64,000 nucleotides of DNA from Corynebacterium fournieri (GTDB lineage: Bacteria; Actinomycetota; Actinomycetes; Mycobacteriales; Mycobacteriaceae), in the NCBI RefSeq assembly GCF_030408775.1, contig NZ_CP047210.1, positions 2,170,001 to 2,234,000 of the forward strand. Reading direction: 5' to 3'. The notes under the pieces are model-generated. The model ran no database searches and had not been told where the DNA came from. It saw nothing but the letters and a program-made list of their open reading frames with translations. Made by a program: the position numbers and the translations under genes. Below, one piece after another: positions 1-64,000 of this stretch (position 1 is its first letter; each line of letters starts with the position of its first letter).

Positions 1-2
1 AG

Positions 3-1643
3 ATCCCACTCGTCATCCTTTCGCTGCTGGCGCTCGACCAAGACCCCTCGTTCGAGGTATCTGCCGAGTTCGACCAGATCACCGGCCGCCTGAACGAAGA
101 CACGCTGGATGAAGTCAAGCGTGGCATCGCAAGCCTGAGCATCACCGACTATGCCCAAGCCGCCAACCAAGTCGTGGACCGATTCCTCGGAGTAGGTTCG
201 CGCGGCGAACGTAGCCAGTACGGCACGTCCACGTCGCTTTCAAGCGCAGCGCTGATCTCGGCAGCCTCTACCACCTTGGAGGGTGTCCAGACCGTCTTGG
301 ACCCCGCGTGCGGTATCGCCGGCACGCTGCTGGGGATCGGGGAGGCGGCCCCCGAAGCGAAGCTCTTGGGAGCCGAGCTAAACCCCTCCATCGCAGCACT
401 CGCGCGGTTGTTGGGACACTTCGCTGACAGCACGGTGACCATTCACACCGGGGATTCCATCGTCCACGATCCGTTCCCGAAGACAAAAACGGACCTTGTG
501 GTGTGCGAACCTCCACTGGGTGTCCGTATCCCCCGAGAGCAGCTAGGCAACCTGGAGGAGCTCTTCGGTTCACTCCGGGGCCTGTTTAGTGACGACCTTT
601 TCCTGCTTCACGCAGCCCACCACCTATCGCCGGACGGGCGCGCCTACATCCTCACCGGCCTAAACCCCACGTACCGGCCCTCGTTCAGGGAACACCGCCA
701 GCGCCTCGTCGCTCAGGGCCAGGTCGAAGCCATCGTTGAACTGCCGGCTGGAATGTATGCAGCCACCCGCATCCCCGCAGTGTTGTGGGTGCTGCGCGCC
801 AAAGGCGCAGATGAGCCGTTGCTTATCGACGCCTCCGGTGAAGCCCCGGAAACCATCCCCGCCCGAATCGCCGAGTGGCTCACCGCTGCGCGCAACCGCG
901 AAGCCACCGACGTGCCATACAAGGCGATCACCTTGGCCGACGTTGTCACCAACGACGGCTCATTTTCCCCATCCACTTACCTTGCTGAGCCCCTCAGCAC
1001 TGATGAGGCGGGTTCCGAATTCGATTCCGCCCTCCAATCCCTCGCAGCAACAACTAAGGACCTCATGCGTATCCGCACCCCCCGCGTCACCGCAGACGCC
1101 ATCCCCACGTCCACCACGTCCACCATGCTCGCCGACCTGATCAAGAGCGGGCACTTCACACGCATCAACGGCACCTACCGCGCCGACAAGCACCTCGAAT
1201 CCGGCGATGTCTACCTTGCTCGCCCCAACCGAAACACCGCTCCCGCGTTCGTAGCGGACCACGATGCAGCGGATGCCCTTCGCCCCGGCGACATTGTGAT
1301 GCCCCGAATTGGCGAGCTCCCTGCCTGGGTTCACCAGGACGATGGCAAGACCTGGGTCCCCTCCGACTCAGTCATCGTTCTCCGCCCCACCTCGGATGAG
1401 TACGAGCCCGACTTCATCGCCGCTTGCCTGAACGCGGCTGTGAACATCGATACCCGCACTACATTGCCGAGGCGTCACCCGGTGGCCCGCATCGCGATCC
1501 CGGAGCTCAGCAGTGACCAGCAAGCAGTCGTCGCACAAGCGCACCGCTCGCTCGACAACGCCCGCACGGCGGCACGCAAGCTCGAGCGTGAAGCCGAACA
1601 CGCAAGCGACGCCCTGATCAACCTCGTCTTCTCCGGAAAGTAG
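3..1643 (+). CDS. Methylase-like protein with C-terminal specificity half (5' partial)
   Basis: The frame is open to the left edge, so the true start lies outside; the GTG at 174 is internal. The fold is that of an N6-adenine methylase of the type I M family. SAM motif I reads DPACGIAGTLL (about 300-332), but the catalytic motif IV, normally N-P-P-F/Y, reads C-E-P-P-L (about 508-522), so adenine methylation by this chain is doubtful. The last 180 or so residues (LADLIKSGHFTRING, LRPGDIVMPRIGE, ending in an Ala/Glu-rich helix) resemble one target-recognition domain plus helix of an HsdS subunit. It lies 10 bp before hsdM, so it is probably in the same operon. It may be an accessory recognition subunit or a diverged M-S fusion. 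The family call is firm; the inactivity is inferred from the motif. Confidence 0.75.
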   Translation: MPLVILSLLALDQDPSFEVSAEFDQITGRLNEDTLDEVKRGIASLSITDYAQAANQVVDRFLGVGSRGERSQYGTSTSLSSAALISAASTTLEGVQTVLDPACGIAGTLLGIGEAAPEAKLLGAELNPSIAALARLLGHFADSTVTIHTGDSIVHDPFPKTKTDLVVCEPPLGVRIPREQLGNLEELFGSLRGLFSDDLFLLHAAHHLSPDGRAYILTGLNPTYRPSFREHRQRLVAQGQVEAIVELPAGMYAATRIPAVLWVLRAKGADEPLLIDASGEAPETIPARIAEWLTAARNREATDVPYKAITLADVVTNDGSFSPSTYLAEPLSTDEAGSEFDSALQSLAATTKDLMRIRTPRVTADAIPTSTTSTMLADLIKSGHFTRINGTYRADKHLESGDVYLARPNRNTAPAFVADHDAADALRPGDIVMPRIGELPAWVHQDDGKTWVPSDSVIVLRPTSDEYEPDFIAACLNAAVNIDTRTTLPRRHPVARIAIPELSSDQQAVVAQAHRSLDNARTAARKLEREAEHASDALINLVFSGK

Positions 1644-1653
1644 GCTCCCAACT

Positions 1654-3240
1654 ATGACTCCCACCCCCGTCAAAGAGTTCCAGGACACCCTGTGGAAAGC
1701 CGCCGATAAGCTGCGCGGTTCCATGGATGCCTCGCAATACAAAGACATCGTCCTCGGACTCGTGTTTCTCAAGTACGTCACCGATGCATTCGATGCACGC
1801 CGCCAAGAGCTCCAAGCCGAGCTCGAGGAGGAAGGCGCCACCGAGGAGGAGATCCTGGAGGAGCTTGAGGACCGCGACGCCTACCTGGAAAAGAACGTCT
1901 TCTGGGTCGCACCTGCTGCCCGCTGGGACTTCCTGCAACGCCACTCCAAGGGCAAGACCGAAGAGGCCGGCGGCGAGTTCAAGGCGATAGGCAAGCTTAT
2001 CGACGAAGCCGCGGAAACCCTCATGGCCGACAACCCCACCCTCGAGGGCACCCTGCCGCACAACTACAACAGTGAAAGCGTGGACCAGCGCCGCCTCGGA
2101 GAGCTCGTCGATCTCTTCAGCACCACCCGGTTCACGGCCGAAGGCCCGGAGCGGGCCCGCGACCTGCTGGGTGAAGTCTATGAGTACTTTCTCGCCCGTT
2201 TCGCTTCCGCTGAAGGCAAGCGCGGCGGCGAGTTCTACACCCCTCGCCCGGTGGTTCGCACGCTTGTCGAGATCCTCGAGCCGACGGAGGGCCGCGTCTA
2301 CGACCCGTGCTGCGGTTCCGGTGGCATGTTTGTTCAGGCGGAGAAGTTCCTAGACGCGAACCGCAAGGACACGTCCGCAATCGCGATTTACGGCCAGGAG
2401 CTCAACGAGCGCACGTGGCGCATGGCGCGGATGAACCTCGCCATCCACGCTTTGAACGCCAAGGGTCTCGGTGAGCGCTGGGGCGACACCTTCGCCCGCG
2501 ACATCCATCCTGGAGTGCAGATGGATTACGTGCTGGCCAACCCGCCGTTCAATATCAAGGACTGGGTCCGCAACACCGACGACAAACGCTGGATCTACGG
2601 TGTGCCACCAGAGAAGAACGCGAACTTCGGCTGGATGCAGCACATCATTTCCAAGCTCGGCTCCCAGGGCGAGGCGGGTGTGGTCATGGCCAACGGCACC
2701 ATGACCTCGAACACCTCGGGTGAGGGCGAGATCCGCAGGAACATGCTCGAAGACGACATTGTGTCCTGCGTGATCACACTGCCTTCCCAGCTCTTCCGCG
2801 GGACAAGTATCCCCGTCTGTGTCTGGTTCTTTGCAAAGGACAAGGGCGCAGGCTCGAAGGGTTCTGTCGACCGCCGCGGGCAGTTCTTGCTTATCGATGC
2901 CCGGTCGCTCGGCCACATGATCGACCGCACCGAGCGTACGTTCTCCAACGAAGACATCCAGAAGATCGCGAACACGTTCCGTACCTGGCGCGGACGCGAA
3001 TCTGCCGAAGGCGAGTACGAAGACGTGCCTGGCTTCTGCAAGTCGGTGCCTCTCGACGAGATCCGCGAAGCGAACTACGCGCTCACCCCGGGCCGTTACG
3101 TCGGCTTCGCCGAAACCGAAGAGGACGACGAACCGATCGACGAAAAGATCGCGCGCCTCACCGCCGAACTCACCGCAGCCCTGGACGAATCCGCCCGCCT
3201 CGACGCCGTCGTCCGCGAGCAGCTGGGGAGGTTGGGATAG
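1654..3240 (+). CDS. hsdM: Type I restriction-modification methylase subunit HsdM
   Basis: This 528-residue chain makes N6-methyladenine as part of the M2S methylase and R2M2S restriction complexes. An N-terminal helical HsdM_N domain (residues about 5-150) comes first. Then GGEFYTPRPVV (about 190), SAM motif I DPCCGSGGMF (about 217) and an intact catalytic NPPFN (about 295) follow, in contrast to the preceding gene. The C-terminus is a charged helix that would contact HsdS. ATG 1654 starts with the family-typical 'EFQDTLWKAADKLRGSMD' segment. The TAG stop shares its last base with the GTG start of hsdS, implying coupled translation. Confidence 0.95.
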   Translation: MTPTPVKEFQDTLWKAADKLRGSMDASQYKDIVLGLVFLKYVTDAFDARRQELQAELEEEGATEEEILEELEDRDAYLEKNVFWVAPAARWDFLQRHSKGKTEEAGGEFKAIGKLIDEAAETLMADNPTLEGTLPHNYNSESVDQRRLGELVDLFSTTRFTAEGPERARDLLGEVYEYFLARFASAEGKRGGEFYTPRPVVRTLVEILEPTEGRVYDPCCGSGGMFVQAEKFLDANRKDTSAIAIYGQELNERTWRMARMNLAIHALNAKGLGERWGDTFARDIHPGVQMDYVLANPPFNIKDWVRNTDDKRWIYGVPPEKNANFGWMQHIISKLGSQGEAGVVMANGTMTSNTSGEGEIRRNMLEDDIVSCVITLPSQLFRGTSIPVCVWFFAKDKGAGSKGSVDRRGQFLLIDARSLGHMIDRTERTFSNEDIQKIANTFRTWRGRESAEGEYEDVPGFCKSVPLDEIREANYALTPGRYVGFAETEEDDEPIDEKIARLTAELTAALDESARLDAVVREQLGRLG

Positions 3241-4439
3241 TGGCCTGGAAGTCAACGCGGCTGGACGCTATCGCTTCAATCCAGACCGGCCCTTTTGGGA
3301 GTCAACTCCACCAAGAAGACTACGTCGAAGTTGGAACGCCCATAATCACGGTCGAGCACTTGGGGGGTTATCGGATTACGAGGGACAACCTTCCGATGGT
3401 TAGCGATGACGATGCTGAACGCCTGCGGAAGTACTCATTGCTGCCCGGTGATGTTGTGTTTAGCAGGGTAGGATCCGTTGACCAATCCTCATTTGTAACC
3501 GGAGACGAAGAGGGCTGGTTGTTTTCTGGGCGCTGTCTCCGTGTTCGGCCCCGCCCCGACGAGGTCGATCCGCGGTTCATCTATTACTCGCTGAACACCA
3601 GTGAGGTGAAAAGCTTCATAAGGGCCATTGCAGTCGGCGCTACGATGCCGTCAATCAATACGGCGATTCTTTCCGAGGTTCAGATTTCATTGCCTCCCGT
3701 TGCGCAACAACGGCGGATTTCCTCAATTCTCGGCTCCATCGATGACAAGATCGCGACGAATCGAAGAGCGGTCCAACAGCTAGATAAACTCCGCAATGCT
3801 CTGTGGCAGCGAAATCTGCAGGATGGTTCTGCCCCGATACCGCTGTCGTCGCTGGCATCGTTTGTAAACGGTGGAGCATTCACAAAAGGTGCCACAGGCA
3901 CCGGCAGAGTGGTTGTACGTATCGCGGAAATGAGTGGTGGCATCGGAAATAGCACAGTGCGAAACGAGCTAGCCGTACCCGAAACACAGGTGGTACGCAA
4001 CGGAGATTTGCTCTTTTCCTGGTCCGGCACGCTCATGGTTAAGCGGTGGCCGCATGATGAAGCGATCGTGAACCAACACATCTTCAAAGTCATTCCAGAC
4101 CGTGACTTCCCAGCAGCGTTTCTCGATTGTGCAATTGAGCAGCAGCTCGAGTATTTCAGAATGATCGCTGCGGGTAAGGCGACGACAATGGGGCACATTA
4201 AGAGATCGGATTTGGAGGCTGAGGTTGAAATCCCGGTTTCTATCCGTGAAGACGATCTACAACTCGCGGGCTCGTTATGGGATCTAGCGGTCGCGCTCGA
4301 GAAAGAGAACCTCACCCTCGCCAAAACCCGCGATGAGCTGCTTCCGCTCCTCATGAGTGGAAAGATCACTGTGAAGGAAGCGGAGCAGGATGCCACCGCT
4401 GCAAGCGCGGACATTGCGAGTGAGGAGTACAAGGCGTAG
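3240..4439 (+). CDS. hsdS: Type I restriction-modification specificity subunit HsdS
   Basis: This 399-residue chain chooses the bipartite DNA target. It has two target-recognition domains, each followed by a conserved helical spacer: TRD1 residues about 1-150, spacer with LPPVAQQRRISSILGSIDDKI (about 152-185), TRD2 about 200-345, and a second spacer ending ELLPLLMSGKI. The GTG at 3240 overlaps the last base of the hsdM stop. The coding sequence, notably around both TRDs, is visibly more AT-rich than hsdM and hsdR, as expected for recombining specificity genes. The target sequence cannot be read from the protein. Confidence 0.93.
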   Translation: MAWKSTRLDAIASIQTGPFGSQLHQEDYVEVGTPIITVEHLGGYRITRDNLPMVSDDDAERLRKYSLLPGDVVFSRVGSVDQSSFVTGDEEGWLFSGRCLRVRPRPDEVDPRFIYYSLNTSEVKSFIRAIAVGATMPSINTAILSEVQISLPPVAQQRRISSILGSIDDKIATNRRAVQQLDKLRNALWQRNLQDGSAPIPLSSLASFVNGGAFTKGATGTGRVVVRIAEMSGGIGNSTVRNELAVPETQVVRNGDLLFSWSGTLMVKRWPHDEAIVNQHIFKVIPDRDFPAAFLDCAIEQQLEYFRMIAAGKATTMGHIKRSDLEAEVEIPVSIREDDLQLAGSLWDLAVALEKENLTLAKTRDELLPLLMSGKITVKEAEQDATAASADIASEEYKA

Positions 4440-4443
4440 CACC

Positions 4444-7400
4444 ATGGTGTACAGCGAGGCAGCATTCGAAGTAGACGCGCTCGATTTACTCGGCGAGCTC
4501 GAGTGGAAGGCCACGAACGGAAGGGAACTCGCACCCGGTAGCGGCGAGCGCGACAACTGGCGCGACATCGTGCTTCGTGGCCGCCTCCTCAACGCCTTGC
4601 GCAACCTCAATCCCGAGGTACCGGACGAGTTCCTGCAGCAGGCGATGGCCGAGGTGATTACACCGCAATCGCAGAGCGCGATTGCGGAAAACCGCCGCTT
4701 GCACGAGATCTTGGTCGAGGGGTACCGCGGCATCGAGTACTACGACGCCGACGGGAAACGCCAGAACCCGACCATCACCTTCTTTTCCCGCGACCCGTCC
4801 AAGAACGACTACATCGCAGCCAACCAGATCACCATCCGGAACCTGGACAAGGAACGGCGATTCGACGTCGTGTTGTACGTCAACGGAATGCCGCTGGCGA
4901 TTATTGAGCTGAAGCAATCCGGCTCTACGGCAACCGTCGAGAATGCTTACAACCAGCTCCGCACCTACGTTGCAGAGTTCCCAATGACGTTTCGCTTCGC
5001 CAACATCGTGGTGGCATCTGATGGCATCGATGCGATTTACGGCACGCCGTTTACTCCGCGGGAGCATTTGAGTACGTGGCGAGTGAACGACGACGGCGAG
5101 CCCTTCGAGCAGGGTCCGCTCGTTGTGGTGGACGGCGAGCATATGACCGAGTTCGACATGCTCATGTGGGGCCTGTTCAACGTTGAACGCTTCGGCCAGA
5201 TCTTCGTGGACTTCACTGCGTTCGACGAGATGGATGGGGAGCTGCGCATGCGTGTGGCAAAACCACACCAGTACTTCGCGGTTGCCAAAGCCGCAGCCAG
5301 AACCATCCAAGCTGCCCGCAGCGACAAGAAGGCGGGCGTGGTGTGGCACACCACCGGGTCTGGCAAGTCCATGGAAATGGAGATGTACACCGCGAAGATC
5401 ATGCGCGATGCGCGGCTTGATTCCCCGACCGTGATCGTGTTGAACGACCGCAACGAGCTGGATAAGCAGCTCTTCGACACATTCTCCGTCTCAACGCTGC
5501 TGCCCGAGGACCCCGTCCATATCTCCAGCCGAGAGGACCTGCGCGATCAACTCAGCCAGCGTCAGTCAGGCGGCATCTACTTTGCCACCCTGCAAAAGTT
5601 CGGTCTGCAGGGAACGAAGGACAAGCGCGAGCTTGAGCACCCGGTGCTTTCGGAGCGCCACAACGTTGTCGTTATTTCGGACGAAGCGCACCGCTCCCAC
5701 TACGGCTTCGGTGACACAAACGCGGACGGCTATGCGCATCACCTTCGCACTGCGCTGCCCAACGCCACCATGATCGCTTTCACGGGCACACCGATTGACG
5801 AATGGGACCGTAACACCCGCGAGGTCTTCGGCGGGGAGATCGACGTCTACGACATGAACCGCGCCGTGGCGGACGGTGCCGTGGTTCCGGTCTACTTCGA
5901 GCCGCGGTTGATCCCGCTCGAGCGCATTCAAGGGATCACTGATGAGGAGATCGACGACGCAGCTGCGGACATTCTCGCAGGGATCGACGACGATCAACGT
6001 GAGAAGGTGCAACGCTCCGTTGCTGTGCTGAACACCATTTACGGTTCAGACCAACGCCTTAGCAATCTCGCCCAGGACTTCGTGCGGCACTGGGAGGACC
6101 GCCGGGAGAACATGCGCCAGTTCATTGGCGCACCGGGCAAGGCGATGATCGTGGTGCAGACCCGAGACATCGCAGCAAAACTGTACGAGAAGATCATCGA
6201 GCTGCGCCCAGAGTGGCACGACGATGACGACCTCAAGGGGAAGATCAAGGTCATCTATTCCGGGGCCGCCTCCGATCCGCCGCACCTGCAAAAGCACATC
6301 CGCAACCAAAGCCGGATGGACGCGATCAAGGACCGGATGAAAGACGCCGATGACGACCTAGAGATCGCCATCGTGCAAGGAATGATGCTCACCGGCTTCG
6401 ACGCTCCCCCGCTGCACACGCTCTACCTGGACCGTCCACTGAAAAGCGCGCTGCTCATGCAGACGCTCGCCCGCGTGAACCGCAAGTTCCGTCAAAAGGA
6501 AAGTGGGCTGTTGGTGGCGTACGCGCCGCTGATCGACAATCTCCAGGCAGCCATCGCCGAGTTCACAAAGAGCTCATCCGCCGACGATGAAAAGGTGATC
6601 GGCCAAACCATCGAGGAAGCGTTGGTGATCGTTCGCGGATTCGTCGAGAAGCTCAATGCCCTCTCCGGCGAGGAATGGCGCGCACTCGAAGCCGCAGGCG
6701 AGCAACGCCAAGCACGCCTGCAGTTGCTGGCCAAATTGCGCAATCCGCACACGGTTGATGAGAACGGGCGTTACCCGCTGGCAAGGGAATTCACCTCGAC
6801 CGCCGGCAAGTTGGCCAGGTCGTGGGCGCTTGCGTCCGGGAGCCCGAATGCCAACGAGTACCGCTCCGACGTTCGGTTCTACTCGGACGTGCGCAACCAG
6901 CTGATCAAGATGGAAGCCGACGATCGCCGAGCTAACGGGGAGCCGCTGAGCGAGGAGATCATCACCTTGCTCAGCCAACTCGTCGTGGAGTCCACGGCAT
7001 CCTCGCAGGTGATCGACGTCTACGGTGAGATCGGCCGAGAGCTCCCCAACTTGCAGGACCTGAACATCGAGGCACTCAAACTTAAGTCCAGGGACGAATC
7101 CGAGACTGCATTGCTTATCGACGCCCTCCGGCGCGCCCTCCTCCAAGAATCCCGCAACGCCACGGGCAACAACGAGGTAAGAGCGAAGCAGTTCTCCGAG
7201 CGCATCCGCGAGCTGATGAACCGCTACACCAACCAGCAACTCACCTCGGCGGAAGTGATCGCCGAACTCATCGAACTGTCCAAGGAAATCGTCGCGGAGA
7301 GCAACCGTGGCGAACAGTTCAGCCCGCCGCTGAGCAATGACGAGCTCGCGTTCTACGACGTGATGGCCACCAACGGGTCTGCCGGTGAAGCGCTCGAAGA

Positions 7401-7620
7401 CGACGTTCTGGCGCAGATCGCCCGCGAACTCGTGACTGCCCTTCGGCGCGACGCGAAAACGGACTGGACAGTGCGCGACGACGTCCGCGCCAAACTGCGC
7501 CGCTCCATCAGAACCCTACTGCGTAAGCACAAGTACCCACCAGAGAAACGCAACGAGGCCGTCGTCCTCGTTCTCGAACAGATGGAGCGTTTCGCACCTC
7601 GATGGTCCGAGGCGGCGTGA
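4444..7620 (+). CDS. hsdR: Type I restriction endonuclease subunit HsdR
   Basis: This is the motor and nuclease subunit (1058 residues from ATG 4444), which translocates DNA with ATP and cuts away from the site. The N-terminal PD-(D/E)XK nuclease is visible as FDVVLYVNG...AIIELKQSG (about 140-158). Walker A TTGSGKS (about 303), a DEAHR box (about 412) and helicase motif III FTGTP (about 440) follow. A long helical C-terminal part would bind the M2S core. An earlier in-frame ATG (4390) lies inside hsdS; the ATG at 4444, five bases after the hsdS stop, is preferred because the family-like MVYSEAAFEV begins there. The operon context confirms the assignment. Confidence 0.95.
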   Translation: MVYSEAAFEVDALDLLGELEWKATNGRELAPGSGERDNWRDIVLRGRLLNALRNLNPEVPDEFLQQAMAEVITPQSQSAIAENRRLHEILVEGYRGIEYYDADGKRQNPTITFFSRDPSKNDYIAANQITIRNLDKERRFDVVLYVNGMPLAIIELKQSGSTATVENAYNQLRTYVAEFPMTFRFANIVVASDGIDAIYGTPFTPREHLSTWRVNDDGEPFEQGPLVVVDGEHMTEFDMLMWGLFNVERFGQIFVDFTAFDEMDGELRMRVAKPHQYFAVAKAAARTIQAARSDKKAGVVWHTTGSGKSMEMEMYTAKIMRDARLDSPTVIVLNDRNELDKQLFDTFSVSTLLPEDPVHISSREDLRDQLSQRQSGGIYFATLQKFGLQGTKDKRELEHPVLSERHNVVVISDEAHRSHYGFGDTNADGYAHHLRTALPNATMIAFTGTPIDEWDRNTREVFGGEIDVYDMNRAVADGAVVPVYFEPRLIPLERIQGITDEEIDDAAADILAGIDDDQREKVQRSVAVLNTIYGSDQRLSNLAQDFVRHWEDRRENMRQFIGAPGKAMIVVQTRDIAAKLYEKIIELRPEWHDDDDLKGKIKVIYSGAASDPPHLQKHIRNQSRMDAIKDRMKDADDDLEIAIVQGMMLTGFDAPPLHTLYLDRPLKSALLMQTLARVNRKFRQKESGLLVAYAPLIDNLQAAIAEFTKSSSADDEKVIGQTIEEALVIVRGFVEKLNALSGEEWRALEAAGEQRQARLQLLAKLRNPHTVDENGRYPLAREFTSTAGKLARSWALASGSPNANEYRSDVRFYSDVRNQLIKMEADDRRANGEPLSEEIITLLSQLVVESTASSQVIDVYGEIGRELPNLQDLNIEALKLKSRDESETALLIDALRRALLQESRNATGNNEVRAKQFSERIRELMNRYTNQQLTSAEVIAELIELSKEIVAESNRGEQFSPPLSNDELAFYDVMATNGSAGEALEDDVLAQIARELVTALRRDAKTDWTVRDDVRAKLRRSIRTLLRKHKYPPEKRNEAVVLVLEQMERFAPRWSEAA

Positions 7621-8306
7621 TGGATTTTCACCGTGAGTTTCCTGTTCCTCCCTCAGACATCCATGGATATGAAACGCTGATGACTTCTGTTGCCAGACGG
7701 CTGCTTGAGGCACAGACTCTTTGCGATGGGGCCCAGGATGAACGGGATGTCATGTACTCCGCTCTACAGATCAGAATGGCAATCGAAGAGACCGGTTATG
7801 CGTCATTCGTGGGGAACCGATCCTTCCTCGCTTCGGTGGTAAGGCGAGATCCTAAAAAGTGGAAGGACGTTCGCAATCAGTTACGCAAACTTAATGCCAG
7901 TTACTGGCCTGTTGGCTACATAGAGTTGGAGGATTTCGGCACAGGCGAATTGTGGTTAGAGAACCGTGACGCAATATCTGAGGAAGAAAGCGTTAAGGAA
8001 TGGGGTCGCCTTAGCCGTATCCTCCACGCAAATCCCCTCTCGAATGAGCATGTCAACTGGAAAAAGGAACTCGATTACCAGCGCGATCTTCTCGAGAGAT
8101 TCGTCAGCCTAATAACCAAGCACTTCGTCAAACTCCACGATCAGCCATTCACTTTTGCCTGTGAGCTCAACCACGAGAGAGTGCGTATCATTGGGTACCG
8201 CGACGATGATCGTCTTTTAACAGCTGTCGGAGAAATTGCAAGATACCAATTCAGAAGTGGAGATCTTGCTTTTGCGGAGAGAGCCTTTACCCCCCGCCCT
8301 CTTTGA
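7620..8306 (+). CDS. Hypothetical protein coupled to hsdR
   Basis: I do not recognise this 228-residue protein. The ATG at 7620 overlaps the hsdR TGA in the translational-coupling arrangement TGATG; an in-frame ATG at 7602 would lie within hsdR. The protein is soluble, mostly charged and helical, with no signal peptide or membrane segment. An RDPKKWKDVRNQLRKLNASYWPVG stretch is basic and a segment near 140-175 is acidic/helical. Codon use is more AT-rich than in hsdR, suggesting separate acquisition. Its position as the last gene of the restriction operon suggests an accessory or anti-/co-restriction role, but nothing in the sequence proves that. Confidence 0.7.
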   Translation: MDFHREFPVPPSDIHGYETLMTSVARRLLEAQTLCDGAQDERDVMYSALQIRMAIEETGYASFVGNRSFLASVVRRDPKKWKDVRNQLRKLNASYWPVGYIELEDFGTGELWLENRDAISEEESVKEWGRLSRILHANPLSNEHVNWKKELDYQRDLLERFVSLITKHFVKLHDQPFTFACELNHERVRIIGYRDDDRLLTAVGEIARYQFRSGDLAFAERAFTPRPL

Positions 8307-8333
8307 CGCCCTTTAGAACGTGTTTCTCAGCTA

Positions 8334-9554
8334 CTACGGCCCCAGCGCCCCGATAGGAATCACTGAGACACCATCGTTCCGGCGGAGCGCTGGGCCACCG
8401 GAGGTGATCACCACCAATGCTGGGTCGTCCTCGAGGTGGCCGGCGAACCGTTTGAGGGTGTCTGCCGCATGCTCAATCACCTCTGGGGTGTAGCCCAGTT
8501 TTACCTCGACCAGCACATCCCGGCCGCCGACGTTCGCGACCGCGTCGACCTCCAGCTTCGTGTTGAGCCGGGCGTGATACACCGTTCTGCCCGTGAACGC
8601 ACGTAGTTCGTGAACCACAAGTGACTCAAAAAGTTGGCCGAAGTAAGCCGGATCCCGAAGTAGATGCTCCGGCCCACGATCCAGCGCCGCCATAGCAAAG
8701 GAGGGGTCGGCCAAATGGCGCTTCGGCGCTTTCCTCAACGTCGCTTTGGAGCGCAGGTGCGTGAACCAGGCAGGCTGATCCACAGAGACGAAAATGCTCG
8801 CCAGGGCATCGAGATAGCCCCGTGTTGTTTCCCGTGAGGTATCGGAGTCGGTGGCGATGGTTTGCAGCTCCAGCTCGGTGCCCACACCACGAGCTAATGA
8901 GCGGATCATTCGCCGCACTCGCTCTGAATCACGATTCACTCTGCCAGGGGCGTGGACATCCACGGCCGCAACGGTTTGTACGTAGTCTCGGACGTTTTCA
9001 AGCGCATCTTCAAACGGGAGACCAACGTTGTAAGGAAGGCCACCCCGGCACACTCGTTCCGCCAGCTGCGGCAGTGTTAACGCTGGTGCCGAAAACGGCA
9101 ACGGGTCCCCTGCAACTGCCGCGGCAAGCGAAACCGACCCATCCGATTCTCCGGTTTCAAAAAGGGTCATCGTCGACATCGTCATTCGTGCGAACCGGCC
9201 GGCACCCGAGTGGTTCGTTGCGTTCGCCCCGGGGGCCGTGGAACCGGTGAAGATGAACTGCCCCTTCGCCTGACGCTCGTCAATGGCGTGCCGCGCGAAA
9301 TCCCATAGTCTCGGCTGCAACTGCCATTCGTCGATGAGGCGCGGCGTGGCACCTTCGAGCAGCAGCCGCGGGTCATTATCCATAGCGAGAGTGACGCCAG
9401 GGTCCGTTTCTACGTTAAGAAAACTCGCAGCTTGCTGTTTTGCCGTTTCAGTTTTCCCGCAGCCTTTCGGCCCCTGAATAAGGACACCGCCCTGCCTGCG
9501 GAGCGATCGTTCCAATTCAGCATCTGCCAACCTTGGAATATACCCATTTTCCAT
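8334..9554 (-). CDS. AAA ATPase with DUF4143 domain
   Basis: The 406-residue protein has an N-terminal AAA_14-type P-loop (IQGPKGCGKTETA, residues about 26-38) and a Walker B-like LIDEWQLQPRLWD (about 75). It ends in a DUF4143-type domain with a nuclease-like KLEVDAVA...DVLVEVKLG pattern (about 335-358). Proteins of this architecture are widespread in bacteria and archaea, often next to mobile or defence genes; their biochemical role is not settled. It is convergent with the restriction operon (27-bp gap). The start ATG at 9554 has a -10 element 8 nt upstream, so the mRNA is probably leaderless. Four 23-bp repeats lie directly upstream of the promoter. Confidence 0.88.
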   Translation of the reverse strand: MENGYIPRLADAELERSLRRQGGVLIQGPKGCGKTETAKQQAASFLNVETDPGVTLAMDNDPRLLLEGATPRLIDEWQLQPRLWDFARHAIDERQAKGQFIFTGSTAPGANATNHSGAGRFARMTMSTMTLFETGESDGSVSLAAAVAGDPLPFSAPALTLPQLAERVCRGGLPYNVGLPFEDALENVRDYVQTVAAVDVHAPGRVNRDSERVRRMIRSLARGVGTELELQTIATDSDTSRETTRGYLDALASIFVSVDQPAWFTHLRSKATLRKAPKRHLADPSFAMAALDRGPEHLLRDPAYFGQLFESLVVHELRAFTGRTVYHARLNTKLEVDAVANVGGRDVLVEVKLGYTPEVIEHAADTLKRFAGHLEDDPALVVITSGGPALRRNDGVSVIPIGALGP

Positions 9555-9562
9555 ACCGCTGC

Positions 9563-9568
9563 ATATTA
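9563..9568 (-). promoter_or_regulatory. -10 element of the DUF4143 ATPase gene (leaderless)
   Basis: Reading the minus strand, TAATAT lies 8 nt before the ATG at 9554, with no ribosome binding site between. Transcription would begin at or next to the start codon. The nearest 23-bp repeat begins 18 bp further upstream, about where the -35 region would be. Confidence 0.55.
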
Positions 9569-9586
9569 CCAGCTAAACGATTTAGG

Positions 9587-9671
9587 TTGGCGTTTTGAAA
9601 ACGACTTGGTTGGCGTTTTGAAAACAGATTGCTTGGCGTTTTGAAAGCGATCCGCTTGGCATTTTGAAAAC
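9587..9671. repeat. Four tandem 23-bp repeats with palindromic core
   Basis: TTGGCGTTTTGAAAAC recurs at 9587, 9610, 9633 and 9656, exactly 23 bp apart; copy 3 has one change in the palindrome (GTTTTGAAAGC) and copy 4 has TTGGCA. The core GTTTTGAAAAC is a palindrome around one central base. The remaining 7 bp of each unit are not conserved. The array sits between the ATPase promoter and the 3' end of the antiporter gene. It looks like a multimeric protein-binding site (operator or iteron-like), not a CRISPR. Confidence 0.85.
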
Positions 9672-9708
9672 GGGGCGGGCCGGTGGTTCGTCGATAGGCA
9701 AAAGCCCC

Positions 9709-11298
9709 TTACTTCGGCTCCCACAAGCTACTCGGGCCGGTGAGGGCCTTGCGGTCGCGCGCGAGAATGAGACGGTCCAAGTCAGCGAGCACCGCGTCGA
9801 CATCGGACGGGTTATACCGGCGCTCGCGCCGCGCCCGCTGCAGCTCGCGGCTGGCGGCGCGCAAGGCAACCTCCTGCATCTGCACCGCACCAGCGCGGGC
9901 CCGCAGAAACGCCTCCTTGCGTTCCTCGGAGCCCTCCGGATCCTGCAAGCGCTGCTCAGCAAACGAGTCCAGCCACTCCTGCACCATCTTGTACGCCTCA
10001 GGCTGGTACTCCTCACCGTGTTCGCGCACCGCCTTACGCGCAGCCGCGTACGCCCGCTGGTTCAGCTCCTCGAGCGCCTTGTCGGCGCCAGGCCCGTTTT
10101 GCAGGTCAAGCTTGTCCACGAGCCAAGGGAGCAACAGCCCCGGCACCACCATCGTGCAAGTGAGCACGGTCAGCGCGATGACCGACAGTTCGTGGTGGTA
10201 GCTCGTCGCCGACGCCGGAATTGCCAGCACCAGCGCCAGCGTGACCAGTCCGCGCATGCCCGCCCACGCCATGAGCAGGACCTCCTGCAGCCGTAGCGGG
10301 GAGACGTTCGTTCGGCGCTTTTTCTCGTTGAGCTTGTACAGCACCCACATCCACACGAAGCGCACCGCAAACGCGATGACGGACAGGACAACGCCCACCT
10401 GCACCGCCTGCCAGATGTGCGTGCCCGCGGTGTCCAGCGCGTCGCGCACGCTCATGCCGATCAGGCCGAACGCCACGCCGGTAAACAGCAGCTCCACGGT
10501 TTCCCAGAAGGAGTGGCCGGTCAGGCGGTCTTCTGCGGTCATGGTGGAGCGCGAGGACATCTCCACCGCGGCGATAACAATCGCGATGACGCCGGAAGCG
10601 TGGATGGCCTCGCAGCCTGCGTAGATGGCGAACGGAAGTACCCAGGTAAACGCTGTGCGGATCACGGAATCGGGCACGGAGTTGGCGAAGACAGCGGCCA
10701 ACCTGCCCACAACCAGGCCGATCAGCACCGCGGCGATGGCGGCGTAGAGGAACTGCAACACGCCCTTGCCAAAGTCGACCTCGCCGTGCGCGACCGCGGC
10801 CGCCATCGCGACGTTGAAGGTCACGATGGAGGCGGCGTCGTTGAACAGCCCCTCCGTCTGCAGCGTGCCGGTGATGCGCTTCGGGATGCCGGCCGGGCCC
10901 GCCACCGCATCCACGGCCACCGGGTCCGGCGGGGCAATCGCGGCGGCGAGCACCATCGCGGTGGCCAGGCTGAGCCCCGGCAGCATCCACATCGCCGTGG
11001 CGGTCAGCGCGGCGATGGTGAGGAACACCAGGATGATCGACATGGTCAGCACCACGTTGAGTTGCGAGCCGATCTGCCCCCAGCTCGTGCGCCGGGCCAG
11101 CGACCACAGCAGCGGCGGCAGGAAGATCGGCAGAATCAGGTGCGGATCAATGGACACCGTGTCGATGCCCGGAATGAAAATCACCGGCGCGACCACCACG
11201 GTCAGAAGCGCCGGCCAAGGCAGGCCGGTGCGTTCACCTACCGCGGCGACAAGGACGGTGGCGAGCAGTAATCCGATAAGTGCTATGAAAGTTCCCAC
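9709..11298 (-). CDS. Na+/H+ antiporter, CPA1 family
   Basis: This 529-residue membrane protein exchanges cytoplasmic Na+ (or K+) for protons. About 12 hydrophobic segments fill residues 1-400. They contain the CPA1 signatures AIAPPDPVAVDAVAG and GLFNDAASIVTFN, the latter with the Asn-Asp pair of electroneutral exchangers. A charged cytoplasmic tail of about 125 residues (ELNQRAYAAARKAVREHGEEYQPE and onwards) follows and may be regulatory. It is transcribed alone. Confidence 0.9.
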   Translation of the reverse strand: MGTFIALIGLLLATVLVAAVGERTGLPWPALLTVVVAPVIFIPGIDTVSIDPHLILPIFLPPLLWSLARRTSWGQIGSQLNVVLTMSIILVFLTIAALTATAMWMLPGLSLATAMVLAAAIAPPDPVAVDAVAGPAGIPKRITGTLQTEGLFNDAASIVTFNVAMAAAVAHGEVDFGKGVLQFLYAAIAAVLIGLVVGRLAAVFANSVPDSVIRTAFTWVLPFAIYAGCEAIHASGVIAIVIAAVEMSSRSTMTAEDRLTGHSFWETVELLFTGVAFGLIGMSVRDALDTAGTHIWQAVQVGVVLSVIAFAVRFVWMWVLYKLNEKKRRTNVSPLRLQEVLLMAWAGMRGLVTLALVLAIPASATSYHHELSVIALTVLTCTMVVPGLLLPWLVDKLDLQNGPGADKALEELNQRAYAAARKAVREHGEEYQPEAYKMVQEWLDSFAEQRLQDPEGSEERKEAFLRARAGAVQMQEVALRAASRELQRARRERRYNPSDVDAVLADLDRLILARDRKALTGPSSLWEPK

Positions 11299-11363
11299 GC
11301 TGGGCTAGTTTACGGCGCGTCGTGGGCAGCGCCAGGCGCCCCGGGGCTACACCGCCGGACAAC

Positions 11364-11432
11364 GGATCCAGCTATCAGGACCCAGCTATTCGCTTCCAGG
11401 AGCCGATTAGCTGGGTCTTAGTAGCTGGATCC
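11364..11432. repeat. Intergenic nested palindrome, variant A
   Basis: GGATCCAGCTA, a 4-bp gap, GACCCAGCTA, an 18-bp middle, TAGCTGGGTC, a 4-bp gap, then TAGCTGGATCC: two nested inverted repeats that could form a long hairpin. It lies between the convergence-free ends of the antiporter and glf genes. The architecture (doubled arm, short gap, doubled arm) matches the elements at 55141 and 59836, although the arm sequence differs. Confidence 0.7.
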
Positions 11433-11461
11433 GCGAAAAATGGAGCAGACTGTAGCCAACC

Positions 11462-12742
<1,281 letters not shown>

Positions 12743-12811
12743 CTACACTTCGTTTCTGTCACATTTGCCACTACTTTCGCAGTGAACGCCAAGAACCCCA
12801 GGAGTATTACT

Positions 12812-14752
12812 GTGCAGCAACGTCGCAGCATTCAGGGCGGCGCGGCCCACCCCGCCCGGGCCGCGATCATGCCCGTGATCGTGTCCGTCCTCCTCGTCAC
12901 AGCACTCGTTGCCGCCAACGCATTCAGCGGCAATCGCATCCTGCAGGTGCAGTCCCTCGGCGCAGGCGCCCCGGAGGTCTACACCACCACCTCATCGTTC
13001 GCTTCCGGCGACAACATCACCGTCGACGACGCCGCCATCCGCACCCAGGGCGGCGAAGAAGACCACGTGCGCCGCGTGGTCAAGGAGTTCACCAACGACC
13101 GCGAGTTCTCCATCGTGGGCCTGACCTGGACCGGCGACCGGGATGTCGCCGCGTACGTGCGCTCCCAAAAGGCCGACGGCGCCTGGTCCGAGTGGTTCGA
13201 GATGGACCCGGCAGACCCGCAGGCGGGCTCCGACAAGTTCGGCACCGAGCCGATCTACGTCGGCCGCACTAAGCGCATCCAGGTCTCCACCGGCAACGTG
13301 GACCTGCTTGAAGGCGGCCGCGCCGCCTCCGACGCCCCCACCACCGCCAACGACATCGAAGCCGTGTTCCTGGACGGCGGCACCGGCACCGCGCAAGGCG
13401 GCATCCAGCCGGTCGCCGATTCCTACACCCGCGGCATGCCCGAGGTAGTCACCCGCGCGCAGTGGGGCGCCGGCCGCAGCAGCACCCCGTACTACTCCGA
13501 GCCCACCACCGCCGCTACCGTGCACCACACGGCCGGTTCCAACAACTACTCCGAGGCCGAGGCACCGGGCATCGTGCGCGGCATCTGGAACTACCACACC
13601 AACAACCTGGGCTGGGGCGACATCGGCTACCACGCGCTCGTCGATAAGTACGGCAACATCTACGAAGGCCGCGCCGGCGGCATGGACCGCGGCCCGCAGG
13701 GCGCGCACGTCGGCTCCTTCAACCAGAACACCTGGGGCGTGTCCATGCTGGGCGACTACCAGCAGGCAGAGCCGACCCCGGCCGCGCTGCGCGCGATGGG
13801 CGATATCATCGGCTGGAAGGCCGCCCAGGCAGGCTTCGACCCCACCGGCTCCAGCTACCACGTCGCCGAGGGCAACTTCCGCGGTTCCAAGTACGCCGCC
13901 GGCCAGGGCGCGATGTTCAGCAACATCAACGCCCACCGCGACTTCCACTACAACACCTGCCCGGGCGACAACCTGTACTCCAAGCTGCCCATGATCCGGG
14001 CAGCCGCCTCCCTGAAGTACCGCACGCTGCGCTCCGGCAACGATTCCGGGTCGCTGTTCGGCGAATGGGGCAAGGAGTCGACCACCGCGTCCGCAACCGC
14101 CACCACGACGCCCACCAGCACCGCGCCGGCCACCAACACCGCGCCGGCGGATCCGAACGTGCAGACCACCGTCGTCACCGCAACGCCGACGCGCCAGTCG
14201 GCGTCCGTCGACGACACCTTGACCGCACTGTCCTCCGGCGACCCCACCGCGATCGCCACCGTGGCTGGCACCGCAATCGGCCTGGTCTTGCTCTACCTGG
14301 CCGCCCAGGACAAGCTGCCCACGGTAAGCACCAAAGGCGACGTGCAGATCTTCGAGGGTCTGACGCTGGAGCAGGCCGCCGGGCTGGCGAAGCAGATCAG
14401 CCCCGCGGTCGCGCCCACCCTCAACGCCTTCGGCGCCGAAAACGCCGCGCAGGTCTGGACCTCGCTCGAGCCCACCCTGGGCAAGATCGTCGCCGGCGTG
14501 GGCGGCCCGACCGGACCGGCAGTGACCCTCTACTCAAACGGCGTGGGTGCCCGCAACAAGGAGGGCGAGATCATCGCGCTGGTGGGCAAGATCGCCGAGG
14601 CCTGGCTGCAGCAGGGCCTGGACGCTGGCCCGCTGGGCATGCCGGTAAGCCAGCAGTTCAACCCCACCGCCGACACCGTGCGCGTGGACTTCGAAGGTGG
14701 CTTCATCACCTACAACCCGTCCACCAACGCCGTGGACATCAACGCCCGCTAG
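12812..14752 (+). CDS. Secreted N-acetylmuramoyl-L-alanine amidase with PGRP domain and LGFP repeat
   Basis: It cleaves the bond between muramic acid and the stem peptide. The start is GTG 12812 (VQQRRSIQGG), with AGGAG 7 nt upstream; the much longer open frame upstream is antisense to glf and is not coding. A basic N-terminus and one hydrophobic segment (residues about 19-40) act as signal or anchor. The PGRP/amidase_2 domain spans about 205-390 with zinc ligands in VHHTAG (about 236), INAHRDFH and NTCPGD (about 382). A Thr/Ala-rich linker, a second hydrophobic segment (about 480-500) and an LGFP-type repeat (GMPVSQQF...DFEGGFITY) end the 646-residue chain. LGFP repeats are thought to tether proteins to the corynebacterial wall. 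Confidence 0.9.
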   Translation: MQQRRSIQGGAAHPARAAIMPVIVSVLLVTALVAANAFSGNRILQVQSLGAGAPEVYTTTSSFASGDNITVDDAAIRTQGGEEDHVRRVVKEFTNDREFSIVGLTWTGDRDVAAYVRSQKADGAWSEWFEMDPADPQAGSDKFGTEPIYVGRTKRIQVSTGNVDLLEGGRAASDAPTTANDIEAVFLDGGTGTAQGGIQPVADSYTRGMPEVVTRAQWGAGRSSTPYYSEPTTAATVHHTAGSNNYSEAEAPGIVRGIWNYHTNNLGWGDIGYHALVDKYGNIYEGRAGGMDRGPQGAHVGSFNQNTWGVSMLGDYQQAEPTPAALRAMGDIIGWKAAQAGFDPTGSSYHVAEGNFRGSKYAAGQGAMFSNINAHRDFHYNTCPGDNLYSKLPMIRAAASLKYRTLRSGNDSGSLFGEWGKESTTASATATTTPTSTAPATNTAPADPNVQTTVVTATPTRQSASVDDTLTALSSGDPTAIATVAGTAIGLVLLYLAAQDKLPTVSTKGDVQIFEGLTLEQAAGLAKQISPAVAPTLNAFGAENAAQVWTSLEPTLGKIVAGVGGPTGPAVTLYSNGVGARNKEGEIIALVGKIAEAWLQQGLDAGPLGMPVSQQFNPTADTVRVDFEGGFITYNPSTNAVDINAR

Positions 14753-14772
14753 GCCCCCTCGCAAGCTCGGGC

Positions 14773-16233
14773 CTAGGCTAGATCCAAGCAGCGGGCGACC
14801 GCGTCCTCCCACGCGGCAATGAGCCGGTCCCTGTCGGGGCCGGCCATTTCGCCTTCCCAGGTCGTCGGGGTGCCGAGCGTGAGCGGCTCGTCGAGAAGCG
14901 AAATGCCCATGCCCGCCGCCGACGCCGCCCCCATCACCGTCGTCTCGGTGTTGGCGGGACGCTCCACGCTGATGCCGAGGATGTCCGCCTGCATCTGCAT
15001 GAGCAGATCATTCGTGGTCATGCCGCCGTCCACCTTGAGCGCGGTCGGCTCGCCTCCCATCGCGCACACCACCTCGCGCGCCTGCAGGCAGGTCGCCTCC
15101 AGCGCCGCGCGAGCAATGTGCCGCTTATCGACGAACCTGGTCAACCCCACGATCACCCCACGCGCATCGGGGCGCCACCGCGGCGCGAACAACCCCGAAA
15201 ATGCCGGCACGATCACCACTCCCCCACTGTCGTCCACCTGCGAGGCGAGCGTCTCGGATTCCGCGGCGGTTGCAAGCAGGCCCAGCTGGTCGCGCAACCA
15301 CTGAATCAACGACCCGCCCACGGCTACCGAGCCCTCCTGCGCGTACACCGGCGGCTGCCCCTCGATTTGGTATGCCACCGTGGTCAGCAGCCCACTGTCG
15401 CTGAACTTCGGCGTGCGACCGGTATTGAGCAGCATGAACAGGCCCGTGCCGTAGGTCATCTTCGCATCGTTTTCGCGAAGTCCGCCCTGGCCGAACAGCG
15501 CCGCCTGCTGGTCACCCAACACGCCTGTGATCGGCACACCCGCCAACGGGCCCCGGCGGCGAATCGTGCCGAACTCGCCCACCGACGGGCGGATCTCGGG
15601 GAGGATTTGGCGGGGGATGCGAAGCTCGTCGCAAAGCTTGTTGTCCCATTGCAGCGTTTCCAAATCCATCAGCAGCGTGCGCGATGCGTTGGTCACGTCG
15701 GTCAAGTGCACCGCCCGCTCTGGCTCCTTCGCGCCGCCGGTGAGGTTCCAGATCAGCCACGTATCAATCGTGCCCGCCAGCAGCTCGCCGTTTTCCGCGC
15801 GCTCCCGGGCGCCCGCGACGTTGTCCAGAATCCACGCCCACTTCGGCGCCGCCGGGTACGAGTTGTGCAGCAGCCCCGTCTTGCGCAGGTACTTGGCCGG
15901 ATCACCCTCGTGGTTGGTGCGCGTGTCCTGCCACACGATCGCGTTGTAGATCGGCTTGCCAGTTGCCTTGTCCCAGATCACGGCCGTTTCGCGCTGATTG
16001 GTCACACCGAGGGCGTCGATGTCCTGCTCGCTGATGTCCTTGTCCGCCAGCGCCTCGCTCAGCGCCCGGCGCGTGTTGCGCCAGATCTCCATCGGGTCGT
16101 GCTCCACCCAGCCCTTCCGCGGCATGTGCTGGGCGTGCTCGTACTGCGTTTGCGCGATGACCTTGCCGTCGGTGCGCGTGATGCACACGCGTGTCGACGT
16201 CGTGCCCTGGTCAATCGCCGCAATCAAAGCCAT
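14773..16233 (-). CDS. glpK: Glycerol kinase
   Basis: It phosphorylates glycerol to sn-glycerol-3-phosphate with ATP. The 486-residue FGGY-family chain begins [15 protein letters not shown] (phosphate-binding loop). It has WEHDPME-like 'VEHDPMEIW', the FGGY signature region [14 protein letters not shown] and C-terminal [16 protein letters not shown]. Start ATG 16233 is preferred over the upstream extension, which is low-complexity. It is divergent from the gene at 16522, with paired palindromes in the shared upstream region. Other G3P genes in the window (ugp, GDPD) lie about 40 kb away. Confidence 0.95.
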
Positions 16234-16334
16234 GCGCGCGATTCTATCGGGGCGGGGTGCGCCGGCCCTGCACGGCAGAGCCGGCGGGGTTGGAACGCGG
16301 CATCTGCCGGACTGAGGCGTCTGCCGGAGGCTCG

Positions 16335-16463
16335 TCGTATAGCAGCGCGGCGGGGGCGCTATACGATCAACACCTTGTTGCAACTCACATTCATTATCAC
16401 CTGGGCAAACGCGAACGAGTTGTGCGGATCGTATAGCAGCACCCCCGCCCCCGCTATACGATC
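16335..16463. promoter_or_regulatory. Two copies of a CGTATAGC/GCTATACG palindrome between divergent genes
   Basis: Copy 1: TCGTATAGC (16335-16343), 14-bp GC-rich spacer, GCTATACGA (16358-16366). Copy 2: GATCGTATAGC (16427-16437), 15-bp C-rich spacer, GCTATACGATC (16453-16463), with perfect 11-bp arms. The copies are separated by about 60 bp. They fill the 288-bp region between glpK and the gene at 16522. They could be regulator sites for either gene or stem-loops of a dispersed repeat; the rest of the region shows no gene. Confidence 0.65.
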
Positions 16464-16521
16464 TTCATCCCCGGCGCATCTCGCGTGGACGCATCCCGCC
16501 TCGCGTGCGATACTCCCGCCC

Positions 16522-17403
16522 ATGGGGGGAATTGCAAAGAAACGCCAGGCTGAGCTGGATCTGATCACGCAGGTCGCAGCCCAGTGCAAGACATCTGTGA
16601 TAACCGGCCCGGCGGCGGCGCGCTGGCTCGGGTTGTCCACGCTCAATTGGGTGACCGCCGTGGACCTGGCTCTTCCGGGCGAAGCGCGGTCGTGGGGGAA
16701 GAAGTATCCGGACAGGGTCTACCGCGACGGCCTCCTGCGCGAGCAGGAGTTTCTCGTGCACAACGGCGTCCGCACGGCCACCGCCATCCGCGCGATGTTC
16801 GATTCCTTCCGCTACCACGGCCGCATGGAAGCCCTGGTACAGATTGAATCTGCCCGGTTCAAGCACGAGCACCTGAGCATTGACTACCTGCTGGCCAAGA
16901 CGGAAGTGTTGCCTCGCGCGCGGGGGTTGAAGTCGTTTAGGCAGCTCATCGGGTACTCCTCCGACACCTCCGCCAGCGCGTTGGAGACTCGTCTGCGCCA
17001 CCGCCTCCTTCGGGCCGTGGAAACGGGCCAGCTCACGGGGGTGGAAAGCCTGGAGTTCCAGGTCGGTTTCCAGATCGTCGACGAACACGGTTGGCCCACG
17101 GTGGCTTGGGCGGATGCACTCATCAACGGCTTCCTCGTGCTTGAGGCGGACGGGCGGGAGAAGACGAGCGGGGAGATGGGCGATGCGGCAGATGCTTTAC
17201 GACGTGAACGTCACCGCGAAACCCAACTCCAAAACCGCGGCGCGACGGTGCGCCGCGCGGGGTGGGACGCTACGTCGTGGGGCGGGTTGATCGCCGAGCT
17301 ACAGCGGTTGATCAACCACCAACCCGGGGTGCACCAGCTGCCCAACCGGATGGACGTGCGGTACCGCCAGTGGCTGGCAGGGCTTGAGCGCCGCGCGGGT
17401 TAG
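16522..17403 (+). CDS. DUF559/Vsr-like nuclease-fold protein
   Basis: This 293-residue protein has an N-terminal part resembling the winged-helix/AbiEi-like region found before DUF559 domains in actinobacteria. The C-terminal third shows a Vsr/PD-(D/E)XK-like pattern: GFLVLEADGREKTS (about 201-214), then RRERHRETQLQNRGATVRRAGW. This matches the usual E-x-D-G-x-x-H ... R-D-x-x-L-x-x-x-G-x-x-v-x-R frame, but the usual His of the first block is Lys here. The function is unknown; an enzymatic role is inferred only from the pattern. Its TAG stop overlaps the stop of the convergent HAD gene. ATG 16522 is chosen because upstream open frame is intergenic repeat. Confidence 0.65.
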   Translation: MGGIAKKRQAELDLITQVAAQCKTSVITGPAAARWLGLSTLNWVTAVDLALPGEARSWGKKYPDRVYRDGLLREQEFLVHNGVRTATAIRAMFDSFRYHGRMEALVQIESARFKHEHLSIDYLLAKTEVLPRARGLKSFRQLIGYSSDTSASALETRLRHRLLRAVETGQLTGVESLEFQVGFQIVDEHGWPTVAWADALINGFLVLEADGREKTSGEMGDAADALRRERHRETQLQNRGATVRRAGWDATSWGGLIAELQRLINHQPGVHQLPNRMDVRYRQWLAGLERRAG

Positions 17404-18224
17404 AACCAGCGCTCGAGCACCCGCGCAACACCGTATTCGTCGTTGGTTGCGGTGACGTGGTCGGCGGCGTCGCGCAGCACGTCCTTGGCGTTTCCCATGG
17501 CCACCCCGAGGCCGGCCCAGCGCAGCAGCTCGAGGTCGTTGGGCATGTCGCCGAACGCGATGGCCTCGGCGGCGGTCACGCCGTAGAGCTCAGCGAGGTA
17601 GGTCGCGCCGGCGGCTTTGTTCACGCCGGGGCAGGACACCTCGAGCAGGCCTTCGTCCATGGAGTAGGTCACGTGCGCCAGTATCGGGTCGATGTGCGGA
17701 GCGATGAGCTCGTACATCTGCGCCGAGGTCATGGCGGAGCAGCGCACCAGAAGCTTTGCGGCGGGCTGGCTGATCAGGGTGGGGGTGTCGGCGACGCCGA
17801 AGCAGCTGTCCCACGCGTCGCGGTTGTACTCGGGGGTGATGATGAAGCATTCCTCTTCCGGGTCCAGCGCGGAGGAGCCGACGCGCTCCACGCCGTAGCC
17901 GTGCGCGACCCCGGCGAGCACGCGTTCCGCCACGTCGACGACCTCGGCCATCGCGGACGGGGCGAGTTCAAAGGCGTGGATGACGCGGTCTTCGGCCGGG
18001 TCGTAGACCACCGCCCCGTTCGCGCACACGCACACCGGCGCGATCGGCAGCTGCTCCAAAACGGGCAGCAGCCAGCGGTGCGGCCGCCCCGTGGCCAGGC
18101 CGAAGTGGACCCCGGACGCCACGGCGCGGGACACCACGCCGCGCAGTCGCTCGCTCACACGGCCGGCGGAGGTGATAAACGTGCCGTCGATGTCCGAGAT
18201 AATCAGGCGTGGGGCGGCGTTCAC
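17400..18224 (-). CDS. HAD-superfamily (Cof-type) phosphatase
   Basis: This 274-residue hydrolase has motif I SDIDGTFIT (catalytic Asp11 and Asp13), a class IIB cap with CANGAVVYDP, and C-terminal motif IV AFGDMPNDLELLRWAGLGVAMGNA. Such enzymes dephosphorylate sugar phosphates or similar small metabolites; the substrate cannot be predicted. The GTG start at 18224 lies 4 bp after the acyltransferase stop, in the operon serS-acyltransferase-HAD. Upstream in-frame sequence belongs to the acyltransferase gene. Confidence 0.85.
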   Translation of the reverse strand: MNAAPRLIISDIDGTFITSAGRVSERLRGVVSRAVASGVHFGLATGRPHRWLLPVLEQLPIAPVCVCANGAVVYDPAEDRVIHAFELAPSAMAEVVDVAERVLAGVAHGYGVERVGSSALDPEEECFIITPEYNRDAWDSCFGVADTPTLISQPAAKLLVRCSAMTSAQMYELIAPHIDPILAHVTYSMDEGLLEVSCPGVNKAAGATYLAELYGVTAAEAIAFGDMPNDLELLRWAGLGVAMGNAKDVLRDAADHVTATNDEYGVARVLERWF

Positions 18225-18228
18225 GGCG

Positions 18229-19056
18229 TCACTTCCTGCGCTTTTTCGCTTCGCGCTCGGCGCGTTCGCGGGCGTAAATTTTCTCGGCCTCGGCGATGGT
18301 CGGGGCGGTGCCGCCGAGGGCGACCGGCATCCACGCCTCGCAGGCACCGTCGGTGTGGAGGGAGGCGTATTCGTTCCGTGAGGCGTCGAGAAGCAATTGC
18401 ATCTGCCGCTTGAGCTCGGCGGTGTCCGCCTCCGCGTCGCCGGTGAGCGCGACGGGCTCGCCGTAGCGCACGATCACGGGGACGTTGCGGAAGTGCTTGG
18501 GCAGGTCCTTGGTCCAGATGCGCTGCGAGCCCCAGATCACGCACGGGATCAGCGGCACACCAGCCTGGTGGGAGATGCGGGCGGCACCGGTTTTGAAGTG
18601 GGCGAGCTCGAAGGAACGCGAAATGGTCGCCTCTGGGAAGATGCCCACCAGGTTGCCTTCGCGCAGCATGCTCACCGCAGGGGCGATCGAGTCGGCGCCG
18701 CGGGCGCGATCGACGGGCACGTGCTTCATTATCTTCAGCAGCTGGCCCAGCACCGGAACGTCGAAGACGGCCTTTTTGGCCATGAAGCGCACCAGGCGGT
18801 CCCCGTGCAGGTAGGGTCCGGTGCCCAGGAGGATGAAGTCGGCGTAGCCGGTGTGGTTGCCAGCGAGCATCGCGCCGCCTTCCGCCGGGATGTTTTCGGC
18901 GCCGATGACCGTGACATCGATGTTCGCGGCGCGCATGAGGCGCCGCGCGAACCCCACAAAGCCCTGATAGAACCGCTCGACGGCCTCATCGCGGTTGGCG
19001 GCGATGCCTTCGTAGAGCCGCGGGACGGTAAAGCCGCGGTACCGGCGGGTATCCAT
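18229..19056 (-). CDS. Lysophospholipid acyltransferase (PlsC family)
   Basis: It is predicted to transfer an acyl chain to 1-acyl-glycerol-3-phosphate or a related lipid at the membrane. The 275-residue chain has the catalytic H-x4-D block NHTGYAD (His68, Asp73), the substrate block GIFPEATISRS (about 138) and the VPLIPCVIWG segment. The ATG shares one base with the serS stop (TAATG). Corynebacteria carry several PlsC paralogues, so the exact acceptor is uncertain. Confidence 0.88.
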   Translation of the reverse strand: MDTRRYRGFTVPRLYEGIAANRDEAVERFYQGFVGFARRLMRAANIDVTVIGAENIPAEGGAMLAGNHTGYADFILLGTGPYLHGDRLVRFMAKKAVFDVPVLGQLLKIMKHVPVDRARGADSIAPAVSMLREGNLVGIFPEATISRSFELAHFKTGAARISHQAGVPLIPCVIWGSQRIWTKDLPKHFRNVPVIVRYGEPVALTGDAEADTAELKRQMQLLLDASRNEYASLHTDGACEAWMPVALGGTAPTIAEAEKIYARERAEREAKKRRK

Positions 19057-20309
19057 TACGGCGCAAGCACTTCCTTACCCACCCACGGGCGGAGCGCCTC
19101 GGGCACGCGCACGGAGCCGTCCGCCTGCTGGTTGTTTTCCAGGATGGCCACCAGCCAGCGGGTGGTGGCCAGGGTGCCGTTGAGGGTGGCGGCGGTTTGG
19201 GTCTTGCCGTTTTCGTCGCGGTAGCGCGTCTGCAGGCGGCGGGCCTGGAAGGTGGTGCAGTTCGACGTCGAGGTCAGCTCGCGGTAAGTGCCTTGCGACG
19301 GCACCCACGCCTCCGTGTCAAACTTGCGGGCTGCAGAGGAACCGAGGTCGCCGGCGGCGACGTCGATGATGCGGTACGGCACCTCCACGGCGGCAAGCAT
19401 GTCGCGCTCCAGACCGAGCAGCTTCTGGTGCATCGCCTCGGCGTCTTCCGGCTTGCAGTAAGCGAACATTTCCAGTTTGTCGAACTGGTGGACGCGCAGG
19501 ATGCCCTTCGTGTCCTTGCCGTAGGAGCCTGCCTCGCGGCGGAAGCAGGAGGACCAGCCGGCGTAGAGCAGGGGCCCGTCGGACAGGTCGATGATCTCGT
19601 CCTGGTGCAGGCCGGCCAGGGCCACCTCGGAGGTACCCACCAGGTACATGTCGTCGCGCTCGAGGTAGTAGATCTCCTCGTCGTGCGCGTCGAGGAAGCC
19701 GGTGCCCTGCATCACTTCGGGGCGCACCAGCACCGGCGGGATCATCACCTTGAAGCCGGCCTCGCGCGCCTTCTGGGCGGCGAGCATGAGCATGCCCAGC
19801 TGCATCCAGGCACCGTCGCCGGCGAGGTAGTAAAAGCGCGCGCCGCCGACCTTGGTGCCGCGCTTCATGTCGATGATGCCGAGTGCTTCGCCCAGGTCCA
19901 GGTGGTCTTTGACCTCGAAGTCGAACTCGGGGACCTCGCCGACGTGCTCGAGGACCACGAAGTCTTCCTCGCCGCCAGCCGGAGCGCCTTCGACGATGTT
20001 GGCGATGGAGTACTGCAGCTTGTTCAGATTCTCCGCCGCCTCAGCTTCTGCAGCCTCGGCCTCCTTCACACGCGCCTTGAGCTCGTTGGAGCCTTCCAGC
20101 AGCGCCGGGCGATCCTCGGGCGCGGCTTGGCCGATCTTCTTGCCAAACGCCTTCTGCTCCGAACGCAGTTCATCGGCGGCTTGGATAGCGGCGCGGCGCG
20201 CCTCGTCGGCGGCCAGCAACTCGTCTACAAGCGCAGGGTCTTCGCCGCGAGCTCGCTGGGATTCGCGGACGGCCTCAGGGTTTTCGCGCACACGCTTCAG
20301 ATCAATCAC
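19056..20309 (-). CDS. serS: Seryl-tRNA synthetase
   Basis: It charges tRNA-Ser with serine. The 417-residue class II synthetase has an N-terminal antiparallel coiled coil (residues about 1-105, [17 protein letters not shown]...) and the class II core with [33 protein letters not shown] (motif 2) and [20 protein letters not shown] (motif 3, serine specific). The start is GTG 20309, with AAGGTG upstream. It is first gene of a three-gene operon and divergent from the GntR regulator. Confidence 0.97.
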
Positions 20310-20377
20310 GCTTGTTCACCTTACCTTGTATCCCCGCGGCGCCGGGGCACAACAGCATCCGGTCATAACCAGTGCGC

Positions 20378-20383
20378 TATGGT
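20378..20383 (+). promoter_or_regulatory. -10 element of the GntR regulator gene (leaderless)
   Basis: TATGGT lies 6 nt before the ATG at 20390 and no ribosome binding site intervenes. This placement decides the start at 20390 over an in-frame codon at 20372. Confidence 0.5.
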
Positions 20384-20389
20384 GGGCGT

Positions 20390-21118
20390 ATGCTCCCTCC
20401 GATCACAGACGGCCCCGTGCCCAAGCACGAGCAGCTCCGCTCGATCCTGGAAACCCGCATCGCCGCGGAGTTTGCCCCGGGCGACCCGCTGCCGGGCGAG
20501 CGGGCGCTGGAGGAGGAATACGGCGTCTCCCGCATTACGGTCCGGCGCGCGATCGGGGACTTGGTTGCGGCGGGCCGTCTGCGCCGCGTGCGCGGCAAGG
20601 GCACGTTCGTCGCCCCGGCACCGTTGGTGAGCCGGCTGCACTTGGCCAGTTTTTCCGACGAGATGCGGGCGCAGCGCGTTGAGGCGTCCTCACGCATCCT
20701 GCTGTCCGAGCGCACCACCCCGCCGGAGGCGGTCGCGCAGTTTTTCGGCACCGCGCCCAACACCACCCACATCCGCCTGCGCAGGCTGAGGCTTGGCGAC
20801 GGCGAACCGTACGCCGTCGATGACGCCTGGTACAACGCCGTACTCGTGCCGGACCTTCTGGAAAACGACGTGTACCACTCCGTGTACACCCTGCTGGACA
20901 AGCATTACGGGCTGGGAGTGACAGAAGCGGAGCAGACCGTCACGGCCGTCACAGCAGGCCCGGATAACGCCCCGTTGCTGGATGTTTCGCCGGATACCGC
21001 GCTGCTGCACATTGTCCGTTATGCCCGGTCAGGGGCGCACAACGTGGAGTTTTGTTCCTCGGTCTACCGCACGGACCGCTACCGGCTGACTACTCGGGTC
21101 GCGCGAGAAGTGGAATAA
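20390..21118 (+). CDS. GntR-family (HutC/UTRA) transcriptional regulator
   Basis: This 242-residue DNA-binding protein has a GntR winged helix at about residues 10-75 (GDPLPGERALEEEYGVSRITVRRAIGDLVAAGRLRRVRGKGTFV). A UTRA ligand-binding domain spans about 90-235. UTRA regulators usually sense sugar phosphates or small metabolites. The neighbours (serS divergent, septum-like protein downstream) give no clue to ligand or targets. The downstream gene starts 9 bp after its stop. Confidence 0.9.
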   Translation: MLPPITDGPVPKHEQLRSILETRIAAEFAPGDPLPGERALEEEYGVSRITVRRAIGDLVAAGRLRRVRGKGTFVAPAPLVSRLHLASFSDEMRAQRVEASSRILLSERTTPPEAVAQFFGTAPNTTHIRLRRLRLGDGEPYAVDDAWYNAVLVPDLLENDVYHSVYTLLDKHYGLGVTEAEQTVTAVTAGPDNAPLLDVSPDTALLHIVRYARSGAHNVEFCSSVYRTDRYRLTTRVAREVE

Positions 21119-21127
21119 TGGGCCGCC

Positions 21128-22222
21128 ATGGCTTCGAAACAGAGCGCGTTACGCTCCTTCCTCATTGCCGCACTGGCGGGTGCCGTCGGCGCGGGCACGT
21201 ACGCGCTCGCCGCGGGCACCCCCGATACGGGGAGCGAGACCGCGCCCTCCACAGCCGCGTCGACTGCGCCGTCGGAGGCGGCCTCGTCGTTCACTCCCGC
21301 TGACGCTGGGGCGTGTTTGACCTGGCAGGTGGCCGAGGACGGCACGATCACCGGCTTCGAGCAGGCGGATTGCGATCTCGAGCACCGCTTCGAGGTGTCC
21401 CTGCGCCAGGATTTGGCCACGTACCCCACCTCCGAGTTTGGCCCTGAGGCCCCGCTGCCAAATCCGACGCGCCAGGCCCAGTTGCGCGAGGAGCTGTGCG
21501 GCGCCGGCACCTTGCGCTACTTGGGCGGCAAGTACGACCCGAACGGCCGCTACTCCATTGCGCCGATCCTGCCGCCGGCGGACGCGTGGCAGAACGGGGA
21601 CCGCACGATGCTGTGCGGGCTGCAGGAGACGAACCGGGCGGGTGAGCCGATCCTGACTTCTGGCCGGGTGGCGGATCAGGATCAGGCGCGGGTGTTTGAG
21701 GCTGGCCAGTGCGTGACCATCGACCCGTCGAATACGCTCTCCCCGGTCAAGTGCGCGGACCCGCACCAGCTGGAGATCACCAGCCAGGTTTCGCTCGCCG
21801 AGGTGTTCCCGGACCACACCCCCACCGTGGAGGAGGAGGACAAGTACCTCCAGGACGTGTGCACCGAGGCGGCGCAGGATTACCTCGGCGGCGAAGAGCA
21901 GCTGTACCAGATTGCGCTGCGTCCCTTCTGGACGACGCAGAGCCCCGCTGCCTGGGAGGGCGGCTCCCGCAGCGTGAACTGCGCGCTGATGTTCTCCCGC
22001 CCGGAGGGCACGTTTGCCAACCTCACCGGTTCGGCGACGCAGGGCCGCGAGCAGTTGCTTATCGACGACGCACCGCCCCCGGAGCGCCCCGCCCGCCGTC
22101 CGCTGCGCGAGCAGCAGACCCCGTCTCCGGCGCCTGCACCGGCTGCCGCTGACGGGCTCGCACCTGATCAGGCCCCGGATCAGGCACCTGCACAGACCCC
22201 ACTGCAGGCTCCGGTGCAGTAG
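21128..22222 (+). CDS. Secreted septum-formation-family protein
   Basis: This 364-residue exported protein has a signal or anchor segment at residues about 9-30 and a Ser/Thr/Ala-rich linker. Two related halves each contain ACLTW/CVTID...D-C-x-x-x-H patterns (GACLTWQVAEDG...ADCDLEHRFEV and GQCVTIDPSN...KCADPHQLEI). This duplicated Cys/His arrangement matches the actinobacterial Septum_form domain. The C-terminal tail is a Pro/Ala/Gln-rich repeat (DQAPDQAPAQTP). The exact role in division or the envelope is not known. The zinc-protease gene follows after 2 bp. Confidence 0.8.
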   Translation: MASKQSALRSFLIAALAGAVGAGTYALAAGTPDTGSETAPSTAASTAPSEAASSFTPADAGACLTWQVAEDGTITGFEQADCDLEHRFEVSLRQDLATYPTSEFGPEAPLPNPTRQAQLREELCGAGTLRYLGGKYDPNGRYSIAPILPPADAWQNGDRTMLCGLQETNRAGEPILTSGRVADQDQARVFEAGQCVTIDPSNTLSPVKCADPHQLEITSQVSLAEVFPDHTPTVEEEDKYLQDVCTEAAQDYLGGEEQLYQIALRPFWTTQSPAAWEGGSRSVNCALMFSRPEGTFANLTGSATQGREQLLIDDAPPPERPARRPLREQQTPSPAPAPAAADGLAPDQAPDQAPAQTPLQAPVQ

Positions 22223-22224
22223 CC

Positions 22225-22572
22225 ATGCGGCCGGTCAGCGACGAGGCGTTCGAGGAGATGATCAACGACGCCTTGGACACCATCCCGGACAACTTTGCCC
22301 AGCACATGACAAACATGGTCATCCTGGCCCGGGACTACAACCCGGACAACCCCACCCTGCTCGGATTGTTCGAGGGCGTGCCGCTGACGGAGCAGCACTC
22401 CAACCACACCGGCTATTTGCCGGACGCGGTGTTCGTTTACAAAAACGCCCTCGAGGCCATTTGCGTGGACGAGGAGCAGCTGCGCCACGAGGTGAAGGTG
22501 ACCGTGCTGCACGAGGTGGGCCACTACTTCGGCTTAGAAGAGCACGAGCTGCACGCGCTCGGCTGGGGCTAG
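22225..22572 (+). CDS. Small zincin-like metallopeptidase family protein
   Basis: This 115-residue cytosolic protein has the zinc-binding HEVGH motif near residue 96 (VTVLHEVGHYFGLEEHELHALGWG). It belongs to the minimal 'metallopeptidase family' common in actinobacteria (PF06262-like). Size and motif position fit the family. Proteolytic activity of this family is not well established. It is probably co-transcribed with the upstream septum-like gene, and its stop overlaps the convergent gene at 22569. Confidence 0.88.
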   Translation: MRPVSDEAFEEMINDALDTIPDNFAQHMTNMVILARDYNPDNPTLLGLFEGVPLTEQHSNHTGYLPDAVFVYKNALEAICVDEEQLRHEVKVTVLHEVGHYFGLEEHELHALGWG

Positions 22573-22976
22573 GCGCTTGCGCCCATCTCCCTAGCGATGC
22601 GCAGTATTTCCTCGTCCTGTTCTTCACCGGTGAGTTCGCCGAATCTTTCGAGGTAGCGGTACTGCACTTCGTCGACGGTGTGGTCGTAGTGCGCGAAGAG
22701 AGCCCCGGTCGGGTCCTCGGCCGGGCGGCGTTGCAGCAGCACTTCCAGCATGAGGCGGAACAGCGGCTCGTCGAAGCTCAGCTTCACTAACCCGATTTGG
22801 CCGTCGACGTGGCCGAAGGTGTAGAACTCGACCTGCTTGTCTCGGCCTCGATAAATGAACATGGTCAGCGGGTACTGTTCAGCTGCAACGTGCACCTGGC
22901 TGCGCACTTCGTACTCGAAGCGCTCAATCGTGTCGCCCGCCCATGGGTACCTGTCTGTCGGCATGGTGAAGACCAT
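22569..22976 (-). CDS. Hypothetical protein (135 residues)
   Basis: Not recognised. It is an acidic soluble protein with no signal peptide. The segment MFIYRGRDKQVEFYTFGHVDGQIGLVKLSFDEPLFRLMLEVLLQRRP suggests a small alpha/beta fold. Two in-frame ATGs exist (22982 and 22976). The second is preferred because it sits exactly 7 nt after a -10 hexamer, the same spacing as in the gene at 24715, which shares the promoter motif. The gene is convergent with the metallopeptidase and lies downstream of pheA. Confidence 0.65.
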   Translation of the reverse strand: MVFTMPTDRYPWAGDTIERFEYEVRSQVHVAAEQYPLTMFIYRGRDKQVEFYTFGHVDGQIGLVKLSFDEPLFRLMLEVLLQRRPAEDPTGALFAHYDHTVDEVQYRYLERFGELTGEEQDEEILRIAREMGASA

Positions 22977-22983
22977 ATGCATT

Positions 22984-22995
22984 GTTGTACACGAA
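22984..22995 (-). promoter_or_regulatory. Shared promoter motif TTCGTGTACAA, copy 1
   Basis: On the minus strand TTCGTGTACAA includes a -10 hexamer TACAAC that ends 7 nt before ATG 22976. The same 11-bp motif and the same spacing occur at 24723-24734 before another unknown gene. GTGTAC is not a general -10 feature, so a common regulator is possible. Confidence 0.6.
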
Positions 22996-23003
22996 CTTTT
23001 CGG

Positions 23004-23831
23004 CTAGCGCGCGGTGCGCGGCCAGGTGCCCAGCTGCCGCATCGCGGTGGTGTGCGCGGCGCAGGCTTCCAGCGCGCTCGCCACGGCCGCATCGTCGGCG
23101 TGGCCGGCCAGGTCCACGAAGAAGTCGTAGGTGTTCGGCTCCTCGCGGGTGGGCCGCGATTCGATGCGCGTCATGTCCACGCCGCGGGCGGCGAATTCCT
23201 GGAGCACGCGCACCAGCGCACCGGGTTCGTTTTTGGTGCGGAAGACTATGGCGGTGCGGTCGTCGCCGGTGGGCGCCGGTTGCGCAGGTTGCTTTGCGAC
23301 GAGCACGAACCTGGTCCGCGCCGTCCCCAGATCAGCTACGCCGCGGGCGTGGATCTCAAGCCCGTGCAGGTCCGCCGCGCGCTCCGGGGCGGCGGCCACG
23401 TCGGCGTCGCCGTTGGCCACCATCTCCGCCGCGGCCGCGTTGGAGGACGCCGGGATGAACTCCACCTGCGGCAGGTTTTCGCCCACCCAGCGCTTGACTT
23501 GCTGCTGGGCGACGGGGTGGGTGGCAAACCGTTTCGCGCGGTCGAGCGATTGGCCCGGGCGCGTCATGATGGCGAATGCGATAGCCAGCTCCGTTTCCCC
23601 CACGATGCCCGCGCTGGCGGTGGCGGCGAGCGCGTCCATGGTGGTGGTCACGGCCCCATCGACAGAGTTCTCTATCGCGCAGACCGCGTAGTCGACGTCG
23701 CCGGCGTCTATGGCGGCGAGAGCTGCCGCCGGGGATTCGACGGGCACGTACTGCGCGCCGTCGATGCGGAAGCTGCGGGCTGCTTCCTCTGTGAACGTGC
23801 CTGCCGGACCCAGGTAGGCGACGCGCGTCAC
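23004..23831 (-). CDS. pheA: Prephenate dehydratase
   Basis: It converts prephenate to phenylpyruvate in phenylalanine synthesis. The 275-residue chain starts VTRVAYLGPAGTFTEEAA. The catalytic domain includes AVCAIENSVDGAV, ATHPVAQQQVKRW and TRFVLVAKQP. A C-terminal ACT domain (about 190-265, GALVRVLQEFAARGVDMTRIESRPTREEP) has the ESRP motif for phenylalanine feedback. The GTG at 23831 overlaps the stop of the upstream gene by 4 bases (GTGA), so the two are cotranslated. The longer upstream open frame is in that gene. Confidence 0.95.
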   Translation of the reverse strand: MTRVAYLGPAGTFTEEAARSFRIDGAQYVPVESPAAALAAIDAGDVDYAVCAIENSVDGAVTTTMDALAATASAGIVGETELAIAFAIMTRPGQSLDRAKRFATHPVAQQQVKRWVGENLPQVEFIPASSNAAAAEMVANGDADVAAAPERAADLHGLEIHARGVADLGTARTRFVLVAKQPAQPAPTGDDRTAIVFRTKNEPGALVRVLQEFAARGVDMTRIESRPTREEPNTYDFFVDLAGHADDAAVASALEACAAHTTAMRQLGTWPRTAR

Positions 23832-24715
23832 GGGTACCTTTGCAGCAGCGGGTGCGTGTCGCTGGCCACGTCCCGCCAGTTTTCCGGGGTGATGCGGATG
23901 CGCTCGGCCCAATCGTCCCAGGAGGCCGAGCTGCTGGTATCTCCGGTCAGCTTGTTGATGGTGATCTGCACGACCGCGTGGTGGAACGGTTTTCCGTCCG
24001 CCAGCGCATCGGTGTAGGCGACGGCGTAGGGCTCAAGCTTCGCGCGGGAGAACACCCCGTAGGTGAAGTTGAGGGCCTCCATGTAGAAAATCGCGTCCAC
24101 CTGTTCCAGCTTCGTGCCCTCCGGGCCGGAGGTGAGCGTGAAGAAGGCGTTCAGCCCTGCCCAGTCCGCGCCGAGGTACTTCGTTTGCTGGAAAACCTCG
24201 CCGCCGAGCCTGGTAAACAGCGCGTCGGTGAGGTGGGCGCCGGTGGGAGCTGCAGCGGGCGTCATGGCGGAGCGAAGGAAAAGGTGTCCGTCCACGATCA
24301 GGTTCGTGTGCCTCGCGCTCAACTGGCGGGCGTAGTTCTGGAGGTCCTGCGCCTCGGGAACGCCCCGTGCCGGGTCGAACGGGTGGCTGCCGTGGTAGAC
24401 AAACGAGTTGGATTTCGGGTTGAAGCTTGCGGCGTAGAGCTGGGTGGGGTCGCCGCCGGGCTCCGCGACTTCCTGCCAGAACACCTCGTAGAACAGTGTG
24501 CAGTGCTCTTCCTCGTGGTCGATCTTGGCCACCTGCGCGGGCTGGCCCGCAAACTCCACCAATGCGGTAACGAAGGTATTGCCTTCGTGTGCGATCACGA
24601 CGGAATAGAACATTGCCACCTCGATGTGCTGCGAGATGCCCTCGACGATGGTGCGAACGATCTGCTGGTACGGCTCTCTCGGGCCGCCTGCCCCTTGGGT
24701 GTCACCGGCTGTCAT
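23828..24715 (-). CDS. Hypothetical protein upstream of pheA
   Basis: Not recognised. The 295-residue soluble protein has no signal peptide. Recognisable only as alpha/beta with segments IEVAMFYSVVIAHEGNTFVTALVEFAG and HTNLIVDGHLFLRSAM. ATG 24715 is preferred over GTG 24721: the -10 hexamer TACAAA ends 7 nt before this ATG, and an identical arrangement occurs before the gene at 22976. The overlap with pheA suggests a conserved pair, but no biochemical link is evident. Confidence 0.65.
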   Translation of the reverse strand: MTAGDTQGAGGPREPYQQIVRTIVEGISQHIEVAMFYSVVIAHEGNTFVTALVEFAGQPAQVAKIDHEEEHCTLFYEVFWQEVAEPGGDPTQLYAASFNPKSNSFVYHGSHPFDPARGVPEAQDLQNYARQLSARHTNLIVDGHLFLRSAMTPAAAPTGAHLTDALFTRLGGEVFQQTKYLGADWAGLNAFFTLTSGPEGTKLEQVDAIFYMEALNFTYGVFSRAKLEPYAVAYTDALADGKPFHHAVVQITINKLTGDTSSSASWDDWAERIRITPENWRDVASDTHPLLQRYP

Positions 24716-24722
24716 AGCCACG

Positions 24723-24734
24723 TTTGTACACGAA
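24723..24734 (-). promoter_or_regulatory. Shared promoter motif TTCGTGTACAA, copy 2
   Basis: On the minus strand, TTCGTGTACAA contains the -10 hexamer TACAAA that ends 7 nt before ATG 24715. It is identical over 11 bp to the motif at 22985-22995. Confidence 0.6.
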
Positions 24735-24736
24735 TG

Positions 24737-25639
24737 TCAGTTGCCTAGCGCGTCTTCCGCGAGCAGCGCGTACGTGATCAGCCAGTGCGTGGCCATGAAA
24801 TTGGTGCCTGTCAGGTGGGCAGCGGCGGCGTCGATGAGTTGCTGCGTGCCGTCCGGCTTGCCAATTTCGCGCAGTAGCCACGCGCGGGTGAGCATAAGCC
24901 CGATGAGGTGGGCCTGCTGCCCGTCTTCCGGGTCGTTGACCTGGATCGGGGCAGTGTAGAAGGTGTACGCCTCCGGCGCGAAGAAGTCTTGCAACCAAGC
25001 GTCGAATTCGCTTTCCGGCAACACGCGGCGCATCAACGCGGCCTCGGCCAGGCCGTTGGAGACGAAGTCGTGGCCCGAGACTTCCCACTCGTGCGGGTAG
25101 GCGCGCTCGGCGCCGAACCAGTCGAGGGCGGTGCGCTCCACCAGCGGGCGCATGCGTGGTGAGGCGTCGAATATCAGCAGTAGCGCTAGCGCGGAGTTGG
25201 AGTGCACTCCGTGGCGCACCGGCCACTGCTGCGTGCGCAGCCACGCGGCGATGTTGTGCTCTAGCTGCGCCTCCAGCGGTGCCAGTGCATCTTCCCAGCG
25301 GGTGTCCCGGCATACCTTGACCAGCTGCATCGCCCACGCCCAGCCGTAGGGGCGCTCGTAGAGTGGGTGCTCGCGCAGGTAGTCCGCTTCGGCCGCGATG
25401 TTGTACGGGGTCAGGCGTTGGTCCAGCAGGGCGGAGAGCCCGAGGTCGCTGTCACGCCCGTGCAGTTTCACCGCGGAGCAGAGCATGTGCACGCACGAAT
25501 GCCAGTCGTAGGAGCCCCAGAACGCGGGGTGGAGCTCTCGCGGATCCGCATGGCCCGGGCCATGCTGCACGTGGTGCATGGCGGCGGGGTATTCCTGGCT
25601 GACAACCTGCGCAATAGTGCTCGCCCACGATTCGTCCAT
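24737..25639 (-). CDS. DUF2891 family protein
   Basis: This 300-residue soluble, tryptophan-rich helical protein matches the DUF2891 pattern: HPAFWGSYDWHSCVHMLCSAVKL near residue 38, YGWAWAMQLVKV, VRHGVHSNSALALLL and HEWEVSGHDFVSNGLAEAALM. The (alpha/alpha)-barrel-like layout is known for the family, but no activity is established. Its ATG faces the CPBP gene 17 bp away, and the two -10 elements overlap. Confidence 0.85.
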   Translation of the reverse strand: MDESWASTIAQVVSQEYPAAMHHVQHGPGHADPRELHPAFWGSYDWHSCVHMLCSAVKLHGRDSDLGLSALLDQRLTPYNIAAEADYLREHPLYERPYGWAWAMQLVKVCRDTRWEDALAPLEAQLEHNIAAWLRTQQWPVRHGVHSNSALALLLIFDASPRMRPLVERTALDWFGAERAYPHEWEVSGHDFVSNGLAEAALMRRVLPESEFDAWLQDFFAPEAYTFYTAPIQVNDPEDGQQAHLIGLMLTRAWLLREIGKPDGTQQLIDAAAAHLTGTNFMATHWLITYALLAEDALGN

Positions 25640-25644
25640 GGCGT

Positions 25645-25652
25645 TAAAGTTA
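25645..25652. promoter_or_regulatory. Overlapping divergent leaderless promoters
   Basis: On the plus strand TAAAGT (25645-25650) is 6 nt before the CPBP ATG at 25657. On the minus strand TAACTT (25652-25647) is 7 nt before the DUF2891 ATG at 25639. The two hexamers share four base pairs in a 17-bp intergenic gap. Confidence 0.55.
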
Positions 25653-25656
25653 GCGC

Positions 25657-26355
25657 ATGCACAGGCGCCTGAAGCTGGAAATCCTGCTCGTCCTCGCCGT
25701 CACCTTCGGCGCCTCCGGTCTGCGCGCGGCGCTGCGGCTGGTGGATTCGCTGCTGAAAGAGCCGCTGAACCAACAGACCACCACGATCTACGACGCCGCC
25801 TCCACCATCCCCTGGCTGGACTTGGCGCTGCAGGCGGTCTCCGCGTTGACGCTGTTCGCGTGGGGCGGGTTGGCGTGGTTCCTGCTGGATACGCGGTGGC
25901 GCTGGCCGCGCTGGGGCGACGTCGCGCGCGGGGCCGGGTTCGCGGCGTTGATCGGCCTGCCCGGCCTGGCCTTCTACGTCGCGGCAGTGCACCTGGGTCT
26001 GTCCAAGGTGGTGGTGCCCACCACGGCCGCGGTGCAGATCCCGACATCGTTGCTGTGGTCCTTCGCCAACGGCTTCGGCGAAGAGGTCGTGGTGGTGATG
26101 TACCTGGTCACCCGTCTGAAGCAGCTGGGGTGGAAGCCGTGGCAGTTCGTCGCGGCCTCGGCGCTGCTGCGCGGGTCTTACCACCTGTACCAGGGCGTGT
26201 CCGCGGGGTTAGGCAACATGGTCATGGGCGTGATCTTCGCCTGGTACTTCCACAAGACGGGCCGCGTGTGGCCGCTGATTTTGGCGCACTTTTTCATCGA
26301 CGCTGTGGCGTTTATCGCCTACCCGCTGCTCGACTTGTCGTGGCTTGGAATCTAA
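25657..26355 (+). CDS. CPBP-family intramembrane protease homologue
   Basis: This 232-residue protein has six or so membrane segments. CPBP (Abi, Rce1-like) motifs are visible: the Glu pair in NGFGEEVVVVMYLVTRL (about 141), an Arg/His block LLRGSYHLYQG (about 170) and AHFFIDAVAF (about 210). Typical roles are membrane proteolysis, prenyl-protein processing or bacteriocin self-immunity. The second catalytic block has S-Y-H-x-x-Q, as in the family. The start is fixed by a -10 element 6 nt upstream. Confidence 0.88.
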   Translation: MHRRLKLEILLVLAVTFGASGLRAALRLVDSLLKEPLNQQTTTIYDAASTIPWLDLALQAVSALTLFAWGGLAWFLLDTRWRWPRWGDVARGAGFAALIGLPGLAFYVAAVHLGLSKVVVPTTAAVQIPTSLLWSFANGFGEEVVVVMYLVTRLKQLGWKPWQFVAASALLRGSYHLYQGVSAGLGNMVMGVIFAWYFHKTGRVWPLILAHFFIDAVAFIAYPLLDLSWLGI

Positions 26356-26374
26356 ACACTTGCGTCACACTGGT

Positions 26375-26380
26375 TACACT
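26375..26380 (+). promoter_or_regulatory. -10 element of the LCP gene (leaderless)
   Basis: TACACT followed by TAGCGC and the ATG at 26387. The same TAGCGC-ATG linker occurs at the CPBP start. Confidence 0.5.
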
Positions 26381-26386
26381 TAGCGC

Positions 26387-27736
26387 ATGTCCACAACGCC
26401 CCATTCCAACGACCCCCGCGACAACGCGGGCGAGTTCGTGCTGGGCAAAGACGGAAAACCCCTGGTGGACCGCTACGGCCGCCCCATTCGCAGCCGAGCA
26501 TCCGCCTCACGACGCCACGATTCCGCCGACCCCCACCCGGCCGAGTTCACACGCGTGACCCCGCGCGAGCAGCGCAGAGCTGAGCCCCGAGTTGAACGCC
26601 GGGTTGAGCCCCGGGTTGAGCGCCGTGCCGGATCCCGCGTCGAGCCAGGCCACACCGTCTACGAATCCCCCGCCGCCTACCAGCCGCGCCGCGCCCCGGA
26701 GCACCCCCGCAGCCGGCCGGCACAGCGACCTGCCCAGCGATCTGCGCAGCGACCTGTCCAGCGCCCGGCATCCCGCCCCGCTCCGGAGGAGGTGCCGCTG
26801 CAGGTCTCGAGGGGGAGGCGGAAGGGGCCGAAGGTGCGTCGTAAAGCAAAACGCCCCGGCTGCGGCGCACTCATCCTGCTGCTTATCGCGGTGCTGGTGG
26901 CGTCGGTGCTGATCGCGGACTCGCGGCTTAACCGCATCGAGGCCATGCCCGACCAGCAAATCGCCGGCACCTCAGGCACGAACTGGCTGCTCGTCGGCTC
27001 CGACTCGCGCACAGGCCTGAGCGAAAAAGACGTCGAACGCCTCGGCACCGGCGGCGACCTCGGCACCGTGCGTACCGACACCATCATGCTGATGCACCTG
27101 CCGCTGCACGGGAAACCGACCCTGATGTCCATCCCGCGCGACTCCTATGTGGCCGTGCCCGGATACGGCTACGACAAGATCAACGCCGCGTTCTCCATCG
27201 GCGGGCCAGCACTGCTGGTAGAGACCGTGGAACAAGCGACCGGCCTGCACGTGGACCGCTACGCCGAAATCGGCATGGGCGGGCTCGCCAACGCAGTCGA
27301 CGCGGCGGGCGGCGTGGAAATCTGCGTTGCGGAACCCATCGACGACCCGCTCGCCCACATCAACCTCCAGCCGGGCTGCCAGGAGATGGACGGCCCGACC
27401 GCCCTCGGCTACGTGCGCACGCGTGCCACCGCCCAAGGCGACCTCGACCGCGTGGCCCGCCAGCGCGAGTTCATGTCCGCCCTGGTGGAAAAGGTGACCT
27501 CTCCGGGCGTGTACCTCAACCCGTTCAGGATGGCGCGGCTGATGTGGACCGCGCCGACGCTGCTCACCGTCAACTCCGGCGACCACGTGTGGAACCTCGC
27601 CCGGGTGGTGTACGCCCTGCGCAACGGCTTGGACACCGAGACAGTGCCTGTCGGCGGGTTCGAGGACACCGACGTGGGCAATGTGGTGCTCTGGGACGAA
27701 ACCGCCGCCGAGGCCCTGTTCGAGTCGCTGCGGTAG
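26387..27736 (+). CDS. LytR-CpsA-Psr (LCP) family cell-wall ligase
   Basis: LCP enzymes attach glycopolymers from a lipid carrier to peptidoglycan; in mycolata they link arabinogalactan. The 449-residue chain has a long disordered cytoplasmic N-terminus (about 150 residues) with repeated ERRVEPRVER and PAQRPAQRSAQRP tracts. One membrane helix (about 163-182) follows, then the LCP domain with VGSDSRTG, RTDTIMLMHLP, LMSIPRDSYV and YDKINAAFSIGG, carrying the conserved Arg/Asp residues for pyrophosphate binding. No C-terminal LytR_C domain is seen. The copper island begins about 40 bp after its stop. Confidence 0.92.
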   Translation: MSTTPHSNDPRDNAGEFVLGKDGKPLVDRYGRPIRSRASASRRHDSADPHPAEFTRVTPREQRRAEPRVERRVEPRVERRAGSRVEPGHTVYESPAAYQPRRAPEHPRSRPAQRPAQRSAQRPVQRPASRPAPEEVPLQVSRGRRKGPKVRRKAKRPGCGALILLLIAVLVASVLIADSRLNRIEAMPDQQIAGTSGTNWLLVGSDSRTGLSEKDVERLGTGGDLGTVRTDTIMLMHLPLHGKPTLMSIPRDSYVAVPGYGYDKINAAFSIGGPALLVETVEQATGLHVDRYAEIGMGGLANAVDAAGGVEICVAEPIDDPLAHINLQPGCQEMDGPTALGYVRTRATAQGDLDRVARQREFMSALVEKVTSPGVYLNPFRMARLMWTAPTLLTVNSGDHVWNLARVVYALRNGLDTETVPVGGFEDTDVGNVVLWDETAAEALFESLR

Positions 27737-27776
27737 GCGAGTGTGGCGCGGTTGGCGCAACAAGCGGCCACAGGCG

Positions 27777-27807
27777 GGAAACCGGCTACCTAGATCCGGC
27801 TACCAAC
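27777..27807. repeat. Left half of a palindromic intergenic element, at the left island edge
   Basis: GAAACCGGCTA, 5 bp, ATCCGGCTACC matches the left half of the 83-bp elements at 55141 and 59836. The right half is missing here. AAACCGGCTACCTAG (27779-27793) is the exact inverse of CTAGGTAGCCGGTTT at 45267-45281, at the other edge of the copper island. Confidence 0.65.
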
Positions 27808-27862
27808 CGCTTTTGGGAGCGCGGACAAAAAGTTGGAGTGTTCGGGGCTGGAAGGTGTTCCG

Positions 27863-28216
27863 ATGCCCGCAGGGTTTCCATCTGATATCCGCGATGGTGC
27901 GGTTGAGAGGTTTTTGGCCGGTTTGTCTGCCCGTGAGGTCTGCGACTGGGCTGAAGACGCGTGTGGTCGCCGACCGTCGGTGGACACGGTAGGCAAGTGG
28001 GTTGCGGCCAAGCGCCGCGACCAGAGCTTTGACGGTACGCGACGCGCCTACGACGCTGAGAGCATCGCGAAGGTTGTCGCACGCAGGTTGACCTCGCAGG
28101 CGACGGTGCGTGACATCGCTGTAGAGTTCGATGTCCACGACACCGCGGCGCTGACCTGGACGAAGCCCCGGCCAGTCAACGAGGACACGGTGCACACCAC
28201 TGGCCCCAAGCGTTGA
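27863..28216 (+). CDS. Helix-turn-helix protein resembling a transposase OrfA (probable remnant)
   Basis: This 117-residue basic protein begins MPAGFPSDIRDGAVERFLAGLSAREVCDWAED. Two helix-turn-helix-like segments (about 8-45 and 65-95, SIAKVVARRLTSQATVRDIAVEFDVHD) resemble the DNA-binding first ORF of IS elements. No catalytic DDE part follows: the next gene is the oxidase on the other strand, so this is likely a leftover from island acquisition. No IS ends were found around it. I could not assign an IS family. Confidence 0.45.
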   Translation: MPAGFPSDIRDGAVERFLAGLSAREVCDWAEDACGRRPSVDTVGKWVAAKRRDQSFDGTRRAYDAESIAKVVARRLTSQATVRDIAVEFDVHDTAALTWTKPRPVNEDTVHTTGPKR

Positions 28217-28251
28217 GGACGACGACCTCGCCTTCAAAATCAGACAGGGGG

Positions 28252-29724
28252 TTACTCGTAGCGAAGCGAGCTGAGCATCCCGGTTTCCATGTGATAGGCG
28301 TTATGGCAGTGAAATGCCCACTCACCGGGGTTGTCAGCGATCAGGTCGGCGATCATGGTTTCACCGTGGCGGAGAAGGACAGTGTCCTTGCGTAGCCCGT
28401 CGCTGCCGGGCAGCGCCCACGTGTGGCCGTGGATGTGCATGGGATGGGGCATCATGGTCCTGTTGCGCATGACCATCCGCAGGCGCTGGCCCTCCTGCAC
28501 GGTCGCGGAGGAGGATTGGCCGTCGGTGAGAATGCTCCATTCATACGGCATCATCTGCCCGCCCAGGTCGATGCTGACTTCTCGGTCTGCTGTGCCCTCG
28601 GGCAGGAGTGCACGGTCTGCTGGCTTCAGGGAGGACAGAAGCAGTCCGGTGGACGACAACTCGGGGAAGTCGACATCGGGGCGGGGGGCCTGGCCGCCGG
28701 CGGTGCGGATGACGGCGAAGGCGCGGTCGTCCTTACCCACCGCCAATGCCGTGAGCGGGAAGATGCCGTCGCCGAGGATGACCTCGACGTCGACACGCTC
28801 GCCCATCGACAGGTAGATCGATTCGGTCTCCAAGGGCTGGACAGGGAAGCCGTCGGTGTGGGTGACGGTCATGCGGTGACCACCGAGGGCCACCTTGAAG
28901 ATGGTGTCACCGCCGGAGTTGATAAACCGCAGGCGGGCCTTGTCGCCCGGGCGAGCCTCGAAGGTCCGGTGAGCACGGGGGATACGCCCGTTGATGAGGT
29001 AGTGCGGATACATCACATCGCCGGCATCCCCGCCCAGTACCCGGTCCGGGGTGCCGTGCATCATCTGGCCGTGACCTCCCATTCCGTTATGGTCGCCCGA
29101 ACCCATTCCGGTGAGCTTGTCGAGCTCACCGTCGGGAGTGCCCTGAATGCCATCGACCCAGTCGTCGAGCACGATGGTCCACTCGACGTCCTGATCCTCA
29201 GCGTCGTCCGGGTCGCGGACGATCAGAGGGGCGTGCAGACCCCGGTCGAGTTGCAGGCCGGTGTGGGAATGGTAGAAGTAGGTGCCACCGTGGGGGACTT
29301 CAAAAACATAGGAGAAAGACTCGCCAGGTTCAATGGGGTCCTGGGTCATGCCGGGCACACCGTCGGCTGCGTTGTGGAGTGCGATGCCATGCCAGTGGAT
29401 GGAGGTGCTCTCAGGCAGTTCATTGGTGATATCGACCTGCAGGACGTCGCCGGCGGTGGCCTCAATGGCCGCATCCCCGGTGTCAGAGACGTATCCCCAC
29501 GTCTTGGCTTCGATGCCGCCGATATCCAGGGAGAGGGGCCGGGCGGTCAGTGTCCGGCGCACCGTCGGCTCACCGAGCGCAGTGGGGGTGGGAGTGGGGC
29601 GAAGGGAGGGACCTGGTGCCGAGGCAGCGGGTCCAGGGTCGCTGGTGCAGGCGGCCACGGCCCCGGTGCCGGCGAGGACGAGCCCGCCGAGCAGAAACTG
29701 TCGTCGGGAAAACGCGTTCGTCAT
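28252..29724 (-). CDS. copO: Exported multicopper oxidase (CopO/CueO type)
   Basis: It oxidises Cu(I) to the less toxic Cu(II) outside the membrane. The 490-residue chain has a Tat signal (SRRQFLLGGLVLAG) with a following AACTS that may be a lipobox. All four copper-ligand blocks are present: HWHG (about 108), YFYHSHTG (about 150), HPMHIHGHTWAL (about 440) and HCHNAYHMETGM (about 475), covering the type 1 and type 2/3 sites. It is the second gene after cueP. C. glutamicum has the same oxidase next to copRS. Confidence 0.93.
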   Translation of the reverse strand: MTNAFSRRQFLLGGLVLAGTGAVAACTSDPGPAASAPGPSLRPTPTPTALGEPTVRRTLTARPLSLDIGGIEAKTWGYVSDTGDAAIEATAGDVLQVDITNELPESTSIHWHGIALHNAADGVPGMTQDPIEPGESFSYVFEVPHGGTYFYHSHTGLQLDRGLHAPLIVRDPDDAEDQDVEWTIVLDDWVDGIQGTPDGELDKLTGMGSGDHNGMGGHGQMMHGTPDRVLGGDAGDVMYPHYLINGRIPRAHRTFEARPGDKARLRFINSGGDTIFKVALGGHRMTVTHTDGFPVQPLETESIYLSMGERVDVEVILGDGIFPLTALAVGKDDRAFAVIRTAGGQAPRPDVDFPELSSTGLLLSSLKPADRALLPEGTADREVSIDLGGQMMPYEWSILTDGQSSSATVQEGQRLRMVMRNRTMMPHPMHIHGHTWALPGSDGLRKDTVLLRHGETMIADLIADNPGEWAFHCHNAYHMETGMLSSLRYE

Positions 29725-29795
29725 GATTTAACCTTCCTTGGTGCAAGATTTCAGTGATACGGGAGACAGTCGCAGGTGAGGATCCTGCTGAGCTA

Positions 29796-30371
29796 TCACG
29801 TCAGGCGCAGGTCTGTGACACAGGTGGCACCGTCGTCGGTGGTGGAAAACTCCGTGGAGCCGGTATGCCCCTGGTAGCTGACCTCAATCAGGCCGGTGAC
29901 ATCATCGGGAAGCCAGAAGCCAATAAACCCGTTGTCGAAGGTGGTTGTCGCCTCGTCCACCAGTACCTCACCGGTCGCCTCATCGGTGATCGTGACCTGG
30001 ATATCCTCATTGTCGAGTTCCCCCTGGCAGGTCGTGAGGCTGTGGTAGAAGCAGTCGTGGGTGGAGGTGAGATAGGGTGCGATCGAGACATACGTCTGAT
30101 TGTCGGGAAGATCGAGCGCGACTTCCTGGTCATCGCTCGAGAGCAGTAGTTCATCGGCACGCACTGAGGCGATCAGATCCGTGGGACGCTCAGTGACCTT
30201 CTGCCGGTCGAGGTGATCAATGATCTCCACCGCGTCCATGTCGGCCAGGCCATGGGTAGTCAGGAATGTGTCCTGGGACTCCGTCCCGTCGGCGGTGGGT
30301 TCCGGGTCGGCGGCCGAACACCCCGTGAGGGCGAGGGCAAGGGCCGCGGCTGCGATCGCTGCTCGTTTCAC
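29796..30371 (-). CDS. cueP: CueP-family copper-binding lipoprotein
   Basis: A periplasm-side (here envelope) copper-binding protein; Salmonella CueP is the characterised member. The 191-residue chain starts at GTG 30371 with AAGGAG upstream (MKRAAIAAAALALALTGCSA, lipobox LTGC). CueP signatures follow: TTHGLADMDAVEIIDHLD, the metal-ligand region STHDCFYHSLTTCQGEL (two Cys and His) and C-terminal ATCVTDLRL. A longer in-frame start at 30446 lacks a ribosome site. It is divergent from copR; the CopR box lies between them. Confidence 0.88.
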   Translation of the reverse strand: MKRAAIAAAALALALTGCSAADPEPTADGTESQDTFLTTHGLADMDAVEIIDHLDRQKVTERPTDLIASVRADELLLSSDDQEVALDLPDNQTYVSIAPYLTSTHDCFYHSLTTCQGELDNEDIQVTITDEATGEVLVDEATTTFDNGFIGFWLPDDVTGLIEVSYQGHTGSTEFSTTDDGATCVTDLRLT

Positions 30372-30696
30372 GTCAATCTCCTTGGATCGTGGTAGGACCG
30401 TGAGAAGACACCGCCTCAAGGTCGATGCCATACCTTTATCTAGCACGGGTGCCTGACGGACTAGGATTCAAAAACCCTGCTCAAAGCCTTATAACAGGGC
30501 GAAAAGGGGGTGAATTCGGTGGGCTGGGTCACCATCGGGACACCACCTCTCAGCCGTGGGCGATGTCGTTCTACCCGCCCCGGGTATGCGGTGCAGGCAG
30601 TGAAATCCCTGGTGGCGCCTGCTGAACCGACGAGGAGAGGCGATGCCGCCGGCCCGGGGTGGGGCACAGGGGTGACGGCGGTCGAAGGGTGATGTT

Positions 30697-30716
30697 TGAA
30701 GATTTGATGAAGATTT
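30697..30716 (+). promoter_or_regulatory. CopR binding site
   Basis: Two exact direct copies of TGAAGATTT separated by GA, at 30697-30705 and 30708-30716. This is the operator reported for C. glutamicum CopR in the equivalent copR/cg3286 intergenic region (recalled, not looked up). It lies 57 bp before the copR start. The remainder of the 402-bp intergenic stretch (30372-30773) shows no gene. Confidence 0.88.
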
Positions 30717-30773
30717 CCCGCCGGGCACTGAGCGAGGGTGGTATTCCCCCTTGCCGGAGCGATACTGGGGTCT

Positions 30774-31496
30774 ATGGCTGACCGCACACCGACCACCGCC
30801 ACGCCCCCGGGGCGGGTGCTGGTCGTCGATGATGAACAACCCCTGGCTCAGATGGTGGCCTCCTATCTCATCCGGGCCGGCTTCGATACCCGCCAGGCGT
30901 ACACCGGCACCCAGGCCGTGGACGAGGCCCGTCGCTTTTCCCCCGATGTTGTGGTGCTGGACCTGGGGCTGCCCGAACTCGACGGCCTGGAGGTATGCCG
31001 ACGGATCCGCACCTTCTCGGACTGCTACATCCTCATGCTCACCGCGCGTGGCAGCGAGGACGACAAGATCAGCGGTTTGACCCTGGGGGCGGATGACTAC
31101 ATCACCAAACCTTTTAGCATCCGGGAACTGGTGACCCGGGTGCATGCGGTGCTGCGCCGCCCGCGCACCAGCACCACCCCACCGCAGGTGACCACCCCCT
31201 TGATCGTTGGTGACCTCATCCTTGACCCCGTCGCCCATCAGGTGCGGGTGGGGGAGACGACCGTGGAGCTCACCCGCACGGAGTTCGAGCTGCTGGTTGC
31301 CCTGGCCCTGCGCCCCGGCCAGGTGCTGACCCGCCACGACCTGGTCACCGAGGTCTGGGACACCACCTGGGTCGGTGATGAACGCATCGTCGATGTCCAC
31401 ATCGGCAACTTGCGTCGCAAGCTCGGCACCGACACCCGGGGCCGGGGGTTGATCGACACCGTGCGTGGCGTGGGCTACCGGGTGGGGCAGCCATGA
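30774..31496 (+). CDS. copR: Copper-responsive OmpR-type response regulator CopR
   Basis: This 240-residue regulator has a receiver domain (VLVVDDEQ; phospho-acceptor Asp63 in VVVLDLGLPELDG; Lys in YITKPFS). An OmpR winged-helix domain spans about 140-238 (ELTRTEFELLVALALRPGQVLTRHDLVTEVW...VHIGNLRRKLG). With CopS it would activate the copper genes when extracytoplasmic copper rises. ATG 30774 is used; 12 extra residues from 30738 are promoter-like sequence. It overlaps copS by 4 bases. The cognate operator is immediately upstream. Confidence 0.95.
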   Translation: MADRTPTTATPPGRVLVVDDEQPLAQMVASYLIRAGFDTRQAYTGTQAVDEARRFSPDVVVLDLGLPELDGLEVCRRIRTFSDCYILMLTARGSEDDKISGLTLGADDYITKPFSIRELVTRVHAVLRRPRTSTTPPQVTTPLIVGDLILDPVAHQVRVGETTVELTRTEFELLVALALRPGQVLTRHDLVTEVWDTTWVGDERIVDVHIGNLRRKLGTDTRGRGLIDTVRGVGYRVGQP

Positions 31497-32620
31497 ATCA
31501 CGGACCCGGCCTGACCTTCCGCTTCCTGGCCGCCCAGGTGTTGGTCGTGGTGATTAGCCTGCTGGTGGCCGCGGCCGTGGCCACGATGGTGGGCCCGACC
31601 CTGTTCCAGGATCATATGTTGATGACCGGCCGGGAGTACCCCTCGCTGGAGCTGTTTCATGCCGAGCAGGCCTACCGGGACGCCAACCTGATCACCCTGG
31701 CCGTTGCCCTGCCCACCGCCTTGATCAGCGCCCTGCTGGCCAGCCTGTGGTTATCGCGTCGCCTGCGCACCCCCCTGCAGGATCTCACCCGCGCCGCTAC
31801 CAGCCTGACGGCGGGCGACTATCGTATCCGCGTGCCCGCCGGAGAAGCAGGCCCCGAGGTCACCACCCTGGCGCATGCTTTCAACACCATGGCCGACCGG
31901 CTGGAACACACCGAACAGGTCCGTCGCCAGATGCTCTCTGATCTGGCCCACGAAATGGGCACCCCCTTATCGGTGCTCACGGTCTACCTCGATGGTCTCC
32001 AGGACGGGGCCGTGGACTGGAATAATGCCACCCACACGATCATGGCTGACCAACTCACCCGCCTGACCCGGTTGATGGAAGACATCGACGATGTCTCCCG
32101 GGCCCAGGAACACCGGATCGATTTGGACCTGGCGGAGGAAGGACTCGGGGATCTGCTCCATACCGCCGCTGCTGCCGCGGGGGAAGCTTATGCTGTCAAA
32201 GGCGTCGATTTATAGGTCGAGACCATTACGGACACCGCCCGGGTGCTCGTGGACCGGCAACGCTTCGGCCAGGTGATGAGCAATCTCCTGTCGAACGCGC
32301 TACGGCACACCCCGGCCGGCGGGCAGGTCCGGATCAGCGTCCACCGACAGGGGGCGTCCACCGCGCTCATCCACGTCGCCGATGACGGCGAGGGCATCCC
32401 ACCTGGCCAGCTCGGACACATCTTCGAACGCTTCTACCGGGGGGATGCCGCCCGCAGCCGGGACAACGGCGGGGCCGGTATCGGTCTGACCATCTCCAAG
32501 GCATTGATCGAGGCCCACGGCGGCACTCTCACCGCTACCTCCCCCGGACCCGGTCGCGGAGCGGTGTTTACCCTCCGCCTCCCACTGTCCCCTCCCGACA
32601 GTGAGGAGGCTGCTCGGTGA
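31493..32620 (+). pseudogene. copS: Copper sensor histidine kinase CopS, interrupted by an in-frame TAG
   Basis: The reading frame from ATG 31493 to TGA 32620 would encode 375 residues, but codon 241 is TAG (32213-32215). No shift is needed: the same frame continues in full on the other side. Before the stop: two membrane helices around a 50-residue sensor loop, HAMP, and the HisKA domain with LSDLAHEMGTPLS (phospho-His about 152). After it: HATPase with N box SNLLSNALRHTP, DDGEGIP and GGAGIGLTI. The DHp and ATP domains are thus separated. It may be a null allele, two separately translated pieces (a GTG exists at 32243), stop-codon readthrough, or a sequencing error. The last 26 codons are duplicated at 44629. 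Confidence 0.88.
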
Positions 32621-32659
32621 CCACACCCTGCCCCGCGTGAGGGCCGTGCCCTCCACCTC

Positions 32660-32690
32660 TTGAAAATGTACCCCGGGGGGGGTATATGCT
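32660..32690 (+). promoter_or_regulatory. Promoter with CsoR-type operator (copy 1)
   Basis: TTGAAA (-35, 32660-32665) and TATATG/TATGCT (-10, 32683-32690) flank the palindrome TACCCCGGGGGGGGTA (32669-32684). It matches the pseudo-palindromic TACCC...GGGTA sites bound by copper-sensing CsoR repressors. Bound repressor would block polymerase; copper would release it. It drives the chaperone and probably copB. Confidence 0.8.
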
Positions 32691-32732
32691 AGCGAGCGTT
32701 ACCGCATCCCACCGACCCATAGGAGCTTTCCC

Positions 32733-33059
32733 ATGACCAACCCCCCGCCCCGCCTCTTGCCGATGACCTCTCACGGCTGCAGCTGTTGCGGACCTGCCTC
32801 ACGTGCCGACACCGCCTCCATCCCTGCCGCCAGCGACTCGTCAGCAGGAGGGTCCTCGCCGAGCTACCAGGTCACCGGCATGACCTGCGGGCACTGCGTG
32901 AAAAGCGTGACCCAGGCCCTTCAGGCCCTGCCTCAGGTCGACGACGTCCAGATTGATCTCGCTGCTGGTGGTGTTTCCACCGTCAGGGTCACCGGTGTCG
33001 TACCTCCGGAGATGGTTCGCCGGGCCATCGAGGAGGCCGGCTACACCGTCTTATCCTGA
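32733..33059 (+). CDS. Copper metallochaperone with HMA domain, copy 1
   Basis: This 108-residue protein has an N-terminal Cys-rich tag (SHGCSCCGPAS) and a Ser/Ala linker. An HMA domain (about 45-108) carries the Cu(I) motif G-M-T-C-G-H-C. It would carry copper to the CopB or CopA pumps. The start ATG 32733 has AGGAG 8 nt upstream. copB follows 52 bp later. A C. glutamicum chaperone gene lies in the same position between copS and copB. The near-identical copy is at 44818. Confidence 0.9.
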   Translation: MTNPPPRLLPMTSHGCSCCGPASRADTASIPAASDSSAGGSSPSYQVTGMTCGHCVKSVTQALQALPQVDDVQIDLAAGGVSTVRVTGVVPPEMVRRAIEEAGYTVLS

Positions 33060-33111
33060 TCAGTTTTACCCATCATCTCGACCCCGACCGGGTTGATGCG
33101 GAAGGAACCTC

Positions 33112-35343
33112 ATGAGCACTCCCCACCATTCCGGTGATCACCATGGTGATCACCCCGCTCCGGAAACAGGCCACACCCACCACCCGGATCATGCCAGCCA
33201 CGAACACCACGCAGATGCCGACACCCACGGCCAGGCGATGCCGCACGATCACCCGCACTCCGCCATGGACGAAGACCACCACGTTCATAGTCACGGCGAA
33301 CACGCCGGACACAGCACCGCAATGTTTCGGGACCGCTTCTGGTGGTCGCTGATTCTGTCCATTCCCGTCGTTATTTTCAGCCCCATGGTCGCCCAGCTGC
33401 TCGGCTACCACCTCCCGGCATTCCCCGGATCCACCTGGATCCCCCCGGTGCTGGGCACGATCATCTTCGTCTACGGCGGAACGCCTTTCCTCAAGGGCGG
33501 ATGGAACGAACTGAAATCCCGCCAACCCGGGATGATGCTCCTGATCGCCATGGCCATCACCGTGGCGTTTGTCGCCTCCTGGGTCACCACTCTGGGGCTG
33601 GGCGATCTTGACCTGGACTTCTGGTGGGAGTTGGCCCTGCTGGTGACCATCATGCTGCTGGGCCACTGGCTGGAGATGCGTGCTCTCGGGGCCGCGTCCT
33701 CCGCGCTTGACGCGCTGGCTGCCCTGCTGCCGGATGAGGCCGAGAAAATCATCGACGGGACCACCCGCACCGTGGCCATCTCCGAGCTGGTCGTCGACGA
33801 CGTCGTGCTGGTGAGGGCCGGTGCCCGGGTGCCGGCCGACGGAACCATCCTCGACGGAGCCGCCGAATTCGATGAGGCGATGATCACCGGCGAATCCCGT
33901 CCCGTCTTCCGCGACACCGGTGACAAGGTGGTCGCCGGTACCGTGGCCACCGACAACACCGTCCGCATCCGGGTGGAGGCTACCGGCGGGGACACCGCCC
34001 TGGCCGGGATCCAACGCTTGGTTGCCGACGCCCAGGAGTCCTCCTCCCGGGCCCAGGCCCTGGCGGATCGGGCGGCGGCGTTGTTGTTCTGGTTCGCGCT
34101 GATCTCCGCTCTGATCACCGCGGTGGTGTGGACCATCATCGGCAGCCCGGACGATGCCGTGACGCGCACGGTCACGGTACTGGTCATCGCCTGCCCGCAC
34201 GCCCTGGGCCTGGCGATTCCGCTGGTCACTGCGATCTCCACCGAGCGGGCCGCGAAATCCGGGGTGCTCATCAAGGACCGGATGGCGCTCGAGCGGATGC
34301 GCACCATCGACGTGATGCTCTTCGACAAAACCGGCACCCTAACCGAGGGGGCGCACGCGGTCACCGGTGTCGCGGCAACTGTCGGCGTCACCGAGGGCGA
34401 GCTGCTGGCCCTGGCCGCCGCCGCGGAGGCCGACAGCGAGCACCCCGTGGCCCGCGCCATCGTGGCGGCCGCGGCCGCCCATCCCGAGGCCTCCCGTCGG
34501 CAAATCCGTGCAACTGGTTTCAGCGCCGCCTCCGGCCGGGGGGTCCGGGCCACTGTCGATGGCGCTGAGATCCTCGTGGGCGGGCCGAACATGCTGCGCG
34601 AGTTCAACCTCACCACCCCGGCCGAGCTCACCGACACCACCAGCGCGTGGACCGGGCGTGGGGCCGGTGTGCTCCATATTGTCCGCGACGGTCAGATCAT
34701 CGGCGCGGTGGCCGTCGAGGACAAGATCCGCCCCGAATCCCACGCCGCCGTGAAAGCCCTGCAGGACCGCGGAGTGAAGGTCGCGATGATCACCGGTGAC
34801 GCGCAGCAGGTGGCCCAGGCGGTTGGCAAGGACCTGGGGATCGATGAGGTCTTCGCCGAGGTCCTGCCCCAGGACAAGGACACCAAGGTCACCCAGTTAC
34901 AGGAGCGTGGCCTGAGCGTGGCCATGGTCGGCGACGGTGTCAACGACGCCCCCGCTCTGACCCGCGCGGAGGTTGGTATCGCCATCGGGGCCGGCACGGA
35001 TGTGGCCATGGAATCTGCCGGGGTGGTCCTGGCCAGTGACGACCCGCGGGCAGTGCTGTCGATGATTGAGCTCTCGCAGGCCAGCTACCGCAAGATGATC
35101 CAGAACCTCATCTGGGCCTCTGGCTACAACATCCTCGCCGTGCCGCTGGCCGCCGGCGTGCTCGCCCCGATCGGGTTCGTGCTGTCCCCGGCCGTGGGCG
35201 CGATCTTGATGTCTGCCTCGACCATCGTGGTGGCCCTGAACGCCCAGCTGTTGCGCCGCATTGATTTGGATCCGGCCCACCTGGCTCCGACCGACGGGAA
35301 GGAGGAGAAGGCTGCTATGAGCTCTGCAGCCCCCGTCCGCTGA
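33112..35343 (+). CDS. copB: CopB-type copper-exporting P-type ATPase
   Basis: This 743-residue P1B-type ATPase has a His-rich N-terminal metal-binding tail (about 20 His in the first 70 residues) in place of HMA domains. The transmembrane metal motif is C-P-H (VIACPHALGL, about 358-362), typical of the P1B-3 CopB group. The actuator ITGES, phosphorylation site DKTGTLT (about 404) and hinge [12 protein letters not shown] (about 603) are intact. It would pump copper out of the cytoplasm. The first 22 codons recur as a truncated copy at 45197. Confidence 0.95.
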   Translation: MSTPHHSGDHHGDHPAPETGHTHHPDHASHEHHADADTHGQAMPHDHPHSAMDEDHHVHSHGEHAGHSTAMFRDRFWWSLILSIPVVIFSPMVAQLLGYHLPAFPGSTWIPPVLGTIIFVYGGTPFLKGGWNELKSRQPGMMLLIAMAITVAFVASWVTTLGLGDLDLDFWWELALLVTIMLLGHWLEMRALGAASSALDALAALLPDEAEKIIDGTTRTVAISELVVDDVVLVRAGARVPADGTILDGAAEFDEAMITGESRPVFRDTGDKVVAGTVATDNTVRIRVEATGGDTALAGIQRLVADAQESSSRAQALADRAAALLFWFALISALITAVVWTIIGSPDDAVTRTVTVLVIACPHALGLAIPLVTAISTERAAKSGVLIKDRMALERMRTIDVMLFDKTGTLTEGAHAVTGVAATVGVTEGELLALAAAAEADSEHPVARAIVAAAAAHPEASRRQIRATGFSAASGRGVRATVDGAEILVGGPNMLREFNLTTPAELTDTTSAWTGRGAGVLHIVRDGQIIGAVAVEDKIRPESHAAVKALQDRGVKVAMITGDAQQVAQAVGKDLGIDEVFAEVLPQDKDTKVTQLQERGLSVAMVGDGVNDAPALTRAEVGIAIGAGTDVAMESAGVVLASDDPRAVLSMIELSQASYRKMIQNLIWASGYNILAVPLAAGVLAPIGFVLSPAVGAILMSASTIVVALNAQLLRRIDLDPAHLAPTDGKEEKAAMSSAAPVR

Positions 35344-35395
35344 CTTTCAATCCTTCATCGACTCCCCCATACACAACCTCCGAAAGGGAACCCCC

Positions 35396-36058
35396 ATGAA
35401 GCGCACCATCACCATCGCCGCTCTCGCCTTGACCTCCACCCTGGTTTTGTCCGCCTGCGCAGATAACACTGAGGGAGAAAACACCGACACCACGACCATC
35501 GCCACTACGTCCGCCCCCGACACCACCGAAACGACCGGGGCCACCACGGATCCTGAGACAGAGACGGGGGCGGCCGGAGAGGTCTCCGCCGAGCACAATG
35601 ACGCGGACATCATGTTCTCGCAGATGATGATCCCGCATCACCAACAGGCCGTGGAGATGAGTGAAATCCTCCTGGCCAAGGACGATATCCCGGCCGAGGT
35701 CATCGAGTTCGCCCAGGGTGTTATCGATGCCCAGGGGCCGGAGATCGACCGGATGAATACCATGCTCGAGACCTGGGAAGAAGATCCGGTCACCGGTGAT
35801 ATGGGTGAGATGGACCATGGCGGGATGAGTGGAATGATGAGCGAGGAGGACATGACAGCCCTCGAGGACGCCAAGGGCACCGAGGCTGCCCGGCTCTACC
35901 TTGAGCAGATGACCGCCCACCATGAGGGCGCGGTCGATATGGCCCGCGAAGAGGTCACTGATGGCCAGAACCCGCAGGCCATCGCTCTGGCTGAGCAGGT
36001 CATTGAAGATCAGGAGGCCGAGATCGCCGAGATGGAGCAGATGCTCAACGAGCTCTGA
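35396..36058 (+). CDS. DUF305 copper-associated lipoprotein
   Basis: This 220-residue exported protein has a lipoprotein signal (ALTSTLVLSACAD) and a Thr/Glu-rich linker. The DUF305 ferritin-like helical domain has two His/Met-rich repeats: DIMFSQMMIPHHQQAVEMSE and LEQMTAHHEGAVDMAREE, with a Met/His-rich loop GEMDHGGMSGMMSEEDM between. Such proteins are common in copper and silver islands and are thought to bind metal outside the membrane. It lies 52 bp after copB, probably the same operon. Confidence 0.88.
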   Translation: MKRTITIAALALTSTLVLSACADNTEGENTDTTTIATTSAPDTTETTGATTDPETETGAAGEVSAEHNDADIMFSQMMIPHHQQAVEMSEILLAKDDIPAEVIEFAQGVIDAQGPEIDRMNTMLETWEEDPVTGDMGEMDHGGMSGMMSEEDMTALEDAKGTEAARLYLEQMTAHHEGAVDMAREEVTDGQNPQAIALAEQVIEDQEAEIAEMEQMLNEL

Positions 36059-36145
36059 ATAAGGACATTCCCCGACCACCCCAGATGAGAAACACGACCA
36101 TACGGCCATCGGGCCAAACGAGGATTTCCGGGAAGGACAATCAGC

Positions 36146-37198
36146 ATGCCGAATAAAATCAAGGTTGCAGTAAACGGGTACGGTGTCATCGGTAAACGTG
36201 TAGCCGACGCGGTGAGAGCCCAGGAAGACATGGAACTCCTCGGGGTCAGCGACGTCACCACCGATTACCGGGTCGCCACCGCCATCACGCAGGGCATCCC
36301 GGTCTATGCCTCCACCGAAGAAGCCCACCAAGAGATGAGCGCTGCCGGATATCCCATCGCCGGGAAACTACCGGACCTGCTCGACAACGCGGATGTCGTG
36401 GTGGACTGCACCCCGTCCACCATCGGGGCCGGCAACCTCGACCTCTATCGCACCCATGGAGTCAAGTCCGTGTTCCAGGGCGGGGAGAAGCACAGTCTCA
36501 CCGGCCACTCCTTCGTTGCCCACGCCAACTACAGTTCCACGCTTGGACGCGACACCACCCGCGTGGTTTCCTGCAACACCACCGGCACTGTCCGCACCCT
36601 TATCGCACTCCAGGACGCTGGATTGCTGTCCAAAGCGCGGGGAGTGCTTGTCCGCCGGGCCACCGATCCGTGGGAATCCGACCACTCGGGGATCATGAAC
36701 ACCATAGTTCCCGAAGGTCGTATTCCCAGCCATCAAGGCCCAGACGCCCAGTCGGTGGTCCCCGACCTGGATGTGGTGACCATGGCGGCCAAGGGAGCGC
36801 ACACCCACAACCACCTGCATTTCTGGACCATCGAGCTAACCCGCCCGGCAGACACAGAAGAGGTTCTCGAAGCGTTGAAGGCGATGCCGCGGATCGCTTT
36901 CGTGCGGCGCTCCGATGGAATCGTGGCGGTCAACAGCACCGTCGAATTGATGCGAGATCTAGGCCGGCCACGGGGCGATATGTATGAGGTCGCCATCTGG
37001 GAAGATATCCTGACCGTGCAGGGCAATGAGTTGTTCTGGACGTACACGGTCGACAACCAGGCCATCGTCATCCCCGAGAACATCGACGCAATCCGTGCCC
37101 TGGCTGGCACCGTGGAAGACGGTGATGAGTCCATCCAGCGCACCGACCGTGCCCTGGGGGTGCGCGCGGACTTTTTCTCACCTCTGTCCAACGGCTGA
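36146..37198 (+). CDS. Type II (archaeal-type) glyceraldehyde-3-phosphate dehydrogenase
   Basis: It oxidises glyceraldehyde-3-phosphate to 1,3-bisphosphoglycerate with NAD(P). The 350-residue protein is not GapA-like but matches the archaeal family: VAVNGYGVIGKRVADAV (Rossmann loop), VVDCTPSTIGAGN, FQGGEKH, catalytic Cys143 in VVSCNTTGTVRTL, PSHQGPDAQSV, and AHTHNHLHFW, which by eye carries the second catalytic His. Archaeal enzymes usually have His-His in the PSH(H)GPD block; here it is His-Gln. A ribosome site (GGAAGG) precedes the ATG. It lies 87 bp after the DUF305 gene on the same strand. Confidence 0.9.
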   Translation: MPNKIKVAVNGYGVIGKRVADAVRAQEDMELLGVSDVTTDYRVATAITQGIPVYASTEEAHQEMSAAGYPIAGKLPDLLDNADVVVDCTPSTIGAGNLDLYRTHGVKSVFQGGEKHSLTGHSFVAHANYSSTLGRDTTRVVSCNTTGTVRTLIALQDAGLLSKARGVLVRRATDPWESDHSGIMNTIVPEGRIPSHQGPDAQSVVPDLDVVTMAAKGAHTHNHLHFWTIELTRPADTEEVLEALKAMPRIAFVRRSDGIVAVNSTVELMRDLGRPRGDMYEVAIWEDILTVQGNELFWTYTVDNQAIVIPENIDAIRALAGTVEDGDESIQRTDRALGVRADFFSPLSNG

Positions 37199-37220
37199 TT
37201 CCAGCAGGAGACACCCACGG

Positions 37221-37261
37221 CGGTGCCCGACCCAGATCGCTCATGTCCGGGTCGGGCACCG
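37221..37261 (+). terminator. Hairpin after the type II GAPDH gene
   Basis: CGGTGCCCGACCC (37221-37233), a 15-base loop, and GGGTCGGGCACCG (37249-37261): a perfect 13-bp stem. There is no clear T-run, but strength and position, 22 bp after the stop and before a convergent gene, fit a terminator for both directions. Confidence 0.7.
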
Positions 37262-37309
37262 CTGTATAAGCAGTTGATCAGGCGCACCGCGCCTTTTCGG
37301 AAGGCGTAG

Positions 37310-38186
37310 TCAGGTGCGTGAGGCTTCCGCGATAGTGCCGATTGTTTCATCCAGGACAGCGTCGAATTCGCGGTCGTCCTGGGTGACGGTGAGCCCTTCG
37401 GTCAGGGCGCGGGAGAAACTGGCGACTATTCCGGGGTTGCGTGCCAGGCGAGCGTTAGCTTCCGCGCGAGTAGCCGCCTGATAGTGCCAGCACCCGCGGA
37501 TGTTCCACGAGCTCGCGGTAGAAGTCATCAGTTTCGGGAAGCGTCAGTTTGAGGATGACCGCCTGGTCCTCCTTCAGCTGGTCGAGCTCTTTGCGCAGGG
37601 TCACCCGGAGCTGGTCTTCTACCTCGATCTTCCGGGGGCTGTGGATGTCGACCTCAGGCTCGACAATGGGTACCAGCCCGAACCGGAGGATCTGCTGAGC
37701 GATCGCGAACTGCTGCGCAACGACAGCGTCCACCCCCCCCTCCCCGGGAAGCCTGATGAACGAGCGCATTTTGGTGCCGAACATGTGCTTGCTTACCGCA
37801 CGCTCGAGCAGGTTGTCCAGATCAGGGAGGGGCTTCATGACCTGAGCCCCGTGGGTTTCTTCCGCCAGGCCCTTGTCAATCTTGAGGAACGGCACAATGT
37901 CTTTGACTTTCCACAGATAATCCCCTGTAGGCATTCCCCCGATGTCGCGGTCCATTGTGTCCTCGAACAAAATCGCCCCGAGGATCCGGTCACCGTCGAA
38001 ACTGGGGCTGGTAATGATGCGCGTGCGCATCTTATGCACCAGACCAAACATCTCCTCCCCACTGGAGTAGGCGTCCTCGTTGATCCCATAAAGTTTCAGC
38101 GCTTTCGGGGTACTGCCCCCGCTTTGATCCAACGCCGCGATGAAGCCGGTACCGGCCCTGACCTTGTCGTATTTTCCTACGTCCAT
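37310..38186 (-). pseudogene. fda: Class I fructose-bisphosphate aldolase with one-base frameshift
   Basis: It would split fructose-1,6-bisphosphate through a Schiff-base lysine, without metal. The frame from ATG 38186 ([27 protein letters not shown]) resembles the bacterial class I aldolase to ALSGGYSR, with the likely catalytic Lys in AVILKLTLP. It then reads G-S-stop (TAA at 37455-37457). One base removed at GG 37462-37463 restores the family C-terminus [20 protein letters not shown] to a TGA at 37310. The last 50 or so residues are therefore out of frame. Either a young pseudogene or a sequencing error. The 250 bp upstream to 38437 hold no gene I can support. Confidence 0.85.
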
Positions 38187-38437
38187 GAAACGTCCTTCCG
38201 CCTAGCGAGTTGTGACCATGTCGTGGAGCCCACTGTGCCCCGGTCCCAGGCAACTGTGCTCGTTGTCGTATCCCGGTACGGTTCCAGTCCAGTTAGGTAA
38301 ATACCGAGGATCTGCGTCATGACGGTTCTTCCCCGGTGGTGCCCGGCCAGCGTGGGTCTTCGGCAGCTGTGCTCTCCGCCGAAGGGAACCGGTCATGCTC
38401 CTGGCTTCGGCCTGCTTGGCAGACATCATGGGTTTTC

Positions 38438-39163
38438 TCACCTGGTTAGGTCCGGGGTAGGTTTGTTCTGCAGGCCGCGTCGTGCCTCGAATAGGTCCGT
38501 TGACTCCCCACCGGCGAGTTCCACATACGCTCCCGCGCTCCCCACGTAGATGGGTGGCGCAGTACTGGGGTGTAGTCGGATCAGGAGACTATCGATGCTC
38601 AGGGCAACATCGATCAGGTGCCCGCGGTACTGGATCTGGAATTCCACTTTTTCCAGGTGGGTACGCAGTCGAGGATCGAAGGTAAGGGCGTTGGCTTCGG
38701 TCTGAAGACCGGCAAAAGAGCGGGTTAGGATATCCACCGTGCCCGCCATCGCACCCAGATGAATTCCTGCGCGGGTGGTTCCCTCCTGGGTGTCATCCAG
38801 GTCCGCGACCACGGCTTCGCGGAAAAGGGCCCAGGCCCGGTCCTCGTTGAAGCGGGAGAGCACCGAGGAATGGACCACCCGGCTGAGTGTGGATCCTTCT
38901 GAGCTGCGGGACACGTAGTACTCTACGGTGCGTTTCAGGTCAGTTTCGGAGAAGGAATAACCGAGCCTGCCGAGTTGGTTGATGACACCGGTTGGTCCCA
39001 ACAGATAGATGAGCATCAGTACGTCGGCCTGTTTGGCCAGTTTATACCGATTGGTGGTGTCGTTTTCGGCTTCCAGGATCAGGTCGAGCCGACCGATATT
39101 GCCGTACGATGTCAGTAACCGAAACCAAGCGCTGACCGCTATCCTGCGCATCGGCCCGCCCAC
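38438..39163 (-). pseudogene. Glycoside hydrolase family 65 phosphorylase, C-terminal fragment
   Basis: The 241 codons match only the C-terminal third of GH65 disaccharide phosphorylases (trehalose, maltose or kojibiose type). Visible are KQADVLMLIYLLG, VEYYVSRSSEGSTLSRVVHSSVLSR, the conserved TRAGIHLGAMAGTVDILTRSFAGL, and the beta-rich C-terminal cap. The catalytic barrel N-terminal to this, about 500 residues in the family, is absent: upstream lies the cupin gene region. The fragment should be inactive. It is on the same strand as fda and may be left from a larger sugar-phosphate cassette. Confidence 0.75.
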
Positions 39164-39306
39164 GGAGGATCCCTACCACTGACACGTCAGAGTCCACTTT
39201 TTACGTACTGCGTTAACTTCTTGGGCCATCAGGGAAAGCGCATGAACAAAAACATGGTCTCCTCACCATTCGATGCTTCCCAGACCGGCTCCGAAAGGTT
39301 GTTTAT

Positions 39307-39642
39307 ATGCACAAAATATCGATCGAGGCCCTCGCCCGCAAGCAACTTAAAGAGGCCGTCATCGCCCCTAGTGCTCGTGCCGCCGATACCGTCTTCGGCG
39401 GACACGAAAAAGTTCTGCGGCAGACCGTCGTCGGGATACGTCAGGGTGCCGAGCTCGGAGAGCGCGACAATCACGATGAATCCACGATTTATGTCCTACA
39501 AGGGCGTGTCCAACTCAGGACGGGCGATGAGACCTGGATAGGTCGCAGCGGTGATCTGTTGATCGTGCCGCGATCTCGGCACAGCCTCGAGGCAATCGAG
39601 GACTCCGCTGTTTTGATCACCATTGCCAAACTGAAGCAATAA
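39307..39642 (+). CDS. Small cupin-domain protein
   Basis: This 111-residue single cupin has motif 1 GERDNHDESTIYVLQGRVQL (metal-ligand-like Glu/His positions, but not the full G-x5-HxH) and motif 2 GDLLIVPRSRHSLEAIEDS. It is predicted to be a small cytosolic beta-barrel, perhaps metal or sugar binding. AAAGG lies upstream of ATG 39307. The function is not predictable; context is the metabolic cargo of the copper island. The 271 bp to fdxA contain no gene that I can support. Confidence 0.78.
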   Translation: MHKISIEALARKQLKEAVIAPSARAADTVFGGHEKVLRQTVVGIRQGAELGERDNHDESTIYVLQGRVQLRTGDETWIGRSGDLLIVPRSRHSLEAIEDSAVLITIAKLKQ

Positions 39643-39913
39643 GAAAGATAGGGACTTCCCCTGGGGTGTTTGAGCCCGCCGAGGGTCCGTTTTTCGCGGC
39701 GAGACCATGGACCGGCACCGTTCGATCACCGGCCTCCTGTCGCTGATGTTTGTACCAGCATGCGACGGTGACCAGCTGACCGGTTCCACTATCCTTACCG
39801 CTACTGGCGGCGGGGGTAATCGAAGATATGTGCCCATTGGTGAAGGATCGGGGAGCTAGTAGGATGACAGTGAACCTATTTTCCACGTCTTTATCCGTAG
39901 TATCGGAGATCCG

Positions 39914-40237
39914 ATGACCTACACAATCGCCCAGCCCTGCGTTGATGTCCTGGATCGAGCCTGCGTCGAAGAATGTCCCGTGGACTGCATTTACGAGGGC
40001 AAACGGATGCTCTACATCCACCCCGACGAGTGCGTCGACTGCGGTGCCTGCGAGCCCGTTTGCCCGGTTGAGGCCATCTTCTACGAAGACGATGTCCCAG
40101 ACAAGTGGGTGGACTACATCGACGCTAACGCCGCCTTTTTCGACGACCTCGGTTCGCCAGGCGGTGCCGCCAGCCTGGGTCCGCAGGACTTCGACGTCCA
40201 GCTCGTTGCGGCGCTGCCGCCACAGAACCAGAACTAG
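39914..40237 (+). CDS. fdxA: 7Fe ferredoxin, FdxA type
   Basis: This 107-residue electron carrier has a 3Fe-4S/4Fe-4S arrangement: [14 protein letters not shown] (cluster 1) and [12 protein letters not shown] (cluster 2). The C-terminus (DPQ-like [11 protein letters not shown]) is the corynebacterial/mycobacterial FdxA extension. The sequence looks like the housekeeping corynebacterial protein, so this is probably a second, island-borne copy. GGAG lies 8 nt before ATG 39914. IS6-like terminal repeats begin 10 bp after its stop. Confidence 0.93.
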
Positions 40238-40246
40238 GACCTGATA

Positions 40247-40989
<743 letters not shown>

Positions 40990-41182
40990 TTGATGTTGCA
41001 GGTGGGGATGTGGTCAAGGTTGTTCAGTGGCGCGATCTTTTCGACCAGCAGCAACAGTGGCCATCAACCCGATCATGTCGCCGCCAGCAGCAGGACTCCG
41101 AAGCCTCCAGCCGGCAACAGGGGCGGTCAGAGTGGCCTGGCCGCCGTTCTCGACGGGGGTGTGGTGGTCGGGTCCCGGCCTG

Positions 41183-41524
41183 TCACCGGGCGAAACGGGC
41201 GATAGCGTCGGTGACTTCCTGGAACTTGGCGTCGGCCTCCTCTCCTCCTAACTTGGCGGCGTCACGGACGCAGTGTTTCATGTGGTCATCGAGTAGTCCC
41301 AGGGCAACGCTGCGTAGGGCAGCATTGACCGCGGAGATCTGGGTAAGGATGTCGATGCAGTACTGTTCCTCGTCGACCATGCTGTGCAGGCCCCGGGCCT
41401 GTCCCTCGATGCGCTTGAGGCGGGCGAGATAGCGATCCTTGTCGTTGATGTAGCCATGGGTGGTGTGACAGGTGTCGGCCCCACCCGAAGAGGAAACGGT
41501 CTGATCAGGGGTGCGAGTATCCAC
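41183..41524 (-). CDS. csoR: Copper-sensing repressor CsoR
   Basis: This 113-residue all-helical repressor releases DNA when it binds Cu(I). The ligands are intact and correctly spaced: Cys56 (EEQYCIDIL), His81 and Cys85 (LLDDHMKHCV), i.e. the 25- and 4-residue spacing of M. tuberculosis CsoR. The start is GTG 41524 with AAGGAG 6 nt upstream; the longer upstream frame is not family-like. It is downstream of copA. Three TACCC...GGGTA operators in the island (32669, 44598, 44755) are its likely targets. Confidence 0.93.
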   Translation of the reverse strand: MDTRTPDQTVSSSGGADTCHTTHGYINDKDRYLARLKRIEGQARGLHSMVDEEQYCIDILTQISAVNAALRSVALGLLDDHMKHCVRDAAKLGGEEADAKFQEVTDAIARFAR

Positions 41525-41613
41525 AATGGTCTCCTTGCTGAAAAAAAGGGGGCAGGTATGTCCTGAGTCAGTTGCGGGTCGATCAGGATGGAAAGCCCGA
41601 GGGTATGGAATGA

Positions 41614-41641
41614 GGCGTGAGAACCTCATGGTTCCCACGCC
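41614..41641 (-). terminator. Hairpin between copA and csoR
   Basis: GGCGTGAGAACC (41614-41625), loop TCAT, GGTTCCCACGCC (41630-41641): a 12-bp stem with one mismatch. It lies in the 292-bp gap 41525-41816 and may end the copA transcript or form part of the csoR leader. No T-run follows. The rest of the gap holds no gene. Confidence 0.45.
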
Positions 41642-41816
41642 CTGTGGCGTTATTCGGATAAGTAGTCGGCAAATTGTCAGCCCGGAGGGGCCTGCCGGGT
41701 GGGGCCGGGGGAGAGGTCAGGAGCAGGTACTTGGGGACGGAGGTTTGAGTGTTATTGGAGGGACTCAGCCGCAGGAGGAGGATACGGGGTTCCTTACCGC
41801 TAGCAAAGGATGCGGA

Positions 41817-44153
41817 TTAGGCGGTGACCGGCTGCCGCACGGAGGGGCGAGCGGGCTGCGGTGAGGAACTTGTGTTGTCGTGGGAGGACTTGAATCTACG
41901 CAGCGTGAGGGAGTTGGAGACCACGAACACCGAGGAGAAGCCCATCGCAATGCCCGCCAACCCCGGGTTGAGGAAACCGATCGCGGCGACCGGGATCAGC
42001 ACGACGTTGTAGGCGAACGCCCAGAACAGGTTGCCCTTGATGGTGCCCAGCGTGCGACGTGACAGACGGATGGCATCGCCCGCGGAGCGCAGGTCGTTGT
42101 TCATTAAAGTGATATCGGAGGCCTCGATGGCGACATCCGTGCCCGCCCCCATGGCCAGACCCAGATCGGCCTGGGCCAGGGCGGCCGCGTCATTGACGCC
42201 GTCGCCGACCATGGCGACCTTCTTGCCCTCATGTTGTAGCTTCTCGATGACCGCGACCTTGTCCTGCGGCATGACCTCGGCACTCACATTGGCCGCATCG
42301 ATGCCCACCTCTTGGGCGACGGCGGCCGCGGCCTTCGCGTTATCGCCGGTGAGCAGGTACGGCCTCAACCCCAGCCTGCGGAACTGGGCGACCGCTTCCG
42401 CTGAGGAGTCTTTGATGACATCGCGCACCACGACCACACCGGCGGGCTGGTCATCGACGTAGACAGCCACCGGGGTCGCGCCCTGCGACTGTGCGTGGTC
42501 GAAGGCGGTGGTGAGGTCACGGGGCAGCTGGCCGGCGGGGCGGCCGACGGTGACGACGTGACCCTTGACGGTGGCCGTGACGCCCCGGCCGGCGGTGCTG
42601 TCGAAGTCGGTGGCCTCCTGGATGTTCCCGGAGCGCTCGGCCTCGGTGACAATCGCCTTGGCGATGGGGTGCTCGGAGCCTGCTTCGACGGCCGCCGACA
42701 AGGCGAGGACCTCGTTGTTGGTGTAGCCGTCGGCGGCGTGGACGCCGGTGACCGACATGACCCCGGAGGTGACGGTGCCGGTCTTGTCCATGACGATGGT
42801 GTCGACCTGGCGGGTGGATTCAAGGACCTCCGGGCCCCTGATCAACAAGCCAAGCTGTGCGCCCCGGGAGGTGCCCACCAGCAGGGCGGTCGGGGTGGCC
42901 AGTCCCAGGGCGCATGGGCAAGCGATGATCAGCACCGCGACTGCGGCGGAAAAGGCCCAGTTCGCCCCGCTGCCGGCGGCGAGGTGGACGATCAGGGTGA
43001 TGATGGAGACGACAATGACCGTCGGGACGAAGACCGAGGAAATCTTATCCACCAGGCGCTGGACCGGGGCTTTTTTCGCCTGGGCGTCAGTGACCAGCTT
43101 GGCCATCTGGGACAGCGTGGTCTCCGAACCTGTGCGGGTGACTTCGACCAGCAGTCGACCGGAGGTGTTGATCGTCGCGCCCGTGACCGGGGTGCCGGGG
43201 GCGGCCTCGACGGGAACGGACTCGCCGGTCAGCATCGACTCGTCGATGGCCGAGGTGCCCTCGATGACACGACCGTCGGTGGCGATCTTCTCACCCGGGC
43301 GGACGACGAAGACGTCACCGACTGTCAGCTGGGAGACCGGGACGCGGACTTCCTCACCGTCGCGGATCACCGCGGCGTCTTTCGCACCCATGTCCAGCAG
43401 GGACTTCAGCGCCGCGGAGGACTGGCCCTTGGCGCGGACCTCAAACCACCGGCCGAGCAACAGGAAGGTGATGACTACGGCGATGGTCTCGAGGTAGATG
43501 TGGTCCATGCCGTCATCGCGGGGCAGCAGGCTCATCTCCATGACCATGCCGGGGTGCCCGGCGTTGCCGAAAAACAAGGCCCACAGCGACCACAGATACG
43601 CAGCAGTAGTGCCCAGAGACACGAGTGTGTCCATCGTGGTCGAGCCGTGACGCAGGTTGGTTAAGGTCGCCCGGTGGAACGGGGCGCCACCGTAGAAGTA
43701 GATCAGGGTGGACATGACGAGTAGGGCCCACTGCCAATTCATGAACTGCAGGGACGGGATCATCGAGATCGCGACCACCGGAACGGAGAGGATCGTCGAC
43801 CCGATCAGACGCGACTTCAGGTCTGTGGCCTCGGCCTCGCGGGCCTGTTCGTGGCGGTCACCGACCACCTCGGTGTCCTCCTCCGGGCCGCTGTCCACGG
43901 CGGAGGCGTGTTGATCCCCCATGGTGAACGCGTCGTATCCGGCACCCCGCACGGTTTCGATCAGCCGATCGGCGTCGACTTTGGTGGGGTCGTAACTGAC
44001 GGAGGCGGATTCGGTGGCGAAGTTGACGGTGGCCTCCACGCCATCGAGCTTGTTGAGCTTGCGCTCCACCCGCCCTGAGCACGACGTACAGGTCATGCCG
44101 GTGACGCCCAGATCGACCTGGAATAGGTCAACCGACGGTTGAGTTTGAATCAT
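41817..44153 (-). CDS. copA: CopA-type copper-exporting P-type ATPase
   Basis: This 778-residue P1B-1 Cu(I) exporter has one N-terminal HMA domain with GMTCTSC (about 20-25), the membrane motif [11 protein letters not shown] (about 411), actuator LTGES, phosphorylation loop DKTGTVTSG (about 454), the ATP-binding EHPIAKA and hinge [13 protein letters not shown]. It is distinct from the CPH-type CopB, so the island encodes two export pumps. It is followed on the same strand by csoR and preceded by copZ, the classic copZ-copA-csoR set. Confidence 0.97.
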
Positions 44154-44323
44154 CAGTGATCAGTCCTTCAGCAAACAGTGGTGAGGTGCATCTCCGAGGT
44201 CCCAAAAGGCCCGCCCACAGATGCACCGTCGGGGATATCGAACCGGCATGGCTGGGCCTGATGGGCATATCCAGCAGGGTTGGCCCGGCCGTGTCTACGT
44301 GAGGCGGGGACCGGGCCCAGGGA

Positions 44324-44533
44324 TTAGGGCTTGACGGTGTAGCCGGCTGTCGTGACAGCGGCGACAACATCGTCGTCGGTGAAGTTTTCACCCGTGACGG
44401 TCACCTGCCCGGTATCCACGGTGGCCTCCACCATGGTCACACCGGCGACCTCGCCGATCTCCTCCTCCACGGAGGACTTGCAGTGTCCACAGGTCATGCC
44501 TTCGATGATGTACTTCTTTGTTACGGCGCTCAT
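44324..44533 (-). CDS. copZ: Copper chaperone CopZ
   Basis: This 69-residue single HMA domain has the Cu(I) motif GMTCGHCKSSVEEEIGEV and a typical beta-alpha-beta ending TTAGYTVKP. ATG 44533 has AAGGA upstream; an extra in-frame Met at 44587 is in the leader. It delivers Cu(I) to CopA, encoded 170 bp downstream on the same strand. It is under a CsoR-type operator. Confidence 0.93.
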   Translation of the reverse strand: MSAVTKKYIIEGMTCGHCKSSVEEEIGEVAGVTMVEATVDTGQVTVTGENFTDDDVVAAVTTAGYTVKP

Positions 44534-44597
44534 CAGATGATCCTTTCCTTGATGTCCTGAGGGGCAGAAGTGGAGGTGCCCCAACAACCTTCAACCT

Positions 44598-44623
44598 ATA
44601 CCCATGGGGGGTATCAGTCAAGG
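44598..44623 (-). promoter_or_regulatory. CsoR-type operator and promoter of copZ-copA
   Basis: The near-palindrome ATACCCATGGGGGGTAT lies at 44598-44614. On the minus strand a -35 TTGACT (44623-44618) and a -10-like TATAGG enclose it. It starts 65 bp before copZ. Confidence 0.78.
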
Positions 44624-44745
44624 AGGTGCCCGGACCCGGTCGCGGAGCGGTGTTTGCCCTCCGCCTCCCGCTGTCCCCTCCCGACAGTGAGGAGGCTGCT
44701 CGGTGACCACACCCTGCCCCGCGTGAGGGCCGTGCCCTCCACCCC

Positions 44746-44775
44746 TTGAAAATGTACCCCCGGGGGGTATATGCT
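44746..44775 (+). promoter_or_regulatory. Promoter with CsoR-type operator (copy 2)
   Basis: TTGAAA (44746-44751), operator TACCCCCGGGGGGTA (44755-44769) and TATGCT (44770-44775). The centre is five C and six G, against four C and eight G in copy 1, which makes this copy the more symmetric palindrome. Confidence 0.8.
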
Positions 44776-44817
44776 AACGAGCGTTACCGCATCCCAACGA
44801 CCCATAGGAGCTTTCCC

Positions 44818-45144
44818 ATGACCACCTCCCCGCCCCACCTCTTGCCGATGGCCTCCCACGGCTGCAGCTGTTGCGGACCCGCCTCACATGCCGACACCGC
44901 CTCCACCCCTGCCGCCAGCGACTCGTCAGCAGGAGGATCCTCCCCTAGCTACCAGGTCACCGGCCTGACCTGCGGGCACTGCGTGAAAAGCGTGACCCAG
45001 GCCCTTCAGGCCCTCCCCCAGGTCGACGACGTCCAGATTGATCTCGCCGCTGGTGGTGTTTCCACCGTCACGGTCACCGGTGCCGTACCTCCGGAGATGG
45101 TTCGCCGGGCCATCGAAGAGGCCGGCTACACCGTCTTATCCTGA
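44818..45144 (+). CDS. Copper metallochaperone with HMA domain, copy 2
   Basis: This 108-residue paralogue of the protein at 32733 differs at about nine positions. The Met before the copper-binding T-C-G-H-C is Leu here (GLTCGHC). The Cys-rich tag SHGCSCCGPAS is kept. ATG 44818 has AGGAG 7 nt upstream. No intact pump gene follows, only a copB stub, so this copy would act as a free copper buffer. Confidence 0.88.
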   Translation: MTTSPPHLLPMASHGCSCCGPASHADTASTPAASDSSAGGSSPSYQVTGLTCGHCVKSVTQALQALPQVDDVQIDLAAGGVSTVTVTGAVPPEMVRRAIEEAGYTVLS

Positions 45145-45196
45145 TCAGTTTTACCCATCATCTCGACCCCGACCGGGTTGATGCGGAAGGAACCTC

Positions 45197-45274
45197 ATGA
45201 GCACTCCCCACCATTCCGGAGATCACCATAGTGATCACCCCGCCCCGGAAAACAGACCACACCCGCCTAGGTAG
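45197..45274 (+). pseudogene. Truncated copB (first 22 codons plus junction)
   Basis: ATG AGC ACT CCC... reproduces the His-rich start of copB. One extra A (CCGGAAAACAG against CCGGAAACAG) shifts the frame, which ends at TAG 45272-45274 within the border repeat. A 25-residue His-rich peptide could still be made, since the ribosome site is copied too. Confidence 0.8.
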
Positions 45275-45293
45275 CCGGTTTGATTACGGCTAG
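45267..45293. repeat. Right half of a palindromic intergenic element, at the right island edge
   Basis: CTAGGTAGCCGGTTTGATTACGGCTAG. The first 15 bases are the exact inverse of 27779-27793, and the layout GGTAGCCGGTT, 5 bp, ACGGCTAG matches the right half of the elements at 55141 and 59836. Confidence 0.6.
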
Positions 45294-46843
45294 TTGTTGC
45301 GGGTCGTCGTGACAACCTTGCCCTCAACGCCCGGCCAAGTGCCAGCCTCGATCATGCGGTTCTTGCGCTCGACCCAGAAGTCGGCGTTCTTAATGCCCAG
45401 CGCCTCGGGGTCGAAGTGCGGGTCGATGCCAGCCTTCTTCTGGCGGCGGTAATCCCACAGGCACTTCAGCGCCGGGACCTGCAGGAAGAGAATCGCCACG
45501 ATGTTGAGCCACGCGGTCGCGCCGACGCCGATGTCGCCGAGCGCCCAGGCGGTGCCCGGGGTGGTGGTCGCACCGATGAAGACAGCCACGAGGATCAGGG
45601 CGCGCAGGACCCAAATAATGGCCTTACGTGCACCTTCGTTCTTCACCCAGCGGTTCAGGTAGGTGAAGTTGGTCTCTGCCATGTAGTAGTACGCCAGCAC
45701 GGTGGTGAAGGCGAAGAACATGATCGCCAGGGCGATAAACGACGGGCCCAGGCCGGCGGAGAAGGAGTTCAGGGCTTCTTGGACGAAGCCGGGGCCGACA
45801 GGAATGCCGTCGGCAAGCGAGCCCTCGTAGATCAACGCACCGTCTTCGGACTGGCCCTCGAAGACCTTGTACATGTCGGTGGAGATGATGATGAAGGCGG
45901 TGGCGGAGCAGACGAACAGGGTGTCAATGTAGACGGCGAACGCCTGGACGAAGCCCTGCTTGGCCGGGTGGGAGACCTCGGCTGCTGCTGCAGACTGCGG
46001 GCCGGTGCCCTGGCCGGCCTCGTTGGAGTAAATGCCGCGCTTGACGCCCCACATGATGGCGGCGCCGAGCATGCCGGAGAACGCGGCTTCCTTGTCAAAG
46101 GCGGCGCGGACGATGGTGCCGAAGACCTCGGGAATCTGGGAAGCGTTGGCGAACAGCACCACGATGGCAATGATGATGTAGATGCCGGCCATGAACGGCA
46201 CAACCATGGAGGCGAAGTTCGCAATGCGCTTGACACCGCCGATGATGATGAACGCGAGCAGCACGGTCATGATGGTGGCGGAGACCCAGATGTTGATGCC
46301 CCATGCATTATCGACGGCCGCAGCCACGCCGTTGGCCTGAATACCCGGCAGGAAGTAGGACGTGGCCAGCAGCATGCACACCGCGAAGATGATGGCGTAG
46401 ACCAGCATGAACGGGGCCGCGGAGGTGTGCTTGTACGCCTTTTCGATGTAGTAGGCGGGGCCGCCGCGGTACTCGCCGGTGTCGCGGTCCGTCTCCTTGT
46501 AAATCTGCGCCAGGCAGCACTCGATGAAGGAGGTGGCGGAGCCGAGCAGGGCCACCAGCCACATCCAGAACACCGCACCGGGGCCGCCGAAAGCGATCGC
46601 GGTGGCCACACCGGCGATGTTGCCCACGCCGACGCGGCCGGCCAGGGAGATCATCAGCGATTGGAACGAAGAAATGCCCTGCTCAGAGCTTTCGCCTGAC
46701 TTCAGTTGCCTGATCATGTCGGGCAGGCAGCGGATCTGCAAGAACAGGGTGACGAGGGTGAAGTACGCGCCTGCGCCGAGACACAAAAAGACAAGCCAAT
46801 TGGACCAAATGACGCCGTTGACGGTGTCGATGAAACCTTCCAC
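45290..46843 (-). CDS. Alanine/glycine:cation symporter (AGCS family)
   Basis: This 517-residue importer of small neutral amino acids is coupled to Na+ or H+. There are about 11 membrane segments. AGCS signatures include GRVGVGNIAGVATAIAFGGPGAVFWMW, SFIECCLAQIYKE and YSNEAGQGTGPQSAAAAEVSHPAKQG. The start is GTG 46843 with AAGGAG 7 nt upstream; the 26 residues further upstream are not family-like. It is the first chromosomal gene right of the copper island. Confidence 0.93.
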   Translation of the reverse strand: MEGFIDTVNGVIWSNWLVFLCLGAGAYFTLVTLFLQIRCLPDMIRQLKSGESSEQGISSFQSLMISLAGRVGVGNIAGVATAIAFGGPGAVFWMWLVALLGSATSFIECCLAQIYKETDRDTGEYRGGPAYYIEKAYKHTSAAPFMLVYAIIFAVCMLLATSYFLPGIQANGVAAAVDNAWGINIWVSATIMTVLLAFIIIGGVKRIANFASMVVPFMAGIYIIIAIVVLFANASQIPEVFGTIVRAAFDKEAAFSGMLGAAIMWGVKRGIYSNEAGQGTGPQSAAAAEVSHPAKQGFVQAFAVYIDTLFVCSATAFIIISTDMYKVFEGQSEDGALIYEGSLADGIPVGPGFVQEALNSFSAGLGPSFIALAIMFFAFTTVLAYYYMAETNFTYLNRWVKNEGARKAIIWVLRALILVAVFIGATTTPGTAWALGDIGVGATAWLNIVAILFLQVPALKCLWDYRRQKKAGIDPHFDPEALGIKNADFWVERKNRMIEAGTWPGVEGKVVTTTRNN

Positions 46844-46934
46844 GGGAGTCTCCTTACGTGGGAGTGCAGTGGGACGTTGCAGGAAAAACGTGCAAGTAAC
46901 TAAGGAACATAGGCCACCCAACTGTGCTTCGCGT

Positions 46935-46945
46935 CACGTTTCGTG
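46935..46945. promoter_or_regulatory. Inverted repeat CACGTTTCGTG in the divergent promoter region
   Basis: CACG-TTT-CGTG lies 85 bp before the YjiH gene, directly followed by an AT-rich TAAAAATTAT stretch that could hold a -10. It may be a regulator half-pair for the symporter/YjiH divergent unit; there is no direct evidence. Confidence 0.35.
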
Positions 46946-47029
46946 TAAAAATTATCCCCCAGCACCGAAAAAAATGTCCTGTCACCCAGCTAACGCCCCG
47001 GGTGGCGGCACGAATCTGGAAGGACTCAG

Positions 47030-48487
47030 ATGGAAACAACCGACCCGCAGCCGCACTCGCGGCGCCGGTTCTCACCTGCTTGGCCGGTCAAGGATTTGCC
47101 GGCCGGTTCGAGCGTGCTCGTAGATGAGCTGGACAACCCGGCGTTCGGCGACGGTGCCGACCCCACCGTCGGCGCCGCCGGTGAGTCGGACCCGAAGGCG
47201 AAGGGCGTGTGGCGCTTCTTCGTCTACTCCGCCATCGGCATCTTCGCCTTCTTCGTCCCGTTTTCCATCAACGGCTCAAAGTCCACGATCCTGCTGGACC
47301 ACATCGTCACCTGGATCACCACCACGCTCGGGGAAGGCACCCGCTTCCTGGCGCTGTTCGCCATCATCGCGGGCACGGTCTACCAGTTCGTCTCCGGACG
47401 CTGGAAGGAGGACTACGCACGTATGGCGTTCGCCGCGCTGTCGGTGCTGGCCATCGTCTTGTGCGCGATGCTCACTTTCGGCTTCGGCCCGGCGTGGCTG
47501 TTCAATCCGGACATCGGCCCGTTCATCCTGGACAAGCTGGTCATCTCCGTCGGCCTGCTCATCCCGGTCGGCGCGATCTTCCTCGGTCTCTTGGTCGGCT
47601 TCGGCCTGATGGAGTTCATCGGCGTGCTGGTGCAGCCGATTATGCGCCCGGTGTTCCACACCCCGGGCAAGTCCGCGGTGGATGCGGTGGCGTCGTTTTT
47701 GGGTTCGTACTCGCTCGGCCTGCTTATCACGGACCGCATGTACAAAAACGGCAGCTACAACGGCCGTGAGGCGGCGATTGTCGCGTCGGGCTTTTCCACT
47801 GTGTCCGCGACGTTCATGGTGATCGTGGCCAAGACGTTGGACATGATGGAGCACTGGACGGCGTACTTCTTCATCACCTTCATCATCACGTTCATCGTCA
47901 CCGCGATCACGGTGCGCATCCCCCCGACGTCGCGCATCCCCGAGGACTACTACCCGGGCGCCACCCCGCACCCGGAAAAGGAGATCACGGGCAACCGTTT
48001 CAAGGCGGCGTGGCGCGAGGCGAAGCTGGAGCTCAACCGCGCCGAGTCCTTGGGCAAGGTGCTGTGGGCGAACTTCCGCGACGGGTTGATCATGGCTGTG
48101 CAGGTCACCCCGGGCATCATGGCCGTGGGCACGATCGGCCTGGTGCTGGCCACCTACACCCCGGTGTTCAAGGTGCTCGGAGTGGCGTTCTACCCGCTGG
48201 TGTGGGCACTGCAGCTGCCGGATCCGTGGGCGACCTCGGGCGCGCTGGCGTCGGGCCTGGCGGAGATGTTCCTGCCGGCCACGCTTTCCGCGGGTTCGGA
48301 CGACATGGTGCTGAAGTTCACCGTCGCCGTGGTCTGCGTGAGCCAGATCTTCTTCTTCTCGGCGATGGTGCCGGCGGTGCTGGCCACCGACATTCCGCTG
48401 AGCATCTGGAAGATGGTGCAGATCTGGTTCATCCGCGTGGTGCTCACCGTGCTGATCACGGTGCCGGTGGCGCACCTGATCTTCTAG
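47030..48487 (+). CDS. YjiH-family multi-spanning membrane protein
   Basis: This 485-residue protein has a soluble N-terminus of about 55 residues and 10 or so membrane helices. The nucleoside-recognition/Gate-like segments typical of YjiH proteins are visible (LITDRMYKNGSYNGREAAIVASGFSTVSATFMVIVAKTLDMM; AEMFLPATLSAGSDDMVLKFTVAVV). The substrate is not established. Members often sit beside hut or amino-acid genes, which fits a role in histidine or urocanate transport here, but that is inference. GGAAGGA precedes the ATG. Confidence 0.8.
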   Translation: METTDPQPHSRRRFSPAWPVKDLPAGSSVLVDELDNPAFGDGADPTVGAAGESDPKAKGVWRFFVYSAIGIFAFFVPFSINGSKSTILLDHIVTWITTTLGEGTRFLALFAIIAGTVYQFVSGRWKEDYARMAFAALSVLAIVLCAMLTFGFGPAWLFNPDIGPFILDKLVISVGLLIPVGAIFLGLLVGFGLMEFIGVLVQPIMRPVFHTPGKSAVDAVASFLGSYSLGLLITDRMYKNGSYNGREAAIVASGFSTVSATFMVIVAKTLDMMEHWTAYFFITFIITFIVTAITVRIPPTSRIPEDYYPGATPHPEKEITGNRFKAAWREAKLELNRAESLGKVLWANFRDGLIMAVQVTPGIMAVGTIGLVLATYTPVFKVLGVAFYPLVWALQLPDPWATSGALASGLAEMFLPATLSAGSDDMVLKFTVAVVCVSQIFFFSAMVPAVLATDIPLSIWKMVQIWFIRVVLTVLITVPVAHLIF

Positions 48488-48498
48488 AAAGCAGCTGC

Positions 48499-49449
48499 TT
48501 ATCGACGCAGCTTCGCACCCACCACCGCATCGTCAACGAGCCGCGCGGCGGCCTTGGCGGTGCGGTTATCTACGTCGAAGTCGGGGTTGAGCTCGACCAC
48601 GTCCAGCAGCGCCACACGCCCGGTGGCCGCCACCGCGGCGACCATGGCACGCAGCGTGGCGTACTCCACGCCGAAGCCGGCGGGGGCGGACACGCCCGGA
48701 GCCACGGCGGCAGGCAGGACGTCCAGGTCGATGGAGAGGTGGATGGGCAGGTCGCCCTCCACTGCGGCCAGGGCGCGCTCGGCGGCCTCGCGCACGGTCA
48801 TTTCCGCCAACTCGGTGTCGAGCACGGTGGTCACGCCAAGCTCGGCAGCGGTGTCGAACAGCACCTTGGTGTTGTTGGGCTTGGAAATGCCGAATACGGA
48901 GTAGTCGAAGTCGTCGCCGACCAGGCCCGCGATCTGCCGGAAGGGGGTGCCGGAGGTGGGGCGGGTGGCGGAGCGCAGGTCGAAGTGGGCGTCGAAGTTG
49001 ATCACCTGCATCGGGCCGATGGCTTCGTAGGCGCCTCGGTGGGTGGCAAAGGAGGTTTCATGCCCGCCGCCGAGCACGACGGTCATGCCTTCAGCGCCCT
49101 GGGCGCCGACGAGGTCGCGCACCCGGTCGGACAGCTCGCGCTGGGAGCCTTCGAGGTCGTCGTTTTGGGTGGTGACGGTACCGGCGTCGATAAGCGTGCT
49201 TGCCTCGTGCACCGCGAGCGAGCCGAGTGCGGCGCGCAACGCCTCCGGACCCTTCGCCGCGCCCTGGCGGCCGCCGTTGCGCTCGACGCCCTCGTCGGAG
49301 GCGTAACCGATCAGGTGCACCGCCCCTTCGGTCGGCGCGGCGGCGGTGTCCACGACGCTGTGCCAGCGCGCGTGCTCGGGGCCAGGGCCGTCGTCGCGGC
49401 CGGACCAGTCGGATGCGGGGGTGAAAAGATCAGCGGTAACGGTATTCAT
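48499..49449 (-). CDS. hutG: Formimidoylglutamase
   Basis: It hydrolyses N-formimidoyl-L-glutamate to glutamate and formamide, the last hut step. The 316-residue arginase-family chain has Mn2+ ligand blocks VVLGGGHETS, INFDAHFDLR and LSIDLDVLPAAVAPGVSAP. ATG 49449 is chosen; the open frame upstream runs into the divergent regulator's promoter. It is separated from the regulator gene by 37 bp. Confidence 0.93.
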   Translation of the reverse strand: MNTVTADLFTPASDWSGRDDGPGPEHARWHSVVDTAAAPTEGAVHLIGYASDEGVERNGGRQGAAKGPEALRAALGSLAVHEASTLIDAGTVTTQNDDLEGSQRELSDRVRDLVGAQGAEGMTVVLGGGHETSFATHRGAYEAIGPMQVINFDAHFDLRSATRPTSGTPFRQIAGLVGDDFDYSVFGISKPNNTKVLFDTAAELGVTTVLDTELAEMTVREAAERALAAVEGDLPIHLSIDLDVLPAAVAPGVSAPAGFGVEYATLRAMVAAVAATGRVALLDVVELNPDFDVDNRTAKAAARLVDDAVVGAKLRR

Positions 49450-49486
49450 GCGTTCCGAGCCTAGCGCCGCAGGCATACTAAGGGCG

Positions 49487-50221
49487 ATGAATAAGCCCCA
49501 GGTCCCCGCCGCGCACAACGTCCTGCGCATCCTGGCGCTGTTGTCCACCACGGACGCGCCGATTTCCGCCACCCGCATCCAGCGCGAGTTATCTCTGCCG
49601 CGGTCCACCACCTACCACCTGCTGCGCGAGCTGGAAGATTCCGGGTTTGTTGTGCACCTGCACAAGCCGAGCACGTACGGGTTGGGGCTCGCTTCCTACC
49701 GGATGGCGCAGGCCTACACCACGCAGCAGCCGCTGGTGCGCTTGGCTACGAAGCCGCTGGCGCGCATCGCCCAGCTCGCGGGCGGTTCGGCGCACTTGAC
49801 GCGCCTGGCGGGCTCGGAGATTGTGTACCTGCACGAGGTTCGCGCTCCCGGCGCGGTATCGCTGGTCACTGAGGTGGGGGTGCGCCTGCCGTCGCTGCTG
49901 ACCGCTTCGGGGCGCATCATGCTGGCGCATCTGCCGGAGGCGGAGCTGCGCGCGGCCTATAGCTCCTCGGGCGAGCGCCGCCGCTACAGCGAGGTCAAGC
50001 AGGAGCTTTCTGCCTATCGACGCCAAGGGTTCGCCACCGAGCGCGAAGCCATCTCCCGAGGCCAGGAGTCCGTGGCGGTTGCGGTGCTCGACCACGTGGC
50101 TCGCCCCGCAGCGGCGCTGGCGGTGACGTTTCCCGTTGGCAGCGCGGACACGCAGCTCCTGGTCACAGCGTTGGCGGAGGCGGCGTCTGGGCTACGAGAA
50201 CAATTCTTCGGAAATGTGTGA
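49487..50221 (+). CDS. hutR: IclR-family regulator of the hut genes
   Basis: This 244-residue regulator has an IclR winged helix at about residues 10-70 (NVLRILALLSTTDAPISATRIQRELSLPRSTTYHLLRELEDSG) and an IclR effector domain at about 75-240 (LTASGRIMLAHLPEAELRA, ISRGQESVAVAVLDH). It lies between hutG and hutH, so control of the hut genes is likely; an IclR-type HutR is known in C. resistens. ATG 49487 is preceded closely by a -10-like CATACT, suggesting a leaderless mRNA. Confidence 0.9.
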   Translation: MNKPQVPAAHNVLRILALLSTTDAPISATRIQRELSLPRSTTYHLLRELEDSGFVVHLHKPSTYGLGLASYRMAQAYTTQQPLVRLATKPLARIAQLAGGSAHLTRLAGSEIVYLHEVRAPGAVSLVTEVGVRLPSLLTASGRIMLAHLPEAELRAAYSSSGERRRYSEVKQELSAYRRQGFATEREAISRGQESVAVAVLDHVARPAAALAVTFPVGSADTQLLVTALAEAASGLREQFFGNV

Positions 50222-50224
50222 TGG

Positions 50225-50247
50225 AGGCCACGAAGGTGGCCTAATAT
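50225..50247 (+). promoter_or_regulatory. Inverted repeat and leaderless promoter of hutH
   Basis: AGGCCAC-GAAG-GTGGCCT (50225-50242) overlaps the first base of a -10 TAATAT (50242-50247), which is 7 nt before the hutH ATG. It could be the regulator's operator or a hairpin ending the hutR transcript. Confidence 0.55.
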
Positions 50248-50254
50248 CGCGCTC

Positions 50255-51796
50255 ATGACACAAACAGTTGCTGTAGGAATTGGGGCCCTGTCCGTGGAGA
50301 ACGTTGTGGCCGTCGCCCGCCACGGCGCCGAGGTCGCCATCGACCCGGCCGCGTTGGAAGAAATCGCCGCCACCCGTCAGCGAGTGGAGGAACTCGCCGC
50401 AGACCCCACCCCGGTCTACGGCGTGTCCACGGGCTTCGGCGCCCTGGCTACCAAGCACATCCCGGAAGACATGCGCGCCCAGCTGCAGGTCTCGCTTGTG
50501 CGCTCCCACGCCGCAGGCTCCGGCCCGGAGGTGGAAGACGAGGTCATCCGCGCCCTGATGCTGCTGCGCCTGTCCACCCTGTGCACCGGCCGCACCGGCG
50601 TGCGCCCGGTGGTGGCAGAAACGTACGCGGCGGCCCTCAACGCCGGCATCACCCCGGTGGTTCGCGAGTACGGTTCGCTGGGCTGCTCCGGCGACCTCGC
50701 GCCCCTGGCACACTGCGCGCTGGCGCTGCTCGGCGAGGGCGAGGTCCGCGTCCGCGGCGGTGAGATCGTCCCGGCCGCCGAAGCGTTGGCCGAGGCTGGC
50801 ATCGAACCGCTCGTGCTGCGCGAGAAGGAAGGCCTGGCGCTAATCAACGGCACCGACGGCATGCTCGGCATGCTGTGCCTGGCCATCGCCGACCTGCGCG
50901 AGGCAGCCAAAGTCTCCGACATCGCCACCGCCATGAGCGTGGAGGGCCTCAACGGCACCCTGTCCGTCTTCGACGACGACCTGCAGCAGCTGCGCCCCCA
51001 CCCGGGCCAGGCCGACTCCGCCTACAACATCCGCACCGTCGCAGCTAACTCGCCGATCCTCGCCGCCGCGCTCGAGGGGTTCAAGGCCAACGACGTCCAA
51101 GACGCCTACTCCATCCGCTGCACCCCGCAGGTCGCCGGCGGGTTCCGCGACACCCTCGACCACGTCACCACCGTGGCCAACCGTGAGCTTGCCGCCGCCA
51201 ACGACAACCCAGTGGTGGCCAAGGACGGCCGGGTGGCCTCCAACGGCAACTTTCACGGCGCGCCCGTGGCCTACGTGCTGGACTTTTTGGCCATTGTGGT
51301 GGCGGACTTGGCGTCGATAAGCGAGCGCCGCTCCGACCGCTTCCTCGACCCCGCACGCAACCGCGGCCTCAACGCCTTCCTTGCGGACGACCCCGGCGTG
51401 GACTCCGGCCACATGATCGCCCAGTACACCCAGGCAGGCATCGTCGGCGAGCTCAAGCGCAACGCGGTGCCCGCTTCCGCGGATTCCATCCCCTCGTCGG
51501 CGATGCAGGAAGACCACGTCTCCATGGGCTGGTCCGCCGGGCGCAAGCTGCGCCGCAGCATCGACGGGCTGCAGCGCGTGCTCGCCGTGGAGATCCTCAC
51601 CGCCGCGCGCGCCCTGGACATGCGCGAAGGCAATCCGTCCGCCGGAACCGGCGCGGCGGTGTCTGCCCTGCGCACGCGCGTGGCAGGTCCCAGCACCGAC
51701 CGCTTCCTCGCCCCCGAGATCGAGCAGTCCGTGCAGCTGGTCAAGGGCGGCGACTACGTCGGGGCGGTGGAGGCCGTGGTAGGCCAGCTGCGGTAG
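50255..51796 (+). CDS. hutH: Histidine ammonia-lyase
   Basis: It removes ammonia from L-histidine to give urocanate. This 513-residue MIO enzyme has a catalytic loop YGSLGCSGDLAPLAH (about 146-160). The MIO-forming tripeptide is Cys-Ser-Gly rather than the usual Ala-Ser-Gly. Other family blocks: VYGVSTGFGALATKHI with the catalytic Tyr, PQVAGGFRDTLDHV, AANDNPVV and SSAMQEDHVSMGW. Leaderless start at ATG 50255. Confidence 0.95.
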   Translation: MTQTVAVGIGALSVENVVAVARHGAEVAIDPAALEEIAATRQRVEELAADPTPVYGVSTGFGALATKHIPEDMRAQLQVSLVRSHAAGSGPEVEDEVIRALMLLRLSTLCTGRTGVRPVVAETYAAALNAGITPVVREYGSLGCSGDLAPLAHCALALLGEGEVRVRGGEIVPAAEALAEAGIEPLVLREKEGLALINGTDGMLGMLCLAIADLREAAKVSDIATAMSVEGLNGTLSVFDDDLQQLRPHPGQADSAYNIRTVAANSPILAAALEGFKANDVQDAYSIRCTPQVAGGFRDTLDHVTTVANRELAAANDNPVVAKDGRVASNGNFHGAPVAYVLDFLAIVVADLASISERRSDRFLDPARNRGLNAFLADDPGVDSGHMIAQYTQAGIVGELKRNAVPASADSIPSSAMQEDHVSMGWSAGRKLRRSIDGLQRVLAVEILTAARALDMREGNPSAGTGAAVSALRTRVAGPSTDRFLAPEIEQSVQLVKGGDYVGAVEAVVGQLR

Positions 51797-51854
51797 GAGA
51801 TCCCGAGACCGCCTTCCAGCCTCGCCCCCTTCCCAACACACCCTGGGAGCCAGG

Positions 51855-51889
51855 CCCTGGGAATGGCCGAATTTGGCGCGTTCCCAGGG
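51855..51889 (+). terminator. Hairpin after hutH
   Basis: CCCTGGGAA (51855-51863), a 17-base loop and TTCCCAGGG (51881-51889), 59 bp after the hutH stop. There is no T-run. The 288-bp gap 51797-52084 otherwise holds the hutU control region. Confidence 0.5.
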
Positions 51890-51976
51890 TCCGCTGCCCA
51901 GGGTGCGCTCCAAACCCGGGCATGCTCCAGGTTGCTCCCGAAGGAATTGAGCGCAGCCACAAGCGCCCCGCAAGAA

Positions 51977-51994
51977 TGTCTCGTATACGAGACA
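51977..51994. promoter_or_regulatory. Perfect 18-bp palindrome upstream of hutU
   Basis: TGTCTCGTATACGAGACA, a perfect dyad with no spacer, 91 bp before hutU. It is a strong candidate operator, possibly for the IclR-type regulator or for a general regulator. Confidence 0.7.
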
Positions 51995-52023
51995 GCCAAT
52001 CACGGAACACTCTTTCTCAAACG

Positions 52024-52039
52024 TGTGACGGGCGTTACT
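52024..52039 (+). promoter_or_regulatory. Possible GlxR (CRP-like) site before hutU
   Basis: TGTGA, 6 bp, TTACT differs by one base from the TGTGA-N6-TCAC(A/T) pattern of the corynebacterial cAMP regulator GlxR. It lies 46 bp upstream of the hutU ATG, at or overlapping the promoter. Weak evidence. Confidence 0.35.
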
Positions 52040-52084
52040 GTCTACCCGTTAGCACGATTGGGCAACAAGAGAAAGGATTCCCAC

Positions 52085-53776
52085 ATGGCGAAGAACTGGT
52101 CCGAGGGCGCACGCGAGGTCCGCTCCCCGCGCGGCACGGAGATCTCCGCGAAGTCTTGGCAGACCGAGGCTCCGCTGCGCATGCTGCAGAACAACCTCGA
52201 CCCGGAGGTTGCGGAGCGCCCCGATGACCTCGTCGTCTACGGCGGCACCGGCCGCGCCGCTCGTAGCTGGGAGGCGTTCGACGCGATTGTGGAGACCCTG
52301 AAGGACCTCGAATCCGACGAGACCCTGCTGGTCCAGTCTGGCAAGCCGGTGGGCGTGTGGAAGACCAACGAGTGGGCGCCGCGCGTGCTCATCGCCAACT
52401 CCAACCTGGTCGGCGACTGGGCGAACTGGGAGCACTTCCGCAAGCTCGAGGACGAGGGTCTGATGATGTACGGCCAGATGACGGCCGGCTCCTGGATCTA
52501 CATCGCCACCCAGGGCATCCTGCAGGGCACCTACGAGACCTTCGCGGCCGTTGCCAAGAAGCGTTTCGACGGCACGCTGGCCGGCACCCTGACCCTGACC
52601 GGCGGCTGCGGCGGCATGGGCGGCGCACAGCCGCTGTCCGTCACCCTGAACGGCGGCGCCTGCCTGATCGTGGATGTGGATGAGGCCCGCCTGAAGCGCC
52701 GCCAGTCCAAGCGCTACCTCGACGAGGTCACCACCGACCTCGAGGAAGCGATCAAGCTGGTCACCGAGGCGAAGGACGAGAAGCGCGCGCTGTCCGTGGG
52801 CCTTGTGGGCAACGCCGCGGAGATCTTCCCGGAGATGCTGCGCCGCCACCGCGCGGGCGAGTTCACCGTCGACATCGTCACCGACCAGACCTCCGCACAC
52901 GATCCGCTGTCCTACCTGCCGTCTGAGATCCCGTTCGAGGACTGGAACAACGAGGCAGATTCGGACCCGACCACCTTCACCAAGAAGTCCCGCGAGTCCA
53001 TGGCCGCCCAGGTGCAGGCCATGGTCGAGTTCCAGGACGAGGGCGCCGAGGTGTTCGACTACGGCAACTCCATCCGCGACGAGGCCCGCAAGGCCGGCTA
53101 CAACCGCGCCTTCGAGTTCCCGGGCTTCGTCCCGGCCTACATCCGCCCGCTGTTCTGTGAGGGCCTCGGCCCCTTCCGCTGGGTTGCCCTTTCCGGCGAC
53201 CCGGAGGACATCAAGGTCACCGACCAGGCCATCAAGGAAGCCTTCCCGGACAACGAGCACCTGCACCGCTGGCTGGACGCCGCCGAGGAGTACGTCGAGT
53301 TCGAGGGCCTGCCGGCGCGTATCTGCTGGCTGGGCTACGGCGAGCGCGCCAAGGCCGGCGTGATCTTCAACAACCTGGTCAAGGAGGGCAAGGTCAAGGC
53401 CCCGATCGTCATCGGCCGCGACCACCTGGATTCCGGCTCCGTGGCGTCGCCGTACCGCGAGACCGAGTCCATGCTCGACGGCACCGACGCCGTTGCGGAC
53501 TGGCCGCTGCTCAACGCCATGACCGCCGTTTCCGGCGGCGCCACCTGGGTGTCCATCCACCACGGCGGCGGCGTGGGCATGGGCCGTTCCATCCACACCG
53601 GCCAGGTCACCGTGGCTGACGGCACCGAGCTCGCCGAGGCGAAGCTCAAGGCCGTGCTCACCAACGACCCGGGCATGGGTGTGATCCGCCACGTCGACGC
53701 CGGCTACACCCGCGCAAACGAGGTGGCCGAGGAGCGCGGCGTGCGCATCCCGATGGAGTTCAAGGCACGCGACTAA
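52085..53776 (+). CDS. hutU: Urocanate hydratase
   Basis: It hydrates urocanate to 4-imidazolone-5-propanoate using tightly bound NAD+. The 563-residue chain has [49 protein letters not shown], the NAD-binding [14 protein letters not shown], and the C-terminal [25 protein letters not shown] 10 nt upstream of ATG 52085. Length and motifs are complete. Confidence 0.97.
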
Positions 53777-53786
53777 CCCATCCGCC

Positions 53787-53828
53787 ACAGCGCTGGCACC
53801 GCCTTTTCGCAGGCGGCGTCAGCGCTGT
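53787..53828 (+). promoter_or_regulatory. Large hairpin between hutU and hutI
   Basis: ACAGCGCTGGCACCGCC, loop TTTTCGCA, GGCGGCGTCAGCGCTGT: a 17-bp stem with one mismatch, 11 bp after hutU and 49 bp before hutI. It could end most hutU transcripts, protect a processed 3' end, or tune hutI expression. Confidence 0.6.
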
Positions 53829-53876
53829 CGCATTTCGTTACCCTGGGCCCTGCAAAACACCCGAAGAAAGGCACCT

Positions 53877-55067
53877 ATGAGCACCTTCATCACCGGTATT
53901 TCCGAGCTGCGCACCGTCTCCGAGCTCGGCACCATCAAAGACGCGGCATTGCTGATCAACGATGGCGTGATCGCCTGGGTCGGTCCCGCCGACCAGGCGC
54001 CCGAGGAGGCGAAGCAGGCGGAAACTGTAGACGTCGACAAGCGTGCTGTACTGCCTGGCTGGGTGGACTCGCACACCCACATGGTCTTCGACGGCAACCG
54101 CGCCGAGGAATTCGAAGCGCGCATGGCCGGCGAGTCCTACGCCGCTGGCGGCATCGCCGTGACCATGGAAGCGACCCGCTCTGCCGGCGAGGAGCGCCTG
54201 GACAAACTGGTCGCAGAACGCGTCTCCGCAGGCCACGCGCTGGGCACCACCACCTTCGAAACCAAGACCGGCTACGGCCTCAACGTCGAATCCGAGGCAG
54301 AGGCCGCGCGTGTGGCCTCCCGCCACGTGGACGAGGTCACCTTCCTCGGCGCCCACCTCGTGCCGCCGGAGGCAGACGCAGAGGAATACGTCGAGCAGGT
54401 CGTCGGCCCGATGCTCGACGCGGTGAAGGACCACGTGCAGTGGATCGACGTGTTCTGCGAGCGCGGCGCGTTCAACGAGGAGCAGTCCCGCCGCGTCCTC
54501 GAGGCCGGCAAGAAGGCCGGGCTCGGTGTGCGCGTGCACGGCAACCAGCTCGGCGAAGGCCCGGGCGTGAAGCTCGCCGTGGAGATGGGCGCGGCCAGCG
54601 TGGACCACGTGAACTACCTGTCGGACGAGGACATCAAGCTGCTCGCCGACTCCGACACCGTGGCCACGCTGCTGCCCGCCTGCGACCTGTCCACCCGCGA
54701 GGAGCTCGCCCCCGGCCGCAAGCTCATCGACGCCGGCGCGACCGTGGCCATCGCCTCCAACCTCAACCCGGGCACGAGCTTTACCTCCTCGATGAACTTC
54801 TGCGTCACCACCGCAGTGCTGCAGCAGCGCCTCACCCTCGACGAGGCCATCGAGGCCGCAACCACTGGCGGAGCCAAAGCCTTGCGACGCCACAATGTCG
54901 GCAACGGCAAGGACCCCCAAGGCCGCCCCGCGAAGGGCACCCTCGTCCCCGGCGCGGCAGCCGACCTGCACATCCTCGACGCGGAAAACGCCATCAACCT
55001 GGCGTACCGCCCGGGCATGCCGATTACCTGGCAGACCTGGGTGGCGGGCGAGAAGGTCTACGGCTAG
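53877..55067 (+). CDS. hutI: Imidazolonepropionase
   Basis: It opens the ring of imidazolone propionate to N-formimidoyl-L-glutamate. This 396-residue amidohydrolase has the metal-binding block PGWVDSHTHMVFDGNR (D-x-H-x-H), ETKTGYGLNVESE, a later His ligand in VRVHGNQLGEGPG, SVDHVNYLSDEDI and the C-terminal GTLVPGAAADLHILD. GAAAGG precedes ATG 53877. It is third of the hutH-hutU-hutI run. Confidence 0.95.
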   Translation: MSTFITGISELRTVSELGTIKDAALLINDGVIAWVGPADQAPEEAKQAETVDVDKRAVLPGWVDSHTHMVFDGNRAEEFEARMAGESYAAGGIAVTMEATRSAGEERLDKLVAERVSAGHALGTTTFETKTGYGLNVESEAEAARVASRHVDEVTFLGAHLVPPEADAEEYVEQVVGPMLDAVKDHVQWIDVFCERGAFNEEQSRRVLEAGKKAGLGVRVHGNQLGEGPGVKLAVEMGAASVDHVNYLSDEDIKLLADSDTVATLLPACDLSTREELAPGRKLIDAGATVAIASNLNPGTSFTSSMNFCVTTAVLQQRLTLDEAIEAATTGGAKALRRHNVGNGKDPQGRPAKGTLVPGAAADLHILDAENAINLAYRPGMPITWQTWVAGEKVYG

Positions 55068-55140
55068 GGGCCGCCCAGCGCGCCCTCCCTTGCCGATGGG
55101 CGCTCCCCCTTTGCCCGTGGGCGCCCTCCCGCCCCCTCAC

Positions 55141-55223
55141 CCGCGAAACCGGCTAGCAAGAACCGGCTACCCGTTGAAAAACCAACGGGTAGCCGGTTCC
55201 TAGTAGCCGGATCCAGCGCGGGA
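55141..55223. repeat. 83-bp nested palindromic element, copy B
   Basis: Layout: GAAACCGGCTA, GCAAG, AACCGGCTACCCGTTG, loop, CAACGGGTAGCCGGTT, CCTAG, TAGCCGGATCC. The central stem is 16 bp. It differs from the copy at 59836 at only two of 83 positions seen by eye. It lies between hutI and the convergent ugpC and may work as a two-way terminator. The remainder of 55068-55251 shows nothing else. Confidence 0.85.
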
Positions 55224-55251
55224 CGCCAGGGTGCCGGGCTCAGGGGCAGGG

Positions 55252-56382
55252 TCAGAGGTAGTCGTAATTGATCTCTGTCTCGGGGTCGAAGAAGACAACC
55301 CCGCCTTCCATCGGCCGCAGGTAGATGGTGTCACCCTGGTCGACCTCGATACCGCGTGGGACTTTCACCGTGATGCGGTCGCCGCGCACGGCGATGACGT
55401 CGTCAGCGCTCTCCTGCCGGTGGCCGTAGACGTACAGCTCCGAGCCGAGGTGCTCCACGATGTCCACCTGCACGGGCAGTCCGTAGTGCTCCCCGGGCTG
55501 GTTCACGCCGACGATCTCCCAGTTTTCGGGTCGCACGCCGACAATCACGCGCTCGGAATCAACCTTCGCCGCCAACTCGCGGGGGATGTAGTAGTCCAGC
55601 GCGTGGCCCTTGCCGCCGACGACGTGCCCGTCGATGAACGGCACGTTTTCGATCAACGTCATGGCGGGCGAGCCGATGAAGGTAGCCACAAAGGTGTTGC
55701 CGGGGTTGTTGTACAGGTTCGTCGGGGTGTCCACCTGCTGGAGGATGCCCTTTTTCAGCACGCAGACGCGGTCGCCCATCGTCATTGCCTCAGTCTGGTC
55801 GTGGGTGACGTAAACCGTGGTCGTGCCGAGCCTGCGCTGCAACTGGAGGATCTGCGCGCGGGTGGACACGCGCAGCTTCGCGTCGAGGTTGGACAGCGGC
55901 TCGTCCATGAGGAACACCTTGGGCTGGCGCACGATCGCGCGTCCCATGGCCACGCGTTGCCGTTGGCCGCCCGACATTGCTGCCGGCTTCTTGTCGATGA
56001 GGTCTTCAAGCTCCAGCATCTTTGCCGCGAAGTCCACGCGCTCCGCGATGGTTGCCTTATCCACCTTGGCGTTTTCCAGCGCGAACGCCATGTTCTGGCG
56101 CGCAGTCATGTTCGGGTACAGCGCGTACGACTGAAACACCATGGCAACGTCGCGGTCACGCGGACGCGTTTCCGTTACGTCCTTGCCGTCGATGAAGACC
56201 TGCCCTTCATCAACCGGCTCCAGTCCTGCGAGCATGCGCAAGGTCGTGGACTTTCCGCAGCCGGACGGTCCGACGAGGACCAGGAATTCGCCGTCGGCGA
56301 TGTCCAGGCTCACGCGGCTGACTGCGGGAGGGCGTGACGGGTCGTAGATACGGGACGCTTGGCGGAACTCAACGGTTGCCAT
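55252..56382 (-). CDS. ugpC: ABC transporter ATP-binding protein UgpC
   Basis: It energises uptake by UgpAE. The 376-residue MalK/UgpC-type ATPase has Walker A VGPSGCGKSTT (about 36-46), Q loop VFQSYALYP, signature MSGGQRQRVAMGRA (about 135), Walker B VFLMDEPLSNLD, and the His loop VTHDQTEA. A C-terminal TOBE/OB regulatory domain spans about 240-370. It is last gene of the ugpA-E-B-C operon, 33 bp after ugpB. Confidence 0.92.
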   Translation of the reverse strand: MATVEFRQASRIYDPSRPPAVSRVSLDIADGEFLVLVGPSGCGKSTTLRMLAGLEPVDEGQVFIDGKDVTETRPRDRDVAMVFQSYALYPNMTARQNMAFALENAKVDKATIAERVDFAAKMLELEDLIDKKPAAMSGGQRQRVAMGRAIVRQPKVFLMDEPLSNLDAKLRVSTRAQILQLQRRLGTTTVYVTHDQTEAMTMGDRVCVLKKGILQQVDTPTNLYNNPGNTFVATFIGSPAMTLIENVPFIDGHVVGGKGHALDYYIPRELAAKVDSERVIVGVRPENWEIVGVNQPGEHYGLPVQVDIVEHLGSELYVYGHRQESADDVIAVRGDRITVKVPRGIEVDQGDTIYLRPMEGGVVFFDPETEINYDYL

Positions 56383-56415
56383 GTGCGGCTCCTTCGTGTG
56401 CTCGAGCCGGGTGGG

Positions 56416-57738
56416 CTACTTGTTCAGCTTCGGGGTGATGTCGCGGTCGATGACCTGCTGGGTTTCCTTGTCCAGGTCAGCGAAGACCTTCTCCACGTCC
56501 TCGCCGCCGACGGTGATGCGGTCCAGGGCGCCGCCGATGCGCTTGCCGCCGCCCGGCACGAAGACGCGGGCGAAGTCCTGCGGCTTGGTGTTCTCGTTGA
56601 GCTGCTTGATCGCGGTCTCCGCGTTCGGGTTCTCGTCGAGGAACGTGCGCTCTTCAGCGTTTTCCAGAGCGTCCTTGCGCACCGGCATGTACCCCGTCTT
56701 CTGGGAGAACTTGATGGTGTTTTCGGTGTTGGTGATGAAGTCGATGAACTTCACCGCGTTCTTCTTGCGCGCGTCCGAGATGCCGTTGGGCACCGCCAGA
56801 CCAGCACCACCGGTGGCTGCGGACGGGCCGGGGCCCGGCAGGTAAGTGGTGATAAACGGTACAGTCGCGGACTCCTTCAGCCCGCCGAGAGAGCCGGTGG
56901 ATTCCAGCAGAGCCGACGCGTTGCCGTTGCCGAACGCGACGGTCGGGTCGGTGCTGATCTCGATGTGGCCCTTCTGCACCTGATCCTGCAGGAACTTCGC
57001 CGCCTCGATGGTCTTCGGGTCGGTGAAGGTCGGCTCCCACTCCTTGGAGTAGCCGCCGCCGAACGCCCACACCATGCCCTGGAAGTACCAGTCCAGGTAG
57101 CTGGAGCCGTCCGGGATCACCAGCGACGGGTTGCCGGTCTTTTCCTTGAGCTTGCCTGCCCACTCGTCGAATTCCTGCCAGGTCTCCGGCCCTCGGTCCG
57201 TCGGCAAGCCTGCTGCCTTGAGGTCGTCGGTGTTCCAGTACATCAGGTTGGTGGAGCGGGAGTAGGGCACGCCGTAGTGCTTGCCTTCGAAGAGGTAGTC
57301 GTCGCGCAGGGTGTCAACGTAGGAGTCGGAGTTGATGTTCTCGGACTCCCAGAGCTCGTCCAGCGGGGTGGTGGCGTCGTTGAGCGCGAAGTTGAACCAG
57401 GTCACGTCGGAGGCGACGATGACATCCGGCAGGTCCGAGCCGGCCAGCGCAGCGTTGAACTTCTGGGCGAGCTCCTCGTAGTTCGCGCCGCCGTCCACGA
57501 GCTCGACGCTCAGGTCCGGGTTTTCCTTCTCAAACGCGTCGATGAGCTCCTGCTCCAGGTCGCGGGACTTGCCCGGGTGGTTGGACCAGAACACGATCTT
57601 GTTTTCGTCGCCGGCGGCATTGCCGCCCTGGTTTCCGGAGTCGCTGGTGGAGCCGCCCGCGCATGCGGTCAGGGAAACTGCGGTGAGTGCAGCCAGGGCT
57701 GCGGCGCCGAGACGCTTGGTCAGGGAGTTGGTGGACAT
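56416..57738 (-). CDS. ugpB: Glycerol-3-phosphate-type substrate-binding lipoprotein UgpB
   Basis: This 440-residue exported binding protein has a lipoprotein signal (AAALAALTAVSLTACAGG). A class I solute-binding fold follows: KIVFWSNHPGKSRDLEQELIDAFEKENPDL, VPYSRSTNLMYWNTD and SYLDWYFQGMVWAFGG. It is assigned to sn-glycerol-3-phosphate or its diesters from the operon and the nearby phosphodiesterases; other sugar phosphates remain possible. ATG 57738 has GGAG upstream; the long open frame upstream overlaps ugpE and is not used. Confidence 0.87.
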   Translation of the reverse strand: MSTNSLTKRLGAAALAALTAVSLTACAGGSTSDSGNQGGNAAGDENKIVFWSNHPGKSRDLEQELIDAFEKENPDLSVELVDGGANYEELAQKFNAALAGSDLPDVIVASDVTWFNFALNDATTPLDELWESENINSDSYVDTLRDDYLFEGKHYGVPYSRSTNLMYWNTDDLKAAGLPTDRGPETWQEFDEWAGKLKEKTGNPSLVIPDGSSYLDWYFQGMVWAFGGGYSKEWEPTFTDPKTIEAAKFLQDQVQKGHIEISTDPTVAFGNGNASALLESTGSLGGLKESATVPFITTYLPGPGPSAATGGAGLAVPNGISDARKKNAVKFIDFITNTENTIKFSQKTGYMPVRKDALENAEERTFLDENPNAETAIKQLNENTKPQDFARVFVPGGGKRIGGALDRITVGGEDVEKVFADLDKETQQVIDRDITPKLNK

Positions 57739-57782
57739 AGGGTTCTCCATTCTTGAGTTGGTGTGGGGAAATCTGTGGCGGG

Positions 57783-58775
57783 TCAGCCCTTGACAGCGCC
57801 CGCGGTCAGGCCCTTGATCATCTGCTTTTGCAGCAGGATGAACACGATGATCATGGGCAGCGTCGTCAGGACCGTGCCTGCCATCACCGGCGCCCAGTTG
57901 GTCACGCCTTCCGCGTCCTGCAGGCGGGTCAGGCCGACGGGCAGCGTCGCCGCGGCCGGCGTATCGGTGATCAGGAACGGCCAGAGGTATTCGTTCCACT
58001 CGTTGACCACGGTGATGAGCAAAAACGCCGAGAGCGTGGGCCACGACATGGGCAAGACGACCTTGAACAGCTTGGTAAAAAAGCCCGCTCCGTCCATCTC
58101 TGCGGCCTCGATGATCTCGGTTGGCAGGGACTGGAAGTGGTTGCGCATGAGGAAGCACCCGAACGCCACGCCCGCCAACGGCACGACCACGCCTGTCCAG
58201 GTGTCCCGCCAGCCGAGTGAGGCGGCCAGTGCGTAGTTGGAGATGATGGTGATCTGGTTGGGCACCATCAGTGCCGCAATCACCAGCAGGAACAGCAGGT
58301 TGCGTCCGGGAAACCGGAGGAACGCGAACGCGTAGGCGGACAGCACGCCGAGGACCACCTTGATCACGGTGAGGATGAGCGTGATGCCGATGGAGTTACG
58401 CAGGTATTGCGGGAAGCCGGAGGTCTCCCACACCCGCGCGTAGTTTTCGGGCACCACCGGGTCGGGCCAGAACGTGATCGGGTCGGAGTAGACGTCCTGG
58501 TAGGTCTTAAACGAGGTGATCACGATGAAGTACAGCGGCACCATGATCAGCAGCACGGTGAGCACGAGTGCGACGTAGCCAGCTGTTTTCATCCCCTTGG
58601 AGCTCGTCTCCGCCGGCGCGCCTTTGCGTTTGCGTTGCGCGTCGGTGACGACCGGCTCCCCCGCTGCTTGGCTGCCCGGCACCGGCGGCAGGGCGTTTTC
58701 GTCGCGTTCGATTGCGGCTGGGCTTTGCGACGTCAGCTTCGCTTTGCCGGCATCTGCCGAAAATTTCGTCGACAT
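57783..58775 (-). CDS. ugpE: ABC transporter permease UgpE
   Basis: This 330-residue inner-membrane component has an unusually long charged N-terminal tail (about 60 residues) before six helices. The EAA loop reads EIIEAAEMDGAGFFTKLFKVVLPMSWP (about 245). The ATG follows the ugpA TAG without a gap. It pairs with UgpA to form the channel. Confidence 0.9.
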   Translation of the reverse strand: MSTKFSADAGKAKLTSQSPAAIERDENALPPVPGSQAAGEPVVTDAQRKRKGAPAETSSKGMKTAGYVALVLTVLLIMVPLYFIVITSFKTYQDVYSDPITFWPDPVVPENYARVWETSGFPQYLRNSIGITLILTVIKVVLGVLSAYAFAFLRFPGRNLLFLLVIAALMVPNQITIISNYALAASLGWRDTWTGVVVPLAGVAFGCFLMRNHFQSLPTEIIEAAEMDGAGFFTKLFKVVLPMSWPTLSAFLLITVVNEWNEYLWPFLITDTPAAATLPVGLTRLQDAEGVTNWAPVMAGTVLTTLPMIIVFILLQKQMIKGLTAGAVKG

Positions 58776-59729
58776 CTACTTGTCCAGCCTTTCCTGCAGC
58801 TTGATCTGGAGCACGGTGATGACCAGGACCACGAGGAACATGACCGTGGCAACGGCGGCGCCGTAACCGGCACGCCCGTTGACGAACGTCTCGGTGTAGA
58901 CCTGGAACACCATGGTTGTGGTGCCGTAGGTGAATGGGCCTCCCCTGGTCATCGCGTTGATGACGTCGAAGACCTGGAACGAGTTCAGCAGCACGGTGAT
59001 GAGCAGGAAGAAGGTGGTTCCCCGCAGCTGGGGCAGCACCACACGGAAGAAGTGGCGCGCTGCCGGGGTGCCGTCGATCTCGGCTGCCTCGTCGAGGTCG
59101 TGGCGGCGGCCCTGCAGCGCGGCGAGATAGATGACGAAGACGTAGCCGACGTTTTTCCAGATGTAGGTCACCGTGATCATGAACAGCGCCCAGCCGGAGT
59201 TTTGGTAGAAGTTCGGCACCGGGGTGTGCAGCAGGTTGAGGAAGTACTGGATCAACCCGTACCGCGGGTCGAACACGAACTGGAAGACCACACCAATCGC
59301 CGCGCCCGCGATGACGTACGGGGCGAACACCATGGAGCGCACCGCCGCGCGCCCGAAGAGTTTCTGGTCGAGCAACACCGCGAGCGCGAGTCCGATCACC
59401 ATGGATCCTGCCACCGCGAAGAAGGTGAAGATCAGGGTGTTCCACACAATCGTCTTCGTCTCCGGGGCCTGGAACCAGTCGATGTAGTTTTGCAGGCCCA
59501 CCCACGTCATCGACGGCGAGGAGATGTTCCAGTTGTAAAACGAGATCCTGATGTTGTCGATGAGCGGACGGTACGTAAACAGGATCAACAGCAGCAGGTT
59601 CGGGCCGATCAGCAGTGCGGCAAGACCCACCTGGCGCCAATCCACCTTGTGGCGCCTCTTACCCCGGGAGGCGGCGTACTCCTCGGAGACCTGCGGCTCC
59701 ACGGAGACAGCCGGGATCATCGCGTTCAT
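58776..59729 (-). CDS. ugpA: ABC transporter permease UgpA
   Basis: This 317-residue permease has six helices and an EAA loop DLDEAAEIDGTPAARHFFRVVLPQLRG (about 225). ATG 59729 is preferred over GTG 59738, because the -10 TACTGT ends 7 nt before this ATG (GTG 59738 lies inside the hexamer). It is first gene of ugpAEBC and lies directly after three 11-bp repeats that may be a phosphate box. Confidence 0.9.
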   Translation of the reverse strand: MNAMIPAVSVEPQVSEEYAASRGKRRHKVDWRQVGLAALLIGPNLLLLILFTYRPLIDNIRISFYNWNISSPSMTWVGLQNYIDWFQAPETKTIVWNTLIFTFFAVAGSMVIGLALAVLLDQKLFGRAAVRSMVFAPYVIAGAAIGVVFQFVFDPRYGLIQYFLNLLHTPVPNFYQNSGWALFMITVTYIWKNVGYVFVIYLAALQGRRHDLDEAAEIDGTPAARHFFRVVLPQLRGTTFFLLITVLLNSFQVFDVINAMTRGGPFTYGTTTMVFQVYTETFVNGRAGYGAAVATVMFLVVLVITVLQIKLQERLDK

Positions 59730-59736
59730 AGCGGGC

Positions 59737-59771
59737 ACAGTAGAACCTGAGCATGAACTCGCAGTTAACTT
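59737..59771 (-). promoter_or_regulatory. ugpA promoter with 11-bp direct repeats (PHO-box-like)
   Basis: On the minus strand three 11-bp units run AGTTAACTGCG, AGTTCATGCTC, AGGTTCTACTG, ending in the -10 TACTGT (59742-59737). An 11-bp period of partly conserved repeats is the layout of PhoB/PhoR boxes. C. glutamicum ugpA is a PhoR target, which fits. Confidence 0.55.
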
Positions 59772-59835
59772 AGAGTTTTATTAAAGAAAACGTTCACCCA
59801 ACGAACAGTGCGCGCCACGCAACGCCCGCCCCAAC

Positions 59836-59918
59836 CCGCGAAACCGGCTAGCAAGAACCGGCTACCCGTTGAAAAACCAACGGGTAGCCGGATCCTAGTA
59901 GCCGGATCCGGCGCGGGA
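59836..59918. repeat. 83-bp nested palindromic element, copy C
   Basis: Same orientation and nearly the same sequence as copy B at 55141; the two differences seen are GGATCC for GGTTCC and CCGGCG for CCAGCG. It lies between ugpA and the DUF5926 gene, so the two copies bracket the ugp operon. Confidence 0.85.
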
Positions 59919-59966
59919 TGCCGGGGCGCCGGGGTGCTGGAGTACCGGGGTGCCCGCGCCGGACCG

Positions 59967-60890
59967 CTAAATGGTCACCTGGCGGGACTTGATGTTGTCC
60001 AACTGCTTGCGCTCTTCGGCGTTCAGCGCGGCGTCGTTGGTGTACTCCGCCTCGATCTGCGTGTTCAGCGCGGCCAGGGCCTTTTCGTACGAGTCTGCCT
60101 CCACGGACGGATCGAGGTCGAACACCGGAACGACCAGGCCGTGGGTGCGGAAGGCGCCGGCGAACTTGGTGCCCTCGCCCAGGTTCAGCTCGCCGCGTGC
60201 GGCGATGCGGGCCAGCGCGGAAAGCATCTGTGCCTCGTTGTCCTCGGTACGCACCCAACGGATGTGAGCCTTGCCGCCGCCCGGGTTGACCCACCAGACG
60301 GCGCCCGGCAGGTCCGCGCCGACCTTCTCGGAGGGCAGCACGGCGTCGTTGGCCTGCTGCAGCGCCTGCTGGATCTGCGGCGGAACGCTCGCGCCCGCGG
60401 GGAACCACCAGGAGAAGTCCTGGTAGGTGGTGATGTCGGGGGTGGCGGAGCCGTCGATGAGCGAGGAAAGCTCCGGCTGCGAGCCGTCGGCGATGGTGGA
60501 CTGCAGCGTCTCGCCCGGCTTGGCGTCGACTACCCAGTTCAGCGCGTATGCGAGGTCGCGGCCCGGGTTCTGCGAGTGGGAGGTGACCTGCAGCGCGACG
60601 AAGCGCTCGCCGCCCTCGGACTCCTCGCGCACCAGCGCGGCAACCGCGCCCGGCAGAACGGTGACGATGTTGACGGGCGTGCCCTTGATGTCGTACGCGG
60701 TTACGGCCGACGGCACGAACTCCTGCAGCGCGACCAGGTCCGCCTCTGCGGCGAGCCCGCCGAACGGGCGGGGGTCCTTTTGAAACTGGGCGCGCTCGGC
60801 GGCGCGGGCGGCCAGCTTCGCCTCGCGGCGGGACATGCCCTCGGGCAGCTCTTCGCGGTTTTTCTTCTTTTTCGGCTTGCGTTGCACCAT
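59967..60890 (-). CDS. DUF5926 family protein
   Basis: This 307-residue actinobacterial protein begins with a very basic tail (MVQRKPKKKKNREELPEGMSRREAKLAARAAERAQF), then a soluble domain with GSATPDITTYQDFSWWFPAG and VWWVNPGGGKAHIRWVRTEDNEAQML. The basic Lys-rich tail suggests nucleic-acid contact, but the function is unknown. ATG 60890 is fixed by a -10 TAGATT 7 nt upstream (60903-60898), a leaderless start. Confidence 0.8.
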   Translation of the reverse strand: MVQRKPKKKKNREELPEGMSRREAKLAARAAERAQFQKDPRPFGGLAAEADLVALQEFVPSAVTAYDIKGTPVNIVTVLPGAVAALVREESEGGERFVALQVTSHSQNPGRDLAYALNWVVDAKPGETLQSTIADGSQPELSSLIDGSATPDITTYQDFSWWFPAGASVPPQIQQALQQANDAVLPSEKVGADLPGAVWWVNPGGGKAHIRWVRTEDNEAQMLSALARIAARGELNLGEGTKFAGAFRTHGLVVPVFDLDPSVEADSYEKALAALNTQIEAEYTNDAALNAEERKQLDNIKSRQVTI

Positions 60891-60927
60891 GGGCGCAAAT
60901 CTACAGCACACCCGCGCGCGAAAACGC

Positions 60928-61617
60928 CTAAGACAGCGTCTGCAGCGCGATGTGGGGAAGGTCGGTGCCGATCAGCGTGGCCCCGTGTTGGTGCAGCCAC
61001 TCCATGTCCCGGGGCAGGTTGACGGTCCACACGTAGGTGCGCAGCTGGCCGTCAAAAAGCTCCGGATGCGCTTTCGCCTCCCGCACACTCGGCCCGGCGC
61101 TGCAGTCGCCGACCTGAACGAACGGCTCATCCACCAGGAGAAATGTCTCAATTGCGGGCAGCAGGTGCTGGAAACGCTCGATCGCCTCGGGGTTGAAGGA
61201 GATCAGATGCACCCGCTCGTCCGCCTCCATTCCGCGGGCGCGCAGGACGTGCGCCACCGCCTCTTCCAATTCGGCGCCGAAGGGCGACAGGTGCTTCGTC
61301 TCGATGAGGATGTGCTTGCCCGGGTATTCGTCCAGCAGGTCCAGCAGCTCGTCGAGCAGCATGATCTCCTGCGGGTCGTCGTCGGTGCCGATGTTGAGTT
61401 GCTTTAGATCGTCGACAAGCAGCTGCGCCACCTCGCCACTGCCGTTGGACGTGCGGTCCACGGTGAGGTCGTGGATGACCACCACCTGGCCGTCCTTGGA
61501 CAGGTTCACGTCGCATTCGATGCCCGCGATGTCCAGCTTGAGCGCCTCCTCGAAGGCGCGGCGGGTGTTTTCCGGGTACAGGCCGTTGAAGCCGCGGTGC
61601 GCAATGATGCCGGTCAC
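60928..61617 (-). CDS. Glycerophosphodiester phosphodiesterase 1
   Basis: It cleaves glycerophosphodiesters to sn-glycerol-3-phosphate and an alcohol. The 229-residue GDPD barrel has IIAHRGFNGLYPENTRRAFEEAL, GIECDVNLSKDGQVVVIHDLTVDRTSNGSG and C-terminal TYVWTVNL...LIGTDLPHIAL. All the catalytic His, Glu and Asp positions are present, including the PENT motif. There is no signal peptide, so it is cytosolic. It lies 6 bp after the second GDPD gene, in the same operon. Confidence 0.93.
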   Translation of the reverse strand: MTGIIAHRGFNGLYPENTRRAFEEALKLDIAGIECDVNLSKDGQVVVIHDLTVDRTSNGSGEVAQLLVDDLKQLNIGTDDDPQEIMLLDELLDLLDEYPGKHILIETKHLSPFGAELEEAVAHVLRARGMEADERVHLISFNPEAIERFQHLLPAIETFLLVDEPFVQVGDCSAGPSVREAKAHPELFDGQLRTYVWTVNLPRDMEWLHQHGATLIGTDLPHIALQTLS

Positions 61618-61623
61618 GGCTGC

Positions 61624-62379
61624 TTACCCCGCAATCGCCGCGGCCGGCACCTGCTCGAACGTCGTCAGCGCCACGTCGGGCAGGTCGGTGGCGATGACGT
61701 CGACGTTGTTGTCCGCGCACCAGCGCATCTGGCGCGGGGTGTTCACGGTCCACGTGTACGTTTTCAGCCCGCGGTAGCCCAACAGCTCACGTCGCAGCTG
61801 CAGGTGCTGCAGGGCCGGGCCCACGCCGTAGGGGCGGGAGAACATGCGGGCTTTGCGGTTCCACCGCATCTCTTTGAGGCGGAACAGGTAGAAGGTCTCC
61901 AGCTCGGGCGCCATGTGGGTGAAGTAGCGCACGGCGCGGTGGGAAAAGGAGATCACGTGCACGTTCTCGGATTCGTGCAGGCCGGCGTACCGCAGGGTGC
62001 GCAGGGTTTGCTCGTCTATTTCGGGGCCGTAGATGGTGGGGTGCTTGGTTTCGATATAGATGTGCTTGTCCGGGTAGTCCTGCATGAGTTCCAGCAGCTC
62101 TTCCAGGCACATGATCTGCTGCGGTTCGTCTTCGGTGCCGCAGTTGAGCTCGCGCAGATCGGCGAAGTCCAGGCAGTCGATGCGCCCGCGGCCGTCGGTG
62201 GTGCGGGCCACGGAGGCGTCGTGGAAGACCACCACGCGCCCGTCGCGGGTCAGGCGCACGTCGCATTCGATGCCGTGGATGGGCAGTTTCAGCGCTTCTT
62301 CGAACGCCCGGCGCGTCAGTTCCGGGTGGTGCCCGGACAATCCGCGGTGGGCCACGATCTTTGGCATCTTCGCGTTCAC
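61624..62379 (-). CDS. Glycerophosphodiester phosphodiesterase 2
   Basis: This 251-residue paralogue of the next gene downstream has IVAHRGLSGHHPELTRRAFEEAL, GIECDVRLTRDGRVVVFHDASVARTTDG and a long insertion RMFSRPYGVGPALQHLQ. The usual P-E-N-T is P-E-L-T here, so one polar active-site residue is lost while both catalytic His remain. GTG 62379 is supported by a -10 TAGCCT 7 nt upstream. Cytosolic. Confidence 0.92.
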   Translation of the reverse strand: MNAKMPKIVAHRGLSGHHPELTRRAFEEALKLPIHGIECDVRLTRDGRVVVFHDASVARTTDGRGRIDCLDFADLRELNCGTEDEPQQIMCLEELLELMQDYPDKHIYIETKHPTIYGPEIDEQTLRTLRYAGLHESENVHVISFSHRAVRYFTHMAPELETFYLFRLKEMRWNRKARMFSRPYGVGPALQHLQLRRELLGYRGLKTYTWTVNTPRQMRWCADNNVDVIATDLPDVALTTFEQVPAAAIAG

Positions 62380-62443
62380 GGCTGCGAGGCTACCCCGGCG
62401 CTATCGTCCCCGCGACCGGAACAAATTTGGAACAATCGCAGTC

Positions 62444-64000
62444 GTGCCAGACGATCTTTTCCGCAATGCCCGTGAGGCCGTGCTCAAGCTCCCCGATGCG
62501 TTTGCGCGCGCCCGGAAGCGTTATTCCGTCAGGCGCGACGGTGTGCTTGCGTTGCCTATGGGCGCGCTGGAGGTGCTCAGCGACATCACTCCGGGCGTGC
62601 GCATGGGGGCACTGCGGCGTTTGCCGCCGAATTTCCGCGCTGGCTTGGCGGGTGCGGAGGTGGCCACGTGGGGCGCGGTCTCACCGTCGTTGCTGCCGCA
62701 CAGCTGGTGGGCGACTGCCGCGAATGTGGGGGTGTTGCAGGGCATTGGGCATGGCTTTGCGACGGTAGCTTCGCAAGCCATCCGCCCCGCAGTCCCAGAC
62801 TCGCCAAGGGCCACCATTCCTGCCCCGCTCCGGCTGGCTATGACGGGGGTGACCTGCGGCGTTTTCGTCACAGCCCTGCGCCGCCGCGCCCAGCAGGAAG
62901 CGCTGGTGGAAAGCGACGACACGTTCAAGGTCAGCTCCCAAGCGCTGGGCATCACGCTGGGCACCCTCGGCTACGGCGCGGTCCTGCTGGTGGGCGACGC
63001 AATTCAGGCGTTCATCGACGCCATCAACGAGCTGTTGGGCAAGAAGCTGCCGCCGGTGGCGTCGTGGCCCCTGGCGATCGCCGGCGGCACCGCGGTGCTG
63101 GTGCTAGTGGGCGACCGGATGGTGGTGCGCCGTTTTGCGGAGCGCGTCAGCCGCCAGGCGCTGGAGTTGGATCGCGAGTTCATGCGCGGCGCGGCGCAGC
63201 CGCAGCGTCCGGAGCGCGCGGGCTCGCCCGGTTCTGCGGTGGATTGGAACACGATGGGCCGTCAGGGCCGCGCGGTGGTCGCCGGCGGGCCGGGTCAAAA
63301 GGACATCGAGCGCCTGGTCAGCGGCGAGGCGATGGAGCCGATCCGCATCTTCGTGGGGCTGGACACCGAGTCAGACACCGAGCCGGACTTTGAGGAGATG
63401 GCTGCCGTTGCGGTGCAGGAAATGCGCCGCACCGGCGCGTTCGAGCGCAGCCACATCGCCGTGATGTCGGCGGCGGGCACGGGGTGGATCAACGACTTTC
63501 ACACCTCCGGGTTCGAGTTTGTCACCCGCGGCGATTCCGCGATCGTGTCCATGCAGTACTCCTACTTGCCGTCGGCGTACTCGTACATGGCGGACCGGAA
63601 AAACCCGGTGCGTTCTTCGCGCGTGCTCATCGAGGCGATCCGCCGCGAGCTGGAGACCATCGAGCCGGACAGGCGCCCAAGGCTCTACGTCGGCGGCGAA
63701 TCCCTCGGCGCGTACGGGGTCTCCGACGCCTTCGACAACGTGGAGGAGTTTTTGGAACACACCGCGGGCGGCGTGTTCACCGGCACACCGGGCTTCGCGC
63801 GCAACCACAGCGAGCTGACGAAGCACCGCGAGAAAGGCTCCCCGCAGCGCCTCCCGCTTATCGACGGCGGCCGCCACGTCCGCTTCACCGCCCACCCCAC
63901 GCACATCCGCCGCGATTTCCAGGGCAACAACTATGCCCACGCTTGGGACGCGCCCCGGTTCGTCTTCGCCCAGCACGCCTCCGACCCGGTGGTGTGGTGG
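62444..64000 (+). CDS. Membrane alpha/beta-hydrolase family protein (3' partial)
   Basis: The frame runs from GTG 62444 (VPDDLFRNAREAVLKLPDAFARARKRYS) to the window edge without a stop: 519 codons seen. The N-terminal half has about three hydrophobic segments (residues about 125-150, 165-190 and 205-225). The C-terminal half fits the actinobacterial Abhydrolase_9 family: RIFVGLDTESDTEPDFEEMAAVAVQEM, AAGTGWINDFHTSGFEF, VSMQYSYLPSAYSYMAD and the nucleophile elbow YVGGESLGAYG (about 423). The lipid or ester substrate is unknown. The -10-like AACAAT lies 7 nt before the GTG, a leaderless start. Confidence 0.85.
   Translation, partial: MPDDLFRNAREAVLKLPDAFARARKRYSVRRDGVLALPMGALEVLSDITPGVRMGALRRLPPNFRAGLAGAEVATWGAVSPSLLPHSWWATAANVGVLQGIGHGFATVASQAIRPAVPDSPRATIPAPLRLAMTGVTCGVFVTALRRRAQQEALVESDDTFKVSSQALGITLGTLGYGAVLLVGDAIQAFIDAINELLGKKLPPVASWPLAIAGGTAVLVLVGDRMVVRRFAERVSRQALELDREFMRGAAQPQRPERAGSPGSAVDWNTMGRQGRAVVAGGPGQKDIERLVSGEAMEPIRIFVGLDTESDTEPDFEEMAAVAVQEMRRTGAFERSHIAVMSAAGTGWINDFHTSGFEFVTRGDSAIVSMQYSYLPSAYSYMADRKNPVRSSRVLIEAIRRELETIEPDRRPRLYVGGESLGAYGVSDAFDNVEEFLEHTAGGVFTGTPGFARNHSELTKHREKGSPQRLPLIDGGRHVRFTAHPTHIRRDFQGNNYAHAWDAPRFVFAQHASDPVVWW

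Follow-up and report, generated by a model that had tools for sequence, protein, structure and literature searches.

Copper and metabolic genes at the locus

The window analyzed here, a stretch of 64,000 nucleotides of Corynebacterium fournieri DNA, contains a copper gene cluster with the hallmarks of CopRS clusters, namely copR and copS, a divergent cueP-copO pair and a CopR direct repeat. On the minus strand lie genes for a copO-type multicopper oxidase (28252–29724; three Pfam Cu-oxidase domains, 78% against the pCETAM copy) and a CueP-type copper-binding protein (29796–30446; PF21172, 198 bits). The plus strand carries a CopR box, the perfect direct repeat TGAAGATTTgaTGAAGATTT (30697–30716), 57 bp from the response regulator gene copR (30738–31496; 73% against the pCETAM copy by tblastn), and then the histidine kinase gene copS (31493–32620), a gene for a heavy-metal-associated (HMA) protein (32733–33059; PF00403, 57.8 bits), the P1B ATPase gene copB (33112–35343; TIGR01511, 572 bits; CPH motif, MSASTIVVALNAQ) and a gene for a DUF305/CopM-like lipoprotein (35396–36058; PF03713, 161 bits; NF049983, 94 bits). 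An in-frame stop interrupts copS at codon 241; it was present in this genome and in none of the nine other clusters checked. Further copper genes on the minus strand encode a csoR/ricR-type copper repressor (41183–41638; NF052430, 129 bits, under the 175-bit cut-off of that model), the P1B ATPase CopA (41817–44153; CPC motif) and an HMA copper chaperone (44324–44587; PF00403, 48.5 bits). Flanked by copB/DUF305 on one side and csoR/copA on the other, positions 36146–40237 hold the genes that the original prediction had grouped as copper-proof replacements for glycolytic enzymes, and the grouping itself is present.

The first of these genes encodes an intact type II (archaeal-type) glyceraldehyde-3-phosphate dehydrogenase (GAPDH-II; 36146–37198, plus strand), which matched NF003251 with 457.2 bits (cut-off, 185; residues 4–341) and TIGR01546 with 342.2 bits (cut-off, 232.9; residues 7–339). 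It begins 87 bp past DUF305 on the same strand, with no plus-strand terminator-like site in this gap among those listed, and is thus the last gene of the copR-copS-HMA-copB-DUF305 run behind the perfect CopR box. Cys143 and His223, which we take to be catalytic, were present in 72 of 72 aligned GAPDH-II sequences, and the enzyme was also aligned to the structures 1cf2 and 2czc. Asp36 was found in 71 of the 72, at the place where 1cf2 and 2czc have a Lys after β strand 2, a residue that is not a defining feature of the TIGR01546 and NF003251 family models. Asp36 predicts the use of NAD rather than NADP, and a role of GAPDH-II in NADPH supply was therefore rejected. The number of cysteines (two) is the same in GAPDH-II and in the host GapA, and the missing second Cys was rejected as a cause of copper resistance, because the host GapA (SCTTNS) also lacks it. 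Since GAPDH-II keeps Cys143 and His223 and equals GapA in cysteine count, the predicted copper-proof nature of the enzyme has no visible basis in its sequence. Besides its own GapA, the host still has another GAPDH and a class II aldolase.

The remaining metabolic genes are damaged. The class I fructose-bisphosphate aldolase gene (37310–38186, minus strand) is a frameshifted pseudogene matching PRK05377 in two frames, of which 38186–37455 covers positions 5–245 and 37528–37310 covers positions 244–295 of 297; its score was 377.2 bits, under the cut-off of 392, and no full-length open frame was observed. The same break occurs in the Corynebacterium genomes G187 (L004) and G002 (L096), the latter with one further break, and a sequencing error was rejected as the source of the frameshift because three genomes share it. 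A remnant of a GH65/β-phosphoglucomutase fusion (38438–39163, minus strand) comprises the C-terminal 233 residues and aligns solely to residues 820–1052 of the 1052-aa GH65/βPGM protein, and neither phosphoketolase nor csp was found in the window region. A working glycolysis module, as the original prediction had it, is thus not supported for this genome.

On the plus strand, a cupin gene (39307–39642; PF07883, 27.4 bits, just 0.2 bit above the Pfam cut-off) and a gene for the FdxA ferredoxin (39914–40237; NF045480, 186 bits) are probably later insertions. Both were rejected as members of the module, contrary to the original prediction, because they are missing from the fetched stretches of five islands that carry the whole module; FdxA is, moreover, itself an Fe-S protein. 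Next to them is a remnant with two IS-like terminal inverted repeats GGTGCTGTTGCAAA (40247–40356; ends at 40247 and 40343), and a third such end lies at 40974–40987 (minus strand). Three other loci (L097, L098 and L099) have paired ends of this type approximately 845 bp apart. These ends appear to resemble those of the IS6 family. The cupin and fdxA genes seem to have been added later, with IS sequences as their boundary.

Intact islands and CopR-type boxes

In intact islands, the copR-copS-HMA-copB-DUF305-GAPDH run, preceded by one CopR box, faces a convergent csp-phosphoketolase-GH65/βPGM-aldolase block, and two of the intact module copies sit on plasmids. A second CopR-type box was detected 105–108 bp upstream of csp, the first gene of this block, in all eight scannable loci among the nine csp-bearing Corynebacterium loci (the ninth, L052, ends too soon for scanning). 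Behind the box follow phosphoketolase, GH65/βPGM and aldolase genes where these survive, with intergenic gaps of 76–251 bp, which give no proof of a single transcript. The window has lost this csp-side box. Outside Corynebacterium, a CopR-type box lies 108 bp before csp, followed by the aldolase gene, in Micrococcus (L012), and just 5′ of the GH65 gene in Sediminivirga (L013). In three Rhodococcus plasmids, it lies 270 (L061), 569 (L060) and 637 bp (L054) upstream of the phosphoketolase gene, and no match to copRS was obtained within these three stretches. When up to three mismatches were allowed, 47 CopR-type sites were counted in 894 kb from 44 actinobacterial loci vs none in 568 kb from 29 non-actinobacterial loci. 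Such sites were present in 18 of 19 Corynebacterium loci and 11 of 25 other actinobacterial loci, leaving 15 of the 44 without one, and several sites had no module gene nearby. The positions of the boxes make the metabolic block a candidate for CopR control and, together with the place of GAPDH-II at the end of the copper gene run, bear out the predicted association of the metabolic genes with the copper genes.

The perfect direct repeat of the window (30697–30716) is also the CopR site of C. glutamicum, tested there by band shift (PMC3140484). The cg3281-cg3289 region of that species resembles the window in its kinds of genes (tlpA, copO and a secreted protein on one side; copR, copS, HMA and copB on the other) and in the identical repeat in the divergent intergenic region (PMC3140484). 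It differs in that a single CopR site was reported for the C. glutamicum genome, whereas the islands described here have a second, and in that the CopRS regulon, in the available part of that text, includes no GAPDH, phosphoketolase or aldolase, the word "aldolase" being absent from it (PMC3140484).

Among 242 Corynebacterium genomes, 14 carry full-length GAPDH-II and five carry fragments, all 19 copies being directly 3′ of DUF305, so that the grouping exceeds chance. These copies are closely related and therefore represent few independent events, so that linkage across genera and phyla is stronger evidence than the Corynebacterium counts. A copB of at least 86% identity occurs in 84 of the genomes, 66 of which have neither full-length nor fragmentary GAPDH-II, and aldolase remnants were found in two of these 66. 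The module is thus dispensable in Corynebacterium, since most copB carriers are without GAPDH-II and several former carriers are losing it. A class I aldolase scoring over the PRK05377 cut-off was found in 28 of the 242 genomes (six in the island and 22 elsewhere), and the statement that corynebacteria normally use a class II aldolase is therefore only mostly true.

Linkage of GAPDH-II to P1B ATPases

A P1B ATPase was recognized by motif in 31 of 48 GAPDH-II loci; the 17 without such a motif include some on short contigs, and three of ten close relatives in the phylum sample had no P1B ATPase. At the 39 non-Corynebacterium loci, a P1B ATPase was nearby in 22 vs 1.0 expected, an expectation that uses the mean ATPase density of 20 searched genomes. 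In those 20 genomes the count was 16 vs 0.67 expected, and housekeeping GAPDH-I had a P1B ATPase within 10 kb in 0 of 27 cases. The 20 genomes, which presumably include five Acidobacteriota and five or six Balneolota, were hand-picked, mostly for long flanks, and an ATPase was present in 16 of the 20 chosen vs 6 of the remaining 19. The 39-locus count is fairer, because ATPase-free loci outnumbered the others among those dropped. The linkage P values (3e-21 and 2e-25) overstate independence because the sets include close relatives. Related loci were found from exact peptides, which favours such relatives, and many flanks end at contig ends. Counts and coordinates for ATPase linkage and CopR-type sites were transcribed by hand from listings. 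On 16 plasmids chosen by the author out of 37 plasmid records, GAPDH-II had a P1B ATPase within 10 kb in 12 vs 6.7 expected (P = 0.004); this linkage is modest (Fisher P = 0.03) because every one of the 16 plasmids has at least one P1B ATPase and most have several. In a clustering of 45 loci, also the author's choice, P1B ATPase was the most frequent neighbour family (28 loci).

The gene order copB-DUF305-GAPDH followed by a convergent aldolase gene is conserved in Micrococcus, Sediminivirga and Brevibacterium, and Nesterenkonia has copB-csoR-GAPDH and a convergent aldolase gene. GAPDH-II, class I aldolase and copB occur together in five genera, confirming the predicted co-occurrence; the absence from other metal islands that was named as counter-evidence was not found, because the set recurs in them. 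In some Acidobacteriota, GAPDH-II, CopB and PRPP synthetase (Prs) are encoded in one gene run, and in Fodinibius, Prs is beside CopB and GAPDH-II.

A proposed copper-controlled carbon bypass and its alternatives

We lean, with some reservation, towards the view that this part of the window is what is left of a mobile bypass under CopRS control, which would keep carbon flowing while copper inhibits glycolysis. It would be the eroded end of a mobile copper island that, when intact, would carry a copper-controlled central-carbon bypass. CopRS would sense external copper and induce, alongside export, oxidation and storage of the metal, a sugar route around copper-sensitive steps. Disaccharide phosphorolysis would yield glucose 6-phosphate without ATP, acetyl phosphate would arise through phosphoketolase, with no need for GAPDH, Fe-S enzymes or the lipoyl pyruvate dehydrogenase, and the metal-free aldolase and the second, probably NAD-linked GAPDH would carry the remaining steps. 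The effect could stem either from real copper tolerance of the island enzymes or just from more of the inhibited activity. The region examined in this genome has lost phosphoketolase, csp and a working aldolase, its copS is truncated, and GAPDH-II alone is left, behind copB. In favour of a bypass are the CopR-type boxes, the linkage to P1B ATPases, the conserved gene order and the inhibition by Cu(I) of S. aureus GapA (PMC6350627), in line with the predicted attack of copper on GapA, and of Prs (PMC10249872), which is encoded with CopB and GAPDH-II in Acidobacteriota and Fodinibius. Against it are the retention of Cys143 and His223, residues of the kind suggested to bind copper in GapA (PMC10903455), the absence of GAPDH-II from most copB-bearing Corynebacterium genomes, the ongoing loss of the module from several former carriers, the loci without a P1B ATPase or a CopR-type site, the neighbours unrelated to copper and the unraised Fda of S. 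aureus in TM medium (PMC6350627).

We see it as a considerable, if somewhat improbable, possibility that in this genome the cargo is just DNA in decay, retained because it lies behind copB, with GAPDH-II serving no present function. The broken aldolase and GH65 genes, the missing phosphoketolase and csp and the truncated copS agree with decay, as do the five genomes with truncated GAPDH-II and the one with an internal stop (G037). Within the recent Corynebacterium group, the pooled dN/dS of GAPDH-II was 0.23, with single pairs up to 1.0, values that are uninformative because so few substitutions cannot reveal constraint. Against decay, GAPDH-II is free of stops in 13 of the 14 genomes vs a whole island aldolase in 6 of 14, and its dN/dS relative to the plasmid copies is low (0.10–0.13).

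It seems rather unlikely that the island merely raises dosage, with extra copies of flux-limiting enzymes of ordinary copper sensitivity restoring flux. In S. aureus, the amounts of GapA and Fda protein rose with copper in TSB, with Fda at 0.9-fold in TM (PMC6350627), and additional prs helped a copper-sensitive strain to grow in the presence of copper (PMC10249872). The retained Cys143 and His223 and the equal cysteine number also suit dosage. However, the island isoforms differ in type from those of the host (type II vs type I GAPDH and class I vs class II aldolase), and phosphoketolase does not duplicate any glycolytic enzyme but provides a bypass; for dosage, duplication of gapA would presumably suffice.

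It is unlikely that a general module for energy or stress, made up of phosphoketolase, GAPDH-II, enzymes of glycogen and membrane lipids and arginine deiminase and used in low oxygen, starvation or envelope stress, simply rides large environmental plasmids that also confer metal resistance. Many loci do have neighbours unrelated to copper (arginine deiminase, CFA synthase and glycogen enzymes), universal stress proteins and NirK also occur among the neighbours, and the plasmid linkage is modest. Against this reading, CopR-type boxes stand at the metabolic block, GAPDH-II directly adjoins CPH ATPases in Acidobacteriota and Balneolota loci, and GAPDH-II and CPH ATPase distances are correlated over 25 loci (Mantel r = 0.92, P = 0.0002), which shared species history would also produce.

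Arsenate resistance through GAPDH and ArsJ is another case of a GAPDH as metal(loid)-island cargo, in which an arseno-product is made and exported. The transporters of the islands described here are instead P1B ATPases, and arsenate detoxification with ArsJ was rejected, as no arsJ was noticed among the annotated neighbours of these loci.

Extending the bypass reading beyond this genome, we suggest only tentatively that mobile copper islands of several phyla (Actinomycetota, Acidobacteriota and Balneolota/Bacteroidota, and Pseudomonadota with other P1B ATPases) carry copper-induced replacements for cytosolic steps disabled by Cu(I), namely GAPDH, PRPP synthetase, aldolase and, via phosphoketolase, the pyruvate dehydrogenase step. 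Accounts of copper resistance usually centre on pumping, oxidizing and storing the metal, and the targets behind growth arrest (GapA, Prs and Fe-S enzymes) are emerging singly. Replacement of targets, if true, would add another line of metal resistance to these, evolution would already mark which cytosolic copper targets matter, and the idea could be tested with two CopR boxes and a few genes in soil and marine corynebacteria. In the openly accessible literature searched, no description of a copper-island GAPDH/aldolase/phosphoketolase module was found. A related case is the copper response of S. aureus, where the steps of GAPDH, aldolase and PRPP synthetase either are sensitive to copper or respond to it (PMC6350627, PMC10249872); there the genes are housekeeping and, from the available text, apparently not direct CsoR targets (PMC10249872), whereas here isoforms lie inside a copper island. 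The metal-independent phosphoglycerate mutase of S. aureus is likewise an isoform that withstands a metal stress, keeping glycolysis going when metal is limiting, but it concerns manganese starvation and one enzyme rather than a mobile, copper-controlled set (PMC6684088).

The copper region of C. fournieri and its metabolic block

The window is taken from a 2.39-Mb single-contig genome (bases 2170001–2234000), and its copper region extends from a multicopper oxidase gene (28252) to the end of a gene for an HMA protein at 45144. Between cueP and copR, the repeat scan detected a perfect CopR direct repeat at 30697–30716. This repeat is identical to a C. glutamicum site that, according to PMC3140484, drives both divergent gene groups. 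The sensor gene copS (31493–32620) contains an in-frame stop at codon 241, which was found in the window only among 10 clusters checked, the other nine being free of it; CopRS copper sensing may be impaired in this genome. A stretch comprising the end of copS and HMA sequence is duplicated as direct copies at 32543–32971 and 44629–45056 (94–97% identical), which are separated by 12.1 kb, enclose copB to copA, and are a possible substrate for deletion.

The type II glyceraldehyde-3-phosphate dehydrogenase gene (GAPDH-II, 36146–37198) starts 87 bp 3′ of the DUF305 gene on the same strand, and no terminator-like site on that strand was listed between the two. The original prediction described GAPDH-II, a class I aldolase and a GH65 phosphorylase fragment as parts of a possible glycolytic module suited to copper stress. 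GAPDH-II was intact and of archaeal type, but the aldolase was split between two frames, and of a GH65/β-phosphoglucomutase fusion of 1052 residues only the C-terminal 233 were left. The metabolic block is broken in this genome. The aldolase break, near residue 243, was common to the window and the Corynebacterium genomes G187 and G002 (stretches L004 and L096), and the GAPDH-II DNA of G002 was identical to that of the window at 1053 of 1053 bases. The prediction also counted the cupin and FdxA among the module's members; across the 19 Corynebacterium stretches compared, they were found solely in six module-poor ones (the window, L004, L096, L049, L051 and L102); in the window they adjoin IS-like ends. 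Stretches of approximately 845 bp bounded by GGTGCTGTTGCAAA ends were observed elsewhere (L097, 19137–19980; L098, 7518–8360; L099, 6089–6936), and a GGTGCTGTTGCAAA end was also located close to where GAPDH-II is truncated in G023, G184 and G064 (L083–L085).

Intact islands and probable gene loss in Corynebacterium

Intact islands were found on the plasmids pCETAM (C. comes) and pCmarinum1 (C. marinum), where GAPDH-II comes after the same cop genes and is met by a convergent set encoding the aldolase, the GH65/β-phosphoglucomutase fusion, phosphoketolase and a copper-binding protein of the four-helix type (PF03860), here named csp. Phosphoketolase yields acetyl phosphate, and the fusion spares one hexokinase step. 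No description of a copper-island metabolic module was found in the literature searched for one.

Full-length GAPDH-II was present in 14 of 242 Corynebacterium genomes, 13 of them without an internal stop. In the stretches fetched from these 14, the whole aldolase was found in six, phosphoketolase in six, the GH65 fusion in five and csp in nine. Five further genomes retained only the first 43–76 residues of GAPDH-II, and two more (G004 and G018) carried aldolase remnants near copB; the nine remaining partial GAPDH-II matches among the 242 genomes (18.6–21.8 bits) were discarded as noise. Among the matches listed, copB at 86% identity or more occurred in at least 84 of the 242 genomes: 13 of the 14 in which GAPDH-II is full-length, all five with fragments and 66 with neither. 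In G187, which has full-length GAPDH-II, copB itself was partial. The simplest reading of this distribution is that the module once belonged to the cop cluster and that its piecemeal loss is under way, GAPDH-II being the last to go.

Association of type II GAPDH with P1B ATPases and copper targets

Cys143 and His223 were kept in all 72 aligned GAPDH-II sequences. Asp36, present in 71 of the 72, occupies the position of a Lys in the archaeal structures 1cf2 and 2czc, a replacement that predicts the use of NAD. Position 147 (catalytic Cys + 4) was never Cys; the host type I enzyme, GapA, has the motif SCTTNS and likewise just two Cys, so that no simple reason for copper resistance of GAPDH-II is visible.

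Forty-eight relatives were obtained from a genome-contig search, and a P1B ATPase (called by DKTGT plus a CPC, CPH or CPD motif) was present in 31 of these loci. Outside Corynebacterium, the ATPase was found in 22 of 39 loci versus an expectation of 1.0, calculated from the mean density of ATPases and the lengths of the loci, and, for the 20 of these 39 whose own genomes were searched, in 16 versus 0.67 expected. The same 20 genomes contain 27 type I GAPDH genes that exceed the cut-off, and none of these lay within 10 kb of a P1B ATPase (nearest, 11.6 kb). When ORFs of 45 chosen loci were clustered, leaving antisense-shadow-like families out of the ranking, the P1B ATPase was the commonest neighbour (28 loci), followed by an isoprenylcysteine-methyltransferase-like protein (15 loci). 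Of 37 plasmid records found, 16, all metal-rich, were examined; these showed a modest excess, with an ATPase within 10 kb in 12, where 6.7 would be expected by chance (P 0.004; P 0.03 when combined by Fisher's method). GAPDH-II exceeded the cut-off in 14 of 396 sampled Actinomycetota genomes, counting that of the window. Among the other 13, close relatives (53–68% identity) had a P1B ATPase in seven of 10 fetched stretches, and distant ones (33–35%) in none of three, whose stretches measured 3.9, 7.9 and 17 kb.

The nearest ATPase carried CPH (CopB-like) in Corynebacterium, Nesterenkonia, Micrococcus, Brevibacterium, Sediminivirga, four Acidobacteriota and seven Balneolota/Bacteroidota loci; CPD in Kocuria, Arthrobacter, Rhodococcus, Pseudarthrobacter and Pseudomonadota; and CPC in Meiothermus, Calidithermus, one Acidobacteriota locus (L040) and one Balneola locus (L048). 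CPD-motif ATPases near GAPDH-II were noted in L015, L016, L020, L054, L056, L057, L060–L064, L066 and L067.

Three Acidobacteriota loci (L029, 3290–11032; L030; L033) encode, on a single strand and in this order, an ATP-cone protein, an AMP-phosphorylase-like protein, Prs, CopB, (MFS) and GAPDH-II. The same kinds of genes occur in different orders in L042 (Fodinibius) and L063 (Paracoccus, with a CPD ATPase), and the Prs and AMP-phosphorylase-like families were each found in eight of the 45 clustered loci. In metal islands, the genes for Prs and the AMP-phosphorylase-like protein are accompanied by a neighbouring gene for a β-CASP MBL-fold protein, whose scores with its best models fall short of their cut-offs (L058, 2379–3737; L063, 5248–6693; L042, 12759–14135). 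The S. aureus aldolase Fda is presumably a member of the class I family. According to PMC6350627, Cu(I) binds and inhibits S. aureus GapA; in TSB, copper led to a 1.4-fold rise in GapA and a 2.3-fold rise in Fda, Fda being 0.9-fold in TM medium. According to PMC10249872, S. aureus Prs activity was undetectable in vitro at 5 µM Cu(I), and extra prs allowed a copper-sensitive strain to grow better when copper was present. Since GapA and Prs are published Cu(I) targets, isoforms of two such targets are encoded together with a copper exporter in one kind of gene run.

CopR-type sites at the metabolic block

When up to three mismatches to the CopR repeat were allowed, a scan of 44 actinobacterial loci (894 kb) yielded 47 sites, distributed over 29 loci. 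A box lay 57–60 bp upstream of copR in 18 of 19 Corynebacterium clusters, the exception being L101. A second box was located 105–108 bp upstream of csp and 243–246 bp upstream of the divergent ydhK in eight Corynebacterium loci (L005, L007, L008, L009, L019, L053, L097 and L099), several of them near-identical; the record of a ninth csp locus, L052, ends short of this position. In L053, ydhK (DUF1541) spans 22923–23531, divergent from csp, and the second box is common to both.

Comparable sites were found in other genera: 108 bp upstream of csp, itself followed by the aldolase, in Micrococcus (L012); 45 bp upstream of the GH65 open frame in Sediminivirga (L013), with a four-mismatch box at the matching place in Brevibacterium (L014); approximately 100 bp upstream of csp in L027 (four mismatches); and 270, 569 and 637 bp upstream of phosphoketolase on three Rhodococcus plasmids, in whose stretches no copRS genes were matched. 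In dinucleotide-shuffled versions of three sources (100–200 shuffles per source), no repeat with up to three mismatches occurred, and two with four mismatches arose in 120 shuffles. The 29 non-actinobacterial loci (568 kb) contained no site with up to three mismatches and 11 with four. No site was detected in 15 of the 44 actinobacterial loci, including Pseudarthrobacter L056, all seven phylum-sample loci and Nesterenkonia L010, where a CsoR-type gene lies between copB and GAPDH-II; some sites (in L018, L020, L054, L061 and L027) had no query-set gene nearby. As judged from these sequences, a link between copper and the metabolic block appears well supported for corynebacteria and the genera nearer to them. 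The enzymes of the block may be copper-tolerant or may simply be more abundant. A box at 17590–17609 in Brevibacterium antiquum (L014), 492 bp upstream of a copA-like gene, suggests that copA is under CopR control in this species.
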